From positions 1 through 48,272 of IMG/VR virus record IMGVR_UViG_3300037628_000098: a DNA stretch of 48,272 nucleotides; one strand, 5' to 3'. This DNA is from a virus. Of the stretch, positions 1-48,272 are shown piece after piece (position 1 is the first letter of the stretch; each line of letters begins with the position of its first letter). Position numbers and translations under genes: made by a program. Under the pieces are notes generated by a model. The model was given only the letters and a program-made list of their open reading frames with translations. It did not search any database and had not been told where the DNA came from.

Positions 1-127
1 GTACTTCCATCGGTCTACCCCTTTTGGAATATCGAGAATCCGATAACAGTATTTCCACCTTCAAACCCGCTTGCAAATTCAATCTCTTTTGTGCGGATCA
101 TGCTATTCAATACCAAATCCAGCTTAC
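1..127. repeat. Terminal direct repeat, left copy
   Basis: These 127 bases are repeated without a difference at 48146-48272. The gene ending at 15 and the gene starting at 48155 are properly spaced across the join, so the repeat marks circular closure of the assembly. An odd length of 127 is typical of an assembler k-mer overlap (inference), so it need not be the physical end of the packaged DNA. The true end type (headful, cohesive or long direct repeat) cannot be read from it. Bases 1-10 are a second copy of the start of the gene annotated at 48009-48155. Confidence 0.95.
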
Positions 128-296
128 AACTCAAAGCATAGTTATCAAACAAGTCAGAATTTATCACCTGTTCTCTAAGTCTAACCATGATCCCGACTAT
201 CTGTATTCGATCTTGACCTTGAATTGCTTTCAGCGTCTCGTTGTAAAGATCAATTGCAAACTGGTCACGCTCTTCACTCGTTAGGTTTGCACCCAT
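15..296 (-). CDS. Hypothetical protein, 93 aa
   Basis: Unrecognised soluble protein of the leftward small-gene block. The ATG at 296 follows an excellent Shine-Dalgarno (AAGGAGGTAGGCTC). Its last codons, encoding FQKG and the stop, contain AAAAGGGG, which serves as ribosome binding site for the next gene in the circle (start 48155). The same 18-base 3' end is found in the unrelated gene at 45595-45801. No membrane segment or known motif is visible. Function unknown. Confidence 0.8.
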   Translation of the reverse strand: MGANLTSEERDQFAIDLYNETLKAIQGQDRIQIVGIMVRLREQVINSDLFDNYALSCKLDLVLNSMIRTKEIEFASGFEGGNTVIGFSIFQKG

Positions 297-314
297 GAGC
301 CTACCTCCTTAAGT

Positions 315-575
315 TTAAAGATTAGCTAACTCCTGCATATACTCATTCGCTTCATCACGACTACCAAAACATTTTGACATATCGTGCAAGTGCACCCGGT
401 CCTTTGCTACGGTTACGCCGAACATTCTTTCGACACCTGAAAACTCAACACCGCCAGTGCTTGTGCTCAATTCAACATAGTAATCACCGCACTCGTAAAA
501 GCCTAATATCGTAGGTGTCATAAAATTCGCTTTGCCGAATACACTACCTTTGAATTTGCATTCTTTTACCAGCAT
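315..575 (-). CDS. Hypothetical protein, 86 aa
   Basis: Unrecognised small protein. The start at 575 is preceded by CTGAAGGAGGTAGGATC, a near-ideal ribosome binding site that also precedes neighbouring genes almost unchanged. The middle region is rich in beta-prone residues (Y-V-E-L-S and similar). It is co-oriented with its neighbours, with short gaps. Function unknown. Confidence 0.8.
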   Translation of the reverse strand: MLVKECKFKGSVFGKANFMTPTILGFYECGDYYVELSTSTGGVEFSGVERMFGVTVAKDRVHLHDMSKCFGSRDEANEYMQELANL

Positions 576-698
576 GATCCTACCTCCTTCAGTTTAGTTT
601 TAAAAGATCACTTCAAAACCTGTTATCAGTATCGCAACCGATCCATCCGGCCCATGCCAGAAGTAGCACTGCTACAGGCTTAATCACTTAGGAGGTAA

Positions 699-905
699 TT
701 ACTCGTAAAAAGGTTCTGTGTGAGCTTGGAATATATTCGCAAACTCTTGCTCACTTACTTGTTTTGTGTTAACCATATCGGCGATAACATGTAAGTACCA
801 CTGATCGCCTATATTACTTCGCACACTACTATTTGCATCTTTCGATTTTGCCAATTCCGATTTTACGTATTGACCCTTTGCGATATTGTCATAGTCTAAT
901 CCCAT
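699..905 (-). CDS. Hypothetical protein, 68 aa
   Basis: Unrecognised, soluble, mostly helical by composition. The ATG at 905 follows GGAAGGAGTAGGATC, a member of the repeated ribosome-binding cassette of this block. About 120 bases separate its stop from the next gene, more than is usual here. That gap holds only a 24-codon GTG open frame with no ribosome binding site. Confidence 0.75.
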   Translation of the reverse strand: MGLDYDNIAKGQYVKSELAKSKDANSSVRSNIGDQWYLHVIADMVNTKQVSEQEFANIFQAHTEPFYE

Positions 906-923
906 GATCCTACTCCTTCCGGT

Positions 924-1154
924 TTAGTCTTTTAGCTCAAATTGTTCGCCACTCACTTTTGCATACCTCACGCCAGCTTTACGCCTTGTGCACTCAATAC
1001 CATTTACGGCCTTGACGCTAACATGTTCATAACCATCTGATAATTTTTCTATAGCTTCTAAAGCATTTTCAGCTTGAACTGTTTCCCGGTGATCCCATAG
1101 AATCCCGATTGCCCCATTTGGTCTACCTGCAAAGTCAATTATAAATTCTTTCAC
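924..1154 (-). CDS. Hypothetical protein, 76 aa
   Basis: Unrecognised small protein starting with GTG at 1154, placed 9 bases after GAAGGAG. An ATG start is not available at the N-terminus. It resembles small phage proteins with a beta strand, a central helix (A-L-E-A-I-E-K-L) and a beta C-terminus, but I cannot assign a family. It lies downstream of a perfect 9-bp hairpin (1178-1207). Confidence 0.75.
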   Translation of the reverse strand: MKEFIIDFAGRPNGAIGILWDHRETVQAENALEAIEKLSDGYEHVSVKAVNGIECTRRKAGVRYAKVSGEQFELKD

Positions 1155-1177
1155 GATAGCTCCTTCGGTTTAATAAG

Positions 1178-1207
1178 TCCTGTGTAACCCGTTAAGACTA
1201 CACAGGA
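1178..1207 (-). other. Intercistronic RNA hairpin
   Basis: TCCTGTGTA at 1178-1186 pairs perfectly with TACACAGGA at 1199-1207 around a 12-base loop. On the minus strand it sits between the gene ending at 1225 and the one starting at 1154. No T-run follows, so it is more likely an RNA-processing or mRNA-stability structure than an intrinsic terminator. Confidence 0.6.
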
Positions 1208-1224
1208 TGGGTAAAACAATTGGT

Positions 1225-1515
1225 CTAATCTTGCTTGTATGCTTCTTTGAGTATATCGGCACGTGCCAACTCTTCACCGATATAACTAGCGTGCTCTAAA
1301 CTAATGTAAGCATAACTCAAAAAGCCTACAACATATTTCCTAACGTCTTTGAAGTAACCCTTATAGCTCATTACAGGCTCATCGTCTTGACCTTCAGAGG
1401 TACGCATAATGTCGCATCTCACTTGACCTGATCCGCAATAATGGATTACTGTGTAATGCTTACTATCATCCATCGTACAATTTTGTGCTTCACAATTTAT
1501 CAGTTGCCATGCCAT
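1225..1515 (-). CDS. Hypothetical protein, 96 aa
   Basis: Unrecognised acidic protein with four scattered Cys residues that do not form a clear zinc-binding pattern. The ATG at 1515 follows TTTAGGAGAATTATC, a good ribosome binding site. It is preceded by a roughly 210-base gap holding a hairpin and a five-codon leader-like frame (1568-1632), so its expression may be separately controlled. Function unknown. Confidence 0.8.
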   Translation of the reverse strand: MAWQLINCEAQNCTMDDSKHYTVIHYCGSGQVRCDIMRTSEGQDDEPVMSYKGYFKDVRKYVVGFLSYAYISLEHASYIGEELARADILKEAYKQD

Positions 1516-1567
1516 GATAATTCTCCTAAAATTATTTGAATGTTTAATGAGCGTAAAATATTGATCC

Positions 1568-1603
1568 GGTGGTAGTCAAAGACAATTTAACCCGACTACC
1601 GCC
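1568..1603 (-). other. RNA hairpin in leader of the 1225-1515 gene
   Basis: GGTGGTAGTC (1568-1577) pairs with GACTACCGCC (1594-1603), ten pairs including one wobble, with a 16-base loop. It lies directly downstream on the minus strand of two tiny open frames and upstream of the gene starting at 1515. No T-run follows on the minus strand. The arrangement resembles an attenuator or leader structure (inference). Confidence 0.5.
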
Positions 1604-1620
1604 GAATGAGCATTTTACAT
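1596..1620 (-). repeat. 26-nt imperfect repeat, left copy
   Basis: Read on the plus strand, about 1594-1619 matches about 47633-47658 at 23 of 26 positions. On the minus strand both contain stop, A, ATG, C-N-C, ATT, N-GG, CGG, TAG, a four-to-five-codon mini-frame (M-L-I-R-R here). The function is unknown. Confidence 0.5.
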
Positions 1621-1632
1621 TTTTTTATTCAT
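1615..1632 (-). other. Five-codon leader-like open frame
   Basis: ATG at 1632 encodes M-N-K-K-M and then stops. It has a strong Shine-Dalgarno (AAAAGGAGTAAG) at ideal spacing, unusual for so short a frame. It sits just before the 1568-1603 hairpin, so it could be a translated leader. Nothing else supports a product. Confidence 0.3.
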
Positions 1633-1727
1633 AAGACTTACTCCTTTTAATTCATCGTACTTTGTCATTTGTTGTTTCAGTTAGTTATACGATCAGCAAT
1701 TATTTTTGTTCAAATGTTATCGAATAA

Positions 1728-1973
1728 TTATTTGTAATCAATCAAAATCTTTTTCAGTGCCGTCTCGATGTGATTATCCACTAAACCAGCTGAATAACAT
1801 TTGTCGTAATCATATCCTGATAAATGAAACATTGACCAGCAAAAAGAAATAAACTGATTGTTAGTATATTTAACTTTTCGCCTGTGACATTTGATATGGT
1901 CAACGTCAAACTTTTTGATGACTGCATTGATTGCCAGTTTAATATCGTCATACAGTTCTTTTGACATTTTCAC
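1728..1973 (-). CDS. Hypothetical protein, 81 aa
   Basis: Unrecognised basic, helical protein. The GTG at 1973 is well placed after GAGGTGATAAC; an in-frame ATG two codons later is the alternative start. A C-H-R-R-K segment with neighbouring His and Cys is present, but no complete metal site. It is second in the leftward small-gene block. Confidence 0.75.
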   Translation of the reverse strand: MKMSKELYDDIKLAINAVIKKFDVDHIKCHRRKVKYTNNQFISFCWSMFHLSGYDYDKCYSAGLVDNHIETALKKILIDYK

Positions 1974-2050
1974 GTTATCACCTCAATTATTTAATTGTAA
2001 AGAGCAAACTACATACTTCAAATACTTATACTGCCTGTGTTTTATTTTGT

Positions 2051-2266
2051 TCAAATCTTTTTATATTTATTTGCAAGTGCGTGTGAATAAGGTTTATAAC
2101 CTGATTTAATGAGTTTATTCATATTATCTTTTGAGCGTATACGCTGGTATTTGTTTCGACAATCTTTACAACGTGTTGACAATCCATCTTTACTTTGCAC
2201 GCTCTTGTGAAAATATTCAAGTGTATTAGGTTTGTTAGTATAACAGCCAAAACAGTATTTCATCAT
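2051..2266 (-). CDS. Zinc-ribbon protein, likely HNH endonuclease remnant, 71 aa
   Basis: The N-terminus holds two CxxC pairs (C5/C8 and C33/C36) in the spacing seen at the N-termini of the HNH endonucleases of this genome (41669-42085, 46223-46690, 47193-47579), including the F-x-K-S/D...D-G-L-x-x-x-C core. The His-Asn-His catalytic half is absent, and the protein ends in a short basic tail. It is therefore either a decayed homing endonuclease or a retained DNA-binding zinc ribbon. It is the first gene of the leftward block, after the non-coding control region, with AAGGTAATA before the ATG at 2266. Confidence 0.75.
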   Translation of the reverse strand: MMKYCFGCYTNKPNTLEYFHKSVQSKDGLSTRCKDCRNKYQRIRSKDNMNKLIKSGYKPYSHALANKYKKI

Positions 2267-2316
2267 TATTACCTTATCTTTAATTAAATAAACTCATAAC
2301 AATATCATTACGAACC

Positions 2317-2322
2317 ATTATA
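2317..2322 (-). promoter_or_regulatory. Possible -10 box for the leftward small-gene block
   Basis: The minus strand reads TATAAT here, about 50 bases upstream of the ATG at 2266. A TTTAAT lies 18 bases further upstream as a weak -35. The context is AT-rich, and TATAAT also occurs on the opposite strand, so this is only a candidate sigma-70-type promoter. Confidence 0.35.
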
Positions 2323-2417
2323 ATAGTTTGTTCAATAATAATTAAATATACTCAGAGCTACTCAATAAGGATAGGCTGTAACACATACAATAACAAGGAT
2401 ATGCACTAACGGCTAAT

Positions 2418-2680
2418 TTGAGTGTGCACTGTAAGTGTAGTAATAATAAGGATATATAGCAGTATGCACACTCAACTCTATTTTTCTTAATGTTAGTGTA
2501 TAAGTATAAAAGAGGTATAGGGGTATAGTAGTAGTCCAGTAGGTGTAACAGTAGTAGCCCTGTTTATATGGAAGTAACTCAAAGTGTGTGTGCAGTGTGC
2601 ATATCGTCATAACTACCTATGTAACAAGGGTTTAAGGTGTGTTCTGGATGTGTGCACGCCACATCTTGAGTGTGCAGTCT
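2418..2680. repeat. Iteron-like TTGAGTGTGCA repeats
   Basis: TTGAGTGTGCA occurs at 2418 (plus), 2465-2475 (minus) and 2666 (plus). Degenerate GTGTGCA copies lie near 2587-2600 and 2649-2656. Repeats of this length and irregular spacing in a gene-free region are typical of initiator or repressor binding sites. Which protein binds them is unknown. Confidence 0.5.
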
Positions 2681-2830
2681 AATGATGCTAATGATATGGT
2701 TATAACACGTTTGTCCTAGACATGGCGTTCTAAGCCTAATAACGCAGTTTTACAGGTGTACGAGGTTATAGGTGTGCTATAGTGTATAGTTATAGAGATA
2801 TAATGCGTGAGATGTACGCAAGTGTGTGTA

Positions 2831-2894
2831 GGCCCAAAGGTCTAATCCCCCCGGTCCCACCTTTGACCCTGTTGCCCGTGGGCCGATGGGACCC
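2831..2894. other. GC-rich structured island
   Basis: Within AT-rich DNA, about 64 bases are GC-rich and self-complementary. GGTCCCA (2853-2859) pairs with TGGGACC (2887-2893), GGCCCA (2831-2836) with TGGGCC (2879-2884), and GCCC-GT-GGGC forms an inner hairpin. Alternative pairings compete with one another. It could be a leader RNA structure or an origin element. Confidence 0.45.
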
Positions 2895-3161
2895 TTAATA
2901 GGAACGCATAAATATTGTAATATTTTTATCATAGGTATAATTATATTCAGGTCTACTAGGGCCACTATTATACAATATTAGCATAGTGAGTTGTATTATT
3001 TTTACTACATGTACGTGGCGTAAACGTATCCGGGAAATATGTCTACAATAGCACGATATTCGTACATGTCAGGATTATCCTATACAGGGTATAAACTATT
3101 TTCAGGAAAATGACAACAATAGTAACTATTTTCAAAATATTATAAGATTTTTCTGGCAATA

Positions 3162-3212
3162 GTGAACAATTTGGGAAGGTCGTGGGTATTATATAGAGGG
3201 GGTATGTTTTTT
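3162..3212 (+). promoter_or_regulatory. Conserved 48-bp phage control element, copy 1
   Basis: This copy carries GAACAATTTGGGAAGGTCGT, ten variable bases, then TAGAGGGGGTATGTTTTT. The same two blocks with the same spacing occur on the minus strand at 43999-44050. Each copy lies upstream of one of the two large operons, within about 30-120 bases of its first gene and in the same orientation. It is not a standard sigma-70 promoter by spacing. I infer a phage-specific promoter or activator/antitermination site. Confidence 0.7.
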
Positions 3213-3329
3213 CACAAGGGATTATGGATAGATGACCATATAATTAACCTATAAAGAGATCAAGCTAATAATAATCCTGATCTGAAGGACGGCCCCGGCA
3301 AGTAAGTTAAACTAATGGAGAAAAATACG

Positions 3330-3686
3330 ATGGTTAACCAATTACCATATGATAAATGGACCAAGCGTGAATTACTCCAATGTTTAAAGTGGGCAAAGAA
3401 AATATTGAGGCTCATGGACTGGGACATTCAGCTAGAAACTCACGCTGACACTTATAAAACTGTAGGTGAAGTTCTTGTATATGACAGTAGCTTCAATGCC
3501 GCCATAAGACTAAATAATAAACAGTGCAAAGTGAATGATATATCTCCGGCTCAAGTTTTGATCCACGAGATGATCCACATTGCTACACTGGGCAAAACTA
3601 AAATGGCAGGTGGCAATAGCGAATTTGTAAGTCAACTTTTTGAGTACCCGCTAACACGATTATGTATGAAGGAGTTTAAACTATAA
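3330..3686 (+). CDS. Putative SprT-like zinc metallopeptidase, 118 aa
   Basis: First gene of the rightward block. A zinc-metallopeptidase signature HEMIH lies at residues 79-83 (H79, E80, H83) in a protein of SprT/WSS1-like size. The N-terminal half is a basic helical region and the C-terminus is short. The ATG at 3330 is preferred because GGAG lies 8 bases before it; an upstream in-frame ATG at 3315 has no ribosome binding site. Substrate unknown. Such small phage metallopeptidase-like proteins are common near regulatory regions. It overlaps the next gene by one base (TAATG). Confidence 0.65.
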   Translation: MVNQLPYDKWTKRELLQCLKWAKKILRLMDWDIQLETHADTYKTVGEVLVYDSSFNAAIRLNNKQCKVNDISPAQVLIHEMIHIATLGKTKMAGGNSEFVSQLFEYPLTRLCMKEFKL

Positions 3687-3868
3687 TGGCTAGTAATAAT
3701 GTGTGTTATAAGTGCGGGGCAAGAATTGGGCAAGGTTACGCTAATCGTTGTTACTTCGAGCCGCAGGGTACACAGCATGTAAGGTGTGCAACACCAGAGG
3801 AAATTTCTACCCACCGAACCGCTACTAAAAGGTTGAAGCATAACTGCTTCGGTTTTAACAACTATTAG
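3686..3868 (+). CDS. Hypothetical Cys-containing protein, 60 aa
   Basis: Small basic protein with a CxxC pair at C7/C10 and further Cys residues at about 22, 34 and 54, suggesting a possible small zinc-binding fold. It starts within the stop codon of the metallopeptidase gene, so the two are probably translationally coupled. The family is not recognised. Confidence 0.65.
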   Translation: MASNNVCYKCGARIGQGYANRCYFEPQGTQHVRCATPEEISTHRTATKRLKHNCFGFNNY

Positions 3869-3877
3869 GAGTAAGCT

Positions 3878-4276
3878 ATGATAAATGGAGTAGATGGTAT
3901 GAACATTGAGCTGTATGCTTTTAGAAGTTCAGTGCGTACTAAGCGTATCAGTTTTTTCGCAGACGCATTGAATGACAGAGGCGAGCTGACTGGGATAGTC
4001 AAGTCGATGGTGGTAGAGGGCATTACAGAGGATGATCTTTTCAGAGATAACCCACCGCCACTGTTTGACATGTCTAATGATATGGCACAGAAATTGTTCG
4101 ATGAACTTTACTCACTTGGCTTCAGGCCGGGCGAAGAAGGTTCAAAGGGTGAGCTTAGTGCAACTAAAGATCACTTGGAAGACATGCGTAAGATTGCATT
4201 CTCCGAGCTGAAAAAGAATACACCTATTTATATGGGCATTGACCTTGGCAAAAACGTCGATGAACATTTGGAGTAA
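3878..4276 (+). CDS. Conserved phage hypothetical protein, 132 aa
   Basis: Acidic protein with a good ribosome binding site (TTAGGAGTAAGCT before the ATG at 3878). The segment around residues 70-105, containing A-Q-K-L-F-D-E-L and then A-T-K-D-H-L-E-D-M-R, resembles a small protein of unknown function common in phage genomes. I infer conservation from recollection, not from a search. Function unknown. Confidence 0.75.
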   Translation: MINGVDGMNIELYAFRSSVRTKRISFFADALNDRGELTGIVKSMVVEGITEDDLFRDNPPPLFDMSNDMAQKLFDELYSLGFRPGEEGSKGELSATKDHLEDMRKIAFSELKKNTPIYMGIDLGKNVDEHLE

Positions 4277-4279
4277 GCT

Positions 4280-4582
4280 ATGAAACTTAAAGCTGTAGAA
4301 GTAATTCAGGTTCTCATTGTTGTTAAGGCTATCAAAGAAGGTAAGCTGGACGGCAACCTTGTAGTCGAACAATTCATTAGTACAACGGTTAGCCATTTTG
4401 TTGAAGGTGAGCCTGAAGTTCTCGGTGCGATCAAAGAGATGGTCAATGATATTGACGATGGTTTTCTTGGTGGCCTTTTAAATAAGGTGCTTGAGAAACT
4501 TGCAGTTAGTAAACCTGACCTTCCAGCGGAACAGCCCAATGAAGATAATAAGCAAAGCGGAGACGTTGAAGAAGTGGCATAG
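4280..4582 (+). CDS. Hypothetical protein, 100 aa
   Basis: Acidic, helical protein with a hydrophobic N-terminal helix and a polar C-terminal tail. The ribosome binding site TTGGAGTAAGCT is nearly identical to that of the preceding gene, only 3 bases downstream of its stop. No family recognised. Confidence 0.7.
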   Translation: MKLKAVEVIQVLIVVKAIKEGKLDGNLVVEQFISTTVSHFVEGEPEVLGAIKEMVNDIDDGFLGGLLNKVLEKLAVSKPDLPAEQPNEDNKQSGDVEEVA

Positions 4583-4673
4583 CCATTATCACGATCTGTT
4601 AGCCTTAAAGAAAGCTAGAGGATACGATGTCAAACCCAAGTACAAACAGCCCAAAAGGAAAAAGGTGCAGTAA
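4539..4673 (+). CDS. Possible small basic overlapping protein, 44 aa
   Basis: A frame overlapping the 3' end of the preceding gene by 44 bases and the start of the HNH gene by 47 bases. The product is strongly basic at its C-terminus (K-P-K-Y-K-Q-P-K-R-K-K) and has a W-x-x-x-Y-H core. The ribosome binding site is weak (GCGGA). The HNH gene at 4627 may have landed on its 3' end. Its reality is uncertain. Confidence 0.35.
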   Translation: MKIISKAETLKKWHSHYHDLLALKKARGYDVKPKYKQPKRKKVQ

Positions 4674-5115
4674 GTGTTTCTATTTGCTACCTGCTACTTC
4701 AAAGTTCTTTGGGAAAGAGAAGCGTAATAACAGTGGCCTCGCTGCCCGGTGCAGAACATGCTCAAGTGCAGCAGTCTTGGTATGCCATAGAACAGAAAGT
4801 GGTAAGGTCAAGGCTAGAGCCACTGTTGATAAGTATCAGGCTACCATACGGGGCCACCTCAATAGGGCTTACCACAACATAATTGCTAGGTGTGAAAACC
4901 CTAAAGCCAGAGCTTACAAGAGTTACGGCGGCAAAGGTATTAAGTGTATGTTCAAATCAGCTGAAGCGTTCTATGACTATGTTACAAAAGTGTTGTGCAT
5001 TGATCCACGTGGTTTAGTTTGCCACAGACCAGATAGCACTGGGCACTACGAACCTAATAATATTGAGTATTTAACTGAAACAGATCATAAGGAGTTTCAC
5101 TATGGAACAGCCTGA
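4627..5115 (+). CDS. HNH homing-type endonuclease with N-terminal zinc ribbon, 162 aa
   Basis: Free-standing HNH endonuclease of the family repeated across this genome. An N-terminal zinc ribbon carries CSKC (C14/C17) and a second CxxC about 26 residues later. The C-terminal half has the DPRG...CHR...GHYEPNNIEY...DH...H pattern that forms the His-Asn-His metal site. Such proteins nick or cut double-stranded DNA and spread their own gene. GAGGATAC precedes the ATG at 4627. Its 3' end overlaps the next gene by 14 bases and includes AAGGAG, that gene's ribosome binding site. Confidence 0.85.
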   Translation: MSNPSTNSPKGKRCSKCFYLLPATSKFFGKEKRNNSGLAARCRTCSSAAVLVCHRTESGKVKARATVDKYQATIRGHLNRAYHNIIARCENPKARAYKSYGGKGIKCMFKSAEAFYDYVTKVLCIDPRGLVCHRPDSTGHYEPNNIEYLTETDHKEFHYGTA

Positions 5116-5275
5116 ACAAGTGGCCAAGGAAATGCTATCAAGATTATATGACGAATTTCCAGTGGAGGGCAAGGATATATCGAAGGAAGCCTTTGTTAAC
5201 GAAGCGTTTGCTGAGCTAGCAGCTGGTAAAAATAAACCAAAGAGTAAAATACTTTTACCCGGAGAAGATTTCTAA
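5102..5275 (+). CDS. Hypothetical protein, 57 aa
   Basis: Short acidic helical protein, starting inside the 3' end of the HNH gene after a strong AAGGAG and ending in the overlapping TAATG of the next gene. The tight coupling on both sides and clean codon structure support it as real. No family recognised. Confidence 0.65.
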   Translation: MEQPEQVAKEMLSRLYDEFPVEGKDISKEAFVNEAFAELAAGKNKPKSKILLPGEDF

Positions 5276-5604
5276 TGCAAGGTAACGTAAAAATAGTTGA
5301 TCCTTTGACAAATGAAAATATCCGCCCGTCTAGCAGAATAAGTGACGATGGCGGCACTGAAGTTGTAACTATTCCTGTCGGGACTAAAATTGGCGGGTCA
5401 GATCAGGCGTGCATAGAAGCTATATTCACTGCAACTGGTGCAGGGCCAACGTACTTTACTGTTGATGCTGCTCTGGGTGATGCTGCTAATACAGATTTCC
5501 CCATGATACAGAACCGAGAATATAGACTCGCACTTAGCAACACGAACCTGCTCAGATTTCTTGGGGTTAACACGGAAAAAGTTAATATAATTTTCAGGAC
5601 TTAA
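5275..5604 (+). CDS. Hypothetical beta-rich protein, possibly virion-associated, 109 aa
   Basis: Beta-rich composition with many Gly, Thr and Asn residues and no Cys-based motifs beyond a single C46, resembling small capsid or fibre accessory domains. It is coupled by TAATG to the previous gene and lies upstream of the packaging genes. Assignment to the virion is inference only. Confidence 0.65.
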   Translation: MQGNVKIVDPLTNENIRPSSRISDDGGTEVVTIPVGTKIGGSDQACIEAIFTATGAGPTYFTVDAALGDAANTDFPMIQNREYRLALSNTNLLRFLGVNTEKVNIIFRT

Positions 5605-5622
5605 CGAATCATGGGGGTTTTA

Positions 5623-5865
5623 ATGAAAGACATTTTAGTATACGCAATGGTGGCGTTTATGTTGGCTGCACTTGGCTATGGCTTCTACGATTTTGAAGTC
5701 AACCCGGAGAAGTACACCAGAAAATCTAAGCCACCTGTTAAGCTAGGACCCGGTGACAAGATCATTCATCGCAAGGATATTTGTTATGGAACTGAGCAAG
5801 ATACAAGAACGAATACAGATAGCGATGTCGAAGCTTCACCCCGACTCGCATATACGCTTTGTTGA
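5623..5865 (+). CDS. Small membrane protein, 80 aa
   Basis: One clear transmembrane helix at about residues 4-22, followed by a polar basic tail, so the protein is probably anchored with most of it outside the membrane. ATG 5623 follows GGGGG at normal spacing; an upstream ATG at 5611 is possible. Its 3' 80 bases overlap the next gene in another frame. Such topology occurs in holin-like and spanin-like proteins, but nothing identifies it specifically. Confidence 0.55.
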   Translation: MKDILVYAMVAFMLAALGYGFYDFEVNPEKYTRKSKPPVKLGPGDKIIHRKDICYGTEQDTRTNTDSDVEASPRLAYTLC

Positions 5866-5971
5866 CCCGAAGCATTCTATCGAAGATGACTTAGACGCAC
5901 TCGATATTGCAGTGGCCTATTTTAAATTTGATAGTGAAGCTAAAATTAGAGAAGCATTTTGCAACGGGTAA
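5786..5971 (+). CDS. Hypothetical protein, 61 aa
   Basis: Acidic helical protein beginning inside the preceding membrane-protein gene; AAGGATAT precedes the ATG at 5786. An earlier in-frame ATG at 5753 has no ribosome binding site. Function unknown. Confidence 0.55.
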   Translation: MELSKIQERIQIAMSKLHPDSHIRFVDPKHSIEDDLDALDIAVAYFKFDSEAKIREAFCNG

Positions 5972-6001
5972 AATGGAACACTAGATTATTGGAGATAAAT
6001 T

Positions 6002-6274
6002 ATGCACGAAGAAGAACTGGAAAAATTCAACAAAGAACTGGGGCGAATAAGGTCGCTGCTAAATAGTGAACCTGCTATTTGCCACTTCTCACTAGGCGAT
6101 TTTGAACAGGACAGTAAATCAAAATTTGCGTCGGGGGCCGTGGCCCTTAAGTTGAACTTACCACTGGTCGAGGGTGAGCCGTTGATTGTGGTGAAACGCA
6201 GGGTGTTAGATAACCTTCACGCTATTAGATACACTGTGGATGAAAAAATAAAAACTATGGAACTGGATCAATAA
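6002..6274 (+). CDS. Hypothetical protein, 90 aa
   Basis: Soluble protein with N-terminal and C-terminal helices, with TTGGAGATAAATT before the ATG at 6002. It lies immediately upstream of the probable small terminase gene. No recognised domain. Confidence 0.7.
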   Translation: MHEEELEKFNKELGRIRSLLNSEPAICHFSLGDFEQDSKSKFASGAVALKLNLPLVEGEPLIVVKRRVLDNLHAIRYTVDEKIKTMELDQ

Positions 6275-6296
6275 GAAAAAATGGAAGGGGGAAGCG

Positions 6297-6665
6297 ATGT
6301 CGAGCAATGCTAAAGCAGGACGTATGCTGTCCCAGTTCATTAGGAAGATCGCTGAAGAAGAGACAGAGTTCCTCGAAGGTGTAGGCAGTGCCGATGATCG
6401 CATGTTGACTAAGGCTGAAATGCTAGCCCGCAAGATGTGGCGACTGGCACTGGGTTACAAAGAAGTTATCCTTACAGAAGATGGTGCGTCCAAGACAGTC
6501 GAACATCAACCTGATTTTAAGATGGCTACTATTCTAATGGATCGCATGGAGGGGAGAGTTAGCACCGCTGTAGAAGATGCGGTCAGTAGACCTACCACGA
6601 CATCTAAAGTATCAGAGCAAGGCCTGAAGCGTATAGCTGCGGCAGGAGGACTCGATGAAAAATAA
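6297..6665 (+). CDS. terS: Putative terminase small subunit, 122 aa
   Basis: Assigned mainly by position directly before the large terminase, size, and a helical central segment with the A-E-M-L-A-R-K-M-W-R-L-A-L-G pattern followed by I-L-M-D-R-M-E-G. This resembles small terminase subunits of several environmental phages, where an LxRLEG-like segment follows. The small subunit recognises phage DNA and directs the large subunit. The gene is followed by an HNH remnant that overlaps its stop codon and separates it from the large subunit. Confidence 0.6.
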   Translation: MSSNAKAGRMLSQFIRKIAEEETEFLEGVGSADDRMLTKAEMLARKMWRLALGYKEVILTEDGASKTVEHQPDFKMATILMDRMEGRVSTAVEDAVSRPTTTSKVSEQGLKRIAAAGGLDEK

Positions 6666-6768
6666 ATGTAGCAAGTGCATTGATAGCAACGGTAACTATG
6701 AACCGGGTAACATTCAGTTTATAACTGAAAAGGAACATGTCAAGATACACAGAGGGGTGGCTTGCTAA
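6655..6768 (+). pseudogene. HNH endonuclease remnant (internal deletion), 37 codons
   Basis: The reading frame starts after a perfect GGCAGGAGGACTCG and encodes the first half of the zinc ribbon (CSKC at residues 5-8). It then joins directly to the C-terminal end of the HNH domain (G-N-Y-E-P-G-N-I-Q-F-I-T-x-K-E-H-x-x-I-H). Everything between, about 90-100 residues in the intact paralogs, is missing and the frame is preserved. It overlaps the small terminase stop at its start and the large terminase ATG at its end. It has lost the CHR half of the active site, so no endonuclease activity is expected. Confidence 0.8.
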
Positions 6769-8681
6769 TGGGTATTGTAGAAACTTTGAAACCTAGCTTA
6801 TCAACCCCCTTCCCCTTAACTGATCGGTATTGGGTATGTCCCACTACGGGCATAAAAGTTCCTAAGAACCCGATAGAGAACATTCTTTGGCGTGGAAATT
6901 TGCTGAAGAAGGCAGAGAACGATTTATTTTTACAGCAGGACTTGATGACTGCATGTTCACAGTCTTTGCTATTTTGGATCAATACCTTTTTGTGGACATT
7001 CCACCAGAAAGATATTGATCCTATAACTGGTTTTGAAATCGAAGTCCAAAACGAACACGTACCTTTTATAACGTGGGACATTCAGGATCAGTTGTTTGAA
7101 AAGTTACTGTATCGGCTAAAAAACCCTACGTCAATTCTTATTGATAAGTCTCGTGACATGGGTGCAAGCTGGTGTGGCTTAGCCTTTATGCACTGGGTGT
7201 GGCTGTTCGTTGATGATGCACAGCTGCTTGAGATGTCTCGTACTAAAGACTACGTGGATCAGCCCGGTAATATGAAGGCCCTATTTCAAAAGCATGACTA
7301 CATCAATAACTGGCTACCTGAATGGATGGTCCCGCCCGGTGTGCGTAGCGGCGAGAAGTATAGAACTAGTATGCACATGAAGAACATTCTTAACGGTGCG
7401 TGTATTGATGGAGAGTCAACAAATGAGAACGCTGGCTCAGGTGACAGACGTAAGGTACTTCTGTTAGATGAATTTGCGAAGGTTGAAAAAGGTTCACTGA
7501 TCCGTTCTGCGACTAAGGACGTATCACCATTTAGAATTGTAAACTCTACTCCGGCTGGACCGGGTACAGAGTATGCTCGCTGGAAAAAGTCTGGTCAAAT
7601 AGAAGTGTTTCAGCTGGCTTGGTGGGAGCACCCGGATAAGGGTTGCGGTCGATATGTGTGGCAAGATGAAATTGGTGCTTATCATATTAGCTCACCGTGG
7701 TATAAGGAAGAAGAGAAGCAACGATCACCGAAGGAAATGGCTCGTGAAGTTGATATGAAAGATACCGAGTCTGGTGACACGTTCTTTACTCTTAACAATA
7801 TTAAAAAGCATATTGCTTTGTTCGGGTGCGAGCCTAAATACAGGTTCCATATTCATCTGAACAAGAAGATCGCTGACTCTGCGGTATATTCTAAGATACG
7901 AGCCAGAGACTATAAAGCTGTAAAGATAACAAAGGGCAAGCACGGTCAGTTGCGTGTCTGGTGCAACCTTGTTCATGGTAGGCCAGATCAAACTAAGACC
8001 TATGTTTTCGGTTGTGACATTGGCAAAGGTCAGGGAGCTTCAAACTCTGTCATCTCTATCAAGTGTAGAGAGACTGGGGAGAAAATCGCTGAGTGGCGTG
8101 ACGCTAATACTCCACCGTTCGCAATGGCAAGGACAGCAGTTGCCTTAGCTATCTGGTGCGGTGGCAGGAAACCTAAAGGACTTCCGCTAATCAAGTGGGA
8201 AAAGAATGGTCCCGGCGTTGACTTCGGTAAACAGCTTGTCAAAGCTTTCAAATATCCTTACTGTTACTACATGGATAAGACTGGTGACAAGTCAGAAAAG
8301 AAACTTAGCAAGTATGGCTGGCACTCTAGCCGTGATGCCAAAGAAGAACTTCTTACTGAATACGATAGGGCACTGGCCCACGGTGGTTATATCAACCACA
8401 GCATCTTTGGCCTTGAAGAAGCAGAGACTTACATCTATTATAAGAATGGAGGTATTGGACCTGCTGAACTCGTTGAAGAAAATGCTAACGCTAAGAAGAC
8501 TCACGGCGATGTTGTTATTGCTGATGCGTTGACACTGGACTCTAAAGAACATGGGACAGCCAAGCATGAAGGGCCTGACTATCCTGAAGGTTCCGTTGGA
8601 GACAGAAAGCGTAAACGTGCTAGTGCCAAGAAGAAAAATAGAAATAGAAACTGGCGTAATAAATTTGATTTTGGGAGTTAA
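6768..8681 (+). CDS. terL: Terminase large subunit, 637 aa
   Basis: Packaging motor ATPase and nuclease. The Walker A-type segment KSRDMGASW is at residues 127-135 and Walker B LLLDEF at 231-236. The RNase H-like nuclease domain starts with VFGCDIGKG (Asp417) and carries another acidic cluster near the C-terminus (H-G-D-V-V-I-A-D). The ATG at 6768 overlaps the remnant's stop (TAATG); an upstream TTG is less likely. It is followed after 3 bases by the portal gene, the classical packaging order. Confidence 0.95.
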   Translation: MGIVETLKPSLSTPFPLTDRYWVCPTTGIKVPKNPIENILWRGNLLKKAENDLFLQQDLMTACSQSLLFWINTFLWTFHQKDIDPITGFEIEVQNEHVPFITWDIQDQLFEKLLYRLKNPTSILIDKSRDMGASWCGLAFMHWVWLFVDDAQLLEMSRTKDYVDQPGNMKALFQKHDYINNWLPEWMVPPGVRSGEKYRTSMHMKNILNGACIDGESTNENAGSGDRRKVLLLDEFAKVEKGSLIRSATKDVSPFRIVNSTPAGPGTEYARWKKSGQIEVFQLAWWEHPDKGCGRYVWQDEIGAYHISSPWYKEEEKQRSPKEMAREVDMKDTESGDTFFTLNNIKKHIALFGCEPKYRFHIHLNKKIADSAVYSKIRARDYKAVKITKGKHGQLRVWCNLVHGRPDQTKTYVFGCDIGKGQGASNSVISIKCRETGEKIAEWRDANTPPFAMARTAVALAIWCGGRKPKGLPLIKWEKNGPGVDFGKQLVKAFKYPYCYYMDKTGDKSEKKLSKYGWHSSRDAKEELLTEYDRALAHGGYINHSIFGLEEAETYIYYKNGGIGPAELVEENANAKKTHGDVVIADALTLDSKEHGTAKHEGPDYPEGSVGDRKRKRASAKKKNRNRNWRNKFDFGS

Positions 8682-8684
8682 GAT

Positions 8685-10493
8685 ATGCCACAAGAATTAA
8701 CACCTGCAAAACTTCAGAACGTAGTCCGGCGTGGCCTTGAACGCATTCAACAATATCGCAAAGCAAGGGCAATGTTCCTGAAAGAATATGTGGGTCAGTA
8801 CTACCGAGATAAGCAAGGAATGTCTGGTGATGAACCAATCAACCTGATCTTCAACACTGTAAAAACTTACGTGCCTAATATGGTCATGCAAAATCCTATC
8901 ACTGAAGTTTCATCTGAGCATCTAGTGTATAAAGGTTACGCTGATATGCTGGGCCTCGCTATTGACAAGACCGTCAGCGATCTCAAGCTAAAAGAAACTA
9001 TGCGTGCTTGGGTTGTGTCGGCTATTTTTGCATTTGGCGTTATGAAGGTCAGTCTTGCTTCAAGTGAGAACATGATCGTTGATGGTGATGTTAACATCGA
9101 CCCCGGCCAAGTGTACGCCGAGATCGTTGACCTCGATGACTTTGTGTTTGATCCTACTTGTACTGATATGCGAAAGTCTACGTTCCTTGGGAGCAGGGTT
9201 CGAGTTCCCCGACAGCAGCTCTTAGATGACAAGAGTTATAATAAAGAAATGGTTATGAAACTACCCACCTCTAAATTTGCAGCTGATGGCCGGGCCGAGA
9301 GCATGACCAAGCAAGCTTCAGCGGTTTCAGAGACTTATACTTTACAAGACTACGTTGATGTAATTGAATTATGGGTTCCAGAGGCAGATGCACTTGTAAC
9401 TATCTCTGATCCGCAGCAAATTATACTTGATGACTACCTTCGCACTGTGCCGTACCACGGCCCTGCTGAGGGGCCTTACGTTTTCTTGAACTTCTCACCA
9501 CCTGTGCCGGGCAATCCCCTCCCTGTAGCACCAGTGAGCTTGTGGTACGACCTGCACATGATTGCAAACCGTACATTCAAAAGAATGATGGATCAGGCTG
9601 ATAGACAGAAGGATATTTTGGCTTATTCACCTGCCTTCGCTGACGAAGCACAAGACATAATTGATGCTGAAGATGGTGATTCAGTAGCAGTAAGCGACCC
9701 ACAGGCGGCACAAGTAATGTCGTTCGGTGGAGCTAATAACCGGAATGAGCAGATGTCTCAGCAGATGCAGATGTGGTTTAACTACATGGCTGGCAACCCG
9801 GATCAAATGGCTGGCAATATGTCAAAGGCCACGAAGGGTTCAAAAGAAACTGCGACTCGAACTCAGGCTATGCAGTCGAATATGTCTGTTGGTCTGGATG
9901 ACGCTCAAGGTTTGGTGCACGATGCAGCTGCGGAAGTTTCAAAGCGGATTGCATGGTATCTCCATACTGATCCACTGATTGATCTACCGTTGATTAAACG
10001 ATCAACTGGTGGCGACTTCCAGCAGATTTCATTAACGCCGGAACAGCGACAGGGTGACTTCTTAGATTACACGTTTAAGATTCGTGCTAAATCTATGGTT
10101 CCTACTGATCCTGCTACACGTGCTCGATTGATGACAGAGTTTGCAATTCAGATTATGCCTAATGTTATTAACGCTGCTATGGTTGCTTCACAGTTGATGA
10201 TACCTTTTAATGTTCAGCGTTGTCTAACCGATCTCGCAGAACAGCAAGGCTTAACCGCTGACGTTATGGCTTGGTTCGACGATCCTGAATTTATGGAACG
10301 CATGAACCTTCGCCTCCAACTTGGCCCGCAGAATCCGGGCAAGGATGGCAGCGGTGGCGGTGGCGGTAACGGGCAAGTTCAGCAGAACGGTGGCTTTGGT
10401 GGCGGGCAAGTGCCTACCCTAGAGCAGCAGTTTAATCAAGATGCACAAGCTGGGGCTAATCAGTCTCAAGCACAAATGGGAAATGAGTTATAA
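8685..10493 (+). CDS. Portal protein, 602 aa
   Basis: Dodecameric ring at the packaging vertex. Identification rests on position after the large terminase, size, and an N-terminal pattern common in podovirus-type portals (long helix, then N-L-I-F-N-T-V-K-T-Y-V-P). A mid-protein region has the repeated D-x-x-D-F-V-F-D-P style. The last 70 residues are a Gly/Gln/Asn-rich low-complexity tail, probably flexible. The frame is coupled by TAATG to the next gene. Confidence 0.9.
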   Translation: MPQELTPAKLQNVVRRGLERIQQYRKARAMFLKEYVGQYYRDKQGMSGDEPINLIFNTVKTYVPNMVMQNPITEVSSEHLVYKGYADMLGLAIDKTVSDLKLKETMRAWVVSAIFAFGVMKVSLASSENMIVDGDVNIDPGQVYAEIVDLDDFVFDPTCTDMRKSTFLGSRVRVPRQQLLDDKSYNKEMVMKLPTSKFAADGRAESMTKQASAVSETYTLQDYVDVIELWVPEADALVTISDPQQIILDDYLRTVPYHGPAEGPYVFLNFSPPVPGNPLPVAPVSLWYDLHMIANRTFKRMMDQADRQKDILAYSPAFADEAQDIIDAEDGDSVAVSDPQAAQVMSFGGANNRNEQMSQQMQMWFNYMAGNPDQMAGNMSKATKGSKETATRTQAMQSNMSVGLDDAQGLVHDAAAEVSKRIAWYLHTDPLIDLPLIKRSTGGDFQQISLTPEQRQGDFLDYTFKIRAKSMVPTDPATRARLMTEFAIQIMPNVINAAMVASQLMIPFNVQRCLTDLAEQQGLTADVMAWFDDPEFMERMNLRLQLGPQNPGKDGSGGGGGNGQVQQNGGFGGGQVPTLEQQFNQDAQAGANQSQAQMGNEL

Positions 10494-10765
10494 TGAGTGG
10501 AGACTGTTGCGAAGTGAGTAAACCAGATAAGATAGGTGGTTTCGATAGTTGGGAAGTCAGGTCTAAAGCTGACACGCTCATCGAAGCTGAAGAAATTGCA
10601 AACGGCGACCAAAAGTTTTATAAAGTTGTTTTGGCTGAAGTGCAGAAGAAAGCTGATGCAGCTATGGAGGCGGCTAAGAAAAAGAAGAAAGCTGCTGACA
10701 GCATAACACTTGAGAAAAAGGTCGGTAAGAAGATGAAGAAGGTGCTGGGGGGCAGTGGAGACTAA
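10493..10765 (+). CDS. Hypothetical Lys/Ala-rich protein, 90 aa
   Basis: N-terminal acidic half and a strongly Lys-rich C-terminal helix (residues about 45-85). It is coupled to both neighbours by one-base overlaps (TAATG) and lies between portal and scaffold genes, so it may be a head-assembly or DNA-condensing accessory protein. No family recognised. Confidence 0.7.
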   Translation: MSGDCCEVSKPDKIGGFDSWEVRSKADTLIEAEEIANGDQKFYKVVLAEVQKKADAAMEAAKKKKKAADSITLEKKVGKKMKKVLGGSGD

Positions 10766-11100
10766 TGGCTGACACTGCACGCACTAATGTTATTGAGGCC
10801 CGGCTAAGAAAGTCAGGCATGAGCGAAGCTGATATTAAAAGATTGCGAGGTAAGAAAGTGGCAGTACCTAAGAAAGCTAAAAAGGCATATAGCCTTGAAG
10901 ACGATATTAAGAGCCTCGGAAAACGTGGCCGGAAGAAGGGTGCTAAGAAGCGTGCTGGCAATAAAGCGTTTCGAGAAAAGCAGGATGCGAAGAAAAAGAA
11001 GAAGGATGGCGGTGGCTGGGTAGGCAATCTAAAAAGAAATGTCAAAATGTTGCTTAAGGGCAAGAACTATAAAGTCCCTAAGAATAAAAAGAAGAGGTAA
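10765..11100 (+). CDS. Very basic hypothetical protein, 111 aa
   Basis: About one third Lys and Arg, in runs throughout, including a C-terminal K-N-K-K-K-R tail; the only hydrophobic stretch is short. Expected to bind nucleic acid or be packaged with DNA in the head (inference). It is translationally coupled to the previous gene. Confidence 0.7.
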   Translation: MADTARTNVIEARLRKSGMSEADIKRLRGKKVAVPKKAKKAYSLEDDIKSLGKRGRKKGAKKRAGNKAFREKQDAKKKKKDGGGWVGNLKRNVKMLLKGKNYKVPKNKKKR

Positions 11101-11103
11101 CTT

Positions 11104-11472
11104 ATGCCGATGTATTCCTACAAGTGCCCCAACTGCGGGCACAGGCAAGAAGTGACTAAGCCCATGTCTGAATCTGACCTTCAAGAGATTTGTGGGTCAT
11201 GTGATATGACATTTATGGATCGTGACTTCGCTGCTGATCTGTTCAGCACTCCGAAAGACACTTATAGTAAACCGATTGTTTCTAACTCTATGGCAGTAGC
11301 CGTAGATCAGATAGCAGAGCATAAAGCTTTGTATCCTAATATTAGGATGACTAACGAAGGCCAGCCTATCTTTGAAAAGTTTTCAGACCATGAAAAGTAT
11401 CTGAAGGATACTGGCTTTGTAAAGAACCCCGGAAAAATTCGGAAGAGAGTAAAGAAAATAACTACTGTGTAA
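11104..11472 (+). CDS. FmdB-like zinc-ribbon protein, 122 aa
   Basis: N-terminal zinc ribbon with C8, C11, C30 and C33 in the CPNCGHRQEV...C-G-S-C arrangement typical of the FmdB family. The remaining 85 residues are polar with a basic end. Small zinc-ribbon proteins of this type recur between portal and scaffold genes in environmental podoviruses, but their role is not established. No stop/start overlap follows; instead a hairpin (11478-11496) precedes the scaffold gene. Confidence 0.7.
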   Translation: MPMYSYKCPNCGHRQEVTKPMSESDLQEICGSCDMTFMDRDFAADLFSTPKDTYSKPIVSNSMAVAVDQIAEHKALYPNIRMTNEGQPIFEKFSDHEKYLKDTGFVKNPGKIRKRVKKITTV

Positions 11473-11477
11473 CCTAC

Positions 11478-11496
11478 CCCCGGCAACTAAGCCGGG
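11478..11496 (+). other. GC-rich hairpin before scaffold gene
   Basis: CCCGGC (11479-11484) pairs with GCCGGG (11491-11496) around an AACTAA loop, in the 48-base gap before the scaffold gene. There is no T-run, so it is probably an RNA-processing or stability structure that could raise scaffold/capsid mRNA relative to upstream genes (inference). Confidence 0.5.
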
Positions 11497-11520
11497 CAGC
11501 AATAAAACAGGAGAATTGAA

Positions 11521-12663
11521 ATGGCATTACCAAAAGCAGAACCCGGAAAAAGTGACGCAGAGATTCAAGCTGCGGCTGAAGAAAGAATGGCAATCCTTGG
11601 CGGCGATCCTTCGGCAGACAAAGTTATTGATGACGATACTGAGCTTGACCCAGATGACCTCGAAGAAGTTGATGAAGACGCTGAAGATGATAGCGATGAC
11701 GACAACGAGGAAGCTGCGGACAATGACGACGACGACAGCGATGACGATGAATCTACCCCGGAAGACGACGAAGAGGAAGATGCGGACACGGACGAAGAAG
11801 ACGACACGGATGAGGACGCACAAGAAGCTGACGACAGTGGGGATGAAGACCCGCAACTCACTGATGCTTATTATCGTGCTGCGATCCATAGTGGGTACGA
11901 CGAGAAGGAAATCGTCGAGTTTATGAAGGCTGATCCTCAGTTAGCCATCAAGACCTTTGCTAAGATGCACGACCAGATGAACAGTGTATCGACAGAGTTC
12001 GCCAATATCGGTAGGTACAATAAGGAACAGGCCCTTAAAGCTACTCCTAACGAACCTAAAGATAAGCCGGGCTTCAAGAAGATTGATCTTGAGCAGCTAA
12101 GAACTGACGATCCAGATAATCCTCTGATTGATGTCATGGAACAGATGCAAGAACAGAGCGAAGCCATGTTCAATGAACTTGGTAAACGTCCAGCCGAAGG
12201 AACTAGTCAGCTCGCTACTGACCAGCAGAAATTGGAAGATGATAAAGCAGCAGTGATCGGTGAAAAGATCGACGCATTCTTTAAAGCTCCGGGTATGGAA
12301 TCTTACGCTAGCACGTATGGTAAAGTATCTAAGGGTGCTAAAGATTGGTCTGATCTTATGCCATCTGAAAAGATGAACCGTGTAGCTGTATGTGAGCAGG
12401 TTCAGGAGCTAATTAGCGGAGCTAAAGCGTTAGGTAAGGACATGGACGTAGAGGACGCTCTCGATAGAGCACACCTTCTTATCACCCAGCCCATTAGGGA
12501 AAAGATGATTCGCAAGGACATCATGGATAAAGTTAAGAAGCGTTCAAAAAGTATAACGCTTAAACCTAATAGTAAAGTGTCACCAAAGGCCCCGAAGAAA
12601 GCGAAGACTACTAAAGATGTTATCGCTAATGCTGAAGAGCGTTTGGCCGCAGTCAAATGGTAA
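11521..12663 (+). CDS. Scaffolding protein, 380 aa
   Basis: Directly upstream of the major capsid gene. Residues about 35-120 are an extremely acidic Asp/Glu run, residues 120-330 are helical, and the C-terminus is basic (K-K-R-S-K...K-K-A-K). An acidic body with a basic capsid-binding tail is the hallmark of phage scaffold proteins, which template the procapsid and then leave. The ribosome binding site is CAGGAGAATTGAA. Confidence 0.8.
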   Translation: MALPKAEPGKSDAEIQAAAEERMAILGGDPSADKVIDDDTELDPDDLEEVDEDAEDDSDDDNEEAADNDDDDSDDDESTPEDDEEEDADTDEEDDTDEDAQEADDSGDEDPQLTDAYYRAAIHSGYDEKEIVEFMKADPQLAIKTFAKMHDQMNSVSTEFANIGRYNKEQALKATPNEPKDKPGFKKIDLEQLRTDDPDNPLIDVMEQMQEQSEAMFNELGKRPAEGTSQLATDQQKLEDDKAAVIGEKIDAFFKAPGMESYASTYGKVSKGAKDWSDLMPSEKMNRVAVCEQVQELISGAKALGKDMDVEDALDRAHLLITQPIREKMIRKDIMDKVKKRSKSITLKPNSKVSPKAPKKAKTTKDVIANAEERLAAVKW

Positions 12664-12710
12664 AGTGTTTTTCATAAATCGTTGTAGAAATTTTTTAAGG
12701 AATTTGTTTA

Positions 12711-13802
12711 ATGGGTGTAAAGAATAGTGCACTGGTAGACCTCATCGCAACAACGTTGAATGATCTGCCCAAGCAGGAATTTGAAGTAATGTGGGACAAT
12801 CAGGACTATGAGTTCTGCCGTATCTATCAGAATGAACGGATGGAGATTGACGGTGGCAATCAGATCGAGCGTAAGGTTATGCTTGACCCTACTGGTAACG
12901 CTCGTTATCGTAGGCTTTACGATACTGATAATCCTGCTGTTGGCGAAACGATGCACACGATCAAAGTGCCTTGGACGCAGATTGGGACCAACTACAGCTG
13001 GGACAAAGTTGAAATCATGCGGAATAAGAACTCTGCCAAGGGCTTTGTCAATTTGCTCAAGACTCGCCGGGTTGATGGTCTTTGGGACTTGGCTAACCTT
13101 ATCGAAGATCGTGCTTGGAAAACTCCTGATAGTGCGAATGATGATATTAACCCTTACGGTGTTCCGTATTACCTTAACTTCTTCACTGATGCTTCTGGTA
13201 CTGTAAATAGTACTGCTGGCTTCAATGGTGTAGCTGCTGAGTATCAGAACGGTAACTTCACTGCTAACATCGCTGGTATTGATGCTAGTGAAGAGCCTAA
13301 GTGGAGAAACTACTGTGCTCCTTATACTAAGGTTGACAACTCTATGCTGAAAGCATTCCGAATTGCGTTTATGAAGACTCGATTCAAAGTGCCGATCAAC
13401 ATTAGTGATCCTTCTGATAAGCGTACAGCTGCTAAACGTATTTATACTGATAGTAGCACTGTTGCTGACCTGATGGAATTTGCTGATCTCAGAGACGATA
13501 ACCACTCTGGTAAAGATGTACTTGGCAATCTTCGTGTAGACGAAGGTGGGCTTTGCTTTATCAATAGGCTTCCTGTAGTCTTCATCCCGCAGCTTGAGGG
13601 TGCAGATTATAGTCCTATCTATTGCATTGACTTTGCTAAGTTTATCCCTTACGTTCAGGATGGTTACTGGATGGATGAAGGCGAGCCTATCACTGACCGT
13701 ACACAGCACACCGTGTTTACTGTCTTCCTTGATGGTGCTCATAATAACCTTTGCATCAACCGTAGAACTGCTGGTTTTGTAATGCACAAGACCGCTGCAT
13801 AA
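12711..13802 (+). CDS. Major capsid protein, 363 aa
   Basis: Identified by its position between scaffold gene and terminator, by size, and by a composition typical of HK97-fold capsid proteins without a propeptide. AAGGAATTTGTTTA precedes the ATG. It is followed at once by a strong terminator (13815-13866), so it is the last gene of a highly expressed segment. I cannot assign a specific capsid family by eye. Confidence 0.85.
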   Translation: MGVKNSALVDLIATTLNDLPKQEFEVMWDNQDYEFCRIYQNERMEIDGGNQIERKVMLDPTGNARYRRLYDTDNPAVGETMHTIKVPWTQIGTNYSWDKVEIMRNKNSAKGFVNLLKTRRVDGLWDLANLIEDRAWKTPDSANDDINPYGVPYYLNFFTDASGTVNSTAGFNGVAAEYQNGNFTANIAGIDASEEPKWRNYCAPYTKVDNSMLKAFRIAFMKTRFKVPINISDPSDKRTAAKRIYTDSSTVADLMEFADLRDDNHSGKDVLGNLRVDEGGLCFINRLPVVFIPQLEGADYSPIYCIDFAKFIPYVQDGYWMDEGEPITDRTQHTVFTVFLDGAHNNLCINRRTAGFVMHKTAA

Positions 13803-13814
13803 TTCAATTTAATT

Positions 13815-13866
13815 GTAATCCGTAGTAGAACCTTCATGGTAAACCTGCTGCGGATTACTTTTGTTT
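13815..13866 (+). terminator. Intrinsic terminator after major capsid gene
   Basis: GTAATCCGTAGTAG (13815-13828) pairs with CTGCTGCGGATTAC (13845-13858), a 14-bp stem with two wobble pairs, followed by TTTTGTTT. It limits read-through from the capsid gene. Confidence 0.85.
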
Positions 13867-13895
13867 AACTAAAAATATTTTATAAGGAATTTGAA

Positions 13896-14768
13896 ATGAA
13901 CGAAGTACAAATGGGTTCAGCGGCTGGTGAGAATACTCGTGATCCTAGCCCTAATATTTGGAATGATTGCCCTGTAGAAGAGTTTGCTGAAGTTCCCGGC
14001 AAAGGTGTACATATTTTTGAAGACTTCAGGAATGCTCTGGTGGGCAAAGAGACTGCTAGTGGCACTGACTTTACATCTAGTGTAGGTCGCGTAGATGGGG
14101 TTATCCCTTGGTATACGTTTGCTGAATCTGATAAGCTGGTTGATCTCGCTCTTCAGGCTGATGGCGATGGCGTGCTTATGCTTGACCTTGACGGCACTGA
14201 TGCCGATGTAGATTGTATCGTGTCTGGTGACAATGTAGTAGGTTCTTTTAAGACTCCTACAATTGGTGAGAAAAAAGGTTTCTGGTTTGAAGCCAGAGTC
14301 AAGTGGAGTACTATCACTGATGATGATGCTGGCTCGTTTGTGGGTTTGAGCCAGCCGGGGGAAGCTAAAGATGCTGGTGGTGTTATGGCCGCTGGTGGTC
14401 TGACCATGCAGGACATTGACTACATCGGTTTTGCTCGTTTGTCTGACGACGGTGACGATCTTACTATTGTTTCCAATGAAGCCGCTTCAGGTGTTGCCCA
14501 GTCTACAGGTAGCCTCATTACCCTAGTAGCTGACACTTATATTAACATTGGTTTTAAAGTCGTTACACTTGGCCTTAGCACCAAGATCAGATTCTTCGCC
14601 GATGGTGTTGATCTGGGTGATGCTGTAGCAATTGACGTTGGCAATGCTAATGCTAACTTCCCCAGCAATACCCTCATGGCTGCAACTCTTTCGTGGATCG
14701 CTGAGTCTGGCGTTGCCAATGGGCACAACATGAAGATCGACTGGATCAAGATTGCACAGCAGTACTAA
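13896..14768 (+). CDS. Structural protein, capsid-decoration-like, 290 aa (paralog 1)
   Basis: Beta-rich, acidic protein that shares with the product of 16151-17209 an N-terminal I-W-N/D-D-C-P-V-E/D-E-F motif, a central W-F/M-E-A-R-hydrophobic strand region and a C-terminal D-W-I/F-K/R-hydrophobic-A-Q-x-Y end. The fold looks like a jelly-roll/concanavalin-type sandwich (F-F-A-D-G-V). It lies after the major capsid gene and is flanked by terminators, consistent with high expression and a head-surface role, which is inference. Confidence 0.65.
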   Translation: MNEVQMGSAAGENTRDPSPNIWNDCPVEEFAEVPGKGVHIFEDFRNALVGKETASGTDFTSSVGRVDGVIPWYTFAESDKLVDLALQADGDGVLMLDLDGTDADVDCIVSGDNVVGSFKTPTIGEKKGFWFEARVKWSTITDDDAGSFVGLSQPGEAKDAGGVMAAGGLTMQDIDYIGFARLSDDGDDLTIVSNEAASGVAQSTGSLITLVADTYINIGFKVVTLGLSTKIRFFADGVDLGDAVAIDVGNANANFPSNTLMAATLSWIAESGVANGHNMKIDWIKIAQQY

Positions 14769-14788
14769 TTGATTGACTAACTAATTAT

Positions 14789-14822
14789 GCCTCGGACATG
14801 TAGTGTGTCCGGGGCTTTTTTT
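14789..14822 (+). terminator. Intrinsic terminator
   Basis: GCCTCGGACA (14789-14798) pairs with TGTCCGGGGC (14806-14815), with one wobble, and is followed by seven T residues. It lies between the decoration-like gene and the adaptor gene. Confidence 0.9.
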
Positions 14823-14833
14823 GGAGAAGTAAT

Positions 14834-16138
14834 ATGAGTGAGCCTACAAGTGCGGTATCAATTGAAAGCTTGGTGCTGCGAGTAGCTAGAGAAGCTGGCA
14901 TCGCCGAATATGGTAACGATGGTCAAGGTATTGCTACGCTCCCTGTTGACTCACATGACCTTGATCTCTGCCGGAGAGTAGTAAGAGAGGGTATCATTGC
15001 GTTTATCGCTTCTGCCCCGCCTAAAGGCTGGCGTTGGATGAAGCGTACTATGAGTGTGACCATGACTAACACACGTGTAACTGGAACTGCTGATTCAGCG
15101 GATTCAGCAACTCTGGTTGATTTAACTTTAGCTGATACGTATGATGTCGATGATGACTTAAATGGCTGGTTTATTTACATTGACGGGAGTGGAAGTTATG
15201 CGGAAATTACTGATTATACTGGGGCGACTGGCACTATCACTGTTTCTGCTTGGCTCGATTCCGCTGGGAGTGTTGGCGGGACTGTACCTAGTGCAGATGA
15301 TACTTACGCGATTACACCAGTAGAAACAGTAGGTGGTGACACACACAGGTATCCGCTTGACGAAAACTTTGGCGGAACAAATGACGGTGCTATTTCTTAC
15401 GCTGCCGACACTAATCACTCTGGTATAATTGACTGGGTTGACGAGTCGTTCATCAGGCAACGAAGAGCTATTACTGTAAATACTGGTTATCCTTTGTACG
15501 CTGCCACTAAACCGCTTGAGCCATATGCTTCTGGTGCTGGTCCGGGTAGAAGGTATGAAATTTTGTTCAGCCCTAACCCTACCGCTGACGATACAGTTCT
15601 GTTTCCATATAGCGTTTACTTCGATGAGATTCATTTGGACACGGGCACAGCGACAGCTGGCAGCGAAACTACTTTGGTCAATGACAGTATCGCTAATTTA
15701 TATCCTGATGATTATTTCAGCGGCCAGATCATTAAGATCATGGACGGAACCGGGAGGAATAGCAATGCTAGCGTAACTGACTATACGGGTGCTACTGGAA
15801 CATTTACTGTAGCTGACTGGTTATTTGTGAACGGAGCAGCTGGGGCGGTTGATCCTGCTACGGACAGTACGTATGTTGTGCAGCCTATAAATAACTTGCA
15901 CCCAGCGGGCAAACAGTTCGATCAAGCTATTAAAGCAGCGTGCTTGGCCCAAGCAGAAGAAGAAGTGGACGAGCTAGCTGGTAGAGGTTTCCTTGCTAAG
16001 TTCATGCAAGTAGACTTGAAAAATGCCTATAAAATTGACATGCGAAGTGCACCACGTTCTTTAGGCACAACTAATAAATCTGGCAGGGGCAGAAATACTC
16101 TGCACAGGCGTAATTGGAACGATGTAACATTTAATTAA
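14834..16138 (+). CDS. Head-tail adaptor protein with duplicated inserted domain, 434 aa
   Basis: The N- and C-terminal parts look like the helical gp4/tubular-adaptor type that docks below the portal (S-I-E-S-L-V-L-R-V-A-R-E-A-G near the start, and a helical A-I-K-A-A-C-L-A-Q-A-E-E segment near 365-380). Two related beta domains of about 70 residues are inserted at 93-163 and 280-351, both containing D-Y-T-G-A-T-G-T and ending in T-Y-A/V-hydrophobic-x-P. The gene lies between two terminators. The adaptor role is inferred from order and size. Confidence 0.65.
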   Translation: MSEPTSAVSIESLVLRVAREAGIAEYGNDGQGIATLPVDSHDLDLCRRVVREGIIAFIASAPPKGWRWMKRTMSVTMTNTRVTGTADSADSATLVDLTLADTYDVDDDLNGWFIYIDGSGSYAEITDYTGATGTITVSAWLDSAGSVGGTVPSADDTYAITPVETVGGDTHRYPLDENFGGTNDGAISYAADTNHSGIIDWVDESFIRQRRAITVNTGYPLYAATKPLEPYASGAGPGRRYEILFSPNPTADDTVLFPYSVYFDEIHLDTGTATAGSETTLVNDSIANLYPDDYFSGQIIKIMDGTGRNSNASVTDYTGATGTFTVADWLFVNGAAGAVDPATDSTYVVQPINNLHPAGKQFDQAIKAACLAQAEEEVDELAGRGFLAKFMQVDLKNAYKIDMRSAPRSLGTTNKSGRGRNTLHRRNWNDVTFN

Positions 16139-16150
16139 AACGAGGAAATT

Positions 16151-17209
16151 ATGAGTGAATTTAATATTGCGTTTAATCTGCATAACATGGTAGGTGGCCC
16201 GGCTGGTGAATCTGCCCCACAGGTAATGTATAGAAGTGAAGACGGTATTATGCATGTCTACGGAACAGTTGTGCCCGTTGATGGTACAATTGATTATGCG
16301 GAAAGTTGTATCTTCCATAAGGTCGGTGCTACTGGCAATCAGTTGCTTTGGGTGAATCGTGGTAGCGACACATCTAGCAAGTTTGTTTCTCTTGGTGCTA
16401 ATACTTACGGCACAACTGCTGGCCGTGGTCCTAGTCCTGCTATTTGGGATGACTGCCCTGTAGATGAGTTTAAGAACAATGCTGAAGCTGGTATGGAATT
16501 TTTCGATGACTTCATCGACGGCATTGACATCGCCACGAACATTGCGACTGCTGCTGCGTCTGCACTTGGTACTACTGGTAAGTGGACTGGTGCAACTGAC
16601 ACTACTGCAAACTCGGTTGCAACTTCGGCGGCTGATAAAAAGGGTGCTGTAATTCTTTCCAACGACACTGATAATGAAAGTTCTATTATCGCATGGCCAA
16701 AGGGTGCTCAAGTTGCTGGTAAAGTTAGCTTTGTATCTGGTAAGAAATTGTGGATGGAAGCAAGACTTCAGGTTAGTAGTATTGCTGACACCATCTCGCA
16801 GATTTTTGTTGGCTTCGCTGAAGAGGGTTTGGTAGTAGGTGGAACATTGCTTACCATCAATGAAGGTGGACTGGCTGACAAGGATTACGTTGGCTTTGTT
16901 AGAGAATATGCTGACGGCGATGCGATGAACACTAACTTCAATACCGAAAGTGGTGGGGCCTCGCCTGTTTCTAATAGCGATGCTATTACTCTAGCTGCTA
17001 CTACATATACGAAGTTGGGGATTTACTTCGATGGTACTACTGTTACATTTTACCAAGATGGAGTAGCTCTTGCAGATACGTTTGCTATTACTGATACTGA
17101 TTTTCCAGTGGGTGAAGAGCTGGCGTTTTATGCCGAGAACATGTGCGGTGCTGCTGGTACGCTCAACACTGTAACACTTGATTGGTTCCGTGTAGCACAG
17201 GAATACTAA
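16151..17209 (+). CDS. Structural protein, capsid-decoration-like, 352 aa (paralog 2)
   Basis: Paralog of the 290-residue protein at 13896-14768. It carries an extra N-terminal domain of about 85 residues, then I-W-D-D-C-P-V-D-E-F at 98-107, a beta-sandwich body and the D-W-F-R-V-A-Q-E-Y end. Ala/Gly/Thr-rich. The added N-terminal domain may be the attachment region. It is followed by a strong terminator. Probable head-surface or fibre role (inference). Confidence 0.65.
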   Translation: MSEFNIAFNLHNMVGGPAGESAPQVMYRSEDGIMHVYGTVVPVDGTIDYAESCIFHKVGATGNQLLWVNRGSDTSSKFVSLGANTYGTTAGRGPSPAIWDDCPVDEFKNNAEAGMEFFDDFIDGIDIATNIATAAASALGTTGKWTGATDTTANSVATSAADKKGAVILSNDTDNESSIIAWPKGAQVAGKVSFVSGKKLWMEARLQVSSIADTISQIFVGFAEEGLVVGGTLLTINEGGLADKDYVGFVREYADGDAMNTNFNTESGGASPVSNSDAITLAATTYTKLGIYFDGTTVTFYQDGVALADTFAITDTDFPVGEELAFYAENMCGAAGTLNTVTLDWFRVAQEY

Positions 17210-17226
17210 TTTATATTTATGCAAGT

Positions 17227-17265
17227 ACGCCCCGGACCAACTTCGATCCGGGGTGTATTTTTCTT
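17227..17265 (+). terminator. Intrinsic terminator
   Basis: ACGCCCCGGA (17227-17236) pairs with TCCGGGGTGT (17247-17256), followed by ATTTTTCTTT. It lies just downstream of the second decoration-like gene and inside the leader of the next tail gene. Confidence 0.85.
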
Positions 17266-17275
17266 TGGAGATAAC

Positions 17276-17500
17276 ATGGCTGTATTTGGATTTCCAATTG
17301 GCGGCATTGATAAGGGCCGGGCAACACCCGAAGAAGATTTGGCAGTTTCCTTCGATATGCGAGATTGTCGGCCCTATGATGTGATAGATAAGAAAGCAAG
17401 AGGCGGTCAACGTCCTGCTTTTGTTAAACGATACTCGCAACAGATCGGCGGACAACCTGCCCCTATTGTTGCTATTTGTAAAGTTACGGTGGTGAACTAA
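17276..17500 (+). CDS. Small tail-associated protein, 74 aa
   Basis: Start at 17276 after TTTGGAGATAAC; the longer frame upstream runs through the terminator stem and is rejected. The sequence (I-D-K-G-R, then D-M-R-D-C-R-P-Y-D-V, then R-G-G-Q-R-P) resembles the N-terminal segment of P22 gp10-type tail accessory proteins. That segment may have become a separate gene here, with the rest in the adjoining 708-residue gene (coupled by TAATG). Confidence 0.55.
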   Translation: MAVFGFPIGGIDKGRATPEEDLAVSFDMRDCRPYDVIDKKARGGQRPAFVKRYSQQIGGQPAPIVAICKVTVVN

Positions 17501-19626
17501 TGGCTAGCATTATTGCAGGACATGAGGTTATCGCACAGTCTTCATGGGGTAGCGATGGCATACACGCACTCGACCAGAGAAGCCAGTCTTTTCTGGCGAC
17601 AATTACGGCACATTGCAACACGATCACGCTGCCAATGCGTAGAGGCACGATCAGTGATGACAGTGACAAAAACGTATATGCTAAATTATTTGCTGAAGAT
17701 GGTGACGATGAACCCACTGGACCAGAGCTAGCATCAGGTAGCGTTGTGTTAGGAACGCTTCCCCTTGACCCTGCTCCCTATGGTGCTATTACGTTTATAT
17801 TGGACTCCCCTGTATTACTCCTAGAGGGAACCAGATATGTAGTAACGTGTAGTGCACCAGATGTTCGCGATCTGGCAGCATACGGGTGCTTCTGGGAGCA
17901 TTCTGGCTCGGATGAGTACGCTGATGGAACCTTTGGCTTTACAGATGACGGTGGTGCTACTTGGTTCAAAATAGACTGGGATTTTGGCTTCGAGGTATCA
18001 GGAGTATTTTCACCTGCTGGTTTGATACCTACTGACGTTGAGTACACTAAGAAATTAGTAGCAGCTGGCAACAATCAGCTCTGGTATGAATCTACGCCGG
18101 GCACGATGGCTGAACTTGCAGCGGCTACAGATGATATTGATTGTGGTGTCTTACTAAATCTCTTTGAAGGCTACGGAAAAGTTTTCGTTACTAACAAAGA
18201 TAATCTTAAAGTAGCTGACTTTCAAAATAAAAAAATTACTACTGCTGATGTTCTGTCCGGTGGAGTTTATCCGCAGTTCGGGGCTTACCTCACTGGGAAT
18301 ACTTCTGGTGCGGCTACGTCAGTAGACTACATAACATCTTTAAGTGGAGCTTGTACCATTTACGGTGCTAACGTTACCGGGGCAACCTTTGTAAGCGGCG
18401 AAACTGTAGTCGGTATTAACCCGGATGAATCAAGTATTTCATTCGTGCTTAATAGCAATGAAGACGCTGGCCCACATTGGTATGACTGGACTACTTACGG
18501 AAATAGCACTAGCTTTGGAGCACTGCCACCCAGAGCTACTTTAGGTTGCCTGTTCAGGGGACGAGCTGTTGTCTCTGGCAATAACCTCGCACCGCATCAA
18601 TGGTATATGTCAAGACAAGCTAATCCGTTTGACTGGCTATATGGTATCAATGATGCTCAGTCAGCTGTAGCAGGTAATAATACTGATGCAGGTGAAGTGG
18701 GTGATATTGTTACAGCGTTGATCCCATACAAAGATGATTTCCTGATCTTTGGTTGCGTGGATTCTATGTGGTATTTGACTGGTGATCCTGCAAGTGGTGG
18801 CTCACTCGATGAACTAGATTTAACAACTGGTGTCTTCGGTGCTAACAGTTGGTGTTGGGGAGAAGATGACGTACTTTACTTCTGGGGACTTAACGGTATT
18901 TACAAAGTTTCGTTGCCGGGTGGTGTACCCAGATGCTTATCAGAAATTAGACTGCCAGCGTTGATCGGTGACGAAGGGGCTGACCCTAACACGCATCGCA
19001 TTACTATGGCCTATGATAAACGCAGGGCTGGCATTCTTACTACTGTAACTAAGATGGCTGATGGTTCTAATTCTTGCTACTGGTATGACTTTAGAACTGA
19101 GGGCTTCTTCCCTGAAAAGTATCCTGATACCAGCGGCGTATATTGTGCTGTTCAATACAATGCTTTTGACGTTGCTTACAGGCAGGTTATGTACGGCTGT
19201 TACGATGGCTACATCAGATACCACAATGAGCTTATTAAAAATGACGATACTACTGAAGGCACAGAAGCTATTGAGAGTTATGTTACATTCGGGCCGTTCC
19301 TCATGGCACAGTGGGCAGGTGACGAGGGTAAGATTACTGGATTCGATTTAATTCTAGGTGGCGGTGGGACTGATCCACAGTCTGACGGAGCGACTTACGA
19401 ATTTTATACTGGTAAGTCTGCTCAAGAAGTGGCTAAGAAAATGGCCGCTGGAACTCCTATTGCTGCTGCTGGTTTAGCCAAAGGGTCAGGCAGAAGTCGT
19501 AAGACATTTAGAAGGAAAGTCCGTGGTGTGTACTGCGGCATTAAGGTTAAAAATATAACGCTTGCTCAAACATGGGCAATGGAACAGGCGTTGATTACAA
19601 TTGCCAAAGGTGGGAGGCTTAGATAA
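17500..19626 (+). CDS. Tail accessory (beta-propeller-like) protein, 708 aa
   Basis: Large beta-rich protein with repeated short-blade patterns in the second half (for example F-L-I-F-G-C-V-D-S-M-W-Y-L-T-G and L-Y-F-W-G-L-N-G-I-Y-K-V). This resembles P22 gp10-type DNA-stabilisation/tail hub proteins that plug the portal-adaptor channel. Residues about 15-130 look like an inserted lectin-like (choice-of-anchor type) domain. It is coupled to both neighbours by one-base overlaps. The assignment is from fold pattern and gene order. Confidence 0.65.
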   Translation: MASIIAGHEVIAQSSWGSDGIHALDQRSQSFLATITAHCNTITLPMRRGTISDDSDKNVYAKLFAEDGDDEPTGPELASGSVVLGTLPLDPAPYGAITFILDSPVLLLEGTRYVVTCSAPDVRDLAAYGCFWEHSGSDEYADGTFGFTDDGGATWFKIDWDFGFEVSGVFSPAGLIPTDVEYTKKLVAAGNNQLWYESTPGTMAELAAATDDIDCGVLLNLFEGYGKVFVTNKDNLKVADFQNKKITTADVLSGGVYPQFGAYLTGNTSGAATSVDYITSLSGACTIYGANVTGATFVSGETVVGINPDESSISFVLNSNEDAGPHWYDWTTYGNSTSFGALPPRATLGCLFRGRAVVSGNNLAPHQWYMSRQANPFDWLYGINDAQSAVAGNNTDAGEVGDIVTALIPYKDDFLIFGCVDSMWYLTGDPASGGSLDELDLTTGVFGANSWCWGEDDVLYFWGLNGIYKVSLPGGVPRCLSEIRLPALIGDEGADPNTHRITMAYDKRRAGILTTVTKMADGSNSCYWYDFRTEGFFPEKYPDTSGVYCAVQYNAFDVAYRQVMYGCYDGYIRYHNELIKNDDTTEGTEAIESYVTFGPFLMAQWAGDEGKITGFDLILGGGGTDPQSDGATYEFYTGKSAQEVAKKMAAGTPIAAAGLAKGSGRSRKTFRRKVRGVYCGIKVKNITLAQTWAMEQALITIAKGGRLR

Positions 19627-20393
19627 TGGCTGAAGATATTATGGCAGCTCTTGATAAAGTTATTGGCACGTATAAAGCTGGTGGTGATTTTGCCACTGGC
19701 CGGGCCGAGTCGCTCAAAGGCAAAGAGCGAAAATACACAGCGGGTGCTCAGCAGGGACTAGTCAGCCGGGGACTCTCTGGCACGACTATTGCGGCATCTA
19801 TTCCAGCAGCGTTTGAGCAAGATGTCGCTGCACCGTTCCGAACGCAAACTGAACAGATGCGATCTGCCGCAGAGATGCAGGGCCTACTTGCTAAAGCTGG
19901 TTTTCTTTCAGCTGATGAGGAACGGGCCATGCGTGAGAGACTAGCCGCTAGCGATATTGCATCACGTGAGAAGATTGCTGCTGGCGATCAGCGTTCACGT
20001 GTCCAAGCAGCTGCTAACAGAGGCCCGGCTGCAACGATGAGTACGTTTGCGAGCAGAGAGGCCGAGCGTAAAGCTAGACTGGCTGATCGTGACTCGGCTA
20101 CTCCTGCTCCCGCTGGACCTACGCAGCATGCGGGTGCAGCTGGTAGTCTTGATTTTGGGATTGACTATGGCAGCACTGGTGGAACTGGTGGAGCTGCTGC
20201 TCCTACTGCGGCCCCTTTGATGCCTGAAGGTAGCTCTGATCCGGTATCTGGGATGACAGTTGGGCATAGCTGGGCTTGGGGTGGACTGCCTAATGAGTCG
20301 TTCCAAGTTGGCACTCCTGAATTTTATGATGCTTACGCAAAGTACACTGAGTATAACGCAAACATTCAAAGACAAAGAGAGGCGAGAAGGTAA
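19626..20393 (+). CDS. Virion-associated helical protein, 255 aa
   Basis: Ala/Arg/Glu-rich helices in residues 1-150, then a Gly/Ala/Pro-rich linker (about 155-200) and a short aromatic C-terminus. It resembles small proteins placed between tail hub and fibre genes in environmental podoviruses, possibly ejected or tail-bound. No catalytic motif. Coupled to its upstream neighbour by TAATG. Confidence 0.55.
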   Translation: MAEDIMAALDKVIGTYKAGGDFATGRAESLKGKERKYTAGAQQGLVSRGLSGTTIAASIPAAFEQDVAAPFRTQTEQMRSAAEMQGLLAKAGFLSADEERAMRERLAASDIASREKIAAGDQRSRVQAAANRGPAATMSTFASREAERKARLADRDSATPAPAGPTQHAGAAGSLDFGIDYGSTGGTGGAAAPTAAPLMPEGSSDPVSGMTVGHSWAWGGLPNESFQVGTPEFYDAYAKYTEYNANIQRQREARR

Positions 20394-20396
20394 GTT

Positions 20397-22880
20397 ATGG
20401 GTTCACCAAGTTTAATTCCAAAGGTTCAAAAAGATGACTGGGTGAATCTTAATCGGGTGCTGCGGAAGTTAGCTTTTGCGATACTCGGTCTTGACTCTAC
20501 ACCTACATTTAACGGGCTGAACTTAACTGGCCCGCTAGACATGAACGACAACTCTATTACTAAAGTCGGTTACATTGACTATGATCTGGACGCTGCCCCG
20601 GCCACAGAGCCTGAAGGTAGGACATGGTGGAATGTTACTGACCACACTATGAATATTTCTTCTGGCTTAGGTCCCGTGAACCAATCGGGTCAAGAGATAT
20701 GGACAGTGGCACGCAATGAAACAGGCTCCCAGATTGACGATGGCCAAGTTGTTTTTATTAGCGGTGCGGCTGAGGGTCGTCCCCTGATTATACCAGCCAA
20801 GGCAGATAAGCCAACTACGACTGACAGGGTGATAGGTATCGCCACAATGGATATACCTGATAATACTGAAGGTATCGTAACGAAGATGGGGACTGTCAGG
20901 GGTATTGATACCTCTAGTTGTGCAGCGGGCGATCAGTTATATGTGTCAGCCAGTGAAGCAGGTGCATTTACCAACGTACAGCCAGTGTATCCTAATTATA
21001 TCCTGAAGCTAGGCAACTGTGAAGTATCTGATGCAGATGTCGGCAAAGTAGCAATAAATGTAACAGGCAGAATTGAAGATATTCTTGAAAACGCATGGAA
21101 CGGTGGGTTCCTAGAATCAATTAACTTCACTGTAGCCGCTGCCGGGGGCGTAATTACTGGCAGTTTGGCGAACAACGATGATACTAAAAACTTGACCATG
21201 AACTTTTCTACGGGTTTCCAGATACTTGATGCTACTCCTGCGATTACTGTGATTTTAACAGCGGGGTCTGACACTGTGCCACAGGTTAACTTCGTGTACG
21301 TGCCCGTTTCTACTAAGGTGCTCGTGACTTCTACGTCTGACTGGCCCGCTGAAGAGCACATCAAAGTAGCACTGGTATCAGTTAGGTCAGCGGCTACCAC
21401 CCAGTCTGACGGGGCGTTACGTAACCAGAACTGGAACGACCACGTAGCCAGTAGTGATACGTCAATGGGCCATGTAAAGCATATTAGCGAGAGACTGCGG
21501 CAGGAAAATGCAAAGTGGTCATCAGGTGCGGAAGGTAGCGTAACGATCAATACTGTCCCTACTCCTAATGAAGTGTTCATGTCCACTACAGCAGGTAAAA
21601 TTTATCAGTTGCACAGGCAAGGTTTTCCCGCCTTGGATATGGAGGCTAGTGACGACATTCATATAGTCAACGATTCAGCAGCAGCGTATAAAACTGTAAC
21701 TGATCTTGGGGGCGAAACTCTTGATGCTCTTGGTAATACATTAGCTAATGCTTCTTTCAGTTTTGTACTATGGGGTATTGCTAATAGAACTGATACGCAG
21801 AGTCACCTTATGCTGAACCTGCCAACTGGCGTTTACGCCAAGAATCAACCTGATGATGCGGTATCTGATCCTAGCAACTTTTCAGTATATGATATACCCG
21901 CACAGTTTAGGGGCGTAGGTTTCCTAATAGCAAGGTTTACGTTTGTGCTGCAAGCTGGTGGTAATGATTGGAGCTTACATTCTACACAGAACCTAAGAGG
22001 GTTTACGCCTAACGTTACCGCTGGCGGCGGAGCAGGTGGAGGCGGGGTAAGTACGTTTACTGGGCAAACTGATACGCCGTCTGCTTACACAGATCAGGCA
22101 CTAAAAATAGCTCAGGTAAATGGAGGCGAAACAGCACTAGAGTTTACTAGCACTCCTACAATTACTGCTGATAATATTTCTGATGGCGGTAACAACGCTA
22201 TTATAACAACTACGCAAGAGACAAACTTTGAATCAGCATTTTCACATGTTTCAGCTGACGGTTCTAGTCATGCAGATGTTGCCTTGAACACTACGCACGG
22301 AAGTTCAGCTGGATCGGACCACAGCGATGTAGTCGCTAACACGGCTAAAGTATCTAACGCTACGCATACGGGCGAAGTAACTGGTAGCGGGGCCTTAACC
22401 ATAGCTGACAATATAATTGATGAGGCCAACCTTAAACTAGCTACAGGGCCAACTAATGACTATGTGCTAACTGCTGATTCAGGGGAAACAAGTGGCATGA
22501 AGTGGGCAGTTGGCAGCAGCGGGGGTGGCTTTGTAGATCGTGGCGATCCTTCAGTGAACGACTATGTAGTAGGGGACTTAACAACTGATAACAATTGGCA
22601 TGTCCTCGACTTGTTCACTGATGTAGGAGTCCCAAAAGGGGCCAAGTCAGTGCTTATAAAAGTTGCTTTGGTTGATAATGCGGTTGACAGCAGAATACGC
22701 TTCAGGAAAAATGGAAACGTGAACTCGACAAATTCTATGGTCGTGGCAACGCAAGTTGCTAATGTTGCAATGTTCGCAGACGCTACCGTTGCACTGGACG
22801 CTGATGCTAAAATTGAGTACCTTGCTTCAAACGTTACGTTTACAACGATAAATTTACTGGTGCGGTCATGGCAGCTGTAA
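20397..22880 (+). CDS. Tail fibre protein, 827 aa
   Basis: Long beta-rich protein with N-terminal particle-binding features (P-T-F-N-G-L-N-L-T-G-P-L-D-M, a pattern of fibre shaft starts), Gly-rich linker near 545-555, the F-T-G-Q-T-D-T-P fibre-repeat style, and a beta-sandwich C-terminal region (about 715-827). No chaperone or depolymerase motif is visible. It probably determines host recognition. Confidence 0.75.
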   Translation: MGSPSLIPKVQKDDWVNLNRVLRKLAFAILGLDSTPTFNGLNLTGPLDMNDNSITKVGYIDYDLDAAPATEPEGRTWWNVTDHTMNISSGLGPVNQSGQEIWTVARNETGSQIDDGQVVFISGAAEGRPLIIPAKADKPTTTDRVIGIATMDIPDNTEGIVTKMGTVRGIDTSSCAAGDQLYVSASEAGAFTNVQPVYPNYILKLGNCEVSDADVGKVAINVTGRIEDILENAWNGGFLESINFTVAAAGGVITGSLANNDDTKNLTMNFSTGFQILDATPAITVILTAGSDTVPQVNFVYVPVSTKVLVTSTSDWPAEEHIKVALVSVRSAATTQSDGALRNQNWNDHVASSDTSMGHVKHISERLRQENAKWSSGAEGSVTINTVPTPNEVFMSTTAGKIYQLHRQGFPALDMEASDDIHIVNDSAAAYKTVTDLGGETLDALGNTLANASFSFVLWGIANRTDTQSHLMLNLPTGVYAKNQPDDAVSDPSNFSVYDIPAQFRGVGFLIARFTFVLQAGGNDWSLHSTQNLRGFTPNVTAGGGAGGGGVSTFTGQTDTPSAYTDQALKIAQVNGGETALEFTSTPTITADNISDGGNNAIITTTQETNFESAFSHVSADGSSHADVALNTTHGSSAGSDHSDVVANTAKVSNATHTGEVTGSGALTIADNIIDEANLKLATGPTNDYVLTADSGETSGMKWAVGSSGGGFVDRGDPSVNDYVVGDLTTDNNWHVLDLFTDVGVPKGAKSVLIKVALVDNAVDSRIRFRKNGNVNSTNSMVVATQVANVAMFADATVALDADAKIEYLASNVTFTTINLLVRSWQL

Positions 22881-22921
22881 TAGCTGGTTAAAAATTTTAA
22901 CAAAAAGTTAGGAGAATTATT

Positions 22922-23827
22922 ATGGCAGGTGGATTTGATATTGCTCAACTCCCGGCACAGGGACAGGACCAAACTTTCACTGGTGGTCAGCCGCAACAGG
23001 TTAGCCCATCAATTCAAATACTTCAACAGCAGGACGAATCTTATGCTAACTCTTTACAACAGCAGTTCGCCAATGAGTCACAAGCATTAGAGCAACAGTT
23101 TATGTCTGATGAGCAGTTCACTAATAGAAGTGCAACGCTTAAGGCTAAGTATCAAGATGCTTGGCTAAAGCGTAAGTTTGCATCTGAGCAAAGTGCACAG
23201 TCAATCAATCGCATTAACACTATGGTAGCACAGGGTAAGATGGACGCTCGCTTAGGTGAAGAGGCCACGTTTAAAATGGTCATGGAACCTGAAGCATACG
23301 CAGCTAAGTATCCCAAGCAAGGTACACGACAGCGGCCAATGTCTTCATCTGGTGTTCGATCTTCGTCTGCCCTAATGGGTGAGTTCATGTCTGGCTTTGA
23401 AGAGAAGCGTGGATTTGAGTGGGGTGCACCCAAGATGACCACGGAAAGTATGCTCAATCAATATGCTGATTGGCGGCAGCAGGTGGGCTACGATCAGCTT
23501 GATCCGACTCACCAACGACAGCTAGATCAAAGATGGGACAGTTTAATGCGTAGCGATAAGCAAACTAGCTCATGGTTCGGTGACAACAAGGAGCCTATCG
23601 CTGAAGTCAGAGCCATGCGAGCTAGAGGCAGGATTGGAAAAGAAATGAGCAAACGTTTAGTGCCTCCTTCGAGTCGTGCAGTATCTACTCCGATTGGAAC
23701 CGCAGTGCGTAAGACAATGTTCAAAAGTCAGCCCGCACAGAAAGCAGCTCCTACCAAAGAACAATTAGAAGCTAGCCCCTCACCTGAAAATTATGCACAG
23801 GGACAAAAACTAGGTTATTGGAAATAA
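22922..23827 (+). CDS. Internal virion/ejection-type protein, 301 aa
   Basis: Gln-rich helical N-terminal half (repeated Q-Q motifs, residues 20-65), polar middle and basic end, with no membrane span or enzyme motif. It is followed immediately by the 1344-residue ejection-type protein. Position after the fibre gene and composition suggest a protein carried inside the head and ejected with DNA (inference). Confidence 0.55.
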   Translation: MAGGFDIAQLPAQGQDQTFTGGQPQQVSPSIQILQQQDESYANSLQQQFANESQALEQQFMSDEQFTNRSATLKAKYQDAWLKRKFASEQSAQSINRINTMVAQGKMDARLGEEATFKMVMEPEAYAAKYPKQGTRQRPMSSSGVRSSSALMGEFMSGFEEKRGFEWGAPKMTTESMLNQYADWRQQVGYDQLDPTHQRQLDQRWDSLMRSDKQTSSWFGDNKEPIAEVRAMRARGRIGKEMSKRLVPPSSRAVSTPIGTAVRKTMFKSQPAQKAAPTKEQLEASPSPENYAQGQKLGYWK

Positions 23828-23830
23828 ATT

Positions 23831-26800
23831 ATGAGCTATGAAGATTGGAAAGCAGGACTTGAGGCCCAGCCTAAAGAGAGTGGGTACGAAGCTTGGAAGA
23901 GTAATCTTGTCGAGCAGAAAATTGTTCCACCGCAGACTGGCCATACTAATGAGATGAATGACTTTGCTTACAAAAAGTATTTTAGCACTGTCAAAGATTT
24001 TACACCTAGCGGATCAACTGCTCGTGCGATGACAAGAGAGACTTTTGTTTCGAGTGGTGAAGCTAACAAGTGGATTAACTCTGGTGCTACCCGTAATAGT
24101 AGGAGTCACTTTGCCAATATTAAAGAATCCTATCGGCGGGGCGGGCAGAGCTTTAAAGCGGATCAAACTTACTATGATGCAATTCTCCGGGGTGATCGAG
24201 CAGGAGCTGACAAAATATACAATGAACATCGTAAGTCACAGGCAGAGGATCAGCTCGATCCTATTGCTCCTGATGCTGGTCTGCTGCGTAGGATGACGTA
24301 TGGGGCCGCTAGCATCTTACCCGGTATAATTGAGGGTGGTAAGCAGTCAGCGGCTTATATAGCGGCTGGTGCGACTATGGCGGCAGTGGCGGGGCAGTTA
24401 GGACCACAAGTAGCAGCTCCCGAAGAGCTTATCACTGTGCCCGGTGGTGCTTTGATCGGTTTTAAGATGGGTTCTACGCTGGCGTGGTACAAGCAGGGTG
24501 CTGGATCAATGATGATGAACATGCGGGACAACGATGTAGACTCGCAATCAGCTGAATTGATAGCTGGCATGGCTGCTATTCCTTACGCACTGGTTGAACA
24601 GATGCAATTGAATCACCTGATCCCCGGTATCCGGCAGGGTGCGAATAAGATTATCAGCAAAACAATGGCTAAAGTATTAGCTAAGGCTGGTAAAAAATAT
24701 GGTACTACACTCACATCTGAAGTAGCTGAAGAAGTTGTGCAGGAAGGTATCATTACTATCGCTGAAGACTTAGCTGAATATTTTAATAAAGAAGGTTTCC
24801 AGATCACTCCGTCAGAGTTACGAATGCGTGCGGGTAGGCTCTGGGGAACTGCTAAAGAATCAGCTGTGTCTATGGCATTACTTCCGATCCCCGGTGCAGC
24901 TGTTGATATTAAGACAGGGCAGAAGGGGCCACAGTTAGTTAAGGACTTTGAAAGTGCTGGCTATAATAACAAGCAAGCTGGATCAATGGCTCTTAAAATC
25001 AGTGAAGGTGTTCCAATTTCTTTAGCTCACAAGCTGGTAGTTACTGAGTCTATATCTGAAGAGCATAATAAAAATGGTGGGTCAACAATCAATCAACGTA
25101 CTGGTCGTGTTATCACTGAAGGTTTCCCAGTTGGAATTGGAGAGGAAGAGATTCTCGATGGCAAAGAAATTACACCAGAGACTATTCAACAGTTTGAGAT
25201 GGAGCACGCTGAAGCATTGGGCTTACCCAACCGTCAGATAGGTACATGGTTTGACGAGGCGGAAGGTAAGACTTATATTGAGGTAGTTGAGGTTGCACGA
25301 ACTGAAGCAGATGCTATTGCACTAGGTGAAGAGCACAATGAGCTTTCAACTTATAACCTTGAGACTGGTGAAATTATCATGCTGAGAAAGCCTGAAGGAG
25401 AAGTTGACGCTGCTAAGATTATTCAACCGTCAGTACAGATTAAACCTGATGTTGATAAACTCGCAGTCGCAGTTGAGCGTGGTACTTCGATGGATAAGGT
25501 TCAACAGAAACTTGATGAAGCTGAGATAAGATTCAGACAGCTTAGTGAGAAGAAAGAAACTTCACATGCTGAAGAGCAAGAGTTAATGTTCTTGGCTAAG
25601 AACAGAACTAATGCTAAAGCTTTACTTGATCGAGATGAGCAACCCATCGAGGGTAAACGCTTGTCGAAGAAACAAGTTATGGATCGTGCTCACAACTTGG
25701 CTGATCTTCTTGGCTATGATATTGTTAAAAGCCGGGCATTGAATAAGAAGTTGACTGGCAAAGAGTCTATGAAAGATATGGTTCCTGCTCAGCGTGAACA
25801 GGTAATGATGGTCCTTGAGAAAGAGGCTAAGGACTTAGGCTTGAATGTAGAAGGCATGGACATTACGCCAGTAGGTGAGATGATGACTAAGATGCGGGAA
25901 CGCAATCAAAAGCCAGCATTAACTTCTCGTGATCGTAGAATGTTCTCTGGTCTTAGGAAGGTGTGGCATAAGATGAAGTCAGCAACGTCATATTATTTCC
26001 AGAGTCAGGCTAGAATGAGAAGGGTAACACGTGCACTGGACAACTATGAAGACAATGGCCCGTTCATGCGTAACATTTTCAACCCGGTTAAACGAGGTGA
26101 CGTTAACGCAGTGGGTAATTTCACTGCTATCATGGAGCAAACTGGCCAGCTGTTAAAAGAAGAAGGTATCGACGCTTCGCAAATGATGACTGAAGTTATT
26201 GATATTGGAATTGATGACAAGCTGGCTACGTCCGAACGTATCGGTGTTTATGCTTTAGCGAAGAATGAAAAAACGCTTAGCCATTTATCCTCGATGTTCG
26301 ACGAAGCTACAATTGCAAAGATCGTTGAGTCAGTAGAAGCTAATGAGAAAGAAAAATATGTAGCTGATCTGATCTCTACATATTTTGAACAACAGTGGCC
26401 GCAATTTGAAGCAGTGGCTAACGCCGTAGGCATTAAAGGTCTGGTCAAAGAGGATAATTATATTACCGCTTTCATAACTGACCGGGACGAAGTAGAAGCA
26501 CCCGACTTTTTAGAGGGACTAACGCAAGTTGTAAGTGGTGAGAAAATCATACCCGGCAAGGAGCGTACCAAGAAAAGACAAAAAGGTGCGAAGCGAGAAA
26601 TAGAACTGGACATCTTTGCGATCCATGCTCGTGCTGCTCGTTCAGTTGAACGTTTCAAAGTCATGGCCCCTATCGCTCACAAGGTAGGTTCGATGCTGAA
26701 CCACAAGGGATTCAGACATAACCTGAACAACGTGACGTATGGACATGGGGCAAAAATCTTTCAACAGTGGCTACAAGATTCTGTGCGGGGCAAAGCAGCT

Positions 26801-27865
26801 TATGACTCAAGTGCTTTTTCACCTATGATTAGAGCACTGAGAACCAGTAGTGTAAACTATGTGCTAGGCTTTAAGATCACAACTGCTCTGAAACAGGGTG
26901 GTTCGCTTCTTACTGGCATGGCTGTTGATCCTAAAATGGTCCCTCTGGTAATTGCCAACATGACTAAGATGGGTAAGCCCGGTGGTTACACTGCGATCAG
27001 AGAATTAGCAACTGGTAAATCAGAGATGCTTAAGAACCGTGATTGGGATCGTGACTTGCGTGCTACTTACGATAAGAAGCAGCTTCAGAAGTTTTATAAA
27101 GGTAAGGGTCTTTCACCAATTGCTATGAAAATGACACAGGCAATTGACAAATGGACTACTACTACTGTATGGTGGTCAGGCTATCAGCTGGCACAGGGTC
27201 AGGGCATGAATGAAAAAGAGTCAGTACAATTTGCTGATGGAATAATTCAGGATACGCAGCCTATGGGAAGTGCAGTTGATTTGCCTATGTTCTTTAGGGG
27301 CGGCGAACTTGCTAAGGCCATGACGATCTTTCAGAATCAGGTGAACCAGAACGGTAACTTTTTATGGCATAACATTCTAGGTGAAGCTAAGTCTAAAAAG
27401 ATCAATGTTGCTGAAGCCAGTTACAGATTGTTGGTGTCACAAGTGCTACCCGCTATGCTATTAGGTATGGTATCACGTGGTAGGCCACCTGAATCAGCTG
27501 GTGAAGTAGCTAAAGACCTTGGTGCTTATCTGTTGTCACCGTTTGTATTCATCGGCGGGTTAGTTCTTAACATCGCTACTGGTGAATGGGGACGCAGCGG
27601 TAACATTGCAGAGACACCGTTTAAAGAAGCTGGTAGACTAGTTCAAGCTATCAAGCAAGGCGATCCGTCAAAGATAATTACATCAGCTGCTCGCACTACC
27701 GGGGCATGGACAGGCGGCAAGGTTCCACTCCAAGCAATTCAAACTGCCGAAGGAGCATGGGAGCTGGCCACTGGTGAGACAGAAGATTGGCGAAGACTAG
27801 TATGGAGCGAGTACTCTATGAAATCTAATAAGAAGAAAGATAATAAAGTAAAGGTGAAATACTAA
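23831..27865 (+). CDS. Large internal virion/ejection-type protein, 1344 aa
   Basis: By far the largest gene, the penultimate gene of the virion block. The first 30 residues carry a duplicated motif (YEDWKAGL at 3-10, YEAWKSNL at 19-26). Residues about 155-185 are a hydrophobic Ala/Gly/Ile stretch, 290-350 amphipathic helices, and most of the rest is helical. The size and composition fit podovirus internal core/ejection proteins that form a trans-envelope channel. No lysozyme or protease motif is visible to me. Confidence 0.65.
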   Translation: MSYEDWKAGLEAQPKESGYEAWKSNLVEQKIVPPQTGHTNEMNDFAYKKYFSTVKDFTPSGSTARAMTRETFVSSGEANKWINSGATRNSRSHFANIKESYRRGGQSFKADQTYYDAILRGDRAGADKIYNEHRKSQAEDQLDPIAPDAGLLRRMTYGAASILPGIIEGGKQSAAYIAAGATMAAVAGQLGPQVAAPEELITVPGGALIGFKMGSTLAWYKQGAGSMMMNMRDNDVDSQSAELIAGMAAIPYALVEQMQLNHLIPGIRQGANKIISKTMAKVLAKAGKKYGTTLTSEVAEEVVQEGIITIAEDLAEYFNKEGFQITPSELRMRAGRLWGTAKESAVSMALLPIPGAAVDIKTGQKGPQLVKDFESAGYNNKQAGSMALKISEGVPISLAHKLVVTESISEEHNKNGGSTINQRTGRVITEGFPVGIGEEEILDGKEITPETIQQFEMEHAEALGLPNRQIGTWFDEAEGKTYIEVVEVARTEADAIALGEEHNELSTYNLETGEIIMLRKPEGEVDAAKIIQPSVQIKPDVDKLAVAVERGTSMDKVQQKLDEAEIRFRQLSEKKETSHAEEQELMFLAKNRTNAKALLDRDEQPIEGKRLSKKQVMDRAHNLADLLGYDIVKSRALNKKLTGKESMKDMVPAQREQVMMVLEKEAKDLGLNVEGMDITPVGEMMTKMRERNQKPALTSRDRRMFSGLRKVWHKMKSATSYYFQSQARMRRVTRALDNYEDNGPFMRNIFNPVKRGDVNAVGNFTAIMEQTGQLLKEEGIDASQMMTEVIDIGIDDKLATSERIGVYALAKNEKTLSHLSSMFDEATIAKIVESVEANEKEKYVADLISTYFEQQWPQFEAVANAVGIKGLVKEDNYITAFITDRDEVEAPDFLEGLTQVVSGEKIIPGKERTKKRQKGAKREIELDIFAIHARAARSVERFKVMAPIAHKVGSMLNHKGFRHNLNNVTYGHGAKIFQQWLQDSVRGKAAYDSSAFSPMIRALRTSSVNYVLGFKITTALKQGGSLLTGMAVDPKMVPLVIANMTKMGKPGGYTAIRELATGKSEMLKNRDWDRDLRATYDKKQLQKFYKGKGLSPIAMKMTQAIDKWTTTTVWWSGYQLAQGQGMNEKESVQFADGIIQDTQPMGSAVDLPMFFRGGELAKAMTIFQNQVNQNGNFLWHNILGEAKSKKINVAEASYRLLVSQVLPAMLLGMVSRGRPPESAGEVAKDLGAYLLSPFVFIGGLVLNIATGEWGRSGNIAETPFKEAGRLVQAIKQGDPSKIITSAARTTGAWTGGKVPLQAIQTAEGAWELATGETEDWRRLVWSEYSMKSNKKKDNKVKVKY

Positions 27866-27867
27866 TT

Positions 27868-28020
27868 ATGAACACAAAAGAAAAAACATTGCTCACTAAG
27901 ATTGACACTAAGCTTGACGAGATTGGTCGCAAACTAGATGGCCATCTTAGCGAGCACTTTAAAATTCGACTGGTGATGTATGCTGGCTTCATCACTCTGG
28001 TCGTTAGCTTTATTCTTTAA
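27868..28020 (+). CDS. Small coiled-coil membrane protein (holin/XhlA-like), 50 aa
   Basis: Polar heptad-type helix (residues 1-30, K-I-D-T-K-L-D-E-I-G-R-K-L-D) followed by one transmembrane helix to the C-terminus (about 33-50). This topology is found in XhlA-type and other small phage membrane proteins linked to lysis. Last gene of the rightward block, 2 bases after the large ejection-type gene. It converges on the leftward block with an 11-bp overlap. The holin function is only a guess. Confidence 0.55.
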   Translation: MNTKEKTLLTKIDTKLDEIGRKLDGHLSEHFKIRLVMYAGFITLVVSFIL

Positions 28021-28309
28021 TCAGCTTGGTAAAATCAGGCTGACCTTCAGGGCAATCATCCCAGTAAATTCTATGCTGGGGTGGTGGCCCTTTTTTTACG
28101 TCCGCTTCGTCCAAGAGCTGCGTGAATAGCGTGGCGGTCCTGAGTAATTCTTTTACCTGACCAATTTCTATTACTCTGCTGTTGCCACCATTGCACCAGA
28201 TGATATTATTCTGTAGCTCTGCCAAGTTGCTCAAGGCTTCAAGGTCATCAGTGAAATTAAGACTGATCGTAAGCTCAGTGGCTATAATATATACAGTTGT
28301 GATATTCAT
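28010..28309 (-). CDS. Hypothetical protein, 99 aa
   Basis: Last gene of the leftward replication block. ATG 28309 follows AAGGAGATTGGCTA and overlaps the previous stop (TAATG); a longer in-frame start lies inside the preceding gene. Soluble mixed composition, no motif recognised. Confidence 0.65.
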   Translation of the reverse strand: MNITTVYIIATELTISLNFTDDLEALSNLAELQNNIIWCNGGNSRVIEIGQVKELLRTATLFTQLLDEADVKKGPPPQHRIYWDDCPEGQPDFTKLIKE

Positions 28310-28536
28310 TAGCCAATCTCCTTCAAGAAATGGTCCAGCCATATTTGTGTGCAGTACCTACGTTTAATACGCACTACGGTTTTAAGCTTAATCCTTTTAC
28401 CATGCTGCCCGATCAATCCTTTTCTGTGCCACACTAACAATGTATTAGGCAACCGCTTTATGTTGGTGAGTTCATAGATATAATCGCAGCACTTTTGCAG
28501 CGTCCAGTAATCAGTCGTCTTCGGCTTGAAGTTCAT
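28309..28536 (-). CDS. Excisionase/MerR-like winged-HTH protein, 75 aa
   Basis: Small basic DNA-binding protein. The pattern W-T-L-Q-K-C-C-D-Y-I, then L-L-V-W-H-R-K-G-L-I-G, a basic stretch and R-R-Y-C-T-Q-I-W-L-D-H-F-L is that of the excisionase/DUF1580-like helix-turn-helix domains. The start is ATG 28536 after GGAG; a TTG two codons earlier is an alternative. With no integrase in the genome it is more likely a regulator than a recombination directionality factor. Confidence 0.6.
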   Translation of the reverse strand: MNFKPKTTDYWTLQKCCDYIYELTNIKRLPNTLLVWHRKGLIGQHGKRIKLKTVVRIKRRYCTQIWLDHFLKEIG

Positions 28537-28897
28537 TTTCAATCTCCATTCTCTTTAGTTCAGCATACAGCTCCGGGTTATCCCCTGCGTAAAGTTTCTT
28601 GTCAGGGTACTTGTCACCGCACCAGCCCGCCCAGCAAACTTCTTCTATTAAGTCTAAGACGTAGCCAGCTGGACCTCTTTCCAGAGTGCTAACGCTTACG
28701 CCTATGTAAACGTCCCGCTTTGTCCGGGTGGTCACTTTAACGATCCAACCTTTAGCTATTTTGTTCGGACCTATTCTAGTGAACGCACCCAGATTTTCTA
28801 CTGGTCCATCGTTGATCGCCCTTTTAATATAAACATATACGATTCTGCGGACGACGAATGAAAGTAACTCTTCCCTTTTGTCAATCTTTGTATCCAT
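28511..28897 (-). CDS. Hypothetical protein, 128 aa
   Basis: Basic N-terminal helix, central beta region (W-I-V-K-V-T-T-R-T-K-R-D-V-Y-I-G-V), acidic C-terminus. Directly downstream of the primase-helicase, with GGGGAGATAGT as ribosome binding site. No recognised domain. Confidence 0.65.
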   Translation of the reverse strand: MDTKIDKREELLSFVVRRIVYVYIKRAINDGPVENLGAFTRIGPNKIAKGWIVKVTTRTKRDVYIGVSVSTLERGPAGYVLDLIEEVCWAGWCGDKYPDKKLYAGDNPELYAELKRMEIENELQAEDD

Positions 28898-28898
28898 A

Positions 28899-31217
28899 CT
28901 ATCTCCCCATGTATGCTTGCTTAGCCCACTTAGCTACCCTGATACCCCGGTACATTCGGTGTCTTCTGCCTTCAATTTGAATCTGTTTAGTTCCAACATT
29001 GGGGCACGCCTGAGTAACACGCCTACCGAATACGGTCATCTTATTGGGTTCGACTCTTGCTTCATCACACCAGCCTACCCATACGTCATAAAGTTCCTGC
29101 TTGCTGACATGATAATCTTCTTCGCTGTCACCGGGTGGCATCATCTCGCAGCAGTCAGTCAAGAAAGCTGACATGGGCTGTACGAGTTCGACCATCTGCC
29201 TGTGTTGTGCTTTAGAGTTCTCTGGTTCTAAGAACGATCCGCATTGATGCAGTAAACGTAACCCATCAAGAGCGAACTTGATTAGCTTACCGCTGCTAGC
29301 TTCTTTGCTTAGCTGTGCTTTTAATCCTCTGTTCTCTTTGCCCACGTAGGAATTTGGGAACTCAAGGATATTCATTCTCGGACCTAACGCATTTGCACTG
29401 TCTGGTATATCAGGAAGTTCATTCATTGCAGCTGTAAATCTACAGGTCAAGTATGTACTACCTAATTCTCCACGGTGCATACGCCTGATACCTACCGGAT
29501 CGCCACCAATTATTTGCAGCAATTTCTCTAAGGCTTTATGTGACTGTGAATGCTTGGGCACTCTGGCATCGCCAAGTATCGCAGACAGTTTACCTACTAA
29601 CGGTTGGTATCCAAACTCTGAGCATAGGTTTTGGAAACTTGTACTAACGCATTGTTCCCGGCCAAGCATACTCATCAAAGCTGTTATCACAGTACCTTTG
29701 CCTGATCGTGGTCGTCCAGTGAATAGCATCATCTTTTCATGGCTCATGTCTGGTACACAATTGTACCCGAACCATTGGGCGAGTAGATCAACACTCATGG
29801 TATCGTTGTTAAAAATCTCATTGACATAAGAACGCCACAGCTTCGAGTCAGCATCCTCGTCAAAATCGTATGGTAAAATATGATTACTAAGTAACGCAGG
29901 TGTAGGATCGTAAAGCACAACCTCACCCTCGATATACTTTTTAACGTCAAGTATTCCATTTTTAAATGGTATGATTTCTGTAACTGGTGGAAACCCACGG
30001 TCTTCTAACCAGCATGGAGCGTCCTGATCCGTGAGGCAAAGTCCGTTAAGGGCATCAGTTATATCAGTGACCTTAGCTCTCGTAGTTTTATACGGTACTA
30101 CTGCTTCGTTAACAATGCAGTTCTTTCCTTCAAGGTGGCGGTAAAGCTCACCACGTACCGAGTCTATGTTAATAAGTTTGTAATGGTTCTCGTCGTACTC
30201 CATCCACTGCCCTTTGTCAACTCGTAACGTAGGCAGTCCATCTTCAAAGTGATACTGCTTGAGCCACGCATTAGCTATGTCAAAAGCGATGTCACTTGAC
30301 AACGTATCTTGTCCCTCTTCAACTACACCGTGAGCTTTAACCCACTGCATGAATTGATCTTTAGTTAGCTTGGCGGTAACGTACCACTCACGAAAATCTT
30401 TATACTCAGGTGGCGGCAGAACCATAATTACACTGGTGCATACTCTTATAGACGCCTCAGCCACACGCTTCATTCCACGCTGTCCTACTTCTTTTGCTTT
30501 AGGATCAGTATCATTATCTCCGATCACTATTGCTCTTACCTTACGTCCACGTAGAACGGCGGGAATTTCTTTGACTCCACAAAGTGCAGTCGTTCTTCCG
30601 ATTGTTTCAAAGCCAAGATCGAAACCCGTTGCTGTGTCGCTAAGGCCCTCTGTGAGTAAGACAACTTCACCTGTTTCGCCTTCTGCTTCGCCAGCCACGG
30701 CAGTCTTGGAAAAGTCACCCGACTCCTTGAGGATATGTAAATATCCGCTGTTTTCAATGTGCTTAACTGAACCCTCTTCGGTGACTCCGCAGATTGCAGC
30801 GGCGGGGTCGTTAGGGTTATCTTCTGATACCATGCACCAGTCATTACGTCCGCATATCGGGCAATTAACTCCTGCGTCAGTGAGCCTAATGAAGCTTCCT
30901 TTATATGATCCCACATTATCTGCTGTAGTGGCGTTAGCTTCAGGGTCGTAGTAGAGGCCATGCTTTGAACCTGTGACAAAACATTTTGATCCATTGATAA
31001 ATCTCCTGTTAATTCCTACCAGCTGTCCCTTACCAGTTCTGACAGGGAAGGTGTAGGTACGGTCGCCGTCACCGGGACGACAACCGATACCTAACCTCAA
31101 TAGTGAATCTATACTAACACCCAGCTCTTCAGCTAACGGCTGAACGATGGCCTTGTCAAATATATTTTCTCGGCATAGATCATGCAATTGCTCTAATTGT
31201 TGTTTGTTAGTCTTCAC
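28899..31217 (-). CDS. DNA primase-helicase (TOPRIM + SF3/D5-like), 772 aa
   Basis: Zinc ribbon with C119, C122, C128 and C143; TOPRIM domain with E190 (L-L-T-E-G) and DND at 234-236; D5-type N-domain ending in P-F-K-N-G-I-L-D-V (about 417-425); SF3-type ATPase with Walker A GRPRSGKGT at 501-509. Synthesises primers and unwinds the fork. The gene starts with GTG at 31217 after AAGGGAA. It lies 16 bases after the SSB-like gene, in the replication block. Confidence 0.9.
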   Translation of the reverse strand: MKTNKQQLEQLHDLCRENIFDKAIVQPLAEELGVSIDSLLRLGIGCRPGDGDRTYTFPVRTGKGQLVGINRRFINGSKCFVTGSKHGLYYDPEANATTADNVGSYKGSFIRLTDAGVNCPICGRNDWCMVSEDNPNDPAAAICGVTEEGSVKHIENSGYLHILKESGDFSKTAVAGEAEGETGEVVLLTEGLSDTATGFDLGFETIGRTTALCGVKEIPAVLRGRKVRAIVIGDNDTDPKAKEVGQRGMKRVAEASIRVCTSVIMVLPPPEYKDFREWYVTAKLTKDQFMQWVKAHGVVEEGQDTLSSDIAFDIANAWLKQYHFEDGLPTLRVDKGQWMEYDENHYKLINIDSVRGELYRHLEGKNCIVNEAVVPYKTTRAKVTDITDALNGLCLTDQDAPCWLEDRGFPPVTEIIPFKNGILDVKKYIEGEVVLYDPTPALLSNHILPYDFDEDADSKLWRSYVNEIFNNDTMSVDLLAQWFGYNCVPDMSHEKMMLFTGRPRSGKGTVITALMSMLGREQCVSTSFQNLCSEFGYQPLVGKLSAILGDARVPKHSQSHKALEKLLQIIGGDPVGIRRMHRGELGSTYLTCRFTAAMNELPDIPDSANALGPRMNILEFPNSYVGKENRGLKAQLSKEASSGKLIKFALDGLRLLHQCGSFLEPENSKAQHRQMVELVQPMSAFLTDCCEMMPPGDSEEDYHVSKQELYDVWVGWCDEARVEPNKMTVFGRRVTQACPNVGTKQIQIEGRRHRMYRGIRVAKWAKQAYMGR

Positions 31218-31233
31218 TATTAAATTCCCTTAA

Positions 31234-32172
31234 TTAAAATGTAGCAGTAGCATCAAGCACTGCGGCACGAACTGTACCCCACTCTTCCCCGGAGATGTCC
31301 TTATGCTCTTTGCCGGGTGCAATGGCTTTGATCTGTTTCAACCATTCAGCAGCCAGTTCAGAGTCAGACGTATTCGTTGACTTCAACTCATTAACATCTG
31401 CCCATGCCTCTTGCTTAGTGCAAGGTCCGCTGGTTTCGAGCACATCTACTTCCTCTGTTCCATGCTCTTCTTCCGCAGGTGCTTCAGGCAGTGCAGAAGG
31501 TGGCTCACTCTTAGCAGCTTTTTCTTCCGCAGCTTTAGCAGCAGCAGCCTTGGAAGCTTTCGTCGGACGACCAGCCCTAGTTTTAGGCTTAGTCTCTTTA
31601 GGCTCTTCTACAGGTACGTCATTAGGCCCTTTTTTAGGCTCTTCCGCAGGTGCAGCAGCAGCTTTTCTACGACCACCAGCCGGAGCTTTCTCAGCCTTGA
31701 CCGTACTGGTGAGGAACTCAGCGAACTTAGCATCAAGGTCTTTGATGCCCTTGTCATCGAGCTTGCGAACAGTGCCACCGGGTTCAGCATCGTAAAGATC
31801 AATCCACGAAACCTGAACTTTGGTCTTACCATCGTAAGTATCCTCTTCATTACGCCACTGAATCTTCATACCAACAAGGTCCATAGCAGCAAGTGAAGCG
31901 AACGAGTCACCTTCCCAGCCAGTGATCTTCTTAACCTGATCGCCGCTGAGGGTACAACCCTTCTTACCGAACAGAACATTATAACTAACGATAGAACGAT
32001 CCTTATCCTCGTTACTGTCCCACTCGAACTCACTCCAATCGAACCACTTCTTTTCTTCTTCATCGTACATCTGATCGGCATGTACCTTTGCTACAAGTTG
32101 TGGGTATCCACCACTAGTAACAGCAACACCAGCATCAACGATGGTCCCTCTAAAATTTCCAAGTGCCTTCAT
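31234..32172 (-). CDS. Putative ssDNA-binding/annealing accessory protein, 312 aa
   Basis: Residues 1-155 form a beta-rich, OB-like domain with an S-G-D-Q-V-K-K-I-T-G-W-E-G-D-S-F pattern and Y-D-G-K-T-K-V-Q-V-S-W-I-D. This resembles single-strand-binding-like proteins that accompany Sak4 ATPases in phage. Residues 160-255 are a Lys/Ala/Pro/Glu linker, and 255-312 form a helical acidic domain. It lies between the Sak4-like gene and the primase-helicase. Function inferred from context and pattern. Confidence 0.55.
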   Translation of the reverse strand: MKALGNFRGTIVDAGVAVTSGGYPQLVAKVHADQMYDEEEKKWFDWSEFEWDSNEDKDRSIVSYNVLFGKKGCTLSGDQVKKITGWEGDSFASLAAMDLVGMKIQWRNEEDTYDGKTKVQVSWIDLYDAEPGGTVRKLDDKGIKDLDAKFAEFLTSTVKAEKAPAGGRRKAAAAPAEEPKKGPNDVPVEEPKETKPKTRAGRPTKASKAAAAKAAEEKAAKSEPPSALPEAPAEEEHGTEEVDVLETSGPCTKQEAWADVNELKSTNTSDSELAAEWLKQIKAIAPGKEHKDISGEEWGTVRAAVLDATATF

Positions 32173-32522
32173 TACTTACTCCTGTTCTTATTAAAAATAG
32201 ACTTAAATTTTGTAGCCAACGCTTGCAACTTGCTGACTTTACGAGGTTTATTCAGTAGGCTAACAAAATGCTCTTTGAGAAAGTTCTGAATCTTATTAGC
32301 TTTCTTAATGTTTTCAGTGTCACCATGACAATGCTTGTACTTAATCGGAACCTGCTTCGTCACGATTGCAACTGTGTCACCGTCAGCAGCTACGCTAAAA
32401 ACGTCTCTCATAGCAGCTGTATCAGCAACCTCTTTAGTAGCACCACAGGGACAAGGTTCGTTACGTCCGATCTTCCTACTCTTCCAGCGGTATGTCGGGC
32501 ACAGTAGATTTATTCTCTGCAT
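32172..32522 (-). CDS. SEC-C-like zinc protein with split motif, 116 aa
   Basis: The halves of a SEC-C zinc motif (GRNEPCPCG at 19-27, KYKHCHG at 61-67) are present but separated by 33 residues, whereas they are normally adjacent. C24, C26, C65 and H66 could still bind one zinc. The C-terminus is a basic helix. The start is ATG 32522 after GGGAGACGAAG, giving a 47-base overlap with the Sak4-like gene. SEC-C modules act in protein-protein or RNA binding; the role here is unknown. Confidence 0.6.
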   Translation of the reverse strand: MQRINLLCPTYRWKSRKIGRNEPCPCGATKEVADTAAMRDVFSVAADGDTVAIVTKQVPIKYKHCHGDTENIKKANKIQNFLKEHFVSLLNKPRKVSKLQALATKFKSIFNKNRSK

Positions 32523-33387
32523 CTTCGTCTCCCTCTGGGAATATGTATTGGAATATAGAGTCGTCATCAATAGCATCGAAAGTAACTACTGGTGGCACTG
32601 ACTCTCCGCTAGTTAGCACACGTGACTTCGCCCTAAAGTGAAGTTCACCTTGCGTAAAGATTGCTCTGGTCGTATCGCCGCTGGCCTTCTTGTCCTTGAC
32701 AACCGTAGATGTATAATCAATGAACAGAACATGATCGGCCCATTCACGATACAGCTCTTCAACGGAAGGTGTACCCTTACTGCCCTGATATAATCTCGGA
32801 CAGTAGCAGAGATAATCTTCACCTGCTGCGTTAGGGATCATGCGACTCGTGCACTGAGCGATCAGGATTACGTTCACTCCTGTTCTAATCAAAGCATCAA
32901 CGTCTTGCAAGAACAATTTCATGGTGTCGTACAAGTGACGATAACCTTTACCAAAGCCATAACCTTCAATGCTCTTTACAGTGCCACCCTTTTCATGCGG
33001 GATAGTCTCGAACATATACTGATGGCTCATGTCTTCCAGCTTAGTTACCGTGTCAACGATAACAGTTTCGTGATCGGCAAACAAATCATGCTGCTGGATA
33101 ACTGCTCTGGTGTCACCGAAAGTTATTACATCGTTGACTTGCATAATCTTGTCCCCAGTGTAAGGGTCACGAAGGTTAGCAGTGCCATCATCCAATGGAA
33201 TAAAGATTGGGCTTGGTGCGAGTGCAGCCAAAGTAGACTTACCCATCCCTGAGCCAGCATATAAAAGAAACTTCTTACCATGATTTCCACCACTCGTACC
33301 TTTTGTAAACTTCTTAGCTGGCTTAGCCGGAGCAGCCGCAACTCCACTACCCGCTTTCGGTGGTCCCGATATTCTTGGTTTTCGCAT
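32476..33387 (-). CDS. Sak4-like RecA-fold ATPase (single-strand annealing/recombination), 303 aa
   Basis: Basic Ala/Pro/Lys-rich N-terminus (1-38), then Walker A GSGMGKST (45-52) and Walker B TVIVD (108-112), a RecA-core layout typical of Sak4/AAA_24 phage recombinases. Later residues (about 165-190) contain D-A-L-I-R-T-G-V-N-V-I-L-I-A-Q, the sensor-like strand. Acts with an SSB-like partner to anneal or pair ssDNA. Starts at 33387 after GGAG, overlapping its neighbour by 41 bases. Confidence 0.8.
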   Translation of the reverse strand: MRKPRISGPPKAGSGVAAAPAKPAKKFTKGTSGGNHGKKFLLYAGSGMGKSTLAALAPSPIFIPLDDGTANLRDPYTGDKIMQVNDVITFGDTRAVIQQHDLFADHETVIVDTVTKLEDMSHQYMFETIPHEKGGTVKSIEGYGFGKGYRHLYDTMKLFLQDVDALIRTGVNVILIAQCTSRMIPNAAGEDYLCYCPRLYQGSKGTPSVEELYREWADHVLFIDYTSTVVKDKKASGDTTRAIFTQGELHFRAKSRVLTSGESVPPVVTFDAIDDDSIFQYIFPEGDEDAENKSTVPDIPLEE

Positions 33388-33688
33388 CAGACTTCTCCGT
33401 TTCTAAGAGCATAATTAGTGAATCAATTTTTTCCTTGGCCTCGTGGCACAGTAGTCGCATCTTCCGCAGCACAAGTGCCTTGAAAGAGTCGTTGCCCAGC
33501 TGGGTTTGGAACGCAACTTCTTTCATCTCCTTATCACTGATGCACAGCCAGTGTAACGCATCAAAGGTCAACTGGTAAGCACCGTCTAAAATCTCCGGGC
33601 ACTTGTCAAAGTGAAAGAACTGTTCGTCTTCACCGAGCTTACCCTGCATCAAAAGGAACTCGTGCTTAATCCGTTGTTCTGGACTCAT
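33347..33688 (-). CDS. Hypothetical protein, 113 aa
   Basis: Mainly helical, acidic at both ends, no motif. The start has GGAGG at 6 bases. It sits between the coiled-coil protein gene and the Sak4-like gene with overlaps on both sides. Possibly a recombination accessory protein. Confidence 0.65.
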   Translation of the reverse strand: MSPEQRIKHEFLLMQGKLGEDEQFFHFDKCPEILDGAYQLTFDALHWLCISDKEMKEVAFQTQLGNDSFKALVLRKMRLLCHEAKEKIDSLIMLLETEKSDAKTKNIGTTESG

Positions 33689-34058
33689 TAGCTGCCTCCT
33701 TCTCCAATTCTACATACATGCGAACCACGTCGAACAGGATTACCCTGAGCTTTTCAGACAACGCACACATTTTAGTTTCAGGATCGACAGTATGCCCATT
33801 CTCGATAAGCCGCTGGCGGTACGTGTACTCTTCTTCAAACTTGCCCTTGTAGTACCGCACGTCTGCTTCCAGTTTACCGTAGTCAACCATGTCCTTATCG
33901 TGGTGTTCCGCAAGGGTAATAAAGTCATCGTCCTGCTGATTCATTTTAACTTCTAACACCTCCAAGCGATTAGCTTGGTCAGTTATAATTCTAAACTGGT
34001 CAGCTATTCTCTGGTTCTTCGTGTTGAAGAGTGTCTTAAGATCATCAATCAGTTTCAT
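33666..34058 (-). CDS. Coiled-coil protein, 130 aa
   Basis: Heptad-rich helix from about residues 15 to 85 with acidic and basic partners. The start is ATG 34058, with GGAG 8 bases upstream and a 14-base overlap with the nuclease gene. A longer frame that begins at 34187 would add a hydrophobic N-terminus, but that part lies wholly inside the upstream gene and is unlikely to be used. Function unknown. Confidence 0.65.
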   Translation of the reverse strand: MKLIDDLKTLFNTKNQRIADQFRIITDQANRLEVLEVKMNQQDDDFITLAEHHDKDMVDYGKLEADVRYYKGKFEEEYTYRQRLIENGHTVDPETKMCALSEKLRVILFDVVRMYVELEKEAANESRTTD

Positions 34059-35262
34059 TTGCGTCTCCGTCTTTACGTTTGTAGATGCACTTGAATCCTT
34101 CGGGGGGATTACTAGGGTCAAGTTCAACACCGTTATAGCAACTACTAATATAAGGGCATTTCCAAGTAGCTTCACACTGTGCTTCATTATGCCACCACCT
34201 ATCTTCCTTGTTCAAAAATTGAACCGTTCTATAAATGTTAATTAACTCTTGCTCGAATCGTTCAATCTCTGAATCAGTACGAGCTATGATACGCCTTGCG
34301 TAATGCTTCTCCGGTGCGGCACAGATGTCTTGGAATAATCTAGCACCGTACATCTCTGCTGTTTCTCTGATCTGGAACGTACCTTCTTTAGCACCAGCCT
34401 TAGTCTCCGCTGTTACACGGTTGACAGTGATAGTGCCAAGATTATCTTCAATGACATCGAACTTGTCAGTCATGTATTCACCAGTGGCAACAAACTTTTT
34501 GCTTTCACCCTGCGTTAGCATCTTAGCTTTGATGGTAGGTTTTTTCCACACATCATACCGGGCCTCGCAGATCAGCGGGTCAGTAGCTTTGATCCCGTAG
34601 ATTTCTAGTGCTCCAACTTTCTGAAGCTCACGAGCTGCGTAAACGTAAAGCAAAGTTTGTGTGTCAAGGTTAAGCTTAGCCCAGTAAGTAGAGTCACTAT
34701 CAATAGGTGCACTGGTAGACTTATGCTCGTCAACAAAGACGATACCAGAATCACGATGCCTTCGCAACTTATCAATCATGCCCACGACTACCACACCCGG
34801 CAACGCTTTTCCGCTTGGCCCGTACAGTGGCAGCTCGAACTTGACTTCTACAGCTATAACCTCGCTATCATCGTCTTTCCAGTAGTGCCTATATCCATTG
34901 TAGGCTATCCAGATTTTCTCTTTCTCTACTGCCCAGTCTTCATCTGATTTGCTAGATGGTTTAATTTCATAAGCATCGTTTAAGTCTGCTGTGATGCGTT
35001 TCATTTGGCCTTCAATAACCTTCAGCGTGCCATTACACAAGCTGCACTGAGAATCAGGCCCATTCAGCGAGCACGAGGGGCATGGTGACGTTGTATCCAT
35101 GTCAGCCACTTCTAGTACCTTATGCCAGTTCGTCCCCATACGGAGCGTGTCAGCCTCTTCTATGATCCTGATTCCCAGTACATATTGAACGTAGCAGCGG
35201 AAGGCACATGCTTTGAAAGCCGCTATAAATGATGCGGAAAGTTTCCATGTGCGTTTCACCAT
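34045..35262 (-). CDS. Cas4/RecB-like PD-(D/E)XK nuclease with zinc insertion, 405 aa
   Basis: Nuclease core with D164 (V-G-M-I-D) and E179-x-K181 (V-D-E-H-K). Cys residues near the N-terminus (C19, C23) and a C-terminal C-x(5)-C-x(5)-C set could form an Fe-S cluster as in Cas4 and AddB. A second zinc module (C61, C64, C73, C76) is inserted near the start. Probably a 5'-3' exonuclease that supplies ssDNA for the Sak4/SSB pair encoded just downstream. Confidence 0.8.
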   Translation of the reverse strand: MVKRTWKLSASFIAAFKACAFRCYVQYVLGIRIIEEADTLRMGTNWHKVLEVADMDTTSPCPSCSLNGPDSQCSLCNGTLKVIEGQMKRITADLNDAYEIKPSSKSDEDWAVEKEKIWIAYNGYRHYWKDDDSEVIAVEVKFELPLYGPSGKALPGVVVVGMIDKLRRHRDSGIVFVDEHKSTSAPIDSDSTYWAKLNLDTQTLLYVYAARELQKVGALEIYGIKATDPLICEARYDVWKKPTIKAKMLTQGESKKFVATGEYMTDKFDVIEDNLGTITVNRVTAETKAGAKEGTFQIRETAEMYGARLFQDICAAPEKHYARRIIARTDSEIERFEQELINIYRTVQFLNKEDRWWHNEAQCEATWKCPYISSCYNGVELDPSNPPEGFKCIYKRKDGDANETD

Positions 35263-35528
35263 TATGCTGTAAGCTCCTTCAGTTTATTGCGAAGGTTCAC
35301 AGCAGCATCAGACTGCTGATCCAGCTCGTCCTGCTCGAAGGTAAGCTCGTCAATGCGGTCACTAAGACTCGCCTTAGCGTCTTCAAGTTCTCTGATGCCA
35401 GCGTCCAGTTGACCAACCATGCCACCGAACAAATTAGCTACACCTGATACTTGTTTTTGCCCACGCTTACCAGCCATGTAAGCCTTGATAAGTTTGAGGG
35501 CCTGTTTAAAAATACTTTTGTAATTCAT
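35262..35528 (-). CDS. Coiled-coil protein, 88 aa
   Basis: Basic N-terminal 25 residues, then a long heptad repeat (about 38-88). Overlaps both neighbours by 1-4 bases. No family recognised. Confidence 0.65.
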   Translation of the reverse strand: MNYKSIFKQALKLIKAYMAGKRGQKQVSGVANLFGGMVGQLDAGIRELEDAKASLSDRIDELTFEQDELDQQSDAAVNLRNKLKELTA

Positions 35529-36139
35529 AGTGTTCCTACCGATCTGAACTCTTTACCAAGTTCTTTAAAAATAGTATACGCCTGTCTACGTGGCGACATC
35601 ATTCTATGCTTGGCAAAGTTCTTGCACTTCACCATAAATTTATCTGCAAACTCCGAGCAGATGTTACGTTTGTTTTTCTTTACAAAGTGCCGGGCAATCG
35701 GGATGAATGTCTTGATGTCCTCTTTGGAATAGCCAGTGTTCGTAGCTACTTCTTGAGCTGCCCACTTCAAGGCAAGCCTGAAGTCTTCATGCGTGTCAGC
35801 CTCTAACTCTACAAAATCCCAGCGGGTCTTGTCGAAGATAACTTCTGTCACTGGGCGAAAAGTAGTTCCGTCCTCATCATCTCGCATGGTTGACGTATAG
35901 CAGTGTCCGTTCCACCAGTCAATTTCACGAGGTTCAATCGGACTATTGTAATGCGGAACCCATATTTCAACATGAGCATAGCACCACTTGATGAACCGCT
36001 TCACTTCTTTAAGGTTAAACTTCTCTCTCCACATTACGTATGGAAGATTGACCAGCATAGTCCATGTGTCAATCGTGTTATCTACCAAGCTGTCATCGAA
36101 CCACTTGGCCTTATACATTATCACTCTATACTTTTTCAT
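35525..36139 (-). CDS. Putative permuted papain-like (NlpC/P60-type) protein, 204 aa
   Basis: The order is His first (Y-A-H-V-E-I-W at about 54-60), then a W-N-G-H-C-Y-T segment, and a late Cys in N-I-C-S-E-F (about 160-165), as in circularly permuted NlpC/P60 folds. Members include peptidoglycan peptidases and lipid-acting acyltransferases. It lies after two membrane-protein genes and is the best, though weak, candidate for a cell-wall enzyme. Start ATG 36139 after GGAG. Confidence 0.45.
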   Translation of the reverse strand: MKKYRVIMYKAKWFDDSLVDNTIDTWTMLVNLPYVMWREKFNLKEVKRFIKWCYAHVEIWVPHYNSPIEPREIDWWNGHCYTSTMRDDEDGTTFRPVTEVIFDKTRWDFVELEADTHEDFRLALKWAAQEVATNTGYSKEDIKTFIPIARHFVKKNKRNICSEFADKFMVKCKNFAKHRMMSPRRQAYTIFKELGKEFRSVGTL

Positions 36140-36431
36140 CTTTATTCTCCGCTAAAATAGGGTCAGCCTTGGCCCCAATAAGTTTTTCTATCCACATGGA
36201 AATTTTAGCCCCAGTCACCAGCCCGGCAATAGACCCCAGAACGTAAGGTATAAACAATGCACTGTCCATGTCAGATCGCACCAGTTCCCTGAATGTCAGG
36301 AACCATATACTATTGCTAAACAGAGAAGCTATAACATGATATTTCACGTTGTCCCGGTTGCGTGCTCTGGATACAATAGCAAACGATATGCTCTGAATAT
36401 ATGCCAGCACCATAATTTTTAAAAGTATCAT
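36126..36431 (-). CDS. Small multi-span membrane protein (holin candidate), 101 aa
   Basis: Three hydrophobic segments (about 1-20, 33-47 and 58-80) and a charged C-terminal tail. A similar membrane protein with an S-R-A-R-N motif at the end of helix one is common in phages, in my recollection. It may be the holin, given the neighbouring papain-like gene, but no direct evidence shows this. Start overlaps the previous stop (ATGA). Confidence 0.6.
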   Translation of the reverse strand: MILLKIMVLAYIQSISFAIVSRARNRDNVKYHVIASLFSNSIWFLTFRELVRSDMDSALFIPYVLGSIAGLVTGAKISMWIEKLIGAKADPILAENKDEKV

Positions 36432-36913
36432 AGCAAATCCCTTATATCTTTCCGTTTCTTTAACAGTGGCAAGAACATTGTCACCAGTTCTGGTACACCA
36501 TGAATCAAAAGGTACACCCCGTTATTAAGTCTTACTTTAGCACATCGCTTCTGTTGTCCTTCGCTCCACGATCCACCCCGGCCACGCTTCAGCTCAAGCT
36601 CAAAGTGTTTACCATTAGGTAAGCAACCGATAATATCACCAGCATCTTTAATGCCGTAGCGATACTTCCTGCCATTGCCTCTAATATCACCTGTTCCTGT
36701 GTTGTTACGATCATAAAGTATCCGGTGCTTACCGAGCCACGTGGAAACTTCTTTCATTACTACATCTTCCTTGACATTATCGCAGGGCACAGTCGGTTTA
36801 GTTCCTACTGATCCGTCCTTGCGACCTTTGGGTTTACCGTGATGAATAATATCAACGATACCTTTGCCAAGTCTGTGCATCTTCTGGGCCTTAGTTAATC
36901 TAGCGATGGACAC
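36428..36913 (-). CDS. VRR-NUC-type nuclease (Holliday junction resolvase-like), 161 aa
   Basis: PD-(D/E)XK fold of the VRR-NUC family: E55 in a helix, then D-A-G-D-I-I-G (D93) and E-L-E-L-K (E107, K109), with Q120/Q121 following. Such proteins resolve branched DNA or act as flap nucleases in phage replication. The N-terminal 45 residues are basic. Ribosome binding site AAAAGGGGG precedes the ATG at 36913. Confidence 0.8.
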   Translation of the reverse strand: MSIARLTKAQKMHRLGKGIVDIIHHGKPKGRKDGSVGTKPTVPCDNVKEDVVMKEVSTWLGKHRILYDRNNTGTGDIRGNGRKYRYGIKDAGDIIGCLPNGKHFELELKRGRGGSWSEGQQKRCAKVRLNNGVYLLIHGVPELVTMFLPLLKKRKDIRDLL

Positions 36914-37032
36914 CCCCTTTTAAACGGTGGACACCAATCGTCAGGTGACATCTGTGCTCTTGTCACCCGCATTAGCTTACACACAAGGGCATGATGCCTC
37001 TTACGCCGTTTCTTTTTCTGTCTCTTATTCAT
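36895..37032 (-). CDS. Small basic protein, 45 aa
   Basis: Arg/Lys-rich N-terminus followed by a Cys/Pro/Trp-containing tail. It overlaps the 3' end of the 61-residue gene before it by 8 bases, and the VRR-NUC start by 19 bases. It is short but neatly nested, which supports it. Function unknown. Confidence 0.45.
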   Translation of the reverse strand: MNKRQKKKRRKRHHALVCKLMRVTRAQMSPDDWCPPFKRGCPSLD

Positions 37033-37210
37033 CAATATCCTCAGCCCAATAGCTTACCTTATCACCAATGGTCCTACCGAGTCTCGTGTTACCCAGCCCC
37101 TCCAAGGTATCCGCAATCATAGCTGCTAAGCCAATAAAGCATACAACTGTTAACGCTACTGTTACTAATATTCCTGTTACCACTGCTACTTTTTTCATAA
37201 AAGCTTTCAT
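37025..37210 (-). CDS. Small membrane protein, 61 aa
   Basis: Hydrophobic helix at about residues 8-35, then a charged tail. The first Met (37210) follows TAAGGTGAGCT; a second Met at codon 5 is possible. Signal-anchor topology. Function unknown. Confidence 0.6.
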   Translation of the reverse strand: MKAFMKKVAVVTGILVTVALTVVCFIGLAAMIADTLEGLGNTRLGRTIGDKVSYWAEDIDE

Positions 37211-37250
37211 AGCTCACCTTACTTAGTTTAAAAGTTATTTATCTATCTTA

Positions 37251-37421
37251 CTACTGACCTGTCGTATCAGGGTTCTTAATAAACGAAAGCTCAACACTTG
37301 TTCTGAACAAGTCCCTCTCGTGTGCCTTTAGCCTATTAGCCATCCTAATAAGAATTTCTGGGTAATTATCTTTGTACTTCTCTCTTATATGCTCAAGTAG
37401 CTTGCTGTCTCTTGTATCCAT
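37251..37421 (-). CDS. Hypothetical protein, 56 aa
   Basis: Helical, basic/acidic mixed protein. The start follows AAGGTGAACT, 8 bases after the DNA polymerase stop. The coding structure is clean. Its stop position is given to within one base. No family recognised. Confidence 0.55.
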   Translation of the reverse strand: MDTRDSKLLEHIREKYKDNYPEILIRMANRLKAHERDLFRTSVELSFIKNPDTTGQ

Positions 37422-37429
37422 AGTTCACC

Positions 37430-39409
37430 TTACTTAGTATAATATTGACTTATGAACCCTTCAGCTCCGAGAGGCATACCCTCAGCCCAATCAGGATTAG
37501 TACACATGATCTCGTACATCAAAGCAAGATCATCTTCAGCTGTGTCTTCGTCAACTACAGCCACGATCTCATCATAACAATGAGTAACTACTGGTAGTCC
37601 CTCGTCTTCACACCACAGCACCCATGTCATTAGCAGATCACGAGCAGCTGATTGAATAATATTTTCTACTAGTAGCGAACCATACAGCGTACCCCACTGC
37701 CATTTGATTTTACCACCTCTGCCGATAGAAGCATGGCGGTAGTAAAGAACTCTACCTGATGGTAGCTTGATGCAGACAGTACCATTTATATTATAGAACG
37801 TCAGCATAACTTGGTCAAGTATTTTATACTCAACAGACTCATTTGGAAATCTGATTACCAGTTTAAAGTAACCTTCGATCAGCTTCCAGAACTTAGGAAC
37901 CTTAGTGTATGTGGTTCGGTATGTCTTAATTAGTTTGCTTATAAATCTAAAATCGTAAGTGCCATCATCAAAGAGTGGCCTAAGATCAGGATTCTTTCTA
38001 CAGTTCTGATAAAATCTTTCATCACCCATACCATATCCGCAGCCAAGGATAGCATCTTTGCCAAAGCCACGCATTAAATCCATGTCGTGCACCCACTGTA
38101 TCATACTTTCATTTATGTCTTCACGCTCAGCATCAGTAGGTTTTCTTACGTCTCGTCCGAATAAGATCGAAGCGAAGTCACTGTAAATATCATCACCGTT
38201 CTCGAAGCCAATAACTAAATCAGACTGACCAACCATCCACATTTCTAACCTGCACTCGATCTGTGCCGAGTCACATACTGCTAACGTCTTACCCGGTGGT
38301 GCAACCAGCAATCTTCTGACCGTCGATATTAGTGGGTGCGTTCCCTGTCCGGTCCGGCCTTTACCGCCCAGATTTAAGAGATTGATTTTCTCTCCCCCGG
38401 TTGGTCGTCCAGTGTGACAGCCATGATAGTTCAGTGGTACACGCAGCATTCCGTAAGACGCATGAGCCTGAGCGATCATACTTTTTATACGCTTGATGTG
38501 GTTCGGCCATGACTTAATAGCAATGCGAGCCTCACAAAATTTTCTTACTGGTTCTAACCTATGAACGAGTAGTTCCTGCATCGCCTCGTCATCTTTGGCA
38601 AATGCAGGAACCAACTCTTTCTTCCCTTGCTTCATGGGAACCTTCTCACCTTCTGGAAGTAAAGCCTGAAGAGCAGGGATGATCGCTATTCTACTACCAA
38701 GTAGTTTCTTGGTCTGCCCGCAAGCATCAATTATATCATTCAGGATAACTTCCATGTTGGGTAAAAGTTCATCGGCCAATGCAAAGTCGAACTGTAGCCT
38801 TGGTTCCAGATACAGTCCTAGTGTGTGGCGAGCTAGGGGTAGTTCTAGTTCAGGCCACGTTAAAAAATCCATCAAAATTTTAAAGAGCTTGCACTGTTTA
38901 TTTATATCGTTCAGGCAATACTCTTCGAGTTTTTCTTTTACGTCTGGTGTCATGTCCTTAAGGTGAAGACCTTTGAACTGCATGGTGTCACCTTTACTCC
39001 CGATCTTAAAGTGCTCGCATAGAGAGGCGAGGTTGTGTCGCATCTTCGAGTCGTAGTGCCGGGCCAAATCGTCAATGTCTACAATGTAAGGGGGGATTAT
39101 ATTAAATCGTTCTTGTAAAACTGTTGCATCATAACGTGCGTTCTTAAAGTTACAGGTTATGCGTTCAAGGTTGTCGCCGTATCTGGTTTGTAAACCTTTT
39201 ATCGCCCCCGCTACATCATGTGAAAAACACGCATGGAAATTAGGGGAAACAGCCCAGCCCACGCCAGTAAATTCAAACCGCTTGTCAACGATGTATTCTA
39301 TGGTAGACATTTTGGTGAGGCTATACTCCGTATCGAAGTAGTTCTCAAAGTCAATCATCAGTACATCTTGTGGAAAGTTTGCAGCGTCTAATTTATTGGC
39401 ATAGGTCAT
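37430..39409 (-). CDS. DNA polymerase, family A, 659 aa
   Basis: Proofreading exonuclease motifs: D20/E22 (M-I-D-F-E), N-A-R-Y-D (90-94) and Y164-x-x-x-D168. Polymerase motif A D380 (C-D-S-A-Q-I-E-C-R), motif B R447...K451...L455...Y459-G460, motif C HCYDE (610-614). This is a compact phage-type Pol I without a 5' nuclease domain. The residue corresponding to E. coli Phe762 is Leu. It copies the phage genome with the primase-helicase. Confidence 0.95.
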   Translation of the reverse strand: MTYANKLDAANFPQDVLMIDFENYFDTEYSLTKMSTIEYIVDKRFEFTGVGWAVSPNFHACFSHDVAGAIKGLQTRYGDNLERITCNFKNARYDATVLQERFNIIPPYIVDIDDLARHYDSKMRHNLASLCEHFKIGSKGDTMQFKGLHLKDMTPDVKEKLEEYCLNDINKQCKLFKILMDFLTWPELELPLARHTLGLYLEPRLQFDFALADELLPNMEVILNDIIDACGQTKKLLGSRIAIIPALQALLPEGEKVPMKQGKKELVPAFAKDDEAMQELLVHRLEPVRKFCEARIAIKSWPNHIKRIKSMIAQAHASYGMLRVPLNYHGCHTGRPTGGEKINLLNLGGKGRTGQGTHPLISTVRRLLVAPPGKTLAVCDSAQIECRLEMWMVGQSDLVIGFENGDDIYSDFASILFGRDVRKPTDAEREDINESMIQWVHDMDLMRGFGKDAILGCGYGMGDERFYQNCRKNPDLRPLFDDGTYDFRFISKLIKTYRTTYTKVPKFWKLIEGYFKLVIRFPNESVEYKILDQVMLTFYNINGTVCIKLPSGRVLYYRHASIGRGGKIKWQWGTLYGSLLVENIIQSAARDLLMTWVLWCEDEGLPVVTHCYDEIVAVVDEDTAEDDLALMYEIMCTNPDWAEGMPLGAEGFISQYYTK

Positions 39410-39434
39410 GGCCTGTATTCCTTAATCAGTTTCG

Positions 39435-40487
39435 TTAACTAACCACAGCCTCTTGGCTATCGCCGTCATCATCAGTTTTTTCTTCTTCAGGCATAGGCGG
39501 TACATCATTTACTTCACCACCGTTCTCATCGGCTAGCGAACCGGGAACATTACCTTCGAGATTATCTTCCCGTGCTGCTATTACAACGTCAACGTTTTCA
39601 TCGCTAAGCTCTGATCTAGTTGGCTCAGTGTTCTGGCCTTCTAGTAATTCTTCAACTTCAGCGTGATCGTCAGCTAGCTCAATAGCATCAGTCTGGTTAG
39701 TCTGACAACCCGGATTGTCACAGTTGTCACAGTCACCTTCGCAGTTGTCAGCGTCTTCAGCAGATACCTCATCGCTCCCACTGCCTCCGCCACCAGTCTT
39801 CGGTGTATCTTCGCTTTCGTGTGAATCCTGCTGTTCTGCCAAGTCCCCGGCTGACTGCTTCCCCAGCTCTTCAGTACCAGCCTCCGCTGTTTCGTCGGAC
39901 TGGGTAGAGGGTGAGTCTTGTGAAGTGGAGTCGTCTGAACCCAGTTCCGCAGCCATCAGCTTTTTTCCTTCAGCTTCGTCTGCTCTTGCCTTCTGCTCCT
40001 GCTCTTCCCGCTGCTCAGCTTCGGCAAGTTCTTTCTTGGCGTCTTCAGCTTCGATCTTGTCAAGATTTTCTTTGCTCATCAATGAGAAGTGAAGGTTCGA
40101 TACAGGATACACGCCAAAGTTATCAATGCTGTCCTTTGATATTTCTTCGAGCACATTTAGTACGTCTTCAAATTCTTCGATGAGCTTAAGGTCAAGTATC
40201 TTTTTATCGTCGATCCTGTCCCAATACGTTTGCACCACCATGCTAATCATGGTCAGCAAGATATGTTCCTTGTTCGTCTTGTGCGAGGTAAAGGTCTTGC
40301 TGAAGAACGGAAGTGAACCGCAGTCACGATCAGTTCTTTTCAGGTGCGGTATAAAATTATGAATCTTATCCGCTGTGTTCTGCCGTGATCCACTGAACAT
40401 CTGGAACAACAACATTAGCATAGTTTTAACTCGTGCATTAAGATTTGCTTTCGCTTTGGCAGCGTCTATGTCACCAAATTTTGTCAT
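39435..40487 (-). CDS. Acidic protein with Cys cluster, 350 aa
   Basis: Three parts: a globular helical domain (1-130), a charged coiled coil (140-180), and a disordered Asp/Glu/Ser-rich tail (181-350) carrying one Cys cluster (C249, C253, C256, C261) that could bind a metal. Directly upstream of the DNA polymerase. No family recognised; DNA-mimic or polymerase-associated roles are guesses. Confidence 0.65.
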   Translation of the reverse strand: MTKFGDIDAAKAKANLNARVKTMLMLLFQMFSGSRQNTADKIHNFIPHLKRTDRDCGSLPFFSKTFTSHKTNKEHILLTMISMVVQTYWDRIDDKKILDLKLIEEFEDVLNVLEEISKDSIDNFGVYPVSNLHFSLMSKENLDKIEAEDAKKELAEAEQREEQEQKARADEAEGKKLMAAELGSDDSTSQDSPSTQSDETAEAGTEELGKQSAGDLAEQQDSHESEDTPKTGGGGSGSDEVSAEDADNCEGDCDNCDNPGCQTNQTDAIELADDHAEVEELLEGQNTEPTRSELSDENVDVVIAAREDNLEGNVPGSLADENGGEVNDVPPMPEEEKTDDDGDSQEAVVS

Positions 40488-40516
40488 TATAAATCTCCTA
40501 AAAATTTCATTTAATT

Positions 40517-41248
40517 TTAATTTTTGAACAAGTCTTTCCTGTAGTCAACTGTCTCAAAATTTGAGTGATGGTACAGCTCACCCCTGCCACATGGCATTAT
40601 TTCGTGGTAAGGAATACCATCTTTAATAATTCCGCAGCCAAGGATCGGTCTTTGCTTCATGTGCTTACCATAGGCAAACTGATAGGCTCTAACGTCGATA
40701 CCACAACCAACGTCCATACCGAAGATACGGGTGCGAGGGTTAGCGATCCAGCTTATGCCAGCTCTGCTATGGTTGTGGCCCATGACCACTGACATCAGCA
40801 TTTTCTTCGTGCAGTTCGCAGCGGGATACATTCCACCGTTACCTGTGCCATGAAAATAATAAACATCATCAATAATAAACTCATGTGCCCACTTCCAGCC
40901 TTTAGTCTTCCATACTTCATTGAAGTCACGAAGATACTTGGACGGTATGTTAACTGACTCTGCAAGCCGAATCACACGCTCATCATGGTTGCCAATGCAC
41001 ACTTTCGCCCGAGGAAAAGCATTATGCCAGCGTAAAATAGCACGCTTGGTCAAGATGTATTCATCAGTAGGGCCGGGGCACTCAGGGTTAGCAGCATGAA
41101 AACTAATAGCTTGCATATCTGCTATGTCACCCATGATAACTACATCATCGCAGTCCCACTCAGCGTACAAGTCCTGACAAAACTGAAGGTATCCGGGGTG
41201 GGCCACTGGCTCATGCGGATCACCGATTGCTAAAATGTTTTTACTCAT
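40517..41248 (-). CDS. Calcineurin-like metallophosphoesterase, 243 aa
   Basis: Complete metal-site set: G-D-P-H (9-12), G-D (40-41), G-N-H-D-E (86-90), H133, and G-H-N-H (157-160). ATG 41248 is chosen because AAGGGAA lies before it and it starts 8 bases inside the preceding gene; an upstream extension overlapping that gene is rejected. Substrate unknown; phage relatives are thought to act on nucleic acids or nucleotides. Confidence 0.85.
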   Translation of the reverse strand: MSKNILAIGDPHEPVAHPGYLQFCQDLYAEWDCDDVVIMGDIADMQAISFHAANPECPGPTDEYILTKRAILRWHNAFPRAKVCIGNHDERVIRLAESVNIPSKYLRDFNEVWKTKGWKWAHEFIIDDVYYFHGTGNGGMYPAANCTKKMLMSVVMGHNHSRAGISWIANPRTRIFGMDVGCGIDVRAYQFAYGKHMKQRPILGCGIIKDGIPYHEIMPCGRGELYHHSNFETVDYRKDLFKN

Positions 41249-41672
41249 AAATTCCCTTAGCCTCCAAGTACGCTTCCATTGTATCTTTGAAGTCATCCAA
41301 GCCCTCAAAAATGAGCACTGGAATATCACACTTGCGGGCATGTACCCATTCAGTATAACAGCCTTCAACTGGCGGGCCGAACGGTGCATATATCAGCAAC
41401 GCATCATTGTAGTCTTCTTCAATAATCTTGCAGTCAATGTGAAGTATCTGCTGCACCGTAAGCATACCATAACGGTATGACCGATTCACAAATGCTTCGT
41501 GCTCTGCTGGCACGTAAAGTTCAAAGTCAACTTCACGATAGTTAGTCGCCATGTAAAGCCTGATCTGCTCAGCTAGTATCAATGCTGCATTGCAGTTGCA
41601 CTCCATGTCATGCTGCGTAGCCTTATCTTTAAGTGCACCTCTTATCGGATGACTCATGTAAGCTTTAATCAT
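41241..41672 (-). CDS. Nucleoside 2-deoxyribosyltransferase-like protein, 143 aa
   Basis: Rossmann-like fold typical of the nucleoside deoxyribosyltransferase/DUF4406 superfamily: start Y-M-S-H-P-I-R-G, an N-A-A-L-hydrophobic helix, V-P-A-E-H, D-hydrophobic-L-hydrophobic strand, and G-x-x-x-E-x-x-H-A-R-K-x-x-I-P-V. Members break or swap the glycosidic bond of deoxynucleosides or 5'-nucleotides. It overlaps its HNH neighbour by 4 bases (ATGA-type). Exact substrate unknown. Confidence 0.65.
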   Translation of the reverse strand: MIKAYMSHPIRGALKDKATQHDMECNCNAALILAEQIRLYMATNYREVDFELYVPAEHEAFVNRSYRYGMLTVQQILHIDCKIIEEDYNDALLIYAPFGPPVEGCYTEWVHARKCDIPVLIFEGLDDFKDTMEAYLEAKGIYE

Positions 41673-42085
41673 ACTGCTCTCATTCCTGCATGAATTTTGT
41701 CATGCACTTCTCTGGTAACGAACTCGATGTTTCCCGGTTCGTAGTTACCACTCGTTAATATTCTATGGCAATGTTTTCCACGTGGATCAATCTGAAGTAT
41801 ATACATTACGTAATAGACAAACTCATCAGCTGATTCAAACCCCATAGTTATACCCTGCTTGAAGCAGTACGCATGTCGTGGATCATCTGACTGACCTGAA
41901 CATCTACGGGTTATGTTGCTGAACGCTCGCCTAAGATAACCGGGTATCGAATTACGGTAAGCAGTGTCATTATCTTTTTTACAATTTCTACACTCTGGTC
42001 GTAATCCATCTGATGCCCTGCTACACTTTCCAAAATATTCTTCAGTCGCTTCAAACAATCCACCACAACTAGTACATTGCTTCAA
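41669..42085 (-). CDS. HNH homing-type endonuclease with zinc ribbon, 138 aa
   Basis: Zinc ribbon C4/C7 and C32/C35; active-site pattern D-P-R-G-K-H-C-H-R...N-Y-E-P-G-N-I-E-F-V-T...H-D-K-I-H. The start is TTG at 42085, directly after the TAG of the lipoprotein gene; no ATG is available in frame nearby. The stop overlaps the next gene's ATG by 4 bases. It is inserted without any spacer between neighbours, a sign of precise homing or of selection for coupling. Confidence 0.85.
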   Translation of the reverse strand: MKQCTSCGGLFEATEEYFGKCSRASDGLRPECRNCKKDNDTAYRNSIPGYLRRAFSNITRRCSGQSDDPRHAYCFKQGITMGFESADEFVYYVMYILQIDPRGKHCHRILTSGNYEPGNIEFVTREVHDKIHAGMRAV

Positions 42086-42361
42086 CTACATGCCACCCCG
42101 CCAGAAGTCGATAACAGCTCCGGCTATTCCTTCGGACAACTCTTTGACAAACTTGTCATTCATAGCCCGCTGACCTTCAAGCTCAAGCAGCACACCAGTC
42201 GTCGGACTAGTGATGACCAGCTTACCAATTTCTTGATTGCCAAACCTATGGTAAGAGGTTTTTGTGCCATTTGAGTCTACACGTTCTACACTTGCACAAC
42301 CTGTCAAGGTTAGCATAGCCACCAACGACAACATTATCATAAGTAATTTTATTTTCTTCAT
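42086..42361 (-). CDS. Small lipoprotein, 91 aa
   Basis: Signal peptide with basic start (M-K-K-I-K), hydrophobic core and lipobox L-T-G-C, Cys at about residue 21, followed by a polar mature part of about 70 residues. The start at 42361 follows GGTGGAG. Its first 116 bases overlap the end of the diphosphohydrolase-like gene in another frame. Possible roles include outer spanin and superinfection exclusion; neither is shown. Confidence 0.7.
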   Translation of the reverse strand: MKKIKLLMIMLSLVAMLTLTGCASVERVDSNGTKTSYHRFGNQEIGKLVITSPTTGVLLELEGQRAMNDKFVKELSEGIAGAVIDFWRGGM

Positions 42362-43136
42362 GCTCCACCTTTTTATCATAGTCTATTTTTAGTTTTTCCA
42401 TGCGTGATTCAATGGCGAGTACAGACCGTTGGTGTAGTGACGCTATTGCATTTATGGGTAAGTCCTGTGATACTTCTCTAATCAAGTTGCTACACTCGTA
42501 GTTGTTCCACGGTTCCCTAACTCTGCCAAGCCCTTCCTTCTGCTCGATCCTCCGTATGCCATCGGCTGCAATCTTTCGCCTAAGCTCGCACGCACTACAC
42601 TTGCATATGCTCAAAGGGCTGTAAGTATTTGGGCATTTCTGAGATACTGTCCTCATCGGGTGTTGCTTCTGTTCTTCGTCCCGCACCTTCTGGGCTTCAG
42701 TGAATGGCAGCTTGCTAATCGGGTACTTCTCGATTATCGCTTTGGCCTGTTCGTTCAGATCGTTAATGTTCAATCCGTCTGGCAATCTAATTGGCCTGTC
42801 ATCTTCAAAGTTTTTCATTAGCATACTGTCACGCATCACCACCAGTCCTGCAATGGCTTTGACAATATGCGAGACACCGCTATCAGGATCAATGTCCTGA
42901 CCTTCCCACCACGCCATCATGTGACGCATCGTAGCATCGTAGTAAACTGATCCACGGACACCCATCGCCCGATAGTTATGTGTGCCATACTTCCGGCCAC
43001 CTTCCATCATTGCTAGCCCAAGTTCCAGCATTACTCTTGCTGACACACAATGGAACGGAGCTTTCGCAACTCCGAGTGCATCTTTTGGGTTAGTATCTTT
43101 GCTCGCTCCCTTTAGCTGATCGTTATTTACTCCCAT
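42246..43136 (-). CDS. dATP/dGTP diphosphohydrolase-like protein with Cys-rich tail, 296 aa
   Basis: Residues 15-105 match the DUF5664/dGTP_diPhyd_N pattern: N-P-K-D-A-L-G (16-22), K-Y-G-T-H-N-Y-R (49-56), R-H (71-72), D-P-D-S-G-V-S-H (83-90). Such enzymes remove diphosphate from purine dNTPs and shape phage nucleotide pools. The C-terminal 130 residues carry two C-K-C-x-x-C-x-x-R motifs (178-184 and 281-287). Ribosome binding site AAGGAG is inside the previous gene's 3' end. Confidence 0.7.
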   Translation of the reverse strand: MGVNNDQLKGASKDTNPKDALGVAKAPFHCVSARVMLELGLAMMEGGRKYGTHNYRAMGVRGSVYYDATMRHMMAWWEGQDIDPDSGVSHIVKAIAGLVVMRDSMLMKNFEDDRPIRLPDGLNINDLNEQAKAIIEKYPISKLPFTEAQKVRDEEQKQHPMRTVSQKCPNTYSPLSICKCSACELRRKIAADGIRRIEQKEGLGRVREPWNNYECSNLIREVSQDLPINAIASLHQRSVLAIESRMEKLKIDYDKKVEHEENKITYDNVVVGGYANLDRLCKCRTCRLKWHKNLLP

Positions 43137-43137
43137 C

Positions 43138-43605
43138 TTAGTATTTCTCCTTAACGTCTTTATCCATTGACGGAGTATATGACAAATATTTTATTCTCTT
43201 CGGTATTGACATACCTTTGCTCCGCATAATAGTTAGCATTTTGTCAACTGCTACCTCAGTAAGACCAAGCGTTTTAGCCGTATCCGCTGTAGCCAACCCC
43301 AGCTTAGTAGTGCAAGTGTAAACCTTGAACTGTTGCTTGGTCAAGACCGGGAACATTACTCTAATTGGCCTACAAGTTTTAGCACGCTCTTCCAACTTAG
43401 CCAATGTCCTGACGATCTTCAGCCGGGACACTCCCAGCTCTACAGCTGCTTCCGCTTGTGTCATCGCTTTAAACTCATGGTGCACACACCGCAGTACACG
43501 CATTTCAAACATCGTGATATTTCCCTGCGTATCGACCAAGCCCTCTGGTCCACTCCTGTAGCCATGTATTAGTTTAGTCGTTTTATCTGCTTGTCTCTGA
43601 TCCAT
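43138..43605 (-). CDS. Two-HTH DNA-binding protein (sigma-like), 155 aa
   Basis: Two helix-turn-helix segments (about 48-72, A-V-E-L-G-V-S-R-L-K-I-V; and 103-130, A-K-T-L-G-L-T-E-V-A-V) in a layout like sigma-factor region 3/4 or phage activators. Second gene of the leftward replication block and so a candidate for controlling it. Its last 22 residues (134-155) are very similar to those of the HNH protein upstream, and the DNA there is about 75% identical. Confidence 0.6.
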   Translation of the reverse strand: MDQRQADKTTKLIHGYRSGPEGLVDTQGNITMFEMRVLRCVHHEFKAMTQAEAAVELGVSRLKIVRTLAKLEERAKTCRPIRVMFPVLTKQQFKVYTCTTKLGLATADTAKTLGLTEVAVDKMLTIMRSKGMSIPKRIKYLSYTPSMDKDVKEKY

Positions 43606-43606
43606 C

Positions 43607-43972
43607 TTAGAATTTCTCCTTAATGTTCTCGTCCATACCCGGAGTATACGACTGGCATTCTATCCTTTTCGGACACGGTGCGTGCCTGTTACCCCTATGT
43701 GCCTTGCCATGCTCTCCGGCTGTTAGAAACTCTACGTTACCCGGTGCATAGTGCCCGTCATTGTCCAAGCGATGAATCTGCTTGCCCCTTGGGTCAACCT
43801 TGAGCACGTTCAGCACGTAATCAATGAAAGCATCGGCTGATTCAAATAAACAGAATATCATATTTTCAGTATATGATCGACCAGAAGACTTGTCAAGCTC
43901 ACCGTTACACCTGCTCTTCATGCCCCGGTAGACACTCTTCAAGTAATCTCGTTTTGACTTACCCTTCGGCAT
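43607..43972 (-). CDS. HNH endonuclease without zinc ribbon, with borrowed C-terminus, 121 aa
   Basis: HNH core D-P-R-G-K-Q-I-H-R...H-Y-A-P-G-N-V-E-F-L-T...E-H-G-K-A-H (59-92). No N-terminal zinc ribbon, unlike its relatives. Residues 100-121 match the C-terminus of the neighbouring HTH protein (P-K-R-I...S-Y-T-P-x-M-D...K-E-K) and encode AAGGAGAAAT, the ribosome binding site of that gene. First gene after the conserved 48-bp control element (43999-44050). Confidence 0.8.
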   Translation of the reverse strand: MPKGKSKRDYLKSVYRGMKSRCNGELDKSSGRSYTENMIFCLFESADAFIDYVLNVLKVDPRGKQIHRLDNDGHYAPGNVEFLTAGEHGKAHRGNRHAPCPKRIECQSYTPGMDENIKEKF

Positions 43973-43998
43973 AATTTTTACTCCTAAATTTTCGTAAA

Positions 43999-44050
43999 GA
44001 AAAACATACCCCCTCTACACAGTAACTACGACCTTCCCAAATTGTTCAGT
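43999..44050 (-). promoter_or_regulatory. Conserved 48-bp phage control element, copy 2
   Basis: On the minus strand this carries GAACAATTTGGGAAGGTCGT, a ten-base variable core, and TAGAGGGGGTATGTTTTT, matching the plus-strand element at 3162-3212. It lies about 30 bases before the first gene (ATG 43972) of the leftward replication block, in the same orientation as that block. Confidence 0.7.
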
Positions 44051-44084
44051 AATCGCATGTTTTTCTTGTTATTTTATTAAAGAT

Positions 44085-44327
44085 TTATTTAATTTGTTTC
44101 TCTTCGTGTGCTGCTCGCAATAGCTCTAACCCTGTCCCATCGTCCCGCACAATAGTATAATCAGCAATTCCAGTCGTCAAACATTTGAACCTGTGCTCGA
44201 ATGGTTCTGGATTAGCCGGATCATAATCCTCCGGCCAGAAGATGAACGTGATCCTCAGCGGTTCGTGCAGTCTTAGCTTCAAACTGTCACCCATCTCAAG
44301 GAATAACTTCACTTCTTCAAGCTTCAT
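44085..44327 (-). CDS. Hypothetical protein, 80 aa
   Basis: Last gene of the leftward small-gene block. ATG 44327 follows AAGGAAG, 11 bases inside the previous gene. The middle contains I-T-F-I-F-W-P-E-D-Y-D-P, with no recognised family. The 80 bases after its stop lead into the second copy of the 48-bp element. Confidence 0.65.
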   Translation of the reverse strand: MKLEEVKLFLEMGDSLKLRLHEPLRITFIFWPEDYDPANPEPFEHRFKCLTTGIADYTIVRDDGTGLELLRAAHEEKQIK

Positions 44328-44502
44328 TGCGGTCTTCCTTTGCAGGTGGCTCATACATCACCATACCAACGCACTGTGTCTCCGTAGGCTGCTCTTCAGC
44401 CTTATCCCCCTGTAACTGCTCGCCTGTGTCTAAGTCCTTGCAAACGGTTTCTATGACCTGTCCACGCAAGGGACAATTCACTATACAATCGCTACATTTC
44501 AT
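44317..44502 (-). CDS. Cys-rich small protein, 61 aa
   Basis: N-terminal C-S-D-C-I-V-N-C (C3, C6, C10) plus two later Cys residues suggest a metal or Fe-S site. ATG 44502 is preferred over the ATG four codons upstream because GGAG lies 8 bases before it, the same arrangement as at the metallopeptidase gene (3330). Function unknown. Confidence 0.6.
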   Translation of the reverse strand: MKCSDCIVNCPLRGQVIETVCKDLDTGEQLQGDKAEEQPTETQCVGMVMYEPPAKEDRNEA

Positions 44503-44553
44503 ATTTTTCTCCATGTACTAAAAGTTATTATATTAGTATCAAATTAGTAGTTG

Positions 44554-44871
44554 CTATTTCCCGTAGCACTTATGAAAATTGATCTTTCGCACCGTCTCGA
44601 AGTAGTTCGACTGGTACTCATGGCAACCTATCCTTGATGCGTAACCCCGGCAATGATGCTCCCGGTAGATTAGAGTAAGCGTGTGCTTTTGCTTGATCGT
44701 CAAAACCTTTTGGCCAGTCTCCAAACATAACCGATCTGCATGAATGGCTACCCGCACGTGTGACTTCATAGCTTTTGCCAAGCTCACCTTCAGCTGATCC
44801 TTCGCATACTGCTCATGTGTCGAAGTCATCACGTGCCTTGTTCCGTTTGCGTCAATGAAATACCCTGCCAT
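44554..44871 (-). CDS. Hypothetical protein, 105 aa
   Basis: Basic protein with several His and Cys residues near the C-terminus (H-H-C-R-G-Y...C-H-E-Y). Start ATG 44871 overlaps the preceding stop (TAATG). No family recognised; a metal site is possible but not clear. Confidence 0.65.
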   Translation of the reverse strand: MAGYFIDANGTRHVMTSTHEQYAKDQLKVSLAKAMKSHVRVAIHADRLCLETGQKVLTIKQKHTLTLIYREHHCRGYASRIGCHEYQSNYFETVRKINFHKCYGK

Positions 44872-45380
44872 TAGCTTAACCCCAATTCCTTCCACGCTGC
44901 ATAGCGGTAATCGAATGTGATCTTTTTCAAATTCTCTTCAGCTTTCTTGAACTTGTCAACCTTATCGGCTATCCTACCAATCGTAGCAGGATCAGCAAGC
45001 ATTTGCTTGGCACGCTTAACCCGGATCATACATGATGCACCTGTTCGAGTCGAATAATATTCAAACCCACTGTGAGCCTCTTCACTGTTACCTTCCCTGT
45101 AGATACCACCATGATCGCCGTGAGTGTACCCTAAGAAATACGTTTCACGATCATCCCAATGATACTGATACACCCGGATATTTATCATGCCATGCCCTAT
45201 GCGAAGAGAAACTTTCCAGCCGGGCAACACCTCAAGCAGTGCAGTCACCATTCGCTTCGTGATCTTCTTACCCTCAAACTTCTTAAACGTGCTGACCAGT
45301 ATTTTATGAATGTGGTAACAGCGTTCCTCTTTCAGCATCTCACTTCTGATCTGCTCTTTAATTATTGTTCGTGTTGCCAT
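44871..45380 (-). CDS. Hypothetical protein, 169 aa
   Basis: N-terminal and C-terminal helices around a central beta region (V-S-L-R-I-G-H-G-M-I-N-I-R-V-Y). The start is ATG 45380 after GGGAGG; a longer start overlapping the upstream gene is less likely. Largest unknown of the small-gene block. No family recognised. Confidence 0.65.
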   Translation of the reverse strand: MATRTIIKEQIRSEMLKEERCYHIHKILVSTFKKFEGKKITKRMVTALLEVLPGWKVSLRIGHGMINIRVYQYHWDDRETYFLGYTHGDHGGIYREGNSEEAHSGFEYYSTRTGASCMIRVKRAKQMLADPATIGRIADKVDKFKKAEENLKKITFDYRYAAWKELGLS

Positions 45381-45591
45381 CTGCAAACCTCCCGAAAAAT
45401 TTGATTGTTCCATCCATACGTTTCAATGCTACAATCTCACGATCCATCATTGGACCACAATCATCGGGCCATTCTGACCAGCGATACGATCCAGCTTCAT
45501 TGTTAGACTTCGCCTTTGTCAGATAGTGCCCGCATGGTGCAAGCCCTATAAAGCCCTTCACTATGTCTTTCACGGTCATTGACTTCGCCAT
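45358..45591 (-). CDS. Hypothetical protein, 77 aa
   Basis: Soluble protein, with W-S-E-W-P-D-D and a beta C-terminal part. Its ribosome binding site (AAAAGGGG) is encoded by the terminal FQKG codons of the preceding gene, a cassette also present at 14-31. Function unknown. Confidence 0.65.
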   Translation of the reverse strand: MAKSMTVKDIVKGFIGLAPCGHYLTKAKSNNEAGSYRWSEWPDDCGPMMDREIVALKRMDGTIKFFGRFADGNTNNN

Positions 45592-45594
45592 GCT

Positions 45595-45801
45595 CTACCC
45601 CTTTTGGAATACCAAGTCTTCAATAAATTCATCTGATAGTGCCGGGCCAATTGACCAAGCCACACTAGCAACTGTTTGTCCCTGAATCTGGCATATCTTT
45701 ACGATCCGGCCATTCTTCGTTACTTCGGTATAGTTATCATACTGTAACCGTGATCCGGCCACCTTCACCTTAACTTTGTCACCTACTAAGAAAGCGTGCA
45801 T
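45595..45801 (-). CDS. Small SH3-like/KOW-type beta protein, 68 aa
   Basis: M-H-A-F-L-V-G-D-K-V-K-V-K-V then alternating beta strands (N-Y-T-E-V, N-G-R-I-V-K-I), in the style of small SH3-fold proteins. The start is 45801, because GGGGGTAAC precedes it and the upstream 50-residue gene stops two bases away; a longer frame from 45846 is rejected. Ends in FQKG, carrying the next gene's ribosome binding site. Confidence 0.6.
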   Translation of the reverse strand: MHAFLVGDKVKVKVAGSRLQYDNYTEVTKNGRIVKICQIQGQTVASVAWSIGPALSDEFIEDLVFQKG

Positions 45802-45802
45802 G

Positions 45803-45955
45803 TTACCCCCTGCAATGATCTGGATCATCCGCTTCAAATTGCTCATCGCAGCCTTGACATTGTACTATGCTAGTGTGCGATGGTTCCAAGTTATTAGTCC
45901 CGCATGTTGGACAAGTCCAATCATACGCCGATGCAATTAACTTTACCTGTTCCAT
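45803..45955 (-). CDS. Small zinc-ribbon protein, 50 aa
   Basis: One zinc ribbon with C15/C18 (C-P-T-C-G) and C33/C36 (C-Q-G-C), followed by an acidic end. TAGGTAAC precedes ATG 45955, and the AGG-GGG codons at its end give the next gene's Shine-Dalgarno. Its presence fixes the start of the downstream gene at 45801. Confidence 0.65.
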   Translation of the reverse strand: MEQVKLIASAYDWTCPTCGTNNLEPSHTSIVQCQGCDEQFEADDPDHCRG

Positions 45956-45956
45956 G

Positions 45957-46157
45957 TTACCTATTCCTCCGATCAAGTTCTGCTTTCAAGTTAACAACAA
46001 CACGTGCGACTGGTGCGTCTATCCATGTGCCTAGCCATAACCTGATTCTATCCTTGATATGGTCAGCAAAATTGGCCGACTTCATCGTAACCACTCGTTG
46101 AACTTCTTCCAGTTCTATTATTGCGTCTTCAATAACGCTCTTTCTGATAACAGCCAT
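45957..46157 (-). CDS. Hypothetical helical protein, 66 aa
   Basis: Helical protein with an I-I-E-L-E-E-V-Q-R heptad and basic C-terminus. Good ribosome binding site AGGAGGTTTTAAA. No family recognised. Confidence 0.65.
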   Translation of the reverse strand: MAVIRKSVIEDAIIELEEVQRVVTMKSANFADHIKDRIRLWLGTWIDAPVARVVVNLKAELDRRNR

Positions 46158-46222
46158 TTTAAAACCTCCTGTGTGAAGTTAGCAACCTCACAATTAACGT
46201 TCCGATTATCATGTAAATCATT

Positions 46223-46690
46223 TTAAACCTTATGTATTTTCTTGTGCTCTGTTCTAGTAACAAATTCTATGTTACCTTCCTCGTAATGTCCATCGTTGTC
46301 TGGTCTATGACAAACTAAACCACGTGGATCAACTCCTAATACTTCTACGACGTAACTTCTAAAGTGTTCAAAGTTTTTAAATTTATTTTTAATACCTTTT
46401 GCTACATACGCCTTTTGATTCGAGCACCGATACTTCATATTATTAAATTTACGGTGCAAGTCACCATTCTTACTTGAATAGTAGCTGATGCCAGTAGCCT
46501 TTGCTCTTTCCTCATTGCCATCTAGCCAGTCTTGCTTTCTGTTAGGGTTCTTTCTGCGGTACTCGGCTACTTTTTCCCTGTCACATACCCTGCACTGTGA
46601 CTGCAAATTGTCACTGGCCCGTTTGTCTGGTGCAAAGTTTTCAAGTGTAGCCTCATAGTCAGCTTTGCACCTTGTGCACGATTTCTCCAT
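46223..46690 (-). CDS. HNH homing-type endonuclease with zinc ribbon, 155 aa
   Basis: Zinc ribbon C5/C8 and C33/C36 and an active-site block D-P-R-G-L-V-C-H-R...G-H-Y-E-E-G-N-I-E-F-V-T...E-H-K-K-I-H. Closest paralog is at 47193-47579; both share K-G-I-K-N-K-F-K...H-F-R-S-Y-V-V-E-V-L, and the DNA there is about 80% identical by eye. It has an extra spacer of about 30 residues after the ribbon. It overlaps the preceding gene's end by 32 bases. Confidence 0.85.
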   Translation of the reverse strand: MEKSCTRCKADYEATLENFAPDKRASDNLQSQCRVCDREKVAEYRRKNPNRKQDWLDGNEERAKATGISYYSSKNGDLHRKFNNMKYRCSNQKAYVAKGIKNKFKNFEHFRSYVVEVLGVDPRGLVCHRPDNDGHYEEGNIEFVTRTEHKKIHKV

Positions 46691-46904
46691 TTGGCTTGAT
46701 TATCTCCCAATATTCTAAACGCTCGATTACGCCTTCTGATATAGCCCGCCAGCGGTCACTGGGAACTTCATCGCAAAAGACTTCTATCATATCCACGATC
46801 TTAACAGAATCATATTTCTCACCCGCAAGGAACATAGCTTCTACCTTCAACGAGATACAACAAATAGCCTGATTCACCGTACTCACTTTCAAATTATCTA
46901 ACAT
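46659..46904 (-). CDS. Hypothetical protein, 81 aa
   Basis: Helical protein with an E-V-F-C-D-E-V and R-L-E-Y-W-E-I-I-K-P-N-G core, somewhat like a small winged-helix. Start ATG 46904 after GGAGG, overlapping the previous stop (TGATG). A GTG two codons earlier is an alternative. Function unknown. Confidence 0.65.
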   Translation of the reverse strand: MLDNLKVSTVNQAICCISLKVEAMFLAGEKYDSVKIVDMIEVFCDEVPSDRWRAISEGVIERLEYWEIIKPNGEIVHKVQS

Positions 46905-47191
46905 CACCACCTCCGATCATGTAACCACTCAAAATCAATCGTATTTACTACGATCACAAACCAAGTCTTGTTCGTTATATCTACTGGTATCCAAACAAAC
47001 ATATTAAATTCTTCACCATCCAAACGATCCGGCTGGTGACACCTATGAGGAATTGTCCAATCAATTGCAGTGTGCCCCATTGACGTAGCCGGGTTTAATC
47101 CCTCTTCTTCCAAGTCCTTGCGAAGTACCGCATAAGAGCGTGACTTCCTCAATGCTTCCATCTCTTCAGGTAGTATATTATATTCTTCCAT
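46904..47191 (-). CDS. Hypothetical protein, 95 aa
   Basis: Start ATG 47191 after GGGGGGTAAC, supplied by the last Gly codons of the preceding HNH gene. Upstream in-frame starts lie inside that gene and are rejected. C-terminal half is beta-rich with many Trp and Phe residues (F-V-W-I-P-V-D...W-F-V-I-V-V). No family recognised. Confidence 0.65.
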   Translation of the reverse strand: MEEYNILPEEMEALRKSRSYAVLRKDLEEEGLNPATSMGHTAIDWTIPHRCHQPDRLDGEEFNMFVWIPVDITNKTWFVIVVNTIDFEWLHDRRW

Positions 47192-47192
47192 G

Positions 47193-47579
47193 TTACCCCC
47201 CATGTATTTTATCATGCTCTGATTTAGTAATAAACTGAATATTACCTTCTCTGTAATGCTCATCGTCATTGATCCTATGACAAACTAAACCCCTTGGATC
47301 AACCTTCAGTACTTCTACGACATAACTTCTAAAATGTTCGAGACTTTTAAACTTATTCTTAATACCTTTTTCAGCATACGTCTTTCGCTTAGAGCATCTC
47401 TTGTTCATAGCGTTAAACTTAACAGTCAAGTCACCGCTGATCGTGGCATAATGCCTTAGCATAGTATCCCTTCTGCACACTTTACACTGTGAGGTTAGAC
47501 CATCTAAACTACGCTTGTCAGAATAGAAGTTTTCCAGTGTCGCTTCATGTTCAGCTTTACAATTAGTACACGTTTTCAT
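47193..47579 (-). CDS. HNH homing-type endonuclease with zinc ribbon, 128 aa
   Basis: Zinc ribbon C4/C7 and C32/C35 and HNH block D-P-R-G-L-V-C-H-R...H-Y-R-E-G-N-I-Q-F-I-T...E-H-D-K-I-H. Start ATG 47579 after AGGG; a longer frame back to 47657 includes the non-coding repeat and is rejected. Compact version of the protein at 46223-46690, with the spacer of about 30 residues missing. Its last two Gly codons form the next gene's Shine-Dalgarno. Confidence 0.85.
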   Translation of the reverse strand: MKTCTNCKAEHEATLENFYSDKRSLDGLTSQCKVCRRDTMLRHYATISGDLTVKFNAMNKRCSKRKTYAEKGIKNKFKSLEHFRSYVVEVLKVDPRGLVCHRINDDEHYREGNIQFITKSEHDKIHGG

Positions 47580-47785
47580 AATGTTAACCCTAAAATAAAA
47601 AAGCTGGTTCAAGTTTCTTCGGCCACTTATGGGACTACCGCCCAATGGGCATTTCACACGTAGTACTTTAGTTCCGCAATATCGTTGAACGATCCTTTTA
47701 CCGGATCACTGTTTGTCACTCCGTATCTACTTGGCCAGTCTGTAGAATACCAGTGCAGTCAGCTAGTCACGCTATGTTACATATA
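47580..47785 (-). other. Non-coding gap with 26-nt repeat and orphan open frame
   Basis: About 206 bases without a gene. It holds the second copy of the 26-nt repeat (47633-47658), a perfect inverted repeat ATCGTT-G-AACGAT (47681-47693), a small hairpin GATCC/GGATC (47691-47707), and a 34-codon protein-like open frame (47654-47758) that lacks a start codon and ribosome binding site. It may be a leader for the HNH gene at 47579 or the scar of a lost gene. Confidence 0.5.
47633..47658 (-). repeat. 26-nt imperfect repeat, right copy
   Basis: Matches 1594-1619 at 23 of 26 positions. On the minus strand a short frame (M-P-I-G-R then stop) follows a TGA by one base, as in the left copy (M-L-I-R-R after TAA). 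Confidence 0.5.
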
Positions 47786-47905
47786 TTAAGGCATCAATTC
47801 AATTTCCCAATTACCATTTTTATAGACTGCGGTAAAATCCTGTTTTTTGTCTGCTAATTCGCAGCATATTAAAATCATCTCATCAAAATGTACTGTCATA
47901 ATCAT
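47786..47905 (-). CDS. Small hypothetical protein, 39 aa
   Basis: Starts at 47905 eight bases after a strong AAGGGGG. Contains I-C-C-E-L and an N-G-N-W-E-I-E end. The good ribosome binding site and clean frame support translation; the function is unknown. Confidence 0.5.
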   Translation of the reverse strand: MIMTVHFDEMILICCELADKKQDFTAVYKNGNWEIELMP

Positions 47906-47920
47906 AATGACCAACCCCCT

Positions 47921-48007
47921 TCAGAATATCGCTAGCAGTATGACAAGTAAACCAGCAATGTTAATTAGTTCAATGTTACGTTCAATCCACATTCTTATAC
48001 GCCACAT
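47921..48007 (-). CDS. Tiny single-span membrane peptide, 28 aa
   Basis: M-W-R-I-R-M-W-I-E-R basic start, then a hydrophobic helix (about residues 13-28) to the C-terminus. AAAGGTTAAC before the ATG is supplied by the end of the preceding gene, so the two are coupled. Phages often carry such micro-peptides; the role is unknown. Confidence 0.5.
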   Translation of the reverse strand: MWRIRMWIERNIELINIAGLLVILLAIF

Positions 48008-48008
48008 G

Positions 48009-48155
48009 TTAACCTTTGTTCAACTTAATTAAATTTTCCAAGTGAAATTCTCTTGTCTGCAAAAGATTGATCCGATACGACTGCACCCTTCGGGCTACGA
48101 CTAATTGCTTCTTTATCTGGATCAACTCTTTCTCATGTTCAGTCAGTACTTCCAT
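48009..48155 (-). CDS. Small helical protein, 48 aa
   Basis: Start ATG 48155, five bases after the stop of the 93-residue gene when the circle is closed; AAAAGGGG inside that gene's end is the ribosome binding site. A longer frame extending to 48227 is the antisense of the repeat and of another gene and is rejected. Sequence is one amphipathic helix (E-K-E-L-I-Q-I-K-K-Q-L). Confidence 0.7.
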   Translation of the reverse strand: MEVLTEHEKELIQIKKQLVVARRVQSYRINLLQTREFHLENLIKLNKG

Positions 48156-48272
48156 CGGTCTACCCCTTTTGGAATATCGAGAATCCGATAACAGTATTTC
48201 CACCTTCAAACCCGCTTGCAAATTCAATCTCTTTTGTGCGGATCATGCTATTCAATACCAAATCCAGCTTAC
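48146..48272. repeat. Terminal direct repeat, right copy
   Basis: Exact copy of 1-127. It contains the first codons of the 48-residue gene at 48009-48155 and a second copy of the 3' part of the gene at 15-296. One copy should be removed when the genome is treated as a circle. Confidence 0.95.

Follow-up and report, generated by a model that had tools for sequence, protein, structure and literature searches.

A genome-private, paired element as candidate promoter of the replication and virion operons in uncultured phages

Why does a phage genome carry the same short intergenic element exactly twice, once on each strand and each time at the head of one of its large operons? We addressed this question for an uncultured virus (IMG/VR record IMGVR_UViG_3300037628_000098), whose entire analysed stretch of 48,272 nt is here called the window. 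The record has a 127-bp terminal repeat, which suggests that the window is a complete genome. An earlier sequence-only reading had suggested that the element may be a phage-specific promoter or activator target, possibly recognized by a protein with two helix-turn-helix (HTH) motifs.

Two exact blocks at the heads of both large operons

The element consists of two blocks, both of which occur as exact copies: block 1 (GAACAATTTGGGAAGGTCGT) at 3164-3183 (+) and 44028-44047 (-), and block 2 (TAGAGGGGGTATGTTTTT) at 3194-3211 (+) and 44000-44017 (-). In both copies the gap between the blocks is 10 bp, and the similarity of the two copies spans 52 bp. No third site for block 1 or block 2 was found in the window at up to three mismatches; dinucleotide shuffles yielded on average 0 matches for block 1 and 0.06 matches for block 2 at the same threshold. 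Among the two-copy intergenic repeats of the window, this pair is the strongest. The two-block structure with equal spacing is thereby confirmed, although the start originally given for it, 3162, lies 2 bp too early; the blocks had otherwise been located correctly. Each copy is also, as had been noted before, co-oriented with and just upstream of one operon, the virion operon on the plus strand and the replication operon on the minus strand. The relevant features of the window are:

3128-3161, plus strand: A/T-rich tract above the virion copy (82% A+T), in a UP-element-like position
3164-3183, plus strand: private box of the virion copy (block 1), with an exact second copy at 44028-44047 only
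3190-3202, plus strand: core TATATA-GAGGGGG of the virion copy (family core TATA(A/G)GAGGG), the putative melting and start region
3194-3211, plus strand: block 2 of the virion copy, mostly kept in the close relatives G001, G002 and G003
3315-27865, plus strand: virion operon (SprT-like protein, terminase, portal, capsid, tail, internal protein), headed by the element
28010-43605, minus strand: regulator and replication operon (two-HTH protein, nucleotide metabolism, DNA polymerase A, primase/helicase), headed by the element
43138-43605, minus strand: gene of a 155-aa tandem-HTH protein, sigma-region-4-like and the candidate reader of the box, with homologs in 13 of 24 records
43607-43972, minus strand: HNH endonuclease gene (PHROG HNH match), directly below the replication copy and before the two-HTH gene, an arrangement seen in the window only
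44000-44017, minus strand: block 2 of the replication copy, an exact match to block 2 of the virion copy; the core here reads GTGTA-GAGGGGG
44028-44047, minus strand: private box of the replication copy (block 1), an exact match to the virion copy
44050-44083, minus strand: A/T-rich tract above the replication copy (79% A+T)

The remainder of the window is occupied by small leftward genes, the putative early genes, which reach 44085 just above the replication copy. No terminator-like site was seen on the minus strand between these genes and the replication copy.

Occurrence in uncultured relatives

A terminase search yielded ten contigs, and a search of viral contigs with a terminase alignment yielded 169, of which 80 were retained; a distant primase alignment was dropped as a search query because its conservation was too low. 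No close relative turned up among ~50,000 named phage records, in which capsid and regulator searches gave no match and terminase and polymerase searches distant matches only. The longest phage records were reassembled from pieces and, for each genome, the DNA above the regulator/DNA-polymerase operon was compared with the DNA above the terminase.

A co-oriented element pair, with one copy at the head of the replication operon and the other upstream of the terminase, was present in 15 of 21 related phage records (the window, G003, G008, G012, G013, G014, G016, G018, G019, G020, G024, G025, G027, G028 and G029). G030 was excluded, its regulator and upstream DNA being identical to those of G025. 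A clear regulator-virion pair was not seen in the other six records (G011, G015, G017, G021, G023 and G031). In the pair-bearing records, 2.6-5.7 kb separate the virion copy from the terminase below it, and the distance from the replication copy down to the regulator, wherever one was recognized, does not exceed 0.8 kb. The genome's own pair was the row maximum in 8 of the 15 regulator-bearing genomes (P ~1.6e-6) and exceeded all 60 shuffles in 10 of the 15, counts that are not independent owing to close kinship among some of the genomes (G024/G025, G014/G019).

Searching the viral contigs for the two exact blocks returned no match, since the box has changed even in close relatives, and searches with the box sequence matched only the already known G002. 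Lack of conservation in relatives, which the sequence-only reading had named as speaking against it, did not come about. Its remark that the block of small genes is without a copy holds for the window and does not extend to the relatives: G014, G019 and G020 possess a third copy on the early-gene strand, and G017 has one copy on that strand plus one above its regulator.

Structure of the element

When 35 family elements were aligned on the core, TATA(A/G)GAGGG was common to them, preceded by the private box and, above that, by an A/T-rich tract. Core anchors were set by eye, so that per-column information values are biased upward. A looser core pattern, TA-N1..5-GRGG, was found in 25 of the 35 elements vs 4.5% of random 40-mers. 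The private box comprises ~20 bp at -33 to -13 from the first G of the core, and its register shifts by only 0-1 bp between the copies of a genome. Box identity is 0.75 within genomes vs 0.37 between genomes (permutation p ~1e-5), the former value being inflated as elements were picked partly by similarity. The stretch from -12 to -1 is not the same in the two window copies. The A/T tract, at -68 to -35, has a mean A+T content of 74% in the 35 elements compared with 54% in control upstream regions (p ~1e-15).

The earlier statement that the spacing does not suit a sigma-70 promoter is borne out by the family: pairs of sigma-70 -35/-10 hexamers with 16-18 bp spacing and at least 9 of 12 matches were equally common in the elements (6%) and in shuffles (6%), and the core is without the conserved last T of the sigma-70 -10 hexamer. 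This absence of sigma-70 pairs above chance is as expected for an activator-dependent promoter. In several relatives GAGG(G) is also spaced from the regulator's ATG as a ribosome-binding site would be. Transcription may thus start at or above GAGG(G); alternatively, the promoter's own mRNA may have almost no leader, GAGG(G) then serving the early read-through mRNA. A leader peptide at AGGGGGTATG was rejected, as the window, G002 and G003 do not keep a common reading frame behind the ATG.

G002, a close relative, has promoter flanks that hardly differ from those of the window, but its box is replaced by one of the GAATCGCTATAGTC type, which would amount to a natural specificity-swap experiment. 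The G002 record is without the part expected to hold its regulator. A short inverted repeat is present within the box of two distant relatives, CCCC-N8-GGGG in G027 (644, 43539) and CCCCAT...CGGG in G029 (36124, 29850). In both genomes, the replication copy is followed first by a gene for a distant relative of the regulator with one HTH in common (hhalign E 1.8e-6). The inverted repeat together with a single recognizable HTH suggests a different binding mode in these two phages.

The two-HTH protein as candidate reader

In most relatives no other gene comes between the replication copy and the two-HTH gene, and in 11 genomes the regulator gene starts within ~110 bp below that copy. In G003, no HNH gene exists at the corresponding place, the element is kept, and the start of the two-HTH gene follows the core anchor by 33 bp. 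The regulator match in G028 is weak only. An AlphaFold2 model of the 155-aa protein is all-helical with two HTHs (mean pLDDT 82), and the best-defined local structure match is sigma region 4 of SigC (2o8x; rmsd 1.0 Å over 43 columns). A Foldseek search with the model gave no match at E 0.001 or better. Family libraries returned weak sigma-4 and HTH matches only; matches to the PHROG families "late transcriptional activator" and "CII-like" were weak as well and did not surpass the ones to sigma or generic HTH families. The C-terminal tail of the protein is conserved. Judged by gene position and predicted fold, the two-HTH protein is the best candidate reader of the private box. Box similarity did not correlate significantly with regulator similarity (Mantel rho 0.12, p 0.16; partial 0.07, p 0.28), and we therefore do not claim co-evolution of the two.

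Other potential transcription factors were searched for in 20 records. Sigma region 2 (PF04542), which was detected in bacterial controls, was not found in any of them, and a phage sigma factor is thus unsupported. A T7-type RNA polymerase (PF00940) was not matched in the same number of records either, vs E 1e-109 for the T7 positive control. By eye, the 113-aa product of the early gene 44554-44895 resembles sigma region 4, a resemblance unsupported by any family match. The early genes of G008 include one (L027 17288-17545) whose 85-aa product clearly matches sigma region 4 (E 4e-11) and lacks region 2.

Proposed mechanism and alternative explanations

Place, orientation, register and an architecture conserved in relatives lend good support to the notion of a phage-specific promoter or activator target. 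We consider it probable that the element is the phage's own middle or late promoter, with one copy heading the regulator and replication operon and the other heading the virion operon, and that the two-HTH protein directs host RNA polymerase there, with feedback on its own operon. The early genes, which lie just above the replication copy and on its strand, would be transcribed first, and read-through from them would provide the first regulator mRNA. The 155-aa protein would then bind the private ~20-bp box, the presumed recognition site in the -35 region, through its two sigma-region-4-like HTH domains and recruit or re-aim the host polymerase, whose alpha subunits might contact the A/T tract. 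DNA melting and transcription start would take place near the TATA(A/G)GAGGG core. The bound regulator would boost its own operon in a positive feedback loop and switch on the virion operon. In this model, promoter activity, start site, binding, timing and activation rather than repression are inferred.

Could the box be read by something else? The same promoter pair might respond to a factor of the host or to a different early protein of the phage, for example the 113-aa one; the two-HTH gene would then merely come first in its operon. The lack of a significant correlation between box and regulator similarity is in line with this possibility, as is the conservation of the 113-aa protein in G003 and G008. 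However, that protein has no match to a DNA-binding family, and the gene that recurs directly below the element is the two-HTH gene and none other, which makes a different reader unlikely. The box might also serve as an operator: bound there, the two-HTH protein would repress both operons, its own included, and so curb transcription that is early or leaky. Autorepressors, too, usually have a box that overlaps the promoter beside the regulator's own gene. Yet the elements contain no sigma-70-like promoter above chance that could be repressed, and the common core and the upstream A/T tract are the parts expected of a promoter in use; we regard autorepression as distinctly unlikely.

T7- and SP6-type promoters have TATAG followed by purines, and the core TATA(A/G)GAGGG recalls their start regions; moreover, a start at the first G of GAGG would suit its ribosome-binding distance. 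A T7-like promoter for a single-subunit phage polymerase was nevertheless rejected and appears extremely improbable to us: no gene for such a polymerase was found by the PF00940 search described above, the -12 to -1 stretch, which is part of the T7-type recognition region, is unlike between the copies, and the box is further upstream, with the A/T tract above it. A function other than a promoter, whether in regulation at the RNA level, in replication or packaging, or as a scar left by mobility, would agree with the presence of only two copies in the window genome and with the HNH gene adjoining one of them. RNA folding of the copies is ordinary (z 0.64 and -0.44) and no Rfam match was obtained, results on which an RNA element or terminator was rejected, and a homing scar was rejected because G003 keeps the element while the HNH gene is absent there. 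Co-orientation in 15 records, third copies and the exchange of the box between fixed flanks fit regulation better, so that a non-promoter role seems very unlikely overall.

If the favoured promoter-activator reading is true, sequence alone would have revealed how a large family of uncultured phages (169 terminase relatives among viral contigs) times the expression of its genes, and would have supplied a natural series of activator-box pairs on which the joint change of a transcription factor and its few sites can be studied. Going further, this widespread family might have evolved an undescribed promoter takeover, a possibility we put forward tentatively and do not regard as probable: a small protein of two sigma-region-4 modules would replace the -35 reading of the host sigma factor, direct polymerase to the TATA-GAGGG core and drive its own gene plus the virion operon, protein and box being re-tuned so fast that close relatives differ.

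Comparison with known phage systems

Lambda CII, Mu Mor/C and P2 Ogr, late activators of temperate phages, are small phage DNA-binding proteins that activate a few operon-head promoters via host polymerase. The proposed system would share these traits with them and differs in the tandem sigma-4-like domains and the conserved C-terminal tail of its candidate activator.

In T4 middle promoters, which work by sigma appropriation, the MotA box replaces the -35 element and lies 12 +/- 1 bp above the -10 region; MotA is a small phage protein with a double-wing fold that serves nearly 60 host-polymerase promoters, above which A/T (UP) elements are possible (PMC2988021). Like these, the element has a phage-specific box in place of the -35 region, a small phage protein as candidate reader, and A/T-rich DNA above. 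Unlike them, its box is genome-private with two or three occurrences, its core TATA(A/G)GAGGG makes no good sigma-70 -10 region (TAtaaT), its candidate reader is modelled as all-helical with two sigma-4-like HTHs instead of a double wing, and this candidate heads an operon that it would control.

Phages phiEco32 and 7-11 possess non-sigma-70 late promoters at operon heads that are read by phage sigma factors, with the consensus GTAAtg-(16)-aCTA in 7-11 and tAATGTAtA in phiEco32; their early and late genes lie on opposite strands, and the late factor is supposedly first made through early read-through (PMC8948821). The layout found here, with early and late genes on opposite strands and non-sigma-70 candidate promoters at operon heads, is similar, as would be the read-through to a late factor, and the window portal weakly matches the portal of SU10, a phiEco32-like phage. 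The differences are the lack of sigma region 2 in the 20 records and the core TATA(A/G)GAGGG below a genome-private box, which is neither the phiEco32 nor the 7-11 consensus. By analogy, the element may work like T4 MotA middle promoters within a program resembling that of 7-11 and phiEco32. It can be assigned to neither of the two systems, as the core sequence, the fold of the protein or the lack of sigma region 2 disagrees with them.

Further features of the genomes

HNH-type genes of a single kind, with the common motif PRG..CHR...GHYE.GN, are scattered over the operons of the window in at least five places (4627-5115, 41669-42085, 43607-43972, 46223-46690 and 47193-47657). At 2835-2960, some 250 bp above the virion copy, lies a noncoding block (TATTTATGCGTTCCTATTAAGGGTCCCATCGGCCCAC...ACAGGGTCAAGGGTAGTACCGGG, minus strand) with strong conservation in five close relatives, for which single-sequence RNA folding indicated nothing unusual. 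Just above the virion copy, at 3094-3134, two exact 11-bp direct repeats (AACTATTTTCA) are located 30 bp apart, and pairs of the similar ACTATTTTCA are present in several relatives. At the early block of G017, three near-identical TTGCAT-16-TATACT repeats with TG upstream (41234, 41728 and 43259, plus strand) look like sigma-70 early promoters.
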